Shown here: one piece after another, positions 1-40,535 of the stretch
Position numbering within the stretch: the stretch's first letter is position 1
How the letters are laid out: every line of letters starts with the position of its first letter
Source of the DNA: a virus
DNA: 40,535 nt
IMG/VR virus record: IMGVR_UViG_3300048126_000147
Location: 1-40,535 of that record
Direction: 5' to 3' (one strand)
Notes under the pieces: generated by a model
What the model was told of the DNA's origin: nothing
The model's input: only the letters and a program-made list of their open reading frames with translations
The model's database searches: none
Program-made: the position numbers and the translations under genes

Positions 1-127
1 ACCCGCCTCTCTTCAAACGAATTATTGCTTCTAAAAGTGTTGAGCAGGAAGCAATGGAGATATACGCGCACGAAAAAAAGATCAAGCAACAGGAAGCAGA
101 ACTCAGAGAACTGCTGATGTACACCTA
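1..127. repeat. 127-base exact direct repeat, copy 1 (window edge)
   Basis: Bases 1-127 are identical to 32295-32421. The first mismatch is base 128 (t) against 32422 (c); beyond it the copies remain similar for roughly 110 bases and then part. A repeat of exactly 127 bases that begins at the contig edge is what an assembler using 127-mers leaves at a graph junction. Confidence 0.95.
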
Positions 128-326
128 TGGCCCAGACGGCTATAAAGAACTGGTGGCACTCAGACGCAAGATCAAAGACCAGAGAGAGAAGACTGTTTAT
201 CTACAGGCTAGGAAGCGCAAGGCATTCTTCTGGAATAGCATTCAGATCGCAGGAATAGCTGTACTTGGATATGCTGTTTATTTTTTATTTGCACTAATAT
301 TAGGAGCCATAAATGGCAACGGTTAA
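1..326 (+). CDS. Coiled-coil membrane protein of the lysis cassette (5' partial)
   Basis: The frame is open from base 3 to the stop at 324-326 and runs off the left edge; the ATG at 54 is internal. The homologue at 32135-32614 shows that the first 53 residues are missing. What is visible is a charged, probably coiled-coil stretch rich in Glu, Lys and Gln, followed by a basic patch (KRKAFFWN) and one C-terminal hydrophobic segment, so it is predicted to be tail-anchored in the inner membrane. It lies directly before small membrane proteins and the endolysin, suggesting a lysis-related role, but I do not recognise the family. If base 32294 is joined to base 1 the gene becomes an intact 161-residue frame. 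Confidence 0.75.
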   Translation, partial: PPLFKRIIASKSVEQEAMEIYAHEKKIKQQEAELRELLMYTYGPDGYKELVALRRKIKDQREKTVYLQARKRKAFFWNSIQIAGIAVLGYAVYFLFALILGAINGNG

Positions 327-498
327 GGAAGCTCTGATTCGCTTGGAAGGGCACGAAAAAGAATGCGCGATCAGATACCAGAACATTGAGAAGCGATTAG
401 ACGAAGGCTCCCAGCGATTCAAGAAAAGCGAAATGATGCTGTGGGGTATGTACCCCCTGATAATCGGTTTATTCTTAATTGAGAAAGGCATACTGTAA
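313..498 (+). CDS. Small membrane protein, XhlA-like topology
   Basis: The 61-residue product has a charged helical N-terminal two thirds (LEGHEKECAIRYQNIEKRLDE) and a single C-terminal hydrophobic segment (about residues 43-57). This topology resembles small phage lysis helpers of the XhlA type, but no family is certain. It starts 14 bases inside the preceding frame and its stop overlaps the ATG of the next gene (TAATG), so the lysis genes look translationally coupled. A role in membrane depolarisation or holin assistance is inferred from position only. Confidence 0.7.
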   Translation: MATVKEALIRLEGHEKECAIRYQNIEKRLDEGSQRFKKSEMMLWGMYPLIIGLFLIEKGIL

Positions 499-869
499 TG
501 CTCAAACTATTACTTGGCCCCATTGCAGAATTAGCAGGCGGGTTCCTAAAGAACAAGGCTGATCAGGCTAAAGCGAAGCACGAAGCCAAGATGAACGTGA
601 TTCAGAATGATGCTGACTGGGAAGCTAAGATGGCTGATGCTTCTGCTAATAGCTGGAAGGACGAGTTCTGGACTATTGTGTTAGCGGTGCCAATCTTTAT
701 GGTTGGGTATGCGATAGTAGTTGGTGACATGACTGTAGTCGATAGAGTCAAAGAAGCATTTGCGGCCCTGAATGATCTGCCAGAGTGGTATCAATATCTA
801 TTGTTTGTGGCCATATCAGCCAGCTTCGGAATCAAAGGCGCAAGCAAGTTAATGGGTATGCGTAAATGA
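498..869 (+). CDS. Holin-like membrane protein
   Basis: The 123-residue product has a Lys/Ala-rich amphipathic N-terminus, a charged middle ending in the WKDEFW segment, one hydrophobic helix at about residues 58-76 (IVLAVPIFMVGYAIVV), an LPEWYQ turn, and a second hydrophobic stretch at about residues 98-115. This arrangement is common in phage holin candidates encoded beside M15 endolysins. It is predicted to form the inner-membrane lesion that lets the downstream endolysin reach peptidoglycan. The start overlaps the previous stop and the gene end overlaps the endolysin start by four bases. Assignment rests on topology and context, not on a decisive motif. Confidence 0.7.
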   Translation: MLKLLLGPIAELAGGFLKNKADQAKAKHEAKMNVIQNDADWEAKMADASANSWKDEFWTIVLAVPIFMVGYAIVVGDMTVVDRVKEAFAALNDLPEWYQYLLFVAISASFGIKGASKLMGMRK

Positions 870-1207
870 GATACTTTAAGATAGAAGACTTCAACTGCCA
901 AGAGACTGGCAACAACGAGATGGATGACAGATTCCTGTGGGCGCTTGACGCTTTACGCCATGAGTGTGGATTCCCTTTTATTATTACCAGTGGATATCGT
1001 GATCCAAGCCACAGTATTGAGGCAAGAAAATCCAAGCCTGGAACCCATGCTCGCGGTATTGCCGCAGACATAAAGATTAATAATGGAAACGAAGCATACC
1101 TTATAATCAAGCATGCTCAGGCAATGGGCTTTAATGGGATAGGGGTGGCTAAGACTTTTATCCATGTAGACATCAGAGACACGATGCCTGTTATCTGGTC
1201 TTATTAA
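866..1207 (+). CDS. Endolysin, peptidase M15 family
   Basis: The 113-residue protein matches the compact Peptidase_M15_3 type. It shows SGYRDPSHSIE, then GTHARGIAADIK, then FIHVDIR. The expected zinc ligands are H61, D68 and H100. These enzymes cleave peptide cross-links in peptidoglycan (D-Ala-D-Ala carboxypeptidase or L-Ala-D-Glu endopeptidase type), which fits the end of a lysis operon. There is no signal peptide, so export would need the upstream holin. Its last codons and stop lie inside a 31-base repeat that recurs after the neighbouring methyltransferase gene. Confidence 0.9.
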   Translation: MRYFKIEDFNCQETGNNEMDDRFLWALDALRHECGFPFIITSGYRDPSHSIEARKSKPGTHARGIAADIKINNGNEAYLIIKHAQAMGFNGIGVAKTFIHVDIRDTMPVIWSY

Positions 1208-1215
1208 TAACCTTT
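1185..1215. repeat. 31-base direct repeat, left copy
   Basis: Bases 1185-1215 are identical to 1715-1745 (530 bases apart), with mismatches at both next outer positions. This copy contains the last six codons and stop of the endolysin and the self-complementary core TTATTAATAA. The two copies bracket the Dam-type methyltransferase gene. Confidence 0.95.
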
Positions 1216-1245
1216 CAATAGGGTGTTACTGTTTTAGACGGAATC

Positions 1246-1677
1246 TCACCTACCATCGAACACCACGATCATGGAGTCGTGCATTCCATTCTGGCCTGAG
1301 ACCTTCTGTCCTAGAGCGTTATGGCCTATGAAACGCACCCGTCTCTCTATAAACCTAATCTCAGTAGCGTTTGGCTGTATAACCCTATGGAATAGCTGGG
1401 TACTGGTGCTTACAGGTAGTAGGAAAACAGATAAGAAGCCCTCTTCCATATGGGCTACGCCTCTAGCTACGAAGGCCTCTTTAAGTTTTCGGCTGTACGG
1501 TGGGTTCACAAACGACCGAGAACCCCACGGCTGTATCAAGCCATCCTTATCAGGAGTTATGTCCCCATAGTAAATAGGGCAGGGGTCGTGGTTGAAGTTA
1601 AATTCATCGTTAAGTGGGTCGTATATGTAGCTAGGGGTTTCCCAGTTGTCGCTGTGTTTAATTGCTCGGTTTTTCAT
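1246..1677 (-). CDS. DNA N-6-adenine methyltransferase (phage Dam type)
   Basis: The 143-residue product has the layout of the short phage Dam-like family: WETPSYIYDPLNDEF at the N-terminus, a DPCP segment that replaces the usual D-A-A, DGLIQPW, the catalytic FVNPPYS motif, and a C-terminal half ending in DSMIVVF. It would methylate adenine in phage DNA from S-adenosylmethionine, probably to resist restriction. It has a weak ribosome site, and its ATG follows directly after a TAA. It sits convergent to the endolysin on a 530-base unit bounded by 31-base direct repeats, so it looks like an acquired accessory gene rather than part of the early operon. Confidence 0.88.
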   Translation of the reverse strand: MKNRAIKHSDNWETPSYIYDPLNDEFNFNHDPCPIYYGDITPDKDGLIQPWGSRSFVNPPYSRKLKEAFVARGVAHMEEGFLSVFLLPVSTSTQLFHRVIQPNATEIRFIERRVRFIGHNALGQKVSGQNGMHDSMIVVFDGR

Positions 1678-1714
1678 TTAGGACTCTATTTTTAACTGGC
1701 TTCTTCTTAGGTGC

Positions 1715-1745
1715 TGCCTGTTATCTGGTCTTATTAATAACCTTT
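1715..1745. repeat. 31-base direct repeat, right copy
   Basis: This is the exact copy of 1185-1215. On the minus strand it supplies the last codons (Lys-Gly-Tyr) and stop of the 49-residue basic protein at 1734-1883. Before the insertion, the endolysin and this basic gene would have been convergent and overlapped at TTATTAATAA. Confidence 0.95.
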
Positions 1746-1883
1746 TAGAAGACTCTTTTTCTTTGAGTTCTTAAAAGCCTTATTGGTTGGAGCGCCCTTA
1801 CTTCCAGGCTTCCTCATCTTCTCGCCAGAACCTGCTGCGATACGTTTGCGTTTAGCATGTATGTTTGCGTATAAACCTTTCAT
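1734..1883 (-). CDS. Small basic conserved phage protein (49 aa)
   Basis: The frame reads MKGLYANIHAKRKRIAAGSG followed by EKMRKPGSKGAPTNKAFKNS and a lysine-rich tail. The KRKRIAAGSGEKMRKPGSKGAP core is a short string I recognise from many phage genomes, where it remains without known function. Its start overlaps the stop of the upstream gene (TAATG). The very high Lys/Arg content suggests nucleic-acid binding. Its stop lies within the right copy of the 31-base repeat. Confidence 0.8.
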   Translation of the reverse strand: MKGLYANIHAKRKRIAAGSGEKMRKPGSKGAPTNKAFKNSKKKSLLKGY

Positions 1884-2143
1884 TACCATTTAACCCTGTT
1901 AGCCCAGTATGCCGCAGACGATTTTCCTTTGGCGATATTCTTTCTATGTCTAGCTTTGAATGCTTCATTGCGCTTTGACCCGTCAGGGGAGCCTGTCTTA
2001 CCCTGCTGCCCAAACCTAATAGTCTTTGGCTTGCCATCCACCTTAGTCACTACAACGTGTGACTTTGTTTTGTGGCCTGGAGTTCTCTTAGGTTTATCGT
2101 ACCCAGAGACACCGATTCTTTTAAGTAAGCTGTCTTTTTTCAT
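1883..2143 (-). CDS. Small basic conserved phage protein (86 aa, DUF6321-like)
   Basis: I chose the ATG at 2143 (MKKDSLLKRIGVSGYDKPKR) rather than the longer frame from 2185, because the longer start lies in the terminator tail. The protein has the conserved pattern GYDKPKRTPGHKTKSHVVV, IRFGQQG, KRNEAFKARHRKNIAKGK and SAAYWANRVKW. This is a widespread phage and bacterial family of unknown function (I believe DUF6321). It is strongly basic and probably binds nucleic acid. It is coupled to the next small basic gene and lies below a minus-strand terminator, so it may have its own promoter or rely on readthrough. Confidence 0.85.
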   Translation of the reverse strand: MKKDSLLKRIGVSGYDKPKRTPGHKTKSHVVVTKVDGKPKTIRFGQQGKTGSPDGSKRNEAFKARHRKNIAKGKSSAAYWANRVKW

Positions 2144-2157
2144 AGCTTGATTATACC

Positions 2158-2193
2158 AAAAAAAAGCCCTAATCGCTCGGAACAATTAGGGCC
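2158..2193 (-). terminator. Rho-independent terminator (minus strand)
   Basis: GCCCTAAT (2167-2174) pairs perfectly with ATTAGGGC (2186-2193) around an 11-base loop. Read on the minus strand it is followed by a run of about nine U. It ends the early leftward operon after the 79-residue gene and separates it from the small basic genes. Confidence 0.9.
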
Positions 2194-2272
2194 GCAGGGG
2201 AAACAAAAGCAAAAACAGAACTCAACGATATTAATAAATTACCACCGAAGTGATATACGTTTTGTTCACTAA

Positions 2273-2512
2273 CTATTCTACATCAAACGAAGGGTTAAGC
2301 AAGCTTAATTGTTCTTCATCTGGCGGCACAGAAAGCAACTCTATCTCAGCATCAATCTCAAGCCATATATCATCGAGCTGTTCCCTTGCATGGTCAGGTC
2401 TGGCATCGTGGTATAGAACAGACTCTAGTATGTTCCTCAGCTTGGACTCTATATCTTTTAAGTTGTGCTGCTCACACTTATCAAACAACTCTGCTATAAA
2501 TCCAGTAGACAT
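2273..2512 (-). CDS. Hypothetical acidic early protein (79 aa)
   Basis: This is a Glu/Asp-rich, mostly helical small protein (FIAELFDKCEQHNLKDIESK) with no motif I recognise. A clear AAAGGAG ribosome site lies seven bases before the ATG. It is the last gene of the leftward early operon, 11 bases after the HNH nuclease gene and just before the terminator at 2158-2193. The spacing and good ribosome site argue that it is real. Function is unknown. Confidence 0.75.
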   Translation of the reverse strand: MSTGFIAELFDKCEQHNLKDIESKLRNILESVLYHDARPDHAREQLDDIWLEIDAEIELLSVPPDEEQLSLLNPSFDVE

Positions 2513-2523
2513 AATAGTCTCCT

Positions 2524-2913
2524 TTAATTGTATGAGATTGGCTCATAGTTTCTATCTTTATCCATCTTCTTAAATTCTTCTCGGTAGTGCCTGGCTATCT
2601 CTGTCCTAAGCTTTTTGTTCGTGGGCATCAGCACGTTCCACTTCTCTCTCAGCAAGTCCATGTGTCCCTGTCCATACTTGGCTACACAGAACGCAGTGAA
2701 CTCAAATGGGTTAGCAGTAAACTTCATGTGGCAGTAGTGGCATAGGCACATAGCATTATCCATAGACCATCTGACAGACTTGGCTGCTCGACCATAGATG
2801 TGAGCGCACTCCATCCTAGATCCTTCCTTCTTGCAATGCTCGCAAATAAAGCCAGCCTTCTTTCTGACTACATCACTAAACCATTTGTCTGCCGCATCTC
2901 TCTTAATTGCCAA
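2524..2913 (-). CDS. HNH-type nuclease, NinG/Rap-like context
   Basis: The start chosen is a TTG at 2913, because GAGGAG lies seven bases upstream and the product then begins (M)AIKRDAADKW; the longer ATG at 2961 would overlap ninB by 59 bases. The protein has a zinc-knuckle-like pair CEHC, then ECAHIYGRAAKSVRW, DNAMCLCHYCHMKFTANP and a downstream helical part. The layout is that of a metal-bound HNH nuclease. Directly after NinB, the counterpart in lambdoid phages is NinG (Rap), a resolvase of recombination intermediates. That exact identity is inferred from order and Cys/His pattern. Confidence 0.75.
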   Translation of the reverse strand: MAIKRDAADKWFSDVVRKKAGFICEHCKKEGSRMECAHIYGRAAKSVRWSMDNAMCLCHYCHMKFTANPFEFTAFCVAKYGQGHMDLLREKWNVLMPTNKKLRTEIARHYREEFKKMDKDRNYEPISYN

Positions 2914-3334
2914 GCTCAAACTCCTCTTTAGCGAACACAAAGTGCATTTGCTTTTTTGCAAAGTGATTGATTATAGCATTTGCTACTGGCGCTACTTCAT
3001 GGGTGCTGAGTTCACTGCTGCTTTGAGTCTTGTTTGGATACAGTGCGCCTTGTACTGGGAGCCAGATCTTATCCATCACACTATCCTTAGTCCAGGGTAC
3101 GATGATTGGTTTATTTAAAGCAGGGCTGGTCACTTCCATCTCCATTCCGCACTCGTTAAACCTATCTGCAATAGAGGTAACAAAACCCCAGAGCGCACCG
3201 TTTTGCTTTATGGTTCTAGGCTTGCCCAGTTTATAGTTGAAGGTGACGTACTTCTTTTCATGAAATAGGTCGGTAGCAAACTTAATATAATTATCCAGTG
3301 TAGACTGGCTGTTAACTGTATAACCTTCTGGCAT
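2903..3334 (-). CDS. ninB: NinB recombination protein
   Basis: The 143-residue size and pattern match lambda NinB (Orf): an N-terminal domain with RTIKQNGALWGFVTSIAD, then KDSVMDKIWLPVQGALYPNK and the signature SSSELSTHEVAPVANAI. NinB binds single-stranded DNA and SSB and can act in place of host RecFOR during phage recombination. It is encoded away from the annealing protein, exonuclease and SSB genes but in the same early region. It has a GAGGGTG ribosome site, and its ATG overlaps the upstream stop (TAATG). Confidence 0.9.
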   Translation of the reverse strand: MPEGYTVNSQSTLDNYIKFATDLFHEKKYVTFNYKLGKPRTIKQNGALWGFVTSIADRFNECGMEMEVTSPALNKPIIVPWTKDSVMDKIWLPVQGALYPNKTQSSSELSTHEVAPVANAIINHFAKKQMHFVFAKEEFELGN

Positions 3335-3726
3335 TATAGTTTCACCCTCAAGAATTTATCCATAAGACGCTGTTGTTTATCTTCAAGCCTCGGCTGGTTA
3401 AGAACCTGTTCTCGCCTCTCTTTAGTGTATCCCTTCTTTGAATACTTACCACCAAGAGTAGTCAGGTCGATGAGTCCAACCGGACGCAGATGTTCAGGCG
3501 TACAGTGGCTGCACCCGTACAATCTATTCTTAATTGTAGCAGGCATAACATCGGGCTTGATGTCCTCTGGGCTGACCTTTAGTTCAGCGGCAATCTTTTC
3601 TATATATTCTCGATTGTAGTTGCTCGCGCCTGTCGAGAATTGACGGTAGGTGTACTGCTCCCCATTTTCAAAGTATGGGTGATCACCTTTAAATTCTTTA
3701 AGCGTTGGTTTAAATTTACTAGCCAT
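3334..3726 (-). CDS. Hypothetical early protein (130 aa)
   Basis: The product begins MASKFKPTLKEFKGDHPYFE and contains a Cys-His pair (YGCSHCTPEH at about residues 70-79) that could bind a metal, followed by a basic C-terminus. I do not recognise the family. An AAGGAG ribosome site six bases before the ATG and coupling to ninB support it. Its position between the initiator and ninB suggests an early DNA-metabolism or regulatory role, without direct evidence. Confidence 0.75.
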   Translation of the reverse strand: MASKFKPTLKEFKGDHPYFENGEQYTYRQFSTGASNYNREYIEKIAAELKVSPEDIKPDVMPATIKNRLYGCSHCTPEHLRPVGLIDLTTLGGKYSKKGYTKERREQVLNQPRLEDKQQRLMDKFLRVKL

Positions 3727-3736
3727 TGTTTTCTCC

Positions 3737-4438
3737 TTATACCCAAGATGTATCTGTCAGCTTGTCCTGAATAGACTGTGACTTGATAGACTCTTGGTTT
3801 AATTTTCTTTGTGTGCGTTTAGTTTCAACCTCATCTTCCCATCTTGCACCGTTGAGATAGGTAGACGCATGGGGTACGAACTGGGTGTCCTCCCATTCGC
3901 CAGCATCTAGCCTGGCCTTGAGGTTAATTGCAATCAGTTGGACTATCTCGTCGCTTGGTTTGAGTTTATTCCATGCTTTTCTTGCCGCCTGCTTGCCAGC
4001 TTTCTTAGGGTAAGCCCTCCAGAAACTATCAAAATGATCAATACTATTAACTGTAATATTAGTTGTATTATTAACTGTATTATTATCCTTAAAGTTTTCT
4101 TGTATAGGGTCATCAAGTTTTCTTGTAGGGGTATTCAAATTATCTTGTATACCCTCATCAAATATTCTTATATACCTATGCAATATATGTTTAGTACCTT
4201 CCTTGTATTGCATACTTACCGTTATGTAACCAGCATCCTTAAGGTTGCCTATCCAGGCGCTTACCGTTGCCTTAGTCACATCGTATAGATCACTGAAGTA
4301 AGCATTGCTTGCCCAGCAATAACCCTTCTCATTGCACAGGGCTGTTATCTCCCCGTATAGCAACTTAGCATTTGGTGTTAGACGCGCATCATATCTAACA
4401 CTAGCAGGGATAATGGCGTAGTACCCCTTCTTATCCAT
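3737..4438 (-). CDS. Replication initiator, lambda O / phage replication type
   Basis: The 233-residue protein has a winged-helix N-terminus (about residues 1-95), beginning with YYAIIPASVRYDARLTPNAK and containing the recognition-type segment DLYDVTKATVSAWIGNLKDAGYI in the HTH_36 style. A low-complexity Asn/Thr linker (about 115-135) follows, then a C-terminal domain with DSFWRAYPKKAGKQAARKAW and FVPHASTYLNGARWEDE. The last motif is the hallmark of phage replication proteins that recruit the helicase. No helicase or primase gene is visible, so host replication enzymes are presumably used. Lambda O carries origin repeats inside its own gene; the AT-rich linker DNA near 4030-4180 is a possible origin site. 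Confidence 0.85.
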   Translation of the reverse strand: MDKKGYYAIIPASVRYDARLTPNAKLLYGEITALCNEKGYCWASNAYFSDLYDVTKATVSAWIGNLKDAGYITVSMQYKEGTKHILHRYIRIFDEGIQDNLNTPTRKLDDPIQENFKDNNTVNNTTNITVNSIDHFDSFWRAYPKKAGKQAARKAWNKLKPSDEIVQLIAINLKARLDAGEWEDTQFVPHASTYLNGARWEDEVETKRTQRKLNQESIKSQSIQDKLTDTSWV

Positions 4439-4638
4439 TACTCACCTGCCGCTATAAATTCCGATACCTTAACCCCGAAGCAATCTGATATAGCAATCAG
4501 AGTAGACATGCTCGGTAGTCGCTTGTCAGTCATTATCAAACTGATAGTAGCAGGGTTGAGGTGGGCTTCTCTTGATAGGTCTTGCTGGCTCATACCGTGT
4601 TGCTGCATGAAGAAGCGCATCGCTTTGATTACATCCAT
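4438..4638 (-). CDS. Cro/CI-type repressor (66 aa)
   Basis: This is a single HTH_3 domain protein: KAMRFFMQQHGMSQQDLSREAHLNPATISLIMTDKRLPSMSTLIAI. The turn MSQQDLSREAHLNPATISLI is a textbook Cro/C1 helix-turn-helix. It is the first gene of the leftward operon with a strong AAGGAG site. A 27-base palindrome covers its promoter, so autoregulation is likely. With no integrase or second repressor in view, it is more likely an early-gene switch of a lytic phage than a lysogeny repressor. Confidence 0.9.
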   Translation of the reverse strand: MDVIKAMRFFMQQHGMSQQDLSREAHLNPATISLIMTDKRLPSMSTLIAISDCFGVKVSEFIAAGE

Positions 4639-4662
4639 AAAATTCTCCTTAAGTGAGGTTGA

Positions 4663-4691
4663 ATAATATACTTGTGTAAATTAATTTGCAA
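4663..4691 (-). promoter_or_regulatory. Leftward early promoter
   Basis: Read on the minus strand, the -35 box is TTGCAA (4686-4691), the spacer 17 bases, and the -10 box TATTAT (4663-4668). This drives the cro-like operon starting at 4638. The palindrome at 4670-4696 overlaps the spacer and -35 box. Confidence 0.75.
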
Positions 4692-4696
4692 CAAGT
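4670..4696. promoter_or_regulatory. Operator-like 27-base palindrome
   Basis: The ends ACTTGT (4670-4675) and ACAAGT (4691-4696) are exact reverse complements. The centre contains the perfect palindrome AAATTAATTT (4678-4687). Only four of the 27 positions break the symmetry. It lies across the leftward promoter and ends three bases before the rightward -35 box, so a dimeric regulator bound here could control both directions. The 66-residue Cro-like protein is the obvious candidate ligand. Confidence 0.75.
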
Positions 4697-4698
4697 GT

Positions 4699-4726
4699 TT
4701 GACAATAAATAAACGATGTGTAAAAT
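4699..4726 (+). promoter_or_regulatory. Rightward early promoter
   Basis: It has a perfect TTGACA -35 box (4699-4704), a 16-base spacer and TAAAAT as -10 (4721-4726). Transcription would begin near 4733, ahead of the ATG at 4759, and serve the early operon 4759-6901. Confidence 0.85.
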
Positions 4727-4758
4727 AGTCAGCACACAAACACAACTAGGGTAGTATT

Positions 4759-5127
4759 ATGAGTGACAATCTGAATTACTTTATCAAATCAATTAAAGAC
4801 GTTCTGCCGCAAATGCAGGATGATAACCCCAAGTTTTCTGGCGACCTTCTTGAGCTAGATGACGAATCAAAAGATACCCTGTGTCACGCATGGCTTAAAT
4901 GTATGCCAAGCTGGCAAGATGATTTCCTTCCCCCAGCATGCACCGACCAGGCTAAGTTCCTAGATCACCTATACCTACATTCTAAGGTAGAAACCCTGAG
5001 CATTAATATGCGCGATGATATCTACATGGGGTTAGAAAATAAACTGCGCGAGTTGGTATGGGAGGTTTATTGTGAGATTAATTTACTTAAGCCTGAAGAG
5101 TTTGCAGGTTATGAGAGGGGTCAGTAA
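4759..5127 (+). CDS. Hypothetical early protein (122 aa)
   Basis: This is the first gene of the rightward early operon. The product is acidic and helical with several Trp, Cys and Leu-rich segments (KDVLPQMQDDNPKFSG; ELVWEVYCEINLLKPEEF). I see no known motif. Its stop overlaps the next start (TAATG). Being transcribed first from a strong promoter, it could be a host-takeover or regulatory protein, but this is only positional inference. Confidence 0.75.
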   Translation: MSDNLNYFIKSIKDVLPQMQDDNPKFSGDLLELDDESKDTLCHAWLKCMPSWQDDFLPPACTDQAKFLDHLYLHSKVETLSINMRDDIYMGLENKLRELVWEVYCEINLLKPEEFAGYERGQ

Positions 5128-5282
5128 TGGATAATGTTAACGACTTAAATGATTTTGACCGTGGAGAGCTTGATTGCCTGTACGGTTATGATTCACTTGA
5201 AGGGCAGTCAGAGTCTTACTATGAAGGCTATGGCAAGCAGTATGCAATTGAGCAAATACAAACAGCGAGGACAGAGCAATGA
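5127..5282 (+). CDS. Small acidic Tyr/Gly-rich protein (51 aa)
   Basis: The frame MDNVNDLNDFDRGELDCLYG, continuing with YDSLEGQSESYYEGYGKQYA, starts on the previous stop codon (TAATG) and ends four bases into the annealing-protein gene (ATGA). The tight coupling on both sides supports translation. Repeated Y-x-x-GY elements are seen in other tiny phage proteins of unknown role. Confidence 0.65.
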   Translation: MDNVNDLNDFDRGELDCLYGYDSLEGQSESYYEGYGKQYAIEQIQTARTEQ

Positions 5283-5830
5283 GCAATGTATGGAAAACGC
5301 TATCAGCAATAGACTGTAGCAAGCATGTAGAAAAGAAGGGCAACTTATCCTACCTATCATGGGCTTGGGCATGGCAGACCTTGATGGAGCATTACCCTGA
5401 AGCCACCTATGAATACTTTGACCCGACCTTTCTGGAAAATGGCACTGTCGAAGTGTCGGTTGCAGTAACTGTAGAGGGTATAACCCACACTATGTGGCTG
5501 CCAGTAATGGACAATAGAAACAAGTCTATAGTGAACCCTACATCTAGGGACATATCGGATGCCCGTATGCGTTGCCTAGTGAAGTGTGTTGCCATGTTTG
5601 GATTAGGCATCTACCTATACGCTGGTGAAGACCTGCCCAGTTCTGTTAAGGATGCTCCGATAAACTCTGCTCAGGCTGCACAGTTGAAGTCACTGCTTGA
5701 GATTACTGGGTCTGATGTGCAGAAGTTCTGCCAAGTGTTCAAGTGTACCTCGGTAGATGATCTGCCTGCTGTACAGTTTGACCGCGCCCTGACTATGCTA
5801 AACAAGAAGGCGCAACGTGAAAATTCTTGA
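5279..5830 (+). CDS. Single-strand annealing protein (DUF1071, Sak3-like)
   Basis: The 183-residue protein opens with VWKTLSAIDCSKHVEKKGNL and SYLSWAWAWQTLMEHYPEATYEY, the signature of the DUF1071 family. These proteins group with Rad52-like phage annealases. SRDISDARMRCLVKCVAMFGLG is the second conserved block. A C-terminal tail (about 125-183) carries a weakly conserved helical region. It is followed by a YqaJ exonuclease and an SSB, which together form a two-component annealing recombination system like lambda Red. Confidence 0.87.
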   Translation: MSNVWKTLSAIDCSKHVEKKGNLSYLSWAWAWQTLMEHYPEATYEYFDPTFLENGTVEVSVAVTVEGITHTMWLPVMDNRNKSIVNPTSRDISDARMRCLVKCVAMFGLGIYLYAGEDLPSSVKDAPINSAQAAQLKSLLEITGSDVQKFCQVFKCTSVDDLPAVQFDRALTMLNKKAQRENS

Positions 5831-6413
5831 AGCCGAGCAGGGAACTCAGGAATGGCTAGACGCTAGACTAGGTAGACCTAGTGCCAGTCAGTTCCATAAG
5901 CTAATCACATCGTCTGGAAAGCCTAGCACTCAGGCAGACAGCTATATTAATACCATGATAGCTGAGAGACTGATGGGTTACTCTGAGCCAGTGTATGTTA
6001 CTGATGCAATGCAGAGAGGCACCGACTTGGAGCCTGAAGCCAGAGAGCTTTACGAGTTTATTAGCGACGTTAAGGTGCAGGAAGTTGGGTTTATCCTGGA
6101 TAACTCTGGGGAGTTTGGCTGTAGTCCTGACGGCCTGATAGGTGAAGAGGGCGGCTTAGAGATCAAATGTCCTGCCCCGCATAACCATATTGCTTGGAGT
6201 CGCAAGGGTGTATGCCCTGCTAAGCACTACGCCCAAGTTCAGGGGTGCATGTATATAACTGAACGTAAATGGTGGGATTTTATGTCCTACCATCCCGATA
6301 TGAAACCCTTTATAGTGCGAGTAGAGCGCGACGAAGAGTTCATCACAAACTTGGCCGAGCAGATACTGCTGGCTGTGACCGAAATAATATCAGAAGTAAG
6401 GAATTTAAAATGA
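5817..6413 (+). CDS. YqaJ-family recombination exonuclease
   Basis: The 198-residue protein starts with GTG at 5817, overlapping the annealase gene by 14 bases. Visible motifs are EQGTQEWLDARLGRPSASQF, GTDLEPEARELYE, then the PD-(D/E)XK core SPDGLIGEEGGLEIKCP with D105, E115 and K117, and the HYAQVQ segment near 138-142. Family members degrade one strand of duplex ends from 5' to 3' and hand the overhang to the annealase encoded upstream. Confidence 0.92.
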   Translation: MKILEAEQGTQEWLDARLGRPSASQFHKLITSSGKPSTQADSYINTMIAERLMGYSEPVYVTDAMQRGTDLEPEARELYEFISDVKVQEVGFILDNSGEFGCSPDGLIGEEGGLEIKCPAPHNHIAWSRKGVCPAKHYAQVQGCMYITERKWWDFMSYHPDMKPFIVRVERDEEFITNLAEQILLAVTEIISEVRNLK

Positions 6414-6724
6414 GTACAATCGGATTTAATATCTCAATTGATGTAACAAAGTTGGATAAGAAGCGATTCTATGAGGGCAAGAATGGCGCAAAATATGTTA
6501 GCCTTACCTGCTTTATGAAACCCTCAGAGCCTGACGCTTACGGGCAGCATGGCGGCATTAAGATCTCTGCTACCAAAGAAGAAAAAGACGCTGGAAAAGA
6601 TAAAGAGTTGCCGTTTGTTGGTAATGTAAAAGCGTTCTGGGGTGAAGGTATCGAGGTGGTTAAAGATTCTGTCGAGCCACAGCAGCAGCAGTCTACACCG
6701 CAACTTGAAGACATTCCTTTTTAA
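6410..6724 (+). CDS. ssb: Single-stranded DNA-binding protein-like (104 aa)
   Basis: The start at 6410 overlaps the exonuclease stop (ATGA) and gives MSTIGFNISIDVTKLDKKRF. The N-terminal part has beta-strand patterning (KYVSLTCFMK; GGIKISATKEE), consistent with a shortened OB-fold. The tail is Gln-rich (EPQQQQSTPQ) and ends in LEDIPF, the acidic tip with a final Phe used by SSB proteins to recruit partners. Together with the annealase and exonuclease this completes a recombination cassette. The OB-fold is inferred; the C-terminal tip is seen directly. Confidence 0.8.
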   Translation: MSTIGFNISIDVTKLDKKRFYEGKNGAKYVSLTCFMKPSEPDAYGQHGGIKISATKEEKDAGKDKELPFVGNVKAFWGEGIEVVKDSVEPQQQQSTPQLEDIPF

Positions 6725-6733
6725 GAGGTTTAT

Positions 6734-6901
6734 ATGAGCGATTTAAAGAAAGCTATTGAAGAAGCCCATGATGAGGCTGATGCAGTGATCAGTAAATCAA
6801 AAAGCCGAGTAACAAAGTGGCTGACTACCGAGGCTATACGGTTAAGTCGTGGCCAGGTTATCATGGTAGGATTGATATTTATTTTTCTTGCTATCATTTA
6901 G
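6734..6901 (+). CDS. Small tail-anchored membrane protein (55 aa)
   Basis: The frame opens MSDLKKAIEEAHDEADAVIS after an AAGAGGT ribosome site, has a charged helical N-terminus and ends with one hydrophobic helix (VIMVGLIFIFLAII). It follows the SSB gene by nine bases and closes the rightward early operon. Function is unknown; the topology suggests an inner-membrane protein facing the cytoplasm. Confidence 0.7.
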   Translation: MSDLKKAIEEAHDEADAVISKSKSRVTKWLTTEAIRLSRGQVIMVGLIFIFLAII

Positions 6902-6979
6902 GTCAAGGCGGCCCCCTTACGCCTGTGTGCTGGCGTGGCTCACCAGTGACCGAAACGAGCCATTACCAATTGGTATATA

Positions 6980-7123
6980 ATGGATAGTTACAAAGCATTA
7001 GCAACCATGCGTAGAGTCGCTATAATCTCGCCTCAACTGATTAAGATGGTGGTGAAGGTGATTATTTACATGGTTATTTTTGTGGTTTGCAGTCTATGTG
7101 CAATCGCAAAACAAGATATCTAG
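6980..7123 (+). other. Candidate tiny membrane ORF or small RNA in a 256-base gap
   Basis: The gap 6902-7157 holds a 47-codon frame (MDSYKALATMRRVAIISPQL then a hydrophobic stretch) with no clear ribosome site, whose stop falls in the terminator hairpin. The same interval has a promoter-like pair TTAGCA (6998-7003), 17 bases, TATAAT (7021-7026), which would give a transcript of about 110 bases ending at the terminator. A palindromic sequence centred on ACCAATTGGT lies near 6964-6973. I cannot decide between a small RNA and a short protein. Confidence 0.4.
6998..7026 (+). promoter_or_regulatory. Possible promoter in the early gap
   Basis: TATAAT is perfect at 7021-7026. The -35 candidate TTAGCA matches four of six consensus bases at the ideal 17-base spacing. 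A start near 7033 would place the terminator at 7122-7145 about 110 bases downstream. Confidence 0.45.
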
Positions 7124-7145
7124 CGGCTTTAGGGCCGCTTTTTTT
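7122..7145 (+). terminator. Rho-independent terminator
   Basis: AGCGGC (7122-7127) pairs with GCCGCT (7134-7139) around a six-base loop, followed by T7139-7145. It ends transcription from the early operon and the gap. The ribosome site of the phosphoesterase gene lies just after it. Confidence 0.9.
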
Positions 7146-7157
7146 ATGGAGTAAAAT

Positions 7158-7931
7158 ATGACCAGGCATCTAGTAATTCCCGACACCCAAGTAAAGCCAG
7201 GCCACCCTATAGATCATCTTAAATGGGCGGGCCAGTATGCAGCAGAGAAAAAGCCCGACGTTATTATCCATGTTGGCGACCATTGGGACATGCCAAGCCT
7301 GTCGAGCTGGGATATCGGCAAGAAGTCGTTTGAAGGCAGACGCTATACCGACGATATTGAGGCAGGTATAAAGGGCATGGAGTTATTCCTAAAGCCTATC
7401 CGCGATGAGCAAGCCAGACTTATAAGGAACAAAGATAAGCGGTGGAACCCTCGCATGATATTTACATTGGGAAACCATGAGCAAAGAATACAGAGAGCCA
7501 TCGAGGGTGACGCAAAGCTCGACGGGCTGATCGGGTACAGAGATCTAAAGCTTGAAGAGATGGGCTGGGAGGTCTATGACTTTTTAGAGGTGGCGGTAGT
7601 TGATGGCATTGCATACTCTCACTACTTTACCAGCGGCATCATGGGTAGGCCAGTGAGTAGCGCCCGAAACATGCTCAGTAAAAAGATGATGTCCTGCGTG
7701 ATGGGCCATGTTCAGGACAGAGACATAGCATTCGGTAGAAGGGCTGATGGAACAAACATTGTCGGTCTATTCTCTGGAATATTCTACCAAAACGACGAAG
7801 ATTACCTTACCCCGCAAACTAACTCGTCATGGCGTGGTATATGGGTATTAAACGAAGTTCAGGATGGCGGCTGCGACCTTACAATCGTCAGCATGAATTT
7901 TCTGCGGCAAGAATATGATGGTGATGTATGA
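7158..7931 (+). CDS. Calcineurin-like metallophosphoesterase
   Basis: The 257-residue protein carries the ordered metal-binding motifs of the family: IPDTQ (D9), VGDHWD (D41), TLGNHE (N106, H107), SHYF (H155) and MGHVQ (H184). Phage members of this type are predicted nucleases or phosphatases acting on nucleic acid or nucleotides, and some resemble the Mre11/SbcD nuclease core. A GGAG ribosome site precedes the ATG. The gene overlaps the DUF3310 gene by four bases, which suggests a shared role in nucleotide or DNA metabolism. The exact substrate cannot be read from the sequence. Confidence 0.85.
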   Translation: MTRHLVIPDTQVKPGHPIDHLKWAGQYAAEKKPDVIIHVGDHWDMPSLSSWDIGKKSFEGRRYTDDIEAGIKGMELFLKPIRDEQARLIRNKDKRWNPRMIFTLGNHEQRIQRAIEGDAKLDGLIGYRDLKLEEMGWEVYDFLEVAVVDGIAYSHYFTSGIMGRPVSSARNMLSKKMMSCVMGHVQDRDIAFGRRADGTNIVGLFSGIFYQNDEDYLTPQTNSSWRGIWVLNEVQDGGCDLTIVSMNFLRQEYDGDV

Positions 7932-8260
7932 GTACCTGGTATGAATTACAGAAAAAGCACCCTGCGATTTGCTCTACCCCGCCAGATAGCTTTACCCCGC
8001 AAATTGACCTAGAGTGGCGCGACCGTTTGCGACCTACTGCACCCGACGACGTAAACCATCCAGATCACTACGCTTCCGGCTCGGTTGAATGCATTGATGC
8101 GATACAGGCCAGCATGACCCGCGAGGCTTTCGCTGGTTACTGTAAGGGCAACTGCCAGAAATATCTCTGGCGGTATCTGGACAAGGGTGGGGTGCAATCT
8201 CTGGAGAAGTGCCAGTGGTACCTGCAGCGGCTCATAGACACCGAAAAAGACGCACTGTAG
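7928..8260 (+). CDS. DUF3310 protein
   Basis: The conserved block begins VNHPDHYASGSVECIDAIQA and continues with FAGYCKGNCQKYLWRYLDKGG, the full DUF3310 signature, at about residues 42-90. The family is very common in phages and is sometimes called a nucleotide kinase-like protein, without a firm activity. The first 40 residues are a Pro-rich, less conserved extension. It is the last gene of this rightward unit. Confidence 0.9.
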   Translation: MSTWYELQKKHPAICSTPPDSFTPQIDLEWRDRLRPTAPDDVNHPDHYASGSVECIDAIQASMTREAFAGYCKGNCQKYLWRYLDKGGVQSLEKCQWYLQRLIDTEKDAL

Positions 8261-8287
8261 TCCATTCTCCCGCGTTTTAGGCTCCTA

Positions 8288-8307
8288 CCCTATGCTACCC
8301 CATAGGG
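8288..8307 (+). terminator. Stem-loop after DUF3310 gene
   Basis: CCCTATG (8288-8294) pairs perfectly with CATAGGG (8301-8307) around six bases. It lies 28 bases past the stop, but only TACATTT follows, so it is a weak or factor-aided terminator at best. Confidence 0.5.
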
Positions 8308-8321
8308 TACATTTAAAAGCC

Positions 8322-8345
8322 AAAAAAAAGCCCCTAAAAAGGGGC
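8322..8345 (-). terminator. Rho-independent terminator (minus strand)
   Basis: GCCCCT (8330-8335) pairs with AGGGGC (8340-8345). On the minus strand the hairpin is followed by eight U. It terminates the leftward transcript from 9694 to 8409. Confidence 0.9.
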
Positions 8346-8408
8346 CAAAGGATTGCACGGGGGATTAATCTTGTTTCTGGTAAAATGCTTGCACTATGTT
8401 CCCCCTTG

Positions 8409-9107
8409 CTAGTGTTGGTTAATATCGCCAGCGATTAACTTACCGCCGGAATGTTTAAAGAATGCCGCGAAATCTTCAACAGTGGCACAGCCGCCTTCCC
8501 CGTTGATCCATTCACCCGACCAATCAATCGACACGTGGCCGCCATCACCATCTTCGACGCTAAACATGCAATTATCCAGAATAGCCTCAACTGGCATGCA
8601 ATGCTCGTTTACTTTAAATAGCTTGGCATCAGTGTAGCCGCCTCGAACATCAGCGCCGCCGTGGACTTGCAACAATATATAGTCCTCATCATCGCGCTTT
8701 AAATCCTGACCTTGCAGGGTCTGGGATAAATTAGACCCCCAGTTGTAGCTGTTCCAGGCATCGCCCTCAGCCTCGAAGCCATTATTGTCTAACCACTCGG
8801 TCATCTCTGAGTCAGTGCCGTAATATTCGCCATTCCACTGGCCGCACTCTATTGCGTTAAACTCATTGCATAGATCGTCGAGATATAACGATCCGTCGGT
8901 GAGTTTGTGGAATACTGAGACATCTACCTCCGGCCATTCATCGTCTGAGGCGCAGACCTTCAGCGTAGCCGCTGGTGCATTCTTAAAATGCTCAATTGTC
9001 AGCCCTTGATTGCGTTGCCATGCTCGACCACCACCGCCGCCACTGTCTAGGAAGTGCGTGCCCGTATTTTCAGTGATCATGCTAAATACTAATTGCTCAA
9101 TTCTCAT
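8409..9107 (-). CDS. Hypothetical conserved protein with ENTGTHFLDSGG motif
   Basis: I start at 9107 (MRIEQLVFSMITENTGTHFL) because GAGGT lies six bases upstream; the longer frame to 9203 runs into another small gene. The 232-residue protein is acidic and rich in Asp, Gly and Trp. The N-terminal string HFLDSGGGGGRAWQRNQ resembles a motif (HFLDSGG-x-x-GR-x-W-x-RN) I have seen in phage and plasmid proteins of unknown function. No catalytic motif is evident. It is the distal gene of a three-gene leftward operon ending at a terminator. Confidence 0.8.
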   Translation of the reverse strand: MRIEQLVFSMITENTGTHFLDSGGGGGRAWQRNQGLTIEHFKNAPAATLKVCASDDEWPEVDVSVFHKLTDGSLYLDDLCNEFNAIECGQWNGEYYGTDSEMTEWLDNNGFEAEGDAWNSYNWGSNLSQTLQGQDLKRDDEDYILLQVHGGADVRGGYTDAKLFKVNEHCMPVEAILDNCMFSVEDGDGGHVSIDWSGEWINGEGGCATVEDFAAFFKHSGGKLIAGDINQH

Positions 9108-9151
9108 GGTGTAACCTCGTTTTTTGTGTGTGTGATTAATACTATAAACTA

Positions 9152-9304
9152 TTAACCAAGATAACCAACAATAAGCGGCATGAGTGCAACGAATAAGACA
9201 CAAATGCCCAGCAGAAATAAGTCTCTGTCCTGCTCTCTCTCGTATCGTTTCTCTGCTAAGTATTGCGCCGCCCTTGCGTTTCTTTCTGCTATATCTTTAT
9301 ACAT
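9152..9304 (-). CDS. Small membrane protein (50 aa)
   Basis: The frame reads MYKDIAERNARAAQYLAEKR, a charged linker, then the hydrophobic C-terminus FLLGICVLFVALMPLIVGYL. A purine-rich AGGGGAAAGG ribosome site precedes the ATG. It lies between two leftward genes with consistent spacing, and is likely a one-helix inner-membrane protein. Function is unknown. Confidence 0.7.
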   Translation of the reverse strand: MYKDIAERNARAAQYLAEKRYEREQDRDLFLLGICVLFVALMPLIVGYLG

Positions 9305-9349
9305 TGCCTTTCCCCTTTATTGATTGCCCCCCGTAGGGGGCGGATGACC

Positions 9350-9694
9350 TTATGCAAAAATTAAGTTGCCTTCAGCGTTCAAAGAAACCTCAGTCCAGTC
9401 GCTGTCTAACTTCTTCCAGTCTTTAGCGCCCTTGTATTGTGGCCAAGGGTAATCGCGGAAGTTTTTTACATAGTTTAAGATTCTTTCCTCTGAAGTAAAA
9501 ACCTCATCTGCCAAAACCTCACCAAGATATTCGTCATACTGGCCGTTGTGCAGAACTATCGCATTGGTAGCGATAATCTTGCCAGTGTTTCTGTTGCGAG
9601 TAACGATACAAGAGTCAAAGCATTCCAGACTGTACTTAACTTCAGCTATCTCGGAGGCGGTCAGGGTGCTTAAAATTTGATTTGATTTGTTCAT
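9350..9694 (-). CDS. Hypothetical protein (114 aa)
   Basis: This is the first gene of the leftward operon below a minus-strand promoter. The product begins MNKSNQILSTLTASEIAEVK and contains a beta-rich middle (CIVTRNRNTGKIIATNAIVL) and a Trp/Tyr-rich C-terminal third. I recognise no family. The ribosome site (AAAGG) is weak and distant. The position suggests an early moron-like gene. Confidence 0.7.
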   Translation of the reverse strand: MNKSNQILSTLTASEIAEVKYSLECFDSCIVTRNRNTGKIIATNAIVLHNGQYDEYLGEVLADEVFTSEERILNYVKNFRDYPWPQYKGAKDWKKLDSDWTEVSLNAEGNLIFA

Positions 9695-9729
9695 CTGTTT
9701 AATAACCTTTGTTTTTTGAATGTAGGTGT

Positions 9730-9760
9730 ATTATAACCATAGTCTATTTGCAAGTGTCAA
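9730..9760 (-). promoter_or_regulatory. Leftward promoter for the 9694-8409 operon
   Basis: On the minus strand, a perfect TTGACA (9755-9760) and TATAAT (9730-9735) are separated by 19 bases, slightly longer than ideal. It lies 36 bases before the first leftward gene. Confidence 0.7.
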
Positions 9761-9841
9761 TGAATAATAACAATCTTTTTTTGAGTGTCTCTAATCTATA
9801 TAGGAGGGAACAAACCTTTAATGTTATAATCTGGTTAATTT

Positions 9842-9870
9842 TTGATCAACTTGATCATTATTTAATCAAC
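9842..9870. repeat. Three short direct repeats before the packaging genes
   Basis: TTGATCAAC (9842), TTGATCATT (9851) and TTAATCAAC (9862) follow one another at 9- and 11-base intervals, 33 bases before the first packaging-region gene. The core TTGATCA(A) is itself near-palindromic. This could be a binding site for a small terminase or regulator. A TATAAT at 9825-9830 lacks a recognisable -35 box. Confidence 0.5.
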
Positions 9871-9901
9871 AGTAAAAACAATCACTTGGAGAATTTAAAT
9901 C

Positions 9902-10225
9902 ATGGCTAAAGTAGGACGACCACCAGGCATGGGTAACAAACCATTAAAAAGACTATTAGCTGATCGCATCAACGAGAAATACGGGGATGAGTTTAATCCA
10001 GTAATCGAGGCCATAGAGGCTAGCCTTAAGATTAAGGACATAGCAGAAAGCACTGGTGACCTCGCAGACTATAAAGCCGCAGTGGAATCCTTTGACCGTG
10101 TGGCAAAGTATATCCAACCCACACTGAAAGCCACAGAGCTGACAACAGATGGCGGTCTTACTGTATCGGTGCAGCGCAAGCGATTTGATGGCTCTCAATC
10201 TAATGACACAGACAGTGCCAATTAA
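9902..10225 (+). CDS. Putative small terminase subunit or packaging-associated protein
   Basis: The 107-residue protein begins MAKVGRPPGMGNKPLKRLLA, a GRPxGxxNK-type start often seen in phage small terminases, followed by long helices (PVIEAIEASLKIKDIAEST; DYKAAVESFDRVAKYIQP) and a disordered Gln/Ser/Asp tail. A helical oligomerising protein upstream of the large terminase gene would fit TerS. The canonical HTH is not obvious and four genes intervene, so the call is tentative. A TTGGAG ribosome site lies before the ATG. Confidence 0.5.
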   Translation: MAKVGRPPGMGNKPLKRLLADRINEKYGDEFNPVIEAIEASLKIKDIAESTGDLADYKAAVESFDRVAKYIQPTLKATELTTDGGLTVSVQRKRFDGSQSNDTDSAN

Positions 10226-10321
10226 TAGTTGCAAACACTGTACGAATATACAGTACCCCCCCTCCCGAAGCCGACGGTTTCTACTATATATATGTCCCCC
10301 GCAAAAAAAAATTGAGGCTAT

Positions 10322-10522
10322 ATGAAGGTAACCAAGATTCGCCCTGACATAGAAGACCCCGTAGAGCCACCAGAAGGCTCTGAGAACGATTTAATAGTTA
10401 TAGAGGTAGTGGAAGGTGAGGTACTATATAAAAGCACTCTAATCGACGAAAAAGCAGTGTTTTACATTGACCTTTGCAAACATATTATTATGAGAGACTG
10501 GCTAGGAGATGGCTATGATTAA
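10322..10522 (+). CDS. Hypothetical acidic protein (66 aa)
   Basis: The product is rich in Glu, Asp and Pro (DIEDPVEPPEGSENDLIVIE) with alternating beta-like hydrophobics. It overlaps the next gene by 14 bases. No family is recognised. The 96 bases before it contain a C-rich tract and an A-run without a clear terminator. Confidence 0.6.
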   Translation: MKVTKIRPDIEDPVEPPEGSENDLIVIEVVEGEVLYKSTLIDEKAVFYIDLCKHIIMRDWLGDGYD

Positions 10523-10697
10523 GTTGGATACGGATGAGGCTATATCTGATGCGGATTATGAATTGATTGCCGCCTTTGCAGATGCTTTAATAGATAAGGA
10601 TCATTATGCTATGCACGAGGTAATGGACATTGTGAATGATCGAATGGTTGGTGAGTGTGTTTGTTTAGAGAATGAGTGTGTCTGCGGGAGTTGGTAA
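10509..10697 (+). CDS. Hypothetical acidic protein with Cys-rich tail (62 aa)
   Basis: It has a helical acidic N-terminus (KLDTDEAISDADYELIAAFA) and a C-terminal ECVCLENECVCGSW with four cysteines spaced as two C-x-C pairs, which could bind zinc. The start overlaps the previous gene and carries a GGAG site. Function is unknown. Confidence 0.65.
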   Translation: MAMIKLDTDEAISDADYELIAAFADALIDKDHYAMHEVMDIVNDRMVGECVCLENECVCGSW

Positions 10698-10727
10698 GAA
10701 AAAACTTGCAGAGCCATAGGGGATAAA

Positions 10728-11444
10728 ATGTGGGTACTGCCAAAGAATTACCAACTGTCATCGCATTTTGTGCGGGATATGGTGGAATCGAAAGAGGACT
10801 TGACCTTGCCGGGTTTGAACATCGAGTCATCGCTTATGTGGAGATCGAAGCCTTCGCCGTTGCGAACTTGGTTAACAAGATGGAAAGAGGACTCTTACCT
10901 CCCGCACCTATATACACGGATATTAAAACCTTCCCAGCGCACTTGTTTCGAGACCGCGTTGACATCATCACTGGCGGTTATCCCTGCCAACCTTTCTCAG
11001 CAGCAGGAAGGCGCAAAGGAACCGATGACCTCAGGCACTTGTGGCCGCATATCAGGCGACACATTGAATCAATTAGACCTGTTCGATGCTTCTTTGAAAA
11101 CGTCGAAGGACACATCTCGCTTGGACTCAGAGAAGTCATTAGCGATTTGGAAGAAGATGGTTATCGATCAACGTGGGGAATATTCTCAGCGCGTGAAGTT
11201 GGCGCACCACACCAGAGAAAAAGAGTCTACATCATGGCCAACCTGGCCAACACCATCTGCTCACGAAGCGAGACTGGGATATCAGGATCGGAGCGACCCA
11301 ACCAAGAAGGGAACGCAGGAATCACTGACAACTGTGATAGTGAACAAGGCGGGTGGCAGATCGGTATGCACTGGCCACCTGAACCCAGAGTGGGTCGAGT
11401 GGTTGATGGGTGTGCCAACAGGGTGGACAGAATTAGACTTTTAG
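10728..11444 (+). CDS. Overprinted ORF in the +1 frame of the cytosine methyltransferase
   Basis: A 238-codon frame starts at ATG 10728, two bases before the GTG used by the methyltransferase (ATGTG), behind the same AGGGG ribosome site, and stays open through most of that gene. The product is Ser/Thr/Trp-rich and includes SSLKTSKDTSRLDSEKS, EYSQRVKLAHHTRE, SWPTWPTPSAHE and LNPEWVEWLMGVPTGWTEL. I recognise the last type of string as recurrent in phage proteins. Here it is encoded on the same bases as the methyltransferase segment EPRVGRVVDGCANRVDRI. It may be a true dual-coding gene or a tolerated shadow frame; no function can be assigned. Confidence 0.5.
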   Translation: MWVLPKNYQLSSHFVRDMVESKEDLTLPGLNIESSLMWRSKPSPLRTWLTRWKEDSYLPHLYTRILKPSQRTCFETALTSSLAVIPANLSQQQEGAKEPMTSGTCGRISGDTLNQLDLFDASLKTSKDTSRLDSEKSLAIWKKMVIDQRGEYSQRVKLAHHTREKESTSWPTWPTPSAHEARLGYQDRSDPTKKGTQESLTTVIVNKAGGRSVCTGHLNPEWVEWLMGVPTGWTELDF

Positions 11445-11512
11445 GCAATGCTGTCGTACCTAAGACTGCTGCAAAAGCATGGATTACTTTAAGCAATAGG
11501 TATAAAAATTGA
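10730..11512 (+). CDS. DNA (cytosine-5) methyltransferase
   Basis: The 260-residue product has a complete motif order: VIAFCAGYGGIERGLDLAGF (I), the GGYPCQPFSAAG loop with catalytic C86 (IV), FFENVEG (VI, 122-127), APHQRKRVYIMA (VIII) and LLGNAVVP (X, 238-244), with a short target-recognition region at about 171-220. It would methylate cytosine in phage DNA, probably against host restriction. The start is a GTG at 10730 within ATGTG. Most of its length is also open in the +1 frame. With the Dam-type enzyme at 1246-1677 the phage has two base-modifying methylases. Confidence 0.92.
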   Translation: MGTAKELPTVIAFCAGYGGIERGLDLAGFEHRVIAYVEIEAFAVANLVNKMERGLLPPAPIYTDIKTFPAHLFRDRVDIITGGYPCQPFSAAGRRKGTDDLRHLWPHIRRHIESIRPVRCFFENVEGHISLGLREVISDLEEDGYRSTWGIFSAREVGAPHQRKRVYIMANLANTICSRSETGISGSERPNQEGNAGITDNCDSEQGGWQIGMHWPPEPRVGRVVDGCANRVDRIRLLGNAVVPKTAAKAWITLSNRYKN

Positions 11513-11524
11513 GAGAAAGATTAT

Positions 11525-11683
11525 ATGGCTAAGGGTCACATGGATAAGATAGATAAGAAGACCAGGGATAGGCATTTCCCTGAGTTCAGTGGTGGTAAAG
11601 GTAGTCACCCTAGAAAGAGTACAGGCGAGACTAGAGAAGCCTTTAAGAAGGGCTATGACGCTATAGACTGGTCTAAGAAATGA
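11525..11683 (+). CDS. Small basic protein before terminase (52 aa)
   Basis: The frame MAKGHMDKIDKKTRDRHFPE, then FSGGKGSHPRKSTGETREAF, ends on the ATGA overlap with the large terminase gene. It is basic and probably disordered. The coupling suggests co-expression with packaging proteins. Function is unknown. Confidence 0.65.
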   Translation: MAKGHMDKIDKKTRDRHFPEFSGGKGSHPRKSTGETREAFKKGYDAIDWSKK

Positions 11684-13140
11684 GCGAAATCGAATACAAC
11701 CTCTGTCCACAAGGGCAAGTTCTACAGGATTTTGCAGACTGTAGGGCTAGAAACTCCTTCATCATGGGGCCACTAGGTTCAGGTAAGACAGTTCAATGTA
11801 TCCTTAAACTGTTTGACCTAATGTGTGAGCAGGAGCCTGTGTCTGACCCTGAGCATAAGAACTATGGTGTCCGACTATCTCGTGTGATTGCTGCTCGTAA
11901 TACCTATTCCGAACTGTTCTCTACCACAATTAAGGACTGGCTGGAGATACATGGGGACTTAGGTGACTTCAAGCAAGGCAATAAGGAACCCCCTACACAT
12001 TTTTTAAGGTTTAATTTAGACGATGGCACACGAGTGGAGTGTGATGTCGTGTTTATTGCCTTTGACCGCCCTGAACACGTTAAGAAAGCGCGTGGTATAC
12101 AGACTACTTGGGTGTGGTTAAACGAGACTAAAGAGCATTCTAAGGCTGTATTGGACATGCTTGACCTGCGTCATGGCCGTTACCCCTCTCCCAAAGAAGG
12201 ATGCCGCCCTACACACCACGGAATGATTGGTGACTCTAACGCCCCTGATGAAGACCACTGGTATTTTAAGCTTGCTGAGATAGAACGTCCTGAAGATTGG
12301 TCATTTTTTAGACAGCCAGGTGGCGTATTCAAGGATGGGGAAGAGTGGAAGATTAATGATAATGCTGAGAACCTTGTTAACTTGCCTGACCAGTATTACA
12401 AGCGAGGCTTGAACGGTAAGACTAACGACTGGATTAAGGTTAACCTAGCGAATGAGTATGGATTTGTGTCTAACGGTAAGCCTGTCCACCCAATGTATAC
12501 TGATTCGGTACACTGCCAGCACCTAGACTTTAAACCATCTATCGACTTTCCTATTGTTCTCGGCTTTGACTTTGGGCGAACCCCTGCTTGCGCGTTCTTA
12601 CAGAGAACAGCTATCGGCAGATGGATATGTTTTGACGAGATGGTACTGACTGACTCTGGCGCTGTGGACTTTGCTCCAACCTTGAAGCGGTATATCGAAG
12701 AGAACTATCCAAATCACGAGTTTAAGGGCTGGGGTGATCCGTCAGGTAACAACAAAAACCAGTCTAACTCCGAGACTCCGTTCCAGATCATGCGGGCTGC
12801 TGGCATACCCTGCCAACCAACAGCTACTAATGACCCATTAAAGCGTAGAGCCGCCCTAGAAGTACCCATGAAAGAGATGTGCATGGATGGTAAGCCGCGA
12901 TTCACTGTCTTACCTAAAGCTACAATGATCCGCAAAGGACTTCAAGGTGGCTTTTGTTATAGACGAGTACAGACCACAGGCGAAAGGTACACGGATGAAC
13001 CAGATAAGAACGAATACTCACACCCCGTTGAAGCCCTTGAGTATGCCTTGCAAGGTGAGGGAGAGGGTAGATCCGCACTTAGGGCTACAGGAAACTTCAC
13101 AAAACCAGTTACGGCCAAAGTCAACTTTAGTGTGTTCTAA
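11680..13140 (+). CDS. terL: Terminase large subunit
   Basis: The 486-residue protein has the packaging ATPase Walker A GPLGSGKT (30-37), a Walker B-like hydrophobic strand with catalytic Glu (TTWVWLNETKE, about 142-152) and a C-terminal RNase H-like nuclease domain with GFDFGRTPA (D297), GWGDPSG (D353) and HPVEALEYAL near the end. It pumps DNA into the prohead and cuts the concatemer. It is coupled to the preceding small gene. I see no frameshift or missing motif. Only one terminase is present in the whole window. Confidence 0.95.
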   Translation: MSEIEYNLCPQGQVLQDFADCRARNSFIMGPLGSGKTVQCILKLFDLMCEQEPVSDPEHKNYGVRLSRVIAARNTYSELFSTTIKDWLEIHGDLGDFKQGNKEPPTHFLRFNLDDGTRVECDVVFIAFDRPEHVKKARGIQTTWVWLNETKEHSKAVLDMLDLRHGRYPSPKEGCRPTHHGMIGDSNAPDEDHWYFKLAEIERPEDWSFFRQPGGVFKDGEEWKINDNAENLVNLPDQYYKRGLNGKTNDWIKVNLANEYGFVSNGKPVHPMYTDSVHCQHLDFKPSIDFPIVLGFDFGRTPACAFLQRTAIGRWICFDEMVLTDSGAVDFAPTLKRYIEENYPNHEFKGWGDPSGNNKNQSNSETPFQIMRAAGIPCQPTATNDPLKRRAALEVPMKEMCMDGKPRFTVLPKATMIRKGLQGGFCYRRVQTTGERYTDEPDKNEYSHPVEALEYALQGEGEGRSALRATGNFTKPVTAKVNFSVF

Positions 13141-13489
13141 AGTTTACATTGTTTTTATGCCTGACACTGGGCATTGGTGGAGTCCGTTTCTAAAAAAAGA
13201 CATACGGCATTGTTACCTGTTGGTTCCATCAGGAGAAAACTTAATCCAGTTTGAAAAAGTCCAGAGATCTGTTGCTTTATTTACCGTAAACAAAGAAAAG
13301 AGTATAATCGAGGATAACTACATCATGGTTAGTTGGGAGCCTAAAGAGTGTTCTCAACCTTTGTTTATGCTTAATACTTGCGTTGGTCATATCAAACAAG
13401 TTTTAGGTATTAATAAACCATTTATTTGGACACCATACCAACTCCTAAAATATTTGAGGAAGAACAATGAGAAGCCCAAAAGCGCCTAA
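13130..13489 (+). CDS. Hypothetical protein with His-Cys pattern, possibly papain-like (119 aa)
   Basis: I prefer the GTG at 13130, which overlaps the terminase end by 11 bases and keeps the first strand (KVYIVFMPDTGHWW); an ATG at 13157 would remove it. The product has WWSPFLKKDIRHCYLLVPSG, a central strand region and FMLNTCVGHIKQVLGI then IWTPYQLLKYL. A His early and a Cys late, before a helix, recall a permuted papain/NlpC-like fold found in some phage proteins of this position. This is inference. It overlaps the next gene by 23 bases. Confidence 0.65.
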   Translation: MCSKVYIVFMPDTGHWWSPFLKKDIRHCYLLVPSGENLIQFEKVQRSVALFTVNKEKSIIEDNYIMVSWEPKECSQPLFMLNTCVGHIKQVLGINKPFIWTPYQLLKYLRKNNEKPKSA

Positions 13490-13811
13490 ACCAACTGCCG
13501 AAGCAATGGCTGCTGAGATTCGTACACGAAGACTGCTTGACGAAGAAATTGAAGAAAATGAGCGCAGAGTTAAGGCAATGGCGCGGGCAAAAGGTGTAAG
13601 TAAGTCACTGCGTGGCTCGCCTGTTGCTAGAGCTACCAGAGGAACAGCACAAGGCATGTCGCGTCTTGGTCGTGGCGCTTCTGGCGTTATTGGTGTTGGT
13701 GGGCGAGGCTCTTACGGTGGTGGCGCTAGTGGCAGAGGTGGAAACCTAAGAAGCCTTATTAGTAATCAAGCTGTCAATACACCTAGACCTGGAAACACAA
13801 CGGAGAAATAA
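13467..13811 (+). CDS. Gly-rich hypothetical head-region protein (114 aa)
   Basis: The N-terminal half is a charged helix (AEIRTRRLLDEEIEENERRV) and the C-terminal half is low-complexity Gly/Arg/Ser (GVGGRGSYGGGASGRGG). It lies between terminase and portal, where T7-like phages often encode small accessory proteins. Its stop overlaps the portal start by one base. No family is recognised. Confidence 0.7.
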   Translation: MRSPKAPKPTAEAMAAEIRTRRLLDEEIEENERRVKAMARAKGVSKSLRGSPVARATRGTAQGMSRLGRGASGVIGVGGRGSYGGGASGRGGNLRSLISNQAVNTPRPGNTTEK

Positions 13812-15382
13812 TGAAGCTTCCTAAAGAGGTTGGTTCACTCAAGGACTTAAAACGCAGAGAGGCTAATGCGTTTAGTCGATCAGTTCATTGGCATGATCAG
13901 CTAGATGACGCATACGAATACTTTCTCCCTAATAGAAACTTGTTTGACGACAACCAAGCAGGCCAAAAGAAGATGGAGCGCATATTTGACTCTACTGCCC
14001 TTGAAGCTATTCAGCAAGGCGCAAGTAAGTTGCAAGAAAATATCGCACCTATTTGGTCACGCTGGGCTACATTCCAACCTTCTAATTGGGTATTAGACGC
14101 TCTGGAGTCTGGTGATTATGATGTTGACGAAGAAGCCATCAGGAATAACCTGGAGAAACAGGCTGAGATTGTATTCGATTACATCAACAGGTCGAACTTT
14201 GCTACTCAGTTCTATGAGCATTCCCTTGATCTTCTTATCGGTACAGGCACGTTACGTATCGACGAAGATGATGACGACGAAATGCCTATTATTTTCACTG
14301 CAATTCCGCAAAAAGGTATTGCATTTGAGGAAGGGCCGCAAGGTAATATCGAAACTCACTGGCGTAAGTTTAAAGTAAAAGCGCGTGACCTGAAGCGCAA
14401 GTGGTCAGGCTTCAAGCCATCTAGTGCTATTGCCTCCAAGATCGAAAACTCACCTGAAGCTGATGTTTCTCTTAGTGAAGGCGTAGTATATATCCCAAAA
14501 ACTAAGTCTTATTATGGCTGCTTGTGGGTTGAGGGTGAAGACCATATTAGCTGGACAGAAGACTATGGCACATCTAGCCCCTGGGTAACTGGTCGGTACT
14601 CTAAAGTGTCTGGCGAAATCCGAGGTCGTGGCCCTGCATTGCAAGCATTGCCTGATGTTCGCTCTCTAAATAAAGTTAAAGAGTTTTCACTACAGAAAGC
14701 CGCTATTGATTTGGCAGGTATGTACACTGCAACTGATGATGGCGTAACTAACCCCTACAATATTGCTATAAGCCCAGGCGTGGTTATTCCAGTTGGTTCT
14801 AACAACTCAGCTAACCCTTCAATACAGCGACTAGATACTGGTGCAAGTCTGCAATTATCGCAGTTTGTTGCATCTGAACTACAAATGTCTATTAAGAAAG
14901 CGTTGTTTAACGACTTGCGTGACCCTAATGGTGCTGTGCGTAGTGCTACAGAGGTTGCTATCGAGTCACGGGAACTGGCTAAGAGAATTGGTTCTGCATT
15001 TGGTCGTTTGCAGACTGAAGTATTAATACCAATTCTAAAGCGTGTTGTTTATATCCTGACTCGTCGCGGTCTTTTGCAGCCTATTGAGATTGGTGGGCGT
15101 GATGTTGCTATTAAGTTTACCTCGCCTCTTGCTAAGTCGCAGGATGGTGAAGACATACTCAATGTGCAACAGGCTGTGTCGTTTGTATTGCAGACAGCAG
15201 GGCCAGATCAGGCTAAGATGGCTTTCAAGCTAGAAGATTTTGGTACATGGGCAGCAGAGAAGACAGGTATGCCTGCTGAACTTGTACGTAATCAGCTAGA
15301 AAAAGAAACCATTATTCGTGCAGGAGCAGAGGCGGCACAAGCCGGAATGGACGTACAGGCTAAACCGCCCATACAGCAATGA
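13811..15382 (+). CDS. Portal protein (T7-type head-tail connector)
   Basis: The 523-residue size and content match the podovirus head-tail connecting protein family: an N-terminal EANAFSRSVHWHDQLDDAYEYFLPN, FDSTALEAIQQGASKLQENI, the wing domain, and the late helix SATEVAIESRELAKRIGSAF with LQTEVLIPILKR. It forms the dodecameric ring at the vertex through which DNA enters and leaves and onto which the adaptor docks. It ends in a Gln/Ala-rich tail. Confidence 0.93.
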   Translation: MKLPKEVGSLKDLKRREANAFSRSVHWHDQLDDAYEYFLPNRNLFDDNQAGQKKMERIFDSTALEAIQQGASKLQENIAPIWSRWATFQPSNWVLDALESGDYDVDEEAIRNNLEKQAEIVFDYINRSNFATQFYEHSLDLLIGTGTLRIDEDDDDEMPIIFTAIPQKGIAFEEGPQGNIETHWRKFKVKARDLKRKWSGFKPSSAIASKIENSPEADVSLSEGVVYIPKTKSYYGCLWVEGEDHISWTEDYGTSSPWVTGRYSKVSGEIRGRGPALQALPDVRSLNKVKEFSLQKAAIDLAGMYTATDDGVTNPYNIAISPGVVIPVGSNNSANPSIQRLDTGASLQLSQFVASELQMSIKKALFNDLRDPNGAVRSATEVAIESRELAKRIGSAFGRLQTEVLIPILKRVVYILTRRGLLQPIEIGGRDVAIKFTSPLAKSQDGEDILNVQQAVSFVLQTAGPDQAKMAFKLEDFGTWAAEKTGMPAELVRNQLEKETIIRAGAEAAQAGMDVQAKPPIQQ

Positions 15383-15663
15383 GTTGGACAGAAATAGATA
15401 AGGCTTCAGTTGACCCTGAGGCCGCAACTAAGCAAAACAACAAGAAACGCCAACAAATATCAGAACTGGCTAAAGCGTACCATCGGTGTTTAACATCAGA
15501 AGATGGTACGCGAGTCTTGGCTGACCTATCTAAGCGTTTTATCTACGATAACAACACTTCTTTTTCATCATCTAATATAGACTATGAAGCCGCATATCAT
15601 AATGGTGAGGCGGGGGTCGTTAAGTTTCTTATCAATCAACTCCAACAAGCGGAGATAGTATGA
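15379..15663 (+). CDS. Bbp19-like small structural protein
   Basis: The 94-residue protein has the pattern of small proteins that follow the portal in many podoviruses: an N-terminal helix region, a loop with DGTRVLADLSKRFIYDNNTS, and YEAAYHNGEAGVVKFLINQL. That resembles Bbp19-type proteins, where a hydrophobic helix pair closes the chain. It overlaps portal and the next gene by four bases each. The function is not established in the family. Confidence 0.65.
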   Translation: MSWTEIDKASVDPEAATKQNNKKRQQISELAKAYHRCLTSEDGTRVLADLSKRFIYDNNTSFSSSNIDYEAAYHNGEAGVVKFLINQLQQAEIV

Positions 15664-16001
15664 CTACTAAACCTAAAAAGCGGGCTAAGGCTCCCGCTAA
15701 AAAGCCAGTGCCAGCCCCAAAATTAGAAGTGATGATTGCTGATGAGCATAAAGATGAGATCGTTACACTAGGGTTTGACATGGAATGGCTAGAAAAAATA
15801 GCCAAGAAGCACAAGATTACCAAGTTCGAGTATGTGAATAAGCTAAAAGCGTTTAGGTGTTACCAAAAGGAACGCCATGCTGACTGGCTAAGCGTTAATG
15901 ATATTGCACATATCAATGGACAAAAAGATATTGTTGATATAAATTTGCACTACCAAGTTCCTGCAAAGGACAATCAAGTGTTTGATTTACGTTGGAGATA
16001 A
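15660..16001 (+). CDS. Hypothetical head-region protein (113 aa)
   Basis: It begins with a Lys/Ala/Pro-rich basic tail (KPKKRAKAPAKKPVPAPK), then a compact domain (FDMEWLEKIAKKHKITKFEY; LSVNDIAHINGQKDIVDINL). It lies between portal-linked genes and the scaffold. The basic tail suggests DNA or capsid-interior contact. No family is recognised. Confidence 0.65.
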   Translation: MTTKPKKRAKAPAKKPVPAPKLEVMIADEHKDEIVTLGFDMEWLEKIAKKHKITKFEYVNKLKAFRCYQKERHADWLSVNDIAHINGQKDIVDINLHYQVPAKDNQVFDLRWR

Positions 16002-16003
16002 AT

Positions 16004-16741
16004 ATGAGTGAAGAACAGGCCGCAGTTGAAGAGCAAACAAGCGATACCCTGCTAGATGAGTCATCCCCTACTCTTTCGGAAGGTGAGTACTTTCTTTCCG
16101 AGGGAATTAAAGGTACAGGTGAGGCGCCAGAGTGGTACAACGGATCAAAATATAAGTCCGTAGCAGACCAGGCTAAAGCATATACTGAGTTAGAAAAGAA
16201 GTTTGGTGGTTTTAAAGGCGCACCGAAAGATGGATACACTGCTCCAGAAGGTGTTGAGTCGGGTGATGCGCTTCTTGAAGAGTTAACTGCTTTTGCCCAA
16301 GACACGAATATGTCTCAAGACGCATTTGGTCGGGCATGGGATTTGCTGGTTGCTCAAGAGCAATCGGTAGCTACCGTCACGCAGGAGCAAGAGTTGTCAC
16401 GACTAGGCGACAATGCTCAGCAGCGAATTAAATCTGTTGAAGGGTTTATGAAAAATAACCTAGACGCAGAAACTTATGAGAAGGCGCGTGATCTTGTAAC
16501 TACTGCTGACAGTGTTGAACTGATTGAGATGCTTGTTGGCGCTACTGCACCCAAGAAACTTCCTATTGATGGTGGAGAAAGTCCTACAGGAATGACATGG
16601 GCAGATATCGAAACTGAGATGTTTAGAAAAGACGATAATGGCAATATGTTGAGAAGTGTAAGTCGAGATCACGAACTCAAAATTCAGAATATGATGCGAG
16701 AGTTTGGTGGAGACAAGCCATATAGCCGTACTGTTGGTTGA
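16004..16741 (+). CDS. Scaffolding / capsid assembly protein
   Basis: The ATG at 16004 follows GGAG; an upstream TTG in the same frame is less likely. The 245-residue product is acidic and helical, with EWYNGSKYKSVADQAKAYTE and LEKKFGGFKGAPKDGY, a block typical of T7-like capsid assembly proteins, and a basic-helical C-terminus (DHELKIQNMMREFGGDKPY) that would contact the shell. It lies directly before the major capsid gene. It is expected to template prohead assembly and leave before maturation. Confidence 0.85.
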   Translation: MSEEQAAVEEQTSDTLLDESSPTLSEGEYFLSEGIKGTGEAPEWYNGSKYKSVADQAKAYTELEKKFGGFKGAPKDGYTAPEGVESGDALLEELTAFAQDTNMSQDAFGRAWDLLVAQEQSVATVTQEQELSRLGDNAQQRIKSVEGFMKNNLDAETYEKARDLVTTADSVELIEMLVGATAPKKLPIDGGESPTGMTWADIETEMFRKDDNGNMLRSVSRDHELKIQNMMREFGGDKPYSRTVG

Positions 16742-16767
16742 TGTCAATAGGGTGAAAGGTGTATAAT
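16738..16767 (+). promoter_or_regulatory. Possible capsid gene promoter
   Basis: A perfect TATAAT (16762-16767) lies 18 bases after TTGATG (16738-16743), which matches four of six -35 bases. It would give the capsid gene its own transcript with a leader of about 120 bases that contains the stem-loop at 16797-16835. Confidence 0.5.
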
Positions 16768-16796
16768 CAATGCACTGGACACCCTTTCTTTTAAGG

Positions 16797-16835
16797 CCCA
16801 GTAAATTTAGGTTGAATGCTGACCAATTTACTGGG
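16797..16835 (+). promoter_or_regulatory. 11-bp stem-loop in the capsid mRNA leader
   Basis: CCCAGTAAATT (16797-16807) pairs perfectly with AATTTACTGGG (16825-16835) around a 17-base loop. There is no U-tract, so it is more likely an mRNA processing or stability element than a terminator. The capsid start is 60 bases further on. Confidence 0.7.
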
Positions 16836-16894
16836 TACTCAGCTAAGACCTTGAAAATATTTTATTAAGATTACTCTTTTTCGAGGAAAATACT

Positions 16895-17728
16895 ATGAGT
16901 ACTAATCTATCCGCAGTAGCTGTCACAGAGTTTGACAGTATGGTCAAGCATGCTTATGCAAACGCTGGCCTGTTAAAAAATGCAGTAACCCTCCGTAACA
17001 ACGTAGTTGGTGATACTTACAAGTTCCGTTTGATGGGCAAAGGTCTTGCTAATCAAAAAGCTAGTTCAGTAGACGTAACGCCAATGGGTGTAACTCACGC
17101 TTTCAAAACTGCCACTTTGGCTAACTGGAATGCTCCTGAGTACACTGACATCTTTGATGCTCAAGAAGTAAACTTTGACGAGAAGCAGGAACTGGCTCAC
17201 ACCATCGCTGGTGCTTTGGGTCGTCGTTGCGATCAGCTCGTTATTGACGCAATGGACGCTTCTACTCCTACAGCTTCTACTATTGCTGCTGGTGGCGCTA
17301 ACCTGACTATGGCTAAAGTTATTGATGCCCAGGTTGCACTCCGTGATCAGGGTGTTCCTAACACTGAGTTGTTTGCTGCTATTGAAGCGCAAGGTCTTGG
17401 CGGTCTGTTGGCTGACGAGAAAGCAACTTCTGCTGACTATCAGGCTATTAAAGCTCTGGTAAGTGGTGAGATCGACACTCTGGCTGGTTTCAAGTTTATC
17501 GTTATTGAAACTCGCGCTGAAGGCGGTCTTGAAGAAGCTGCTAACATCGTTGATTCTTGGTTCTTCCAGAAGCCCGCTGTAGGTCTTGCAGTTGGTATCG
17601 ACATGAAGACCAGCATCGACTGGGTTGCTCAGAAGACTTCTTGGTTGTGTAACGGCATGCTGAAAGCTGGCTCTGTTGTTCGCGACGAAGGTGGTCTGGT
17701 TAAAGTCCAGTACGACAAAACTGCTTAA
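16895..17728 (+). CDS. Major capsid protein
   Basis: The 277-residue product begins MSTNLSAVAVTEFDSMVKHA and contains GDTYKFRLMGKGLANQKASS, YTDIFDAQEVNFDEKQELAH and a C-terminal strand region with IDWVAQKTSWLCNGMLKAGS. This matches the short HK97-fold capsid proteins of marine podoviruses (Phage_capsid_2 type). Codons here are the most biased of the window (GCT, GGT, AAC), as expected for the most abundant phage protein. It has its own leader and a strong terminator. Confidence 0.9.
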   Translation: MSTNLSAVAVTEFDSMVKHAYANAGLLKNAVTLRNNVVGDTYKFRLMGKGLANQKASSVDVTPMGVTHAFKTATLANWNAPEYTDIFDAQEVNFDEKQELAHTIAGALGRRCDQLVIDAMDASTPTASTIAAGGANLTMAKVIDAQVALRDQGVPNTELFAAIEAQGLGGLLADEKATSADYQAIKALVSGEIDTLAGFKFIVIETRAEGGLEEAANIVDSWFFQKPAVGLAVGIDMKTSIDWVAQKTSWLCNGMLKAGSVVRDEGGLVKVQYDKTA

Positions 17729-17742
17729 TTAGTAAGTTTAGA

Positions 17743-17766
17743 AGGGGGGTTCGCCCCCCTTTTTTT
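17743..17766 (+). terminator. Strong rho-independent terminator after capsid gene
   Basis: AGGGGGG (17743-17749) and CCCCCCT (17754-17760) enclose a TTCG tetraloop, followed by T17760-17766. It would limit readthrough from capsid to tail genes. Confidence 0.95.
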
Positions 17767-17779
17767 ATAAAGGTATTCT

Positions 17780-18337
17780 ATGACTAGCAAGATTCAACTA
17801 ATTAATAACGCGCTTATTTTGATAGGTGACTTGCCTGTTAATGACTTGGTGGGTAACGAACGCCCAAAAGTTGTTGCTAATAACCTGTACGACAACATTG
17901 TGCAAAATGAACTATCAAAGTACCGATGGGGATTTGCTCGTCAAAAAGCACAGCTAAGCAAGTGGTACACTGGCCCTGTAGGAACTGAGTATTCTTCAAA
18001 GTACCAATTGCCTTCTGACATGATGGTTTTAATTAAGTTGAACCCCAGTATTCCATACAATGTTTTGAACGGGCAGGTATATTGTAACTACAGTGACACG
18101 CTTTATTGTGATTATATTGCCGACACAGATGAAAGTAATTGGCCACCGTATTTTTCTAAGATGATTGAGTACGCATTAGCTAAAGACTTTGCCATACCTA
18201 TTAGAGACAGCAGTTCTTCTAAACAAGAAATGGCAAATGAATACGTTATTCAGTCAAGGATGGCGCGTTACGCTGATGCACAGCAACACCCTATAACCCC
18301 TATTGCAGACAGGCCATTTATAGACGTAAGGTTTTAA
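17780..18337 (+). CDS. Adaptor / tail tubular protein A
   Basis: The 185-residue protein has the T7 gp11-like opening KIQLINNALILIGDLPVNDL, NNLYDNIVQNELSKYRWGFA and SSKYQLPSDMMVLIKL. These adaptors form a dodecameric ring below the portal. It is the first gene after the capsid terminator and is followed by the nozzle. A second protein of the same role, with little obvious sequence similarity, is at 35179-35826. Confidence 0.88.
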   Translation: MTSKIQLINNALILIGDLPVNDLVGNERPKVVANNLYDNIVQNELSKYRWGFARQKAQLSKWYTGPVGTEYSSKYQLPSDMMVLIKLNPSIPYNVLNGQVYCNYSDTLYCDYIADTDESNWPPYFSKMIEYALAKDFAIPIRDSSSSKQEMANEYVIQSRMARYADAQQHPITPIADRPFIDVRF

Positions 18338-18365
18338 ATCTGCAATTTTAGATATGAGCGTATAA

Positions 18366-20942
18366 ATGGCTAAGAGCAGATACTTACAATCCAATTTTAC
18401 ATCTGGTGAGCTATCCCCTTTCCTTAAAGGTCGCACTGACCTTGAGCAGTATTACTTTGGCTTAGAAACTGCCGAGAATGTAGTTATTGTCCCTCAGGGT
18501 GGAGTTAAGCGTAGACCTGGAACAAGGTATCAAGCTACAGCAGAAGCATCTTTAAACTTTAGAAGCACCTCTGGTTCTAACCTAACCATTACGACTGCGT
18601 CTGGCATATCTGCTTCGATACTGAACTACGGCCCAACAACCAATGACGAAGTAACTACTGAAGGCGATACGGCAATAGGGACAACAAACCCCTATGTTGT
18701 TGCTAAGTATGCTGGTGATCAAACTGGCTTGGCTGTTAAGTTTATTGATGTGGTGAACATTAGCCTGTTTGCTGGTGGGTCTGGATCTTCCTCTACACAG
18801 TTTAAAGTTCAGGGGTCAAATGATGACGCTACTTGGACTACTATTGATAGCATTCCTTTGGTCGATACTACTCCGCGCACATACCGATTTGGTGTGGATG
18901 TAAACTATCAATACTATCGACTAGCTAGAGTTGGCAGCACTGATCTCGGAGCAGCTAAACTTAGAATTGCTCAGTTTAATTTGTTTACTACTTACGCTCC
19001 AAGCCAGTACAACAACACTAAAACCTTTGATCTGTCTGTATCAAGAACAGAAAAGTATCTTCTTGTAATGACAGATGGAAACTTGAGAATTTACAGCGCA
19101 AGCGGTGGGCAGCTTTCGCATGATGCAGATATTAGAATCCCATACACTAACCAACAAATACCAGACGTTAGAGACGCTAACACTGAAGGCGTAATCATAT
19201 TGTTCCATGAGGAACATCCATCTATTCGTATCTTTAAGCAAGATGGGGAATGGAACGTGTCAAACGTGCCTTATGCGAATATCCCAGAGTATGATTTTAA
19301 TGACACCAGTAGCCCAACACCTGTCGCTGCTGTGCAAACCATTACCTTTGCTGGCCACGCTGTAGGAATGCAGTTCCAAATTGATGTTGAAGGAGTTTTA
19401 AGTAGAAACATTACTTATGCCGCAGGATCAAGTGGGACAGATGCCGCGCTTACTACTGCCTTTAATATACAGGAAGCATTGCAAAGCATGCCTAAGTTTG
19501 GAGATACTGGTATAGAGGTAATCGCCTCTGCGCCAGATACATGGCAAATTACAATGGATGGTGAGTCTGCAAATGACTACCTCCAGTTCACTGCATTTCA
19601 AACTTCAGATGAAGCAGCGAATCACTCGATTATATGCACTAAAGTAACGTCAGGAAGAAAGCGTACAGAGCCTGTGTGGGGTGTCCATGACAATATTATT
19701 GATGGTGTTACAACATCGGTTAATCGTGGCTATCCGAGACTAGGCGCTTTCTTTGAGGGTCGTTTATGGCTTGGCGGGACTAGGGACAAACCGCAGTCTT
19801 TGTTTGCTTCCAGAATCGGCAACTTCTTTGATTACTTCATTGAAGACGCAGCGGCAGACGAAGCTATATTTGTCACCCTGTCTGCAAGAGAGTTTACTGA
19901 GATCATTGATGTAATGCCGCAACGAGGATTGCAACTTTTCTGCGCTGGTGGAGAGTTCTCAGTTACAGGATCAACACCTGTAGATATTAGTATACAGTCT
20001 CAGTCACAGCATGGGTCGTCTTACATTGAGGTTAAATCTCTCGATGGCGCTAGTTTATTTATTGACGAGAACGGCAAGACCTTACGACAGTATTTATATA
20101 ACTTTAATGAAGACGCATTTCAGTCAAATGATATTTCCGTTATGTCCTCGCACCTGCTTGATGATCCTGTTGATCTTGCTGTATTGCCTGGAACATCAGA
20201 TTTGGATGCCAACTATGTTGTTATTATTAATAAAGATGGCAGCGCAGCAATATTAAACACTCTTAGGTCGCAAAATATTAACGGCTACACTAAGTGGACT
20301 CATAAGCGCCCAGATGAATCTTTAGATAAGATTATTAGCGCATCAGTAGTCGGCAACAAAATATACTTTGTGACGCAAAGAGCATTAGCAGGATATGTAA
20401 CTGCTATCGAGGAGTGGGACTTTGATAGGCTTACTGACTCGGCTGTACTTTACGTAAACCCTTCTGCTGGCTTTTTATCAGGCTTAGATCACCTTGAAGG
20501 CAAAGAGGTGTCTCTGGTTGGAGATGGAACATACCTCGGCACTAAAACAGTATCGAGTGGATTGATTAGCATTACGGCTGATGAAGCTGATTACAATGAG
20601 TTAGAGGTCGGGTTAAACTTTGTACCTACAGTTAAAGGAATGCCAATTGCTACTAATGCAGGATCAGGTGTTAACGTGATGCGCGATAAACGCATTGTAC
20701 GCATGAATCTGCGCGTTTACGAAAGTTCTGGTGTTACTATTGATGGAAACACAGTGCCCGTTAGATCGTTCGGTGATGCGTCTAACAGCCCTTTAAACAA
20801 CCCATTCCCTAAGCAAACTGGTATTATTGAAGATAATCATGGTGGCAAGGGTTGGGGTATTGATGTGCAGCCTGAAATTACATCTCCAAATCCTGCTCCA
20901 TTCCACCTTCAAGCCATTGAGTATGAGGTAGAGTCGTCGTGA
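18366..20942 (+). CDS. Nozzle / tail tubular protein B
   Basis: The 858-residue protein begins YLQSNFTSGELSPFLKGRTD, then ENVVIVPQGGVKRRPGTRYQ, the standard start of podoviral nozzle proteins that replace T7 gp12. A beta-rich body with a discoidin-like insert (about residues 50-200) follows, then the propeller region (LGAFFEGRLWLGGTRDKPQS; VDLAVLPG). It forms the tube below the adaptor and carries fibres. The last bases overlap the start of the cupin-like gene (GTGA). Confidence 0.88.
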   Translation: MAKSRYLQSNFTSGELSPFLKGRTDLEQYYFGLETAENVVIVPQGGVKRRPGTRYQATAEASLNFRSTSGSNLTITTASGISASILNYGPTTNDEVTTEGDTAIGTTNPYVVAKYAGDQTGLAVKFIDVVNISLFAGGSGSSSTQFKVQGSNDDATWTTIDSIPLVDTTPRTYRFGVDVNYQYYRLARVGSTDLGAAKLRIAQFNLFTTYAPSQYNNTKTFDLSVSRTEKYLLVMTDGNLRIYSASGGQLSHDADIRIPYTNQQIPDVRDANTEGVIILFHEEHPSIRIFKQDGEWNVSNVPYANIPEYDFNDTSSPTPVAAVQTITFAGHAVGMQFQIDVEGVLSRNITYAAGSSGTDAALTTAFNIQEALQSMPKFGDTGIEVIASAPDTWQITMDGESANDYLQFTAFQTSDEAANHSIICTKVTSGRKRTEPVWGVHDNIIDGVTTSVNRGYPRLGAFFEGRLWLGGTRDKPQSLFASRIGNFFDYFIEDAAADEAIFVTLSAREFTEIIDVMPQRGLQLFCAGGEFSVTGSTPVDISIQSQSQHGSSYIEVKSLDGASLFIDENGKTLRQYLYNFNEDAFQSNDISVMSSHLLDDPVDLAVLPGTSDLDANYVVIINKDGSAAILNTLRSQNINGYTKWTHKRPDESLDKIISASVVGNKIYFVTQRALAGYVTAIEEWDFDRLTDSAVLYVNPSAGFLSGLDHLEGKEVSLVGDGTYLGTKTVSSGLISITADEADYNELEVGLNFVPTVKGMPIATNAGSGVNVMRDKRIVRMNLRVYESSGVTIDGNTVPVRSFGDASNSPLNNPFPKQTGIIEDNHGGKGWGIDVQPEITSPNPAPFHLQAIEYEVESS

Positions 20943-21316
20943 ATGAAGTCGCGCAGTTAAGTGATATTAAAAAATTGCAGAGCATGATGCTTAACGTAAA
21001 GCAGGCTGAGCTGGAAACCCGCCACCACTTTACTGACGGAATGTATGCCAGAGAGCTGTTTATTCCTGCTGGGGTATGCCTAGTAGGTGCAACACATAAG
21101 ACAACGCATTTTTTTACGGTAGTGCGCGGCAAATGCAGAATAGCAACAACGTCAGGCAATGAAGAAGTTTCTGCTCCGTATATGGGAGAGACGTTGCCTG
21201 GAACAAAGCGTGTGATATATGCTGAAACAGATTGTGTGATTATGTCGTTTCACCCCACGACCCTGACCGACTTAGATGAAATAGAAAGGCTTTTATTAGA
21301 GCCAGAGGATATATAG
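20939..21316 (+). CDS. Cupin-like small tail-region protein (125 aa)
   Basis: It uses a GTG start overlapping the nozzle stop. After an N-terminal helix (KLQSMMLNVKQAELETRHHF) comes a beta domain with IPAGVCLVGATHKTTHFFTV, VRGKCRIATTSGNEEVSAP, LPGTKRVIYAETDCVIMSFH. The H-x4-H and later H positions fit a cupin barrel, although a classical metal set is incomplete. Similar small proteins sit beside tail genes in other phages. The role, structural or enzymatic, is unknown. Confidence 0.65.
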   Translation: MNEVAQLSDIKKLQSMMLNVKQAELETRHHFTDGMYARELFIPAGVCLVGATHKTTHFFTVVRGKCRIATTSGNEEVSAPYMGETLPGTKRVIYAETDCVIMSFHPTTLTDLDEIERLLLEPEDI

Positions 21317-21742
21317 ATGACATTTGCACTTACAGCCGCTGTTATATCAGCTGTTTCCGTTGTTGGAAGCGCATCAGCACAAAGAGCAGCAGGCAAGGCT
21401 GAGGAGATAGCGTTAAAGGAAAGAGCCAAGCAAGAAAAGCTTGCAGCGGAAGCGAACGCTTTGCAGAGGCAGCAGGAACTGGCTGAAACTTTGTCTAAAA
21501 ACTTAGTAGCTATGGCTCAGTCAGGCATTGCTATGGAGGGCAGTCCCCAAGCATTAGGAGAATCCATTGCTGAGAATATCAGTGCCAGCGAGGGAACCAT
21601 TGCTTTAAGTGAAAGGCTTAGCCAAAGACAGCTTAAACGTGCAGGTGATACAGCTGCATCACTAGGTAATGTACAAGCTGCGGCAACACTTCTTGGCGGT
21701 GCTGTAGATATCGGCAGAACATATAAGATAGACACGCAATAA
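21317..21742 (+). CDS. Internal virion protein, T7 gp14-like
   Basis: The 141-residue protein has a hydrophobic N-terminus (FALTAAVISAVSVVGSASAQ), a long Ala/Glu/Lys coiled coil, and QSGIAMEGSPQALGESIAEN, a block common in gp14-type ejection proteins of podoviruses. It is predicted to leave the virion and insert into the outer membrane to start the DNA channel. It is the first of three internal virion genes in T7 order. Confidence 0.8.
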   Translation: MTFALTAAVISAVSVVGSASAQRAAGKAEEIALKERAKQEKLAAEANALQRQQELAETLSKNLVAMAQSGIAMEGSPQALGESIAENISASEGTIALSERLSQRQLKRAGDTAASLGNVQAAATLLGGAVDIGRTYKIDTQ

Positions 21743-21754
21743 GGAATTGTAATA

Positions 21755-23401
21755 ATGGCTAAACGCGAACGTATTGGATTTTATGGCAGGTTTACTCCAG
21801 CTCCGGTAGATATGTCTCAAGCTAACAAGTTTAAGCAGTTAGCTGGCATTGCCGAGGATGTGGGTGGATTAGCTTTGTCCCAGGCTAAACGCATCCGCGA
21901 AGAGCAGGCTGTAGAAGAGGGTGCTATTGCAGGTGTTAAAGCAGCGGAGACTGGCGAATTAGAACTTAGCAGTACGTTTGGTTTTGGAGGCGCTACACGC
22001 AATAAAGCTGCAATTAATTCTTTTATGGCGGAATCTGAAGCTAAATTTATAGAGCAAGTAGACGATCTTGAAATTGAGTTTGCTGATGACCCTTTAGGTT
22101 TTGCTGAAGCATCTAACAATCTTATAGAGGGTTTATCTAAATCCGTCCCCATACCCGTTCAACAGCAACAAGAAGAATTTGTTAGAAACATAATTGGCTT
22201 GTCTAACAAAAGAATTAGCAAGTCTTATTTAGCTAAGCAAGAAATTCAGACAAAAACCAAATTGGAATTAGCATCTGATGAGTTATTTAAAAAGGTGGAA
22301 TCTGCCGCTTTAGTTCAAGACGATGCCGCTGTTAGTGTGTTTTTTGGAAACCTTGCACGAAATTATCAGGATTTATTAGAGAGCAAAGGTATAACCCCTG
22401 CCCAGTATGCAAACAATATGGCAAAGGTAGTAGACGCAATTGCTGAAAATAATGCTATTGGTGCTATGGACGATCTACTTAATAATCAAAGCTTAACTGA
22501 TCAAGATGGCAATCCATTGTCGCCCCAACAAAGAGTTGCATTAGCTGAACAAAGCATTAAAGATATTTCGAAAGATAGAGACATTGTAATTGTTGATCCA
22601 AGTGATAATACAAAGAAAATCTCTATTACACAGGATAAAAAGAAAAACATTATTGCAACGCTTAAAGCCAATGTTAACGAATATAAGCAGGTGCAACTTG
22701 ATCAGGAAAGAAGGCAAGACTTTGAAAATCAAATACGTCAGGCTGAAAACTATGATGCTGCTTTGTTAATTGCTCAAGATACAAAAGTTCCAGTAGATGA
22801 GAGGATGCTTACAATTAAATCTCAAGCAGCTAACAGACAAATTAGTGATACTGATGCTAGGCTTCTGGTTTCAATGATGACAGCAGAAAGCAAAATTAAT
22901 GTATTAGACAATAGAGAAGATTTGAATGATAGGTATTCTCAGATGTATGGGTTACTTTTTGATTATAATAATAGCGAAATAACGGCATCTGAGTTTACGC
23001 AAGGCATTGAAGATCTGAAAAGATTTATTGCAGTAGATGTTGCAGATGGAAAGTACAAGTTTAGTTCTGGCAATGCCCTTTTAAACTCCATAAGATCAAC
23101 TACTAGCAAAAACGTCGCGGAAGCAACAAGAGAGGCTGAAGCCTTTCAAGCGAATTATAATGAATTTCAAAACTCAGGTATACCTAAAATATATATTGGC
23201 ACTGCAATGCAGCGTTTAATGTCAGAGGCTAATAATAACACAAGGTTGCAGTCTTTGATAAACGATAACTTAGACGGAAAAAATGATACAGAGATTAACG
23301 ATATCAAACAACAACTGGCAATAAAAGTTTCCAATGAAGTCCGAAACGAGTACTTGGAAGAACAGAAAAGAGCAACAGCATTATTTCTAAACACGCAATG
23401 A
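21755..23401 (+). CDS. Internal virion protein, T7 gp15-like position
   Basis: The 548-residue product is almost wholly helical, with many Gln, Asn and Glu and no enzymatic motif. The N-terminus GRFTPAPVDMSQANKFKQLA leads into long helices. Size, composition and position between a gp14-like and a giant internal protein match gp15, which lines the periplasmic channel in T7. Sequence families here are poorly conserved, so the call rests on order and composition. Confidence 0.7.
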   Translation: MAKRERIGFYGRFTPAPVDMSQANKFKQLAGIAEDVGGLALSQAKRIREEQAVEEGAIAGVKAAETGELELSSTFGFGGATRNKAAINSFMAESEAKFIEQVDDLEIEFADDPLGFAEASNNLIEGLSKSVPIPVQQQQEEFVRNIIGLSNKRISKSYLAKQEIQTKTKLELASDELFKKVESAALVQDDAAVSVFFGNLARNYQDLLESKGITPAQYANNMAKVVDAIAENNAIGAMDDLLNNQSLTDQDGNPLSPQQRVALAEQSIKDISKDRDIVIVDPSDNTKKISITQDKKKNIIATLKANVNEYKQVQLDQERRQDFENQIRQAENYDAALLIAQDTKVPVDERMLTIKSQAANRQISDTDARLLVSMMTAESKINVLDNREDLNDRYSQMYGLLFDYNNSEITASEFTQGIEDLKRFIAVDVADGKYKFSSGNALLNSIRSTTSKNVAEATREAEAFQANYNEFQNSGIPKIYIGTAMQRLMSEANNNTRLQSLINDNLDGKNDTEINDIKQQLAIKVSNEVRNEYLEEQKRATALFLNTQ

Positions 23402-23414
23402 TAAGGCATGAGTA

Positions 23415-26400
23415 ATGGATCAAGAACAAGTTACAAAAGAACTTTCTCAAGTTGAGTCTGATTATCTTGATCAGCTCAATACTATGGAAAATCTTACTCG
23501 TGCTGATTACGAAGCATTTTCTCAGGTAGGCAAAGGGCAATTTCCTAATATAAACGCATGGGCTAAAGACCGCCTGACCCCTGATGTCATACCTACCATC
23601 ACAGGCATCCCCAAAGGAAAAGAGTTTGAAGAGGGCGGCATATATCAGAGGCGAGAAGAGTTTAATTTAAAGCTTGCTCGAATAAGAATGCAGGCTGGCT
23701 TAGTATCTGAAATGAACGCAGAAGCCGTGAATAAAAACATTAATCCTAAAACAGAAAGCCCCGAAGCTTTGGCGCTACTAGAGAATCGTGAGGCAGAAAA
23801 ACAGCAAACTATAAACTTTGCTAGGCAGAGATATGGTGATGAAGTAGTTGACGGATGGCTAAGTAATCCCATTGGTTTTGGGGAAACTGGCGACTTTACA
23901 AGTTGGTCTGAAATTATTCCTGGCGGTGGTTTTGTGCAGGGTTATGACGCTTTAGAGATATTGTCAATTAGCGAAAAATTAAAAAAAGGTGAATTAGTTT
24001 CAGACGCTGATTCTAAAAAGCTTAATGATTACGTAGACAATGTTGTTGAGATGGATGTTCGAGGCATGACTTTTGGCGGTAAGTTTGCTTACTATGGCGG
24101 TCAAATGCCAGCCTTTATGGTTGAGTTTCTGGCTACGGGTGGTTACGGGAAGGCAGCGCAAACTGCAATTACAAAAGGCGCTGTGGAAGTTTCTAAGAAA
24201 AGAGCCGTGGCTGGGGCAACCGCTAGAGTTGCAGCGCAATCTGCTTTATTAATGCCGTCTCAAGGCGCAAAGCATTACGGTAACTTGCGACTTAATGGTG
24301 AATGGGAAGTAACAGATACTGGTCGAGTTATTATTAATGAGGCTAAAGAGGCTCCAGCAACTAGCGCATTAAAAGCATTTGGTTATGTTAGTGCTGAAGT
24401 TGCCGCTGAGTTATCAGGAATAGGGGCTACTAAGTTATTAAAAACAAAGCCTGGAATAAAAGTTACGTCGGCTTTGAAAAAGTCCTCAATGATAGCCGCC
24501 AATAAATTGCCAACAAAGTTAAAAACTGGGTTATTTAAAGCTTACCAAAAGGCAAAGCCAAACGCATCCATAAACGAAATGTTTACCAAAGCTGGATGGA
24601 ATGGAATGCTGTTAGAGCTTGGTGAGGAAAGAGTTGCTGACATTTTAAGAGAAACAGTAGACCTTGTATTAACTGAAGGTTATACGATGGACGATGTTTT
24701 GCAGGGGATAACACCAGATGCTGAGCAGTTGCTCCTTGAAGCTGGGTTGATTGCTACAGTAGGCAGTGCTAAGGCTGGCTCTAGTGTTGCTGTAAATATA
24801 CTCATAGAGCGCGGCATGCCTCCTATGGAAGCTATGGATGCTGTAGAGGCTCTGTCATCGTCTGAGGTTGATGCCATTGTTGACAAAGAGTTAACTCTCG
24901 ACACTAGCAGTGATGTAGTTGTAGAGCCTGATCTTGTAACGGTTTTTGATTTTCAAGATTTGGTTTCTCAAGAGTCTATTGCTGAAGTTATGGGTGAGCA
25001 GTTTAACGATGATCAGCTGGTTTCTGACTCTCAGCAGATAGAATTAATAGACAAAGCTTTACTTGAGGCAGACAAGCCGTATGACGGGGAAGTTGATTTA
25101 ACGCCAGAAGAGCAGCAAATACAGGAAGAAGTGGAGCTTGATACTAAGGCTGCTATTGAGTCTGACAATAAAACAGATGACGCGCTTATCGACCTTGAAG
25201 ACATAAAGATTATTGTTCCTACTCGATACACACCGCTTGAAGAAACAGCAGTAGAAGAAACAACAGTAGAAGAAACAGCAGTAGAAACCCCTTTGCTTGC
25301 TGAAGATCAATCACTAATTGAGCAAACTGTATCTGAATCAGAAAGCATCTTTAGTCCCCACTACTATGAGTGGGTAGATGACTTGGGGGCTTTGGTTGAT
25401 GTTGGCAAGGAGGCGGCAAAAAGAGGGCAGGAAAATCTTTTAAATAGGTTTGTTCGCTTATATTCAGGCGTAACTGGTCACGCTATTCAAGCTTTAACAA
25501 AAAACACATTTATTATTAACCGTAAAGGAAAAACTGTACTTACGGGTCGCGGGTTAAAAAGTATATTAGATGATTTTGACGGTCAGATTATTGAGTCAGA
25601 ATCTAACTCGAAACAAAGAGAAAAAGACCTAAAAGATTATTTAATTGCTAGACGAGTAACTGAAGACTTGGCTGGCAGAGAAGATGTAGAGATATCTGAA
25701 GACCAGGCACGAGATGCTGTAAACACGTTAATTGAACTCAATATAAAATATGGCAATGAATTTGAGGTTTTCGAGACGACTGCTGAAGAAATATACGGGT
25801 TCCAAGATAGAATGCTTAGGCTTCTGGTATCCTCTGGCTCATTGTCTAATGAAGCATATTTAGACATAAAGAAACTAAACCCTAATTACATTCCAATGAA
25901 GAGAGTGCTTGACTCAAATCTTGGTGAGGATGCTGGACAAAAAGTTAAGTTTGAAGGTAGAGCGGCTTCAGTAATTAAAAAAATTAAAGGTTCTGATAAA
26001 GAAATAGTTGATCCTATAGAGTCTATTTTTAGAAACACATTTAGGATTGCAGATGTTGCCGCTCAAAACAACATAATGACTGAGCTTGTATCTTTGGAAA
26101 GCACAATGCCTGAATACATACAAAGATGGAAAGATGATCCCAGAAAAGCTAGGCCAAGAAATGTATTCGATGTAATGGTTAATGGTAAACGCAGGATGTA
26201 CAAAGTAGATCCGTTTATTACGAAATCTATGGAGACTTTCCAGCCTGAGATTATTACGGGTGTAACTTGGCTGTTGCAGGCTCCTGCTCGCGTACTAAGG
26301 AGAGGCGCAACTATAGTGCCTGACTTTATTGCTCGAAACTTTATTAGAGATACACTCGGCTCTTTAGTTCTGGCGGAAGGCCGACCTACGCCAATTGATG

Positions 26401-27815
26401 TGGTCAAGGGATTGCTGCACAGGGTAGGGAAAACAGAGGTGTATGACGAGTGGATGCGTTCTGGCGGAGCTATGAGCTACTACATGGACATGCGTAATGA
26501 TGGCGCGGCTAAAGCTGTAAAAACATTGCTCGATAAAGATGGCAGGCTTGTTAAGACTTTAAAAAATCCATTGTTGCCATTTGATACATTAGGGCAGTAT
26601 GCAGAACATTCTGTACGAATCGGAACTTTTATTGCAGCAAAAAGAAAAGGGCTTAGTGATGCTGATGCTGGGATGGCTTCCAGAGATGCCAGTATTGACT
26701 TTAACCGTGGTGGTAGCTCAGCCAAACGAATAAACAAATACATTCCGTTTTTTAACGCTTCTATTCAAGGTACAGATAAAACAATTCGTCGCTTCCAAGA
26801 GAACCCAAAAGCTTTTGTGATGTGGAGCGCAGGGACAGTAACCCTTCCTAGCGTTATGATAACCGGCTATTACTTATACCTAGCACCTGATGAAGAGAAA
26901 AAGGAATACCTAGAGATTCCGCAGTGGCAAAGAGATCTATTCTGGGTGTTTAAGAAAGATGATACTTGGGTGCGAATACCAAAGCCGTTTGGTATTGGCT
27001 ATGCTTTTGGATCTATGCCAGAACGGTTTATGGTTTGGAGCGATGGCAGTGGTAATGACGATGGCGAGGAGATGTTCATGGAAGTCCTTGCAGGAATGTA
27101 TGGAAGCTTTTCTCCTATCGCTAATGCGTCAGGAGTATTGCCTCCACCGATTAAGGTGGCTGTTGAGCAGCTTTCTAAATATGACTTCTTTCGGGACAGA
27201 AGGATATACCCAGAGTTCATGGATGATTTACCACCGGAGCAAAGGTTTACTGACTACACCTCAGAGACTGCAAAGCTATTAGGGGAGAAGCTAGAATATT
27301 CTCCCGCGTTAATAGAAAGTGCGATGAAAGGATCTCTTGCGACCTCTGCAAACTATGTTTTAGGTGCTGGGGATTTTCTTATCAATGAGGTGAACAAATT
27401 TAACGGAGATAAGCTTCCACAAACGCCCAAGCATGAAGACGTTTCCAGCATATATAAGTCATTTACTGTTGACCCTTATGCGGGTTCTTCTGAAAGCCTG
27501 TCTGCTTTTTACGAGGCTCTTAACGAGTCTACTCAAGCAAAGAGAGGTTTTGATAATTTAACTAATCGCAAGAAAAAAGCTGCATTCAAGGAAAAAAACA
27601 AAACTTTTCTTAGAAGTTATTATTTTTTAAACAGAGCAGCAAAAAGTATATCGCGTCAGAATAAAGCAATCAAAAAAATTAGGGCTAATATGTATATGAC
27701 ACCAGAACAAAAGTCAAAATCCATTGAGTTGAGAAGGAAAACAAAGTTGCGCCTAGCCCGCCAAGCAAACGAAAAGCTCGCCAAAAGGTTAAGCGCAATT
27801 AATGGCAAAAAATAG
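23415..27815 (+). CDS. Giant internal virion / ejection protein with LPD38-like domain
   Basis: The 1466-residue protein is the largest gene. Residues about 1-480 are mixed helix, including an FGGKFAYYGGQMPAFMVEFL membrane-like stretch. Residues about 480-640 are acidic and disordered with a short repeat (EETAVEETTVEETAVE at about 609-624). Residues about 700-1250 match the LPD38-type region of podoviral ejection proteins (PTPIDVVKGLLHRVGK; FDTLGQYAEHSVRIGTF; NKYIPFFNASIQGTDKT), with a hydrophobic helix near 1132-1158. A basic tail follows. It fits T7 gp16 by position. I see no lytic transglycosylase motif. Confidence 0.82.
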   Translation: MDQEQVTKELSQVESDYLDQLNTMENLTRADYEAFSQVGKGQFPNINAWAKDRLTPDVIPTITGIPKGKEFEEGGIYQRREEFNLKLARIRMQAGLVSEMNAEAVNKNINPKTESPEALALLENREAEKQQTINFARQRYGDEVVDGWLSNPIGFGETGDFTSWSEIIPGGGFVQGYDALEILSISEKLKKGELVSDADSKKLNDYVDNVVEMDVRGMTFGGKFAYYGGQMPAFMVEFLATGGYGKAAQTAITKGAVEVSKKRAVAGATARVAAQSALLMPSQGAKHYGNLRLNGEWEVTDTGRVIINEAKEAPATSALKAFGYVSAEVAAELSGIGATKLLKTKPGIKVTSALKKSSMIAANKLPTKLKTGLFKAYQKAKPNASINEMFTKAGWNGMLLELGEERVADILRETVDLVLTEGYTMDDVLQGITPDAEQLLLEAGLIATVGSAKAGSSVAVNILIERGMPPMEAMDAVEALSSSEVDAIVDKELTLDTSSDVVVEPDLVTVFDFQDLVSQESIAEVMGEQFNDDQLVSDSQQIELIDKALLEADKPYDGEVDLTPEEQQIQEEVELDTKAAIESDNKTDDALIDLEDIKIIVPTRYTPLEETAVEETTVEETAVETPLLAEDQSLIEQTVSESESIFSPHYYEWVDDLGALVDVGKEAAKRGQENLLNRFVRLYSGVTGHAIQALTKNTFIINRKGKTVLTGRGLKSILDDFDGQIIESESNSKQREKDLKDYLIARRVTEDLAGREDVEISEDQARDAVNTLIELNIKYGNEFEVFETTAEEIYGFQDRMLRLLVSSGSLSNEAYLDIKKLNPNYIPMKRVLDSNLGEDAGQKVKFEGRAASVIKKIKGSDKEIVDPIESIFRNTFRIADVAAQNNIMTELVSLESTMPEYIQRWKDDPRKARPRNVFDVMVNGKRRMYKVDPFITKSMETFQPEIITGVTWLLQAPARVLRRGATIVPDFIARNFIRDTLGSLVLAEGRPTPIDVVKGLLHRVGKTEVYDEWMRSGGAMSYYMDMRNDGAAKAVKTLLDKDGRLVKTLKNPLLPFDTLGQYAEHSVRIGTFIAAKRKGLSDADAGMASRDASIDFNRGGSSAKRINKYIPFFNASIQGTDKTIRRFQENPKAFVMWSAGTVTLPSVMITGYYLYLAPDEEKKEYLEIPQWQRDLFWVFKKDDTWVRIPKPFGIGYAFGSMPERFMVWSDGSGNDDGEEMFMEVLAGMYGSFSPIANASGVLPPPIKVAVEQLSKYDFFRDRRIYPEFMDDLPPEQRFTDYTSETAKLLGEKLEYSPALIESAMKGSLATSANYVLGAGDFLINEVNKFNGDKLPQTPKHEDVSSIYKSFTVDPYAGSSESLSAFYEALNESTQAKRGFDNLTNRKKKAAFKEKNKTFLRSYYFLNRAAKSISRQNKAIKKIRANMYMTPEQKSKSIELRRKTKLRLARQANEKLAKRLSAINGKK

Positions 27816-27844
27816 TATAATTGAAAAAATTTTAAGAGGTCATT

Positions 27845-30385
27845 ATGACAGTAACATCTAATCCAACTCGCAACGACTACACCTCTACAGCCAACCAGTC
27901 TGTATTCGCTTATTCGTTTAAGATCGTAACAGAGTCTGACATTAAGGTAATCGTTGGTGGCGTTGTTAAGACGCTTACAAGTGATTATACGGTGTCTGGC
28001 GTTAACAGTCCGACAGGCGGGAATGTAACCCTTAATGCAGGTATTAGTGCTGGCATAACTGTGAGCCTCATTGGTGATATGGAGTTAGATCGGGATGCAG
28101 ACTACCAGAACAACGGTGCATTCCTGGCTTCAGATGTTAATGGAGACTTTGACCGTTTGTGGATAGCCACCAATCAACAGGAAACCTCTCTATCTAGGGC
28201 CATCACAGCACCAGAGGCAGATGTTCTTTCATCTGGGGCGATGGTTATTCCTAGCATATCGGCTAGGCAAGGCAAGGTTCTGAGGTTTGACAATATTACT
28301 GGTGATGTAAATGTAGTTGATTATGTTGACCCTAATATTCTTGTTACTCCTAGTAGCGTTACGACATTCACTAACAAGTCTGGCAACATATCTCAGTGGA
28401 CTAATGATTCTGGGTACACTACTAACGCTGGTGATATTACTTCTGTAGTTGCAGGTACAGGTCTATCAGGTGGCGCTACCAGCGGATCTGCCACACTGAA
28501 CATAGACTCTACTGTTGCAACTCTAACTGGCGCACAGACCCTGACCAATAAATCAGGAAACATATCCCAGTGGACTAATGACTCAGGCTATACAACAAAC
28601 ACAGGCGACATCACTGCGGTTGTAGCTGGGACCGCCCTGTCAGGTGGTGCTACTAGCGGCTCTGCAACTCTTAATGTAACCGATAATGGCATTGGCGCGA
28701 CACAGCTTAATGTATCAGGTGACGGAACGTCTGGTCAGGTATTAGCGTCTGATGGCGATGGGTCATTCTCTTGGGTTGCACAGTCTGGCGGTGGTGGAGG
28801 AATATCCTTAACTGATCTTTCTGCTACAGTTGCATCTGCTGGCACAGCTAACCTAGTTTACAATAACACTAACGGTGTGTTCACTTACACCCCGCCTGAT
28901 CTTTCGTCTTACGTTACAGCATCTGGGACTACCTTTACTGGCAATGTTATCTTCAATGATAATGTTAAAGCTTTGTTTGGCACTTCTTCTGATTTTGAAA
29001 TATTCCATAACGGAAGCGATACTGTATTTAAAGACTCAGGCTCAGGTATTTTAAAGTACAGTAGTCTTAATGACACAACAGCAGGTGCTATTTTTCAAAT
29101 TGAAAACACAAGCACTCAAGTAGCATCAGGTTCTTTTGTTGAATTTAAAGATAACTTAGGGTTTACGCCTGTTAAAATAGGTGGTGTTGGTGCGGCTTTT
29201 TCTATTATTGTGCAAGGTGATGAAGAGCTTAGAGTAATAGATGGCGAGACGATAGTAAGAAACGCGCTAAAAGTAAACAATACAGCGTCCACAATTAACT
29301 CAGGAAGTGGGGCTCCTGAAGGCACACTGTCAGCAGCTGTCGGCTCGTTGTACATGAGAACTGATGGTGGTGCAGATACTTCTTTATATGTAAAAGAATC
29401 CGGCTCAGGCAATACTGGTTGGGTAGCTGGTTCTGGTGGCAATGAAACACTGGCTCAAACTTTAGCTATTGGTAACACTACAGGCGGCACAGACCTATCT
29501 GTATCTAGTGGCGATAACATTGTCATGGCTACAAGTTCTACTGTTGATGGCCGGGACGTATCAGTTGATGGTACTAAGCTAGACGGTATTGAAGCAAGTG
29601 CAGACGTTACAGACACAGCTAACGTCACAGCCGCTGGTGCTTTGATGGACAGCGAACTAACAGCTATTGCGTCTGTTAAAGCTCTTAACCAAGGCGTAGC
29701 CACTACTGACAGCCCTGCCTTTGCTGGCCTAACTGTTGACACAACTACCCTAGCAGTTGACTCAACAAACAATCGCGTGGGTATTGGAACTAGCTCGCCT
29801 AGTGAAAAGTTAGAAATACAAGAAGGCAATATTTCAGTTAAAAGTAGCACTATATCGCAAGAAACTCCTTTTTACTTTATGCGTGATGATAGTGGACAAA
29901 CAGCAGATTATGTAGCCAGTATTGGTATGCAAGCGGCTTCTTCATACGATTGGCGTGGTGTTATTACATTCAATACAAAATCAGGGTCAGCTTATAACAA
30001 TACTGCAATTGAAGAGCGTATGCGCATCACAGCCGATGGTGTTGTTGAGTTTAAGGCAGGCATTACAGAAGACGCTGTAACGCTCACAGGCACATCCACT
30101 ACTATTGACCTAGCAACTGCTACTAACTTCACGCACACCCTGACAGGTGCTACAACTTACACCTTCAGCAACCCAGCAACTACAGGAAATGCTACAGCTT
30201 TTACCCTTAAAGTTATTCAGGACTCTACAGCCCGTACAATTACATGGCCTGCTAGTGTTGACTGGGCAGGAGGAACAGCCCCTACGCTTACAGCAACAAG
30301 TGGCGGTGTAGATGTTTTTGTGTTCTATACCATTGATGGCGGTACAACCTACTATGGCTTCACGGCTGGACAGGCAATGGCATAA
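27845..30385 (+). CDS. Tail fibre with T7-type attachment domain
   Basis: The 846-residue protein begins with a T7 gp17-like N-terminal domain (about 1-130: YTSTANQSVFAYSFKIVTES; MELDRDADYQNNGAFLASDV; FDRLWIATNQQ). Two 58-residue tandem repeats (TNKSGNISQWTNDSGYTTN...) follow at about 176 and 234. Next is an approximately 270-residue module shared with the second fibre at 37380-38444, then VGIGTSSPSEKLEIQEGNIS, and a C-terminal beta segment (FSNPATTGNATAFTLKVIQD) common in aquatic phage fibres. It binds the host surface. A strong AAGAGGT site precedes the ATG. Confidence 0.88.
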   Translation: MTVTSNPTRNDYTSTANQSVFAYSFKIVTESDIKVIVGGVVKTLTSDYTVSGVNSPTGGNVTLNAGISAGITVSLIGDMELDRDADYQNNGAFLASDVNGDFDRLWIATNQQETSLSRAITAPEADVLSSGAMVIPSISARQGKVLRFDNITGDVNVVDYVDPNILVTPSSVTTFTNKSGNISQWTNDSGYTTNAGDITSVVAGTGLSGGATSGSATLNIDSTVATLTGAQTLTNKSGNISQWTNDSGYTTNTGDITAVVAGTALSGGATSGSATLNVTDNGIGATQLNVSGDGTSGQVLASDGDGSFSWVAQSGGGGGISLTDLSATVASAGTANLVYNNTNGVFTYTPPDLSSYVTASGTTFTGNVIFNDNVKALFGTSSDFEIFHNGSDTVFKDSGSGILKYSSLNDTTAGAIFQIENTSTQVASGSFVEFKDNLGFTPVKIGGVGAAFSIIVQGDEELRVIDGETIVRNALKVNNTASTINSGSGAPEGTLSAAVGSLYMRTDGGADTSLYVKESGSGNTGWVAGSGGNETLAQTLAIGNTTGGTDLSVSSGDNIVMATSSTVDGRDVSVDGTKLDGIEASADVTDTANVTAAGALMDSELTAIASVKALNQGVATTDSPAFAGLTVDTTTLAVDSTNNRVGIGTSSPSEKLEIQEGNISVKSSTISQETPFYFMRDDSGQTADYVASIGMQAASSYDWRGVITFNTKSGSAYNNTAIEERMRITADGVVEFKAGITEDAVTLTGTSTTIDLATATNFTHTLTGATTYTFSNPATTGNATAFTLKVIQDSTARTITWPASVDWAGGTAPTLTATSGGVDVFVFYTIDGGTTYYGFTAGQAMA
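28613..29428 (+). repeat. Fibre module repeat, copy 1
   Basis: These bases are nearly identical to 37626-38438 in the second fibre gene, with scattered substitutions and one 3-base length difference. Outside the module the two genes differ entirely, including their attachment domains. Confidence 0.9.
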
Positions 30386-31437
30386 TGAGTAGCGTAGCTA
30401 AAAAGTTATTATTCAGTAAAGCATCGTCATTAACTACAGGCCAGTTTACTAAAGGCGTGTTGATGGGAGCTAGTGATGGAACGGCTGTAAATGTTGCTGA
30501 TGTAGATGATATGTCAATTGAGGATAATGTTGCTAGTACCAGCTTGAATGTTGCCTATGCAAGTTCCGTAGACTCTACAAGAGACTTGGCGTTTTACAGC
30601 AATGCACTCGCGGACGAACTAACCTGTGTGGATTTTAGCGACATATCAAATATCAGCATTACAGACTCAATTATAGACAGCGACAAATTTGATTTTACAA
30701 GAGGTGTTGCAGCAGACCCCACTACAGAAACTGTTTATGTTTCTGGTCAGACCCCCAACTACTTCAATGCTGTTGATTATAGCAACCCTGCAAGTATGTC
30801 TATAACGAGCAGCCTATCTACTACTTATAATGGCGATTTAATTGTTGTAGACACTGCTAGAGACACTGCATTTATGAAAGCGGGAGGGCGGCTAACATCT
30901 ATTAACATAGCTAACCCTGCTAGCATGTCAGAAAGAACAACTTTAACTTCTAGCACTAACATGGCCACCGCTGGAGGCTTGGCAATAGATACTACAAACG
31001 ATCTTGTTTTTACTGGTCACTTTGCTAATGATAGGGTTGCTGTTATAGATACATCAAATGTTGCAAGTTTATCGGTTATTAGTAACCTTTCTGACGCGAC
31101 AAACTTAAATCAACCGACTGTATTGGCAACTGACCCAAGTAAAGAGTTACTTTTTTGTTTATGTTTAGACAGCTTATCGGTTGTAGATTATAGCAATACT
31201 TCATCTATGAGTATTACAGACACTATTTCTGAAGTTAATCTTGGTGGAGGAAACTCTAGGAGCTTGGCAGTAGACCCAGCGCGGGAATTGCTTTTTGCCA
31301 AAGCTAGATCGGAAGACTCCTCTATATATGTATATGATTATTCTGACCCCAATAACGTAACACTTGCTGATACAATTGTAGGCACATCCACTGTGTTTAA
31401 TGGCGGCCACTTTGTGTTGGGCGGGATAGCATCTTAA
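30385..31437 (+). CDS. Predicted seven-bladed beta-propeller, fibre-associated
   Basis: The 350-residue protein has seven copies of a D-x-S-N/D-x-x-S-x-S-I-T/S pattern at residues about 38, 82, 130, 174, 221, 267 and 317, spaced 44-50 residues apart (for example VDYSNPASMSITSSLS, IDTSNVASLSVISNLS, VDYSNTSSMSITDTIS). The spacing and strand pattern match LVIVD/NHL-like propeller blades. Its start overlaps the fibre stop (TAATG), so it is co-translated with the fibre and is probably a receptor-binding or fibre-tip accessory protein. The fold is inferred from the repeats. Confidence 0.75.
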   Translation: MSSVAKKLLFSKASSLTTGQFTKGVLMGASDGTAVNVADVDDMSIEDNVASTSLNVAYASSVDSTRDLAFYSNALADELTCVDFSDISNISITDSIIDSDKFDFTRGVAADPTTETVYVSGQTPNYFNAVDYSNPASMSITSSLSTTYNGDLIVVDTARDTAFMKAGGRLTSINIANPASMSERTTLTSSTNMATAGGLAIDTTNDLVFTGHFANDRVAVIDTSNVASLSVISNLSDATNLNQPTVLATDPSKELLFCLCLDSLSVVDYSNTSSMSITDTISEVNLGGGNSRSLAVDPARELLFAKARSEDSSIYVYDYSDPNNVTLADTIVGTSTVFNGGHFVLGGIAS

Positions 31438-31453
31438 TTAAAAGGAATAGAGC

Positions 31454-31903
31454 ATGTTAGTAAAAATAGTAAATGACGCTGTAGATACTTTTCCGTACAG
31501 CACAAGACAATTAAAGCAAGACAACCCAGGCACATCTTTCCCTGATGCAATAGCGGATTTAGACCTGTCTGACTACGGTGTTTATAGTGTAACTGTAAGC
31601 CCTAAGCCCTCTGCTGCTCACGATGAAAAAGCAGTAAGCAATGATGCGCCTACATTGATAGATGGTGTGTGGACTTTAGGCTGGACAGTTAGAAGCTTGA
31701 CCGCAGACGAAATAGAGTCAGAAGCTAAGGTAGTAAGGCTTGATCGTGATGAGTTGCTTTCAGAATGCGACTGGACACAGATGCCTGACAGTCCGTTAGA
31801 CGACAGCACAAAGGCTTCTTGGGCTACATACCGCACAGCATTGCGAGACATCTCAACACAAACAGATTTCCCAACTAACGTAACCTGGCCTACAGCGCCT
31901 TAA
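31454..31903 (+). CDS. Tail fibre assembly chaperone-like protein (APC family)
   Basis: The C-terminal half carries the clear signature of the Phage_tail_APC family: LLSECDWTQMPDSPLDDSTK and WATYRTALRDISTQTDFPTN, ending VTWPTAP. The family follows fibre genes and is thought to assist fibre folding or cap the fibre. The N-terminal half (DYGVYSVTVSPKPS) is variable and would adapt it to its fibre or propeller partner. Confidence 0.88.
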   Translation: MLVKIVNDAVDTFPYSTRQLKQDNPGTSFPDAIADLDLSDYGVYSVTVSPKPSAAHDEKAVSNDAPTLIDGVWTLGWTVRSLTADEIESEAKVVRLDRDELLSECDWTQMPDSPLDDSTKASWATYRTALRDISTQTDFPTNVTWPTAP

Positions 31904-31914
31904 AGGAAAATAAA

Positions 31915-32118
31915 ATGAAATACTTATTAGCACTAGCAACACTAGCCCTTATGGGATGTAACACATTTAATGGCGCAGTAGATGGATCGCAAGAGATTCT
32001 GGCCAGCACTGTAGACTCAGCACAGACTATGGTTACCGATACCGCTAAGGGTATAGGCAAAGGCTCTGCAACTGCTGTCGAAGGAATTGCTAAAGACATT
32101 CGTGCAGCATCTGAGTGA
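31915..32118 (+). CDS. Small lipoprotein (67 aa), possible outer-membrane lysis protein
   Basis: A signal peptide KYLLALATLALMGC with a lipobox (LMGC, modified Cys at 15) is followed by a Thr/Ala/Gly-rich helical segment. It resembles entericidin-like or outer-membrane spanin subunits in size. It lies between the fibre chaperone and the lysis cassette, so an outer-membrane disruption role is plausible, but no matching inner-membrane spanin with an N-terminal membrane helix is evident. Confidence 0.75.
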   Translation: MKYLLALATLALMGCNTFNGAVDGSQEILASTVDSAQTMVTDTAKGIGKGSATAVEGIAKDIRAASE

Positions 32119-32134
32119 ATAGAAGGGCTTCTGA

Positions 32135-32614
32135 ATGATCGACCCGATAACAGCGATTAGTATAGCGACCAATGCTTTTGGCACTATACAGCGCATGGTT
32201 AAGGCTGGGAAGGGAGTAGAAGATACTCTCTCTCAGTTGGGTCGGTGGTACGGAGCCGTTGCTGATCTCAATGAGCATAAGCGCAGGGCAGAAAACCCGC
32301 CTCTCTTCAAACGAATTATTGCTTCTAAAAGTGTTGAGCAGGAAGCAATGGAGATATACGCGCACGAAAAAAAGATCAAGCAACAGGAAGCAGAACTCAG
32401 AGAACTGCTGATGTACACCTACGGCCCAGAGGGCTATAAAGAACTGGTGGCACTCAGACGCAAGATTAAAGAACAAAGGGAACGTACTGTGTATTTACAG
32501 GCTAGGAAGCGCAAGGCATTCTTTTGGAATAGCGTTCAGGTAGTAGCTATTGTATGTTTAATAGCAGCTACTTATAGTATATATAACATAATTGTAGGTC
32601 TTACTCATGGATAG
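32135..32614 (+). CDS. Coiled-coil membrane protein of the lysis cassette (second, complete copy)
   Basis: The 159-residue protein starts MIDPITAISIATNAFGTIQR, continues through ENPPLFKRIIASKSVEQEAM and a charged helical region, and ends with one membrane helix. It is the full-length homologue of the partial gene at 1-326. Residues up to about 96 come from DNA identical to the window start; the remaining part differs by several substitutions and has an unrelated membrane helix. This gene is where the two halves of the window meet. Confidence 0.8.
   Translation: MIDPITAISIATNAFGTIQRMVKAGKGVEDTLSQLGRWYGAVADLNEHKRRAENPPLFKRIIASKSVEQEAMEIYAHEKKIKQQEAELRELLMYTYGPEGYKELVALRRKIKEQRERTVYLQARKRKAFFWNSVQVVAIVCLIAATYSIYNIIVGLTHG
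32295..32421. repeat. 127-base exact direct repeat, copy 2 (internal)
   Basis: This is identical to bases 1-127. It is embedded in the coiled-coil lysis gene. From 32294 the path could continue equally to base 1 onward or to 32422 onward. Confidence 0.95.
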
Positions 32615-32780
32615 TGCAACTAAGGATACAATAGATATAATGGCGGCTTCAACTACTTTAATGGCATTAGTTGCATGGCTACCTCCAACAGCTTCTTTAT
32701 TTACTATTATATGGTTAGGTATTAGGATATATGAATCACCCACTGTTCAAAGAATACTGGGAAAACCTCTTGACAAATAG
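32607..32780 (+). CDS. Small holin, T7 class II type (57 aa)
   Basis: The frame MDSATKDTIDIMAASTTLMA continues through WLPPTASLFTIIWLGIRIYE to a short polar tail. This closely follows the layout of T7-family small holins of aquatic podoviruses: short polar N-terminus, two membrane segments with a Pro turn between them, and an IRIYE end. It overlaps the preceding gene by eight bases. It has no counterpart near the first lysis cassette, where a 61-residue protein of different topology takes the place. Confidence 0.8.
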   Translation: MDSATKDTIDIMAASTTLMALVAWLPPTASLFTIIWLGIRIYESPTVQRILGKPLDK

Positions 32781-32798
32781 ACAAAAATAGTGTATAAT
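32770..32798 (+). promoter_or_regulatory. Full-consensus sigma70 promoter
   Basis: TTGACA (32770-32775), 17 bases, TATAAT (32793-32798): all twelve bases and the spacing are ideal. The -35 box overlaps the end of the small holin gene and the -10 box touches the ATG of the 3-TM holin at 32799, so transcripts would start inside that gene and serve the genes from 33203 on. Confidence 0.85.
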
Positions 32799-33203
32799 AT
32801 GAGTATATTGACATCTTTAATAGAACCAGTAACAGGTCTTTTAGATAAATTTATAGAGGATAAAGACAAGAAAAATGCCATCGCTTATGAATTGGCTACG
32901 ATGGCTGAACGTCACGCTCAAGAACTTGCTAAGGGTCAGCTTGAAGTTAACAAGGTTGAAGCTGCTCATAAGAATATGTTTGTCGCAGGTTGGAGGCCAG
33001 CTGTTGGCTGGGTATGTGTGGCTGGTATGGCAGGGAACTTTATTATTATACCGTTGGCTAATTTTGCGTTGGCTTTATCCAGTTCTACAATTGTCATTCC
33101 CCTTGTAGCTTTGTCAGAAATGATGCCAGTATTGATGGGCATGTTAGGACTAGGCGCTATGCGAACTGTTGAAAAAACTAAAGGCGTACAGAGAGATAAA
33201 TAA
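32799..33203 (+). CDS. Holin, 3-TM type
   Basis: I chose ATG 32799 over the upstream GTG in the same frame. The 134-residue product has a charged helical N-terminus (KFIEDKDKKNAIAYELATMA), then FVAGWRPAVGWVCVAGMAGN, the hallmark of three-membrane-segment holins, followed by further hydrophobic helices and a basic tail. It would act with, or as an alternative to, the small holin at 32607-32780. The stop overlaps the next ATG (TAATG). No endolysin follows it, unlike in the first cassette. Confidence 0.82.
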   Translation: MSILTSLIEPVTGLLDKFIEDKDKKNAIAYELATMAERHAQELAKGQLEVNKVEAAHKNMFVAGWRPAVGWVCVAGMAGNFIIIPLANFALALSSSTIVIPLVALSEMMPVLMGMLGLGAMRTVEKTKGVQRDK

Positions 33204-35167
33204 TGGGTGCAGCTAATCGTTCTTTAAATACAAGTATAAACAACAATATACAATCCCGGCGTTTAGCTGAGGGCCCTCTTTCTTTAATTCAAGAAAGTAC
33301 AATAGAGTCTAGCCCTTTTACTGCTCAAGCTTCAGACCCTTTCCTTAGTGAACAATCTAAACAACCTGATCAATTTCAGCAGTCTGTCGCACCTACACAA
33401 TCTACAGAACCTAAAGAACAAGAACTAGCAGCTGGTTTAGTATCTAGTGGTACATTAGGACAAGAAACTAGCTTATATATACAAGGTACAGGAGAGCGTT
33501 CTAATGAGCGTTACTTCTCAAGTACAGTTAAAGAACAAGATTATGGAGAGGCTGCACAGTGGGAAAACCCTGACTTAGCCTTTACTAATTATTTAGATAC
33601 GTTTAATCAAACACAAGCCCAACGAGAACAGACAGATTCCGTTTATAATTATAATAACTATGATCCGGGTGATTTTGCTAGAATGGGTTTCGCTGGCCCT
33701 ACTGATGTTGGAGATAAAGCACAAGGTACAAAACTTGCTGAGTATGTTATAAATAATGAAATACCTTTAACACAAGAACGTGACGGTGTTGTTTATTACT
33801 TTACTCCCGGTAATATGAATGCCAATAATCAAATACATGGTAACGCAGGTCAAGGCGAAGAGTGGGTAGTACTAGGTCAGCCGGGTACTTATAGTACTAT
33901 TAAACAACCTAGAGAAAGTGCTTTTAATAACCCTCTTGTAAATATACTAAGTGCGTTTGTTCCAGCAGTTGGTTTAGTTAATACAGCTATGAGAGCAGCA
34001 ACGGGAGAGACTTTACATGCAGCGGATTATGCTAGTGCTATAACTAGCGGTTTACAAATTTCAGGCAATTTAGTAGCACCTGTTGATGCCGCTGAAGCCG
34101 CTAACACTGCTGCTCAAGCTACACAAAACGCCTTAGCTTCAGGCTTGTCAGAGACAGCAGCAGCAGCAGCAGGTCAGGCTGCAGAAGCGGCGGCTCTTGC
34201 GGGCCGAGGTTTAGGCTCTTTAAGTTACGCACAATCTGTTGGTCTTCTTAATGCTGCGGGTACTAAAGATTTAGCATCAGCAGCTACAGCTTTGTTTGGT
34301 CAAGATATTTTAAATGCAGGTCTTGCAACAATAGGTACAAGTACTGAAGCCATTGCTAGTCAATTAAATATTAATGCTAACGATGTACAATCTGGTTTAA
34401 TTAAATCTATTGAAGTAGCTGCTTCTGGTGGAGACATTGAAGATGCTTTGAGAGACGGCTTTGTAGAATATATAAAAGAAGGTGGAAGCCTTAATGTTCT
34501 TGAACCTTTGCGTGATTTTGTTGAAGAACATGCAGGAGGTCTTCTTAATGTTGTAAGAACAATCGGTAGTTCTCTTGACGATAATATTCTACAACCTGTA
34601 AAAGAGTTAATACCTGAAGAAGTTCGAGAGTTAGGTTCTGCTACAGAAGATGTAATTAGAGAAGTAGGTAGTACTATTGATGATGAAGTCTTGCAACCTA
34701 TCAACGATGTAGCAAGCGCTATTGATGAAGCTGTTAGAGAAGCACTTCCTGATATAGACGGGCCAGACTTAGGTGGTGTAGAAGATGTAATTAGAGAAGT
34801 AGGTAGTGCTACAGAAGATGTAATTAGAGAAACAGGTAGTACTGTTGATGATGAAGTTTTGCAACCTATCAAAGAAGTAGCAGAGGCTATTGATGAAGCT
34901 GTTAGAGAAGTACTTCCTGATATAGGTGATCCAGACTTAAGTGGTTTAGAAGATCTAATTAAATCAAATGTGTTAGGAGAACAGGGTGGGATGTTAGCCA
35001 GTGCTGGTAGTATGTTACTTTCACGTCCTTCGCCTACTAGAACTACAGATTCGCTCTTTGATACAAGCCCTTTTAAATTTAAAACAGCAATTACCCCCTA
35101 CGAAGAATTAGATTTATTCGAGAGAACTACAAATGATTTCACACTACCTCCTAGTACAATAGGATAA
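33203..35167 (+). CDS. Large hypothetical virion-associated protein (654 aa) with repeats
   Basis: The first 200 residues are polar and Gln/Ser-rich. Around 190-230 a beta region occurs (DGVVYYFTPGNMNANNQIHG). Residues about 250-400 are Ala-rich helices (DAAEAANTAAQATQNALASG). Residues about 480-585 are two near-identical 45-residue acidic units with IDDEVLQPINDVASAIDEAV. I recognise no family. It opens the second structural module with A/T-ending codons throughout and may be an internal or tail-associated structural protein. Confidence 0.7.
   Translation: MGAANRSLNTSINNNIQSRRLAEGPLSLIQESTIESSPFTAQASDPFLSEQSKQPDQFQQSVAPTQSTEPKEQELAAGLVSSGTLGQETSLYIQGTGERSNERYFSSTVKEQDYGEAAQWENPDLAFTNYLDTFNQTQAQREQTDSVYNYNNYDPGDFARMGFAGPTDVGDKAQGTKLAEYVINNEIPLTQERDGVVYYFTPGNMNANNQIHGNAGQGEEWVVLGQPGTYSTIKQPRESAFNNPLVNILSAFVPAVGLVNTAMRAATGETLHAADYASAITSGLQISGNLVAPVDAAEAANTAAQATQNALASGLSETAAAAAGQAAEAAALAGRGLGSLSYAQSVGLLNAAGTKDLASAATALFGQDILNAGLATIGTSTEAIASQLNINANDVQSGLIKSIEVAASGGDIEDALRDGFVEYIKEGGSLNVLEPLRDFVEEHAGGLLNVVRTIGSSLDDNILQPVKELIPEEVRELGSATEDVIREVGSTIDDEVLQPINDVASAIDEAVREALPDIDGPDLGGVEDVIREVGSATEDVIRETGSTVDDEVLQPIKEVAEAIDEAVREVLPDIGDPDLSGLEDLIKSNVLGEQGGMLASAGSMLLSRPSPTRTTDSLFDTSPFKFKTAITPYEELDLFERTTNDFTLPPSTIG
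34646..34948 (+). repeat. In-frame tandem repeat in the 654-residue protein
   Basis: A unit of about 135 bases at 34646-34780 recurs at 34814-34948, 168 bases (56 codons) apart. Between them is a 33-base partial copy of the unit's start (34781-34813). All copies stay in frame. Confidence 0.85.
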
Positions 35168-35178
35168 TAGGAATACCC

Positions 35179-35826
35179 ATGACTTACTTACAACTTGTTA
35201 ATTCTGTTTTACGCAGACTGAGAGAAGACGAAGTTACAAACGTCTCTGATAATTCTTATTCAAAACTTATTGGCGAGTTTGTTAATGATGCTAAAGTTCA
35301 AGTAGAAGATGCTTGGAACTGGTCTGCTTTACGAAACACTTTAACAGTCAGTACAACTGACAATATTTTCCACTACAACTTAACAGATTCTAAAAATAAT
35401 ATAACTATCTTAGATGTTGTTAACGATACGTCTAATTATTTTTTAAACTACAAGACAGCCCATTGGTTTAACAATGCCTTTTTAAATACAGAAGTACCTA
35501 AAGGTTCTCCGAAGTATTATTCTTTTAACGGAGTAGATGACAACGGCGACACAGGTATAGACTTATACCCTAAACCTAACGGGTTGTACGAAATACGATT
35601 TAATGTGATACAAAGAACACAGCCGTTTACAGAGAATAACGATAAGTTAACTGTACCTTCGCCAGCAGTTGTTCAACTTGCTACCGCTATGGCTGCAAGA
35701 GAACGTGGAGAAACGGGCGGTGTTAGTTCCGCAGAGTTGTTTGCTATAGCAGACAATACACTAGCTGACGCTGTCGCTTATGACGCAGCTAAACATCCTG
35801 AAGATACTATTTGGACTACTTGCTAA
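35179..35826 (+). CDS. Second adaptor-like tail protein
   Basis: The 215-residue protein starts MTYLQLVNSVLRRLREDEVT, then SYSKLIGEFVNDAKVQVEDA and WNWSALRNTLTV, a layout typical of adaptor/tail tubular A-type proteins of other aquatic phages. It differs strongly from the 185-residue adaptor at 17780. It is followed directly by a nozzle-like gene, the same order as in the first module. One virion would not be expected to need both. Confidence 0.75.
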   Translation: MTYLQLVNSVLRRLREDEVTNVSDNSYSKLIGEFVNDAKVQVEDAWNWSALRNTLTVSTTDNIFHYNLTDSKNNITILDVVNDTSNYFLNYKTAHWFNNAFLNTEVPKGSPKYYSFNGVDDNGDTGIDLYPKPNGLYEIRFNVIQRTQPFTENNDKLTVPSPAVVQLATAMAARERGETGGVSSAELFAIADNTLADAVAYDAAKHPEDTIWTTC

Positions 35827-37379
35827 TGGCTCAGCCTTTACAAAATATTACAGTAGCAGCACCGGGTTTCTTGGGTTTAAACACTCAAGATTCTCCTATA
35901 GGTCTTAACCCGTCATTCGCTTCTATTGCCAACAACTGTGTTATTGATCAGTATGGTCGTATTGGCGCTCGAAAAGGTTATGTTAATATTTCTACAAATG
36001 GAGCATCTGTTTTAGGCAGCAGTGAAATAGAAGCTATTCACGAGTTTGTAGATAGAGACGGAAGTATTACTGTTTTTTCTGCTGGCAATAATAAAATATT
36101 TACAGGCACTACATTGCTTTCAGAAGTAACTCTTCCTGCTGGTTATACTATTACAGCAAACAACTGGAAAATAATTACTTTTAATAACAATGCTTTATTT
36201 TTCCAGCGTGGACATCAGCCTTTAAAGTCTAACGCAGGCAGCACCACTCTTGAAGTGTTGACTGATAGTTCTCACACCGGCCCTTCAGCTAACGAAGTAC
36301 TAGGCGCTTTTGGTAGACTCTGGGCCGCAGACATTACTGATAATAAATATACAATTTACTACAGTAAAACACTTGATGTAGATAACTGGCACTCAGGAGG
36401 TGCAGGTTCTTTAGACCTGACATCAGTATGGCCTACAGGCTTTGACGAGATTGTCGGCTTAGCTGCTTATAATAGTTTTCTAGTTATCTTTGGTAAGCGT
36501 TCTATCCTTGTATATGAAGGCGCTTCTATGATCAATGTCGCTGGCCCTGTGTTTAAACTACACGATACTGTAGAGGGTGTAGGCTGCATCTCTAGGGACT
36601 CTATCCAACAAACAGGTAATGATATTATCTTTTTGTCAGAAACAGGAATACGTAGCTTTGGCAGGACTATTCAAGAAAAGTCAATGCCCTTGCGAGACAT
36701 TAGTAAAAATGTTCGTAATGATTTAACTGGTTATGTTTCCTCTGAACTAGCGTCTTCTACAGGTAGTATTGATTCTGTATATAGTGCAGATGAAGCCTTT
36801 TATCTTTTAGCTTTAAAAGAAACAGGGATTACATATTGTGTAGATATGCGTGGCCCCTTAGATGAATCAGGTGCTCACCGTATAACTACTTGGTCAGCCA
36901 ATACTCCTACTGCTTTAACACAACTAGCTGATGGGTCTGTGTACATGGGTAAGAATCAAGAGATTGTTAATTACTCTGGGTACTTAGATAATGGTAATGT
37001 TTATAGTTTAGATTATTTCAGTAACCCGCTGGATTTTCAAAGCCCTGCTAATTTAAAGTTTTTAAAAACCTTTAATGTAACAATTATTGGTAGCACGACT
37101 ACACCAGTAACTTTAAACTGGGGTTATGATTATACTACTTCTTTTAAAAAACAAGCTTTAGTAGGTAGTGCAGATCAAGAGGCATCCCCTGCGGAGTTTA
37201 CTGTAAGTGAGTATAATACGGATGCTGAATATTCGTCAGGAATTAGTATAACAACTCCTAAGTTAAATACTACAGGTAGTGGTTCTGTAGTTACAATAGG
37301 CATTGAAGCAGATATTACCTCTGAGCCTTTTTCAATTCAAAAAATCGACATACATGCTCTACTAGGGAGATTAATATAA
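35826..37379 (+). CDS. Second nozzle-like tail protein
   Basis: I take ATG 35826, which overlaps the adaptor stop (TAATG), instead of the upstream in-frame start. The 517-residue product begins MAQPLQNITVAAPGFLGLNT, contains PSFASIANNCVIDQYGRIGA and beta-propeller-like strands (FGKRSILVYEGASMINVAGP; GNDIIFLSETGIRSF). Such proteins follow the adaptor in many aquatic podoviruses and form the tail nozzle. It is unrelated at the sequence level to the 858-residue nozzle of the first module, apart from the general plan. Confidence 0.75.
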   Translation: MAQPLQNITVAAPGFLGLNTQDSPIGLNPSFASIANNCVIDQYGRIGARKGYVNISTNGASVLGSSEIEAIHEFVDRDGSITVFSAGNNKIFTGTTLLSEVTLPAGYTITANNWKIITFNNNALFFQRGHQPLKSNAGSTTLEVLTDSSHTGPSANEVLGAFGRLWAADITDNKYTIYYSKTLDVDNWHSGGAGSLDLTSVWPTGFDEIVGLAAYNSFLVIFGKRSILVYEGASMINVAGPVFKLHDTVEGVGCISRDSIQQTGNDIIFLSETGIRSFGRTIQEKSMPLRDISKNVRNDLTGYVSSELASSTGSIDSVYSADEAFYLLALKETGITYCVDMRGPLDESGAHRITTWSANTPTALTQLADGSVYMGKNQEIVNYSGYLDNGNVYSLDYFSNPLDFQSPANLKFLKTFNVTIIGSTTTPVTLNWGYDYTTSFKKQALVGSADQEASPAEFTVSEYNTDAEYSSGISITTPKLNTTGSGSVVTIGIEADITSEPFSIQKIDIHALLGRLI

Positions 37380-38444
37380 ATGTCTAATTATGTAAAAACT
37401 ACAGACTTCTTAGCAAAAGATTCTTTAGCCCCGGGATCAGCGGCTAAGAAAGTAAAAGGTGCAGACTTTGATGTAGAGTTTAATAACCTTGCTACTCACT
37501 CTGCTACTAAAACTGAACTTACTTCCTTCTCTGCTACAGTCGCAGCAGCAGGCACAACAAGTCTAACTTATAACAACACTAACGGTGTGTTCACTTACAC
37601 CCCGCCTGATCTATCAACGTATTTGACTGCGGTTGTAGCTGGGACTGCCCTGTCAGGTAGTGCTACTAGCGGCTCTGCAACTCTTAATGTAACCGATAAT
37701 GGCATTGGCGCGACACAGCTTAATGTATCAGGTGACGGAACGTCTGGTCAGCTATTAGCATCTGATGGCGATGGGTCATTCTCTTGGGTTGCACAGTCTG
37801 CCGTTGGTGGAGGAATATCCTTAACTGATCTTTCTGCTACAGTTGAATCTGCTGGCACAGCTAACCTAGCTTACAATAACACTAACGGTGTGTTCACTTA
37901 CACCCCTCCTGATCTTTCGTCTTACGTTACAGCATCCGGCACTACCTTTACTGGAGATGTTATCTTCAATGATAATGTTAAAGCTTTGTTTGGCACTTCT
38001 TCTGATTTTGAAATATTCCATAACGGAAGCGATACTGTATTTAAAGACTCAGGCTCAGGTATTTTAAAGTACAGTAGTGTTAATGACACAACAGCAGGTA
38101 CTATTTTTCAAATCGAAAACACAAGTACTGAACAGTTATCTGGCGCTTTTGTTGAATTTAAAGATAACTCAGGGTTTACGCCTGTTAAAATAGGTGGTGT
38201 TGGTGCGGCTTTTTCTATTATTGTGCAAGGTAATGAAGAACTTAGAGTAGATGATGGCGTCGTTATATACAATGACCTAAAAGTAAACAATACAACGTCC
38301 ACAATTAACTCAGGAAGCGGTACACCTGAAGGTACATTGTCAGCAGCTGTCGGCTCATTGTACATGAGAACTGATGGTGGTGCAGGTACTTCTTTATATG
38401 TAAAAGAATCCGGCTCAGGTAATACTGGCTGGGTGGCTAAGTAA
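37380..38444 (+). CDS. Second tail fibre-like protein sharing the fibre module
   Basis: The 354-residue product opens NYVKTTDFLAKDSLAPGSAA and GADFDVEFNNLATHSATKTE, a short N-terminal region used by fibre-like proteins of aquatic phages and unlike the T7-type attachment domain. Residues about 83-353 are the module shared with the first fibre (GTSSDFEIFHNGSDTVFKDS; SLYMRTDGGAGTSLYVKESG). A short strand unit (NNTNGVFTYTPPDL) occurs twice. It ends where the shared module ends, with no chaperone or propeller gene after it. Confidence 0.8.
   Translation: MSNYVKTTDFLAKDSLAPGSAAKKVKGADFDVEFNNLATHSATKTELTSFSATVAAAGTTSLTYNNTNGVFTYTPPDLSTYLTAVVAGTALSGSATSGSATLNVTDNGIGATQLNVSGDGTSGQLLASDGDGSFSWVAQSAVGGGISLTDLSATVESAGTANLAYNNTNGVFTYTPPDLSSYVTASGTTFTGDVIFNDNVKALFGTSSDFEIFHNGSDTVFKDSGSGILKYSSVNDTTAGTIFQIENTSTEQLSGAFVEFKDNSGFTPVKIGGVGAAFSIIVQGNEELRVDDGVVIYNDLKVNNTTSTINSGSGTPEGTLSAAVGSLYMRTDGGAGTSLYVKESGSGNTGWVAK
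37626..38438 (+). repeat. Fibre module repeat, copy 2
   Basis: This corresponds to 28613-29428 in the first fibre gene. The left boundary is near the codons for TAVVAGTALSG and the right boundary coincides with the gene end (NTGWVAK). Confidence 0.9.
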
Positions 38445-38457
38445 CTAGGAGAATATA

Positions 38458-39933
38458 ATGCCAGAACAAAACCCTTATTTGGGTAACGTAAACCCGCAGG
38501 TAGGTATGGTTAATCCTCAACAAGCAACAGCAGAAGGGGTTTCTCCTTTTAACTACTCTATTGGAACCGCTAGCTATTCTGATTATGATCCAGTTACTAA
38601 CACTGTTCAAGGTACTATTGGTGGTATTGCAGGCATGGAGGACTTAGGACGAGTCAGTGTGAGTCAGTTACGAGCACAAAATCCTGAATTTGATAGTTAC
38701 TATAGTCAGTACATACAAGGTGGGACGGCTCAGCCACAGGGCACTACCGCTACTACTCAGACACAGGGTAACGCAGGTAACTGGTACGACACAGCGATGG
38801 GTCAAGCACAATCTAATCAACCCTCAGATTCTAATCTTCCTTATTGGATGGCGGGTTTAGGAGGTTTGCTGTCAGGAAACTTTGGAGATGCGCTAGGTGC
38901 TGCAGGTAGTTACTATACAGGTCAACAAGGTATTCAAAACGCTTACAACATGGGTAGACAAAGTCTACAAATGCTTGGACAGTTGGGACAACAAGCACAA
39001 ACAGCTTCTGAGTTTAGACCTTTTACTGTTACAGGTAGCATGGCTAATGTAGCAACCGACCCAACTGGCGGGTTTAGCATTAATTTATCCCCTGAAGAGC
39101 AGGCGATTCAAAATACTTTGCTAGAAAGAGCAAGTGGTTTCTTTGATCAAGCAAGACAAGATCCGGCTATTGCTCAGTCAGAAATATATGAGTCAATTAG
39201 AGCAACACAGCTACCTGAAGAAGAACGGCAAAGACAAGCTGTACAAGACTTAGCTTTATCTCAAGGACGTAGAGGATTACAGTCTTCTACTTTTGGCGGT
39301 ACGTCCTCTGAGTTGCTTGCTCAAGAACAAGCCCGACAAGAAGCAATGGCTCGTGCGAGTCTGTCAGCTAGAGAAACAGCTTTAGGTGAACAGCAGCGAG
39401 CCTTAGAAGCTGGAGGACTGTTGTTAGGACAAGCCTACGCTCCTCAGCAAAGAGCCTTGGAGTTGTTAAGCGGTGCTGACGTTACTGGACAAACAGCATC
39501 TAGAGGACAGATGCAAGGTGCGACACTGTTAGCGCAACTAGGTCAGTCAGGTATTGAGGGTTTGCTGGAAGGAAGTAGGCAGGCTAATGCATTAGAGCAG
39601 ATTCAACAGCAGGGTTTGTTAGGCGCTCTTACAGGGTCACAACCTAGTATACAAGAAATGCTTATTGCACAGCAGTTAGGAATAGACCCCAGCACACTAG
39701 GATCTTCTGGTATGCTAGGTGCTTTAGGTATGGGTGAAGGAAGTACTCCTTCTTGGATTAAAGCTATTGAAGATACTTTCGGATCTCTTTGGGGAGCAAA
39801 CACAGGAGTTTCTATGTTTGGAACACCTTCAGCTTCTAGTCAAGAATCTTTAAATGAAGTGAATAAAGATAGCGATGGAGATGGCACAGTAGATATTTTG
39901 GATAACTTCCCCAACGATCCTAATAAAACATAA
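38458..39933 (+). CDS. Gln-rich internal virion-like protein with a C-terminal Ca-binding motif
   Basis: The 491-residue protein has a polar N-terminus, a short hydrophobic Gly-rich stretch (WMAGLGGLLSGNFGDALGAA at about 128-147), and long Gln/Ala/Arg coiled coils (RGLQSSTFGGTSSELLAQEQ), as in gp14-type ejection proteins. The last 21 residues include DSDGDGTVDILDNFPNDPN, a thrombospondin type 3-like calcium motif that is unusual for this role. An AGGAG site precedes the ATG. Its place in the order matches the gp14-like gene at 21317. Confidence 0.72.
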   Translation: MPEQNPYLGNVNPQVGMVNPQQATAEGVSPFNYSIGTASYSDYDPVTNTVQGTIGGIAGMEDLGRVSVSQLRAQNPEFDSYYSQYIQGGTAQPQGTTATTQTQGNAGNWYDTAMGQAQSNQPSDSNLPYWMAGLGGLLSGNFGDALGAAGSYYTGQQGIQNAYNMGRQSLQMLGQLGQQAQTASEFRPFTVTGSMANVATDPTGGFSINLSPEEQAIQNTLLERASGFFDQARQDPAIAQSEIYESIRATQLPEEERQRQAVQDLALSQGRRGLQSSTFGGTSSELLAQEQARQEAMARASLSARETALGEQQRALEAGGLLLGQAYAPQQRALELLSGADVTGQTASRGQMQGATLLAQLGQSGIEGLLEGSRQANALEQIQQQGLLGALTGSQPSIQEMLIAQQLGIDPSTLGSSGMLGALGMGEGSTPSWIKAIEDTFGSLWGANTGVSMFGTPSASSQESLNEVNKDSDGDGTVDILDNFPNDPNKT

Positions 39934-39944
39934 GGTATTGAATA

Positions 39945-40535
39945 ATGGCTAGAACAGATATAGCAGGTTTACTAACGGGCATCCCCAGTAGAGGCATTGA
40001 CCCTAACATGTCACCACAGGCGCAGCAAATAGCACTGGCACAACAAGCCGCGAAAGGGCTACAGAGTGGTGCCCGTGGTTTAATGGCTAGTGTATCGGGT
40101 AAGCCTGATGCCACTGCAATGGAAAGAGCAACGAATAGAGCCTCAATAGAGGAAAGACTACAGGCAGGGATGAGTCAACTTGATCTTACTAAAGTTGAAG
40201 ACTTGCTTAAACTCGCAAAAATTCAACAGGCTCGTGGTGATCTTGCAGGTGCAGCACAGACAACTGCTCGTATACAACAGATAAAACAATTAGAAGTTGA
40301 AGAAATACGCGCGACAGCCAGAGAAAAAAGAGAAATCAGTGCCGAGCAAAGGGCAGAAGAGGCTTACGAGTTCGGCAAGATAGACAGACTAGAAAGGAAA
40401 GACAGAAAAAAAATAGAAGACAAAATATCGGATGAAAACGCGAGACTCCGTCAAGCGGTTACTAAAAAGGAGTTAAATAGGGCTGACAAACAAAAAGCGG
40501 CTAATGCAACACTACGTTTGTTCTACACTAATGAG
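39945..40535 (+). CDS. Internal virion-like helical protein (3' partial)
   Basis: 197 codons are visible before the window ends with no stop. It starts MARTDIAGLLTGIPSRGIDP, then SPQAQQIALAQQAAKGLQSG, a beginning I associate with internal virion proteins of aquatic podoviruses, followed by charged helices rich in Gln, Arg and Glu (REISAEQRAEEAYEFGKIDR). It lies after the gp14-like gene, so it would correspond to the gp15-type gene of the second module. Confidence 0.75.
   Translation, partial: MARTDIAGLLTGIPSRGIDPNMSPQAQQIALAQQAAKGLQSGARGLMASVSGKPDATAMERATNRASIEERLQAGMSQLDLTKVEDLLKLAKIQQARGDLAGAAQTTARIQQIKQLEVEEIRATAREKREISAEQRAEEAYEFGKIDRLERKDRKKIEDKISDENARLRQAVTKKELNRADKQKAANATLRLFYTNE

Follow-up and report, generated by a model that had tools for sequence, protein, structure and literature searches.

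Repeats of k-mer length are known at the ends of contigs assembled from circular templates (CheckV, PMC8116208). Methylophilales phage MEP301 (MW452941; 34,774 bp), an OM43-clade phage, gave one circular contig on assembly (PMC8024684). The window analysed here is the entire IMG/VR virus record IMGVR_UViG_3300048126_000147, 40,535 bases in length, which carries an exact repeat that starts at its first base and recurs far inside the contig. With a probability of roughly 0.95, the record is an assembly chimera, in which the complete circle of one phage (phage A) has been joined at a shared stretch to a fragment of another (phage B). Such a chimera is an ordinary assembly artefact.

The exact identity of bases 1-127 and 32295-32421, reported in an initial annotation of this DNA, is borne out. 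Both copies diverge at the very next base (T at 128, C at 32422), this 127-mer is the only one repeated within the 40,535-base window (n = 1), and the first 127 bases are located at two positions only, 1 and 32295. The repeat is thus exact, of an odd, k-mer-like length and anchored at base 1 of the contig, and an identity of this length is far too long to have arisen by chance. Weaker similarity continues past the match, fading over a further ~120 bases to about 245/32539, because the 127-base match sits within one homologous gene. The length of the repeat is most likely the k-mer of the assembler, and the suggestion of a typical 127-mer assembly junction is supported, with the value of k deduced from the repeat length.

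Under the proposed mechanism, assembly would have used a de Bruijn graph, with k apparently going up to 127, and would have run into a stretch of the same sequence in A and B, two phages that occurred together. The last shared 127-mer would form a vertex with two exits, T towards A and C towards B. From this vertex the contig would set out along A's exit, make one lap of 32,294 bases, re-enter the shared stretch and then take B's exit for 8,114 bases, a choice of path that we infer. The left end of the repeat would accordingly have been set by the assembler, while its right end, at the first difference between A and B, would alone be biological. In sample 3300038485, the phage A contig (L017/L195, starting at window 62) and the phage B contig (L008, starting at 32339) both break within the shared stretch, which is what a branch in the assembly graph should produce.

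Closure of the phage A circle was followed in contigs retrieved from IMG/VR with two queries, the 37-base core of the repeat and the downstream endolysin. Three contigs from three other samples, L014 (3300039055_000058), L016 (3300039056_000007) and L005 (3300038496_000116), extend left from window base 1 into 32294 and pass through the implied junction without a gap, together reaching from 29.7-32.3 kb into 1-8 kb. L014 follows the window from 30624 to 32294 and on from 1 to 5696, mismatching at 2 of 7,367 bases, L016 runs from 29717 to 32294 and from 1 to 1720, and L005 from 31913 to 32294 and from 1 to 7987, its fibre region farther left differing from that of the window. The start of L016 also holds an exact 95-base repeat (L016 1-95 and 217-311), which lies in the fibre gene at window 29840-29934 and may again be an artefact of an assembly edge. 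The rest of the circle is covered, counted at an identity of at least 99.7%, by L195 (window 62-14596, 3 mismatches) and by L278 from another sample. The latter matches the window at 99.8% across 14498-32106, with no difference at all between 28892 and 32106. Together, these five contigs from four samples leave zero bases of the 32,294-base circle uncovered. Phage A is a marine podovirus with a complete, circular-mapping genome, a statement about the sequence map and not about the DNA ends in the virion.

The exactness of the repeat could also be taken to mean that a phage genome exceeding 40 kb truly carries these 127 bases twice, as a direct repeat at its ends or in its interior. However, the left end of the match falls right at the edge of the contig, base 1 is preceded by 32294 in all three junction contigs, and the relatives of phage A measure 30-34 kb and have a closed gene order. 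The probability of such a repeat is close to negligible.

Table 1. Features of the window, with phage A and phage B genes listed separately by position
Feature	Position	Strand	Remarks
First 127-mer copy	1..127	+	Contig start at branch point; real phage A sequence, 5' cut probably set by the assembler
Second 127-mer copy	32295..32421	+	Phage A lap complete; path would exit here into phage B
Shared gene block	about 31899..32540	+	67-aa lipoprotein-like gene and most of the membrane-anchored gene; spans junction
Phage A genome	1..32294	+	32,294 bases, circular-mapping; contig tiling; MEP301-like podovirus gene order
Membrane-anchored gene, 161 aa	32135..32294 (5' part) and 3..326 (3' part)	+	C-terminal hydrophobic segment
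Holin-like gene, phage A	498..869	+	One strong hydrophobic segment; PHROG 2524 (unknown function)
M15-type endolysin, phage A	866..1207	+	PHROG 894 endolysin; Pfam PF08291 Peptidase_M15_3
Replication initiation protein, phage A	3737..4438	-	PHROG 270
Recombination pair, phage A	5279..6413	+	Sak-like annealing protein 5279-5830 (PHROG 659); exonuclease 5817-6413 (PHROG 149)
Terminase large subunit, phage A	11680..13140	+	Homology to MEP301; 89-93% identity to G001, G004, G009 and G010
Portal (head-tail connecting protein), phage A	13811..15382	+	PHROG 332; Pfam PF12236
Major capsid protein, phage A	16895..17728	+	PHROG 3437; Pfam PF19821
Tail tubular proteins A and B, phage A	17780..20942	+	PHROGs 394 and 376; same positions in MEP301
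Tail fibre, phage A	27845..30385	+	PHROG 1640; segment 28613-29428 in common with phage B
Phage B fragment	32422..40535	+	8,114 bases, wrongly joined; incomplete at both ends; different head/packaging lineage
Holin, phage B	32790..33203	+	PHROG 3427; Pfam PF11351
Tail/virion structural genes, phage B (215 and 522 aa)	35179..37379	+	PHROGs 10775, 5107 and 3287
Tail fibre, phage B	37380..38444	+	37626-38438 is 93% identical to phage A 28613-29428

The gene content of phage A agrees with the circle. A single full set of phage functions had been assigned to 1-32294, and genes for replication, recombination, terminase, portal, capsid, tail and lysis-type functions are indeed identified there (Table 1). 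The terminase, which has no PHROG or Pfam match of its own, aligns at 36% identity over 487 aa with the gene that carries the annotation ‘terminase large subunit’ in MEP301. Joining 32294 to 1 had also been said to restore a 161-codon lysis gene in frame. The frame holds, as the 161-aa product is identical to the L014 protein encoded at L014 1528-2013; the assignment to lysis is by position only, and the sole family match of the gene (queried as the window's 159-aa frame) is PHROG 32327, of unknown function. Immediately upstream, 31915-32118 encodes a protein of 67 aa with a signal resembling that of lipoproteins, MKYLLALATLALMGC; this protein may belong to the lysis cassette.

Four relatives of phage A, G001 (3300021959_000189), G004 (3300036716_000145), G009 (3300028600_000015) and G010 (3300047378_000206), are contigs 30-34 kb long whose cut points differ. 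They resemble phage A in portal (77-78% identity), terminase (89-93%) and circular gene order, while differing from it in their fibres, their holin type and the places at which they are cut. Within the reach of each record, the order runs from fibre to holin, M15 endolysin, replication, recombination, terminase, portal, capsid and tail. The holin and M15 endolysin thereby lie between the fibre region and replication in all four, an arrangement that fits the closed circle and not the linear record. None of the four contains the tail genes that phage B carries after ~33.2 kb, their sole B-type gene being the exchangeable holin. The initial proposal of a closed 32.3-kb genome is therefore supported by contigs reading through the junction, by complete tiling and by the gene order of relatives.

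Just left of the junction, the junction contigs differ from the window at two linked sites only: G at 32002 and C at 32064 in the window are replaced by A and T in L014, L016 and L005. Both allele pairs are present in sample 3300038496. These differences raised the suspicion that the window is already in phage B upstream of 32002, which was rejected as needless since L278 carries the window alleles. As L278 is a phage A contig from another sample, ending at 32106, the G/C pair represents variation among A strains. Among the IMG/VR contigs found, none carries the G/C alleles across the junction into base 1.

The sequence after 32421 had been attributed to a different, related phage, and the first part of this claim stands. 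L008, a separate contig from sample 3300038485, is identical to window 32339-37829 (5,491/5,491 bases), and the post-repeat segment thus exists as a contig apart from phage A. A further contig, L095 (3300047363_000021), is 94-97% identical to the phage B part, has its own, different left flank and extends past the window end. Together with G011 (3300027253_000006), G012 (3300020469_000120) and L012 (3300021375_000237), L095 shares with phage B the same run of 215-, 522- and 491-aa tail genes; G014 also belongs to this lineage. In G011, G012, G014 and L012, the terminase, portal and capsid of phage A find no match at E<=1e-5. G011 has its own head and packaging genes, whose best PHROG matches are to families other than those of A (terminase PHROG 2, portal PHROG 1216, major capsid protein PHROG 267), and also carries a DNA polymerase, a primase/helicase and a ribonucleotide reductase. 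The IMG/VR query with the first divergent bases of phage B also matched the A-type contigs L004 and L013, so that phage B cannot be recognised from the allele right after 32421 alone; its identity rests on genes farther downstream.

A living recombinant, in which a phage A strain continues after the 127 bases into the structural genes of B on a molecule of more than 40 kb with two tail modules, is what the window sequence itself would depict. The G/C alleles at 32002 and 32064 also leave some room for such a strain, as they are known only from the window and from L278, which ends at 32106. Yet the 161/159-aa gene, the holin and the fibre would each have to be present twice in this genome, the two fibres having a segment in common, and its two tail modules would be unrelated to each other. 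Moreover, the B relative G011 has a terminase, portal and capsid of its own, L095, at 97% identity to B, bears a different left flank, and the join of A on the left to B on the right is absent among the IMG/VR contigs with the 37-base repeat core. Because the holin, fibre and membrane gene would be duplicated and B has a separate head lineage, a real hybrid is very improbable.

Accepting closure, the 8.1-kb tail of the record could itself be a composite of more than one phage. Its last part, 37830-40535, is covered by no other contig at >=97%, and the shared fibre module (37626-38438) offers a possible path crossing. L095, however, retains the order b215-b522-fibre-b491-b197 up to the window end at 94-97% identity, and a composite tail is unlikely.

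The relatedness of phages A and B, the second part of the earlier claim, holds only in a mosaic sense: it is confined to exchanged modules, a block of genes in the lysis region and a tail-fibre segment, while head and packaging genes differ. Module exchange between phages is well known. The lysis-region block, which spans the junction, occurs in both A-type and B-type contigs at ~93-99%. The common fibre segment, with 93% DNA identity and 90% protein identity over 273 aa, suggests a recent exchange, judging from the sequences; it is also a second site where assembly paths could cross. Holin types are crossed between the lineages: beside their M15 endolysin the four relatives of A have the type of B, and that of A is found in the B-type contig L012, which indicates that holins were swapped. 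That fibre and lysis-region modules are near-identical in two phages whose head and packaging genes differ may point to a host common to A and B, which is plausible on these comparisons.

Under the chimera reading, the record should be split before use, with 1-32294 taken as a complete genome and 32422-40535 as part of another phage. The completeness of 1-32294 is not recognisable from its ends. Left unsplit, the record would pass for a single phage whose lysis and fibre genes are duplicated, and two different lineages would become linked in gene-sharing networks.

Among described phages, MEP301 has the same order of packaging, head, tail tube, fibre, holin and M15 peptidase genes as phage A. 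Protein identity between the two is low (TerL 36%, portal 35%, MCP 43%, TTA 26%, TTB 28-55%), with the order conserved. Phage A is MEP301-like by this order and by its homologous terminase, portal, capsid and tail tubes, and not by genus-level DNA similarity, as megablast of both window halves against 50,697 phage records returned no match. The repeat of the window resembles the terminal repeats treated by CheckV (PMC8116208) in being odd in length, exact and edge-starting, the residue an assembler leaves on closing a circular or concatemeric genome. Unlike in those contigs, assembly continued past the second copy into another phage, which leaves that copy inside the contig, where end-repeat detection misses it. 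The window provides a concrete case of the type of chimera that escapes end-repeat checks.
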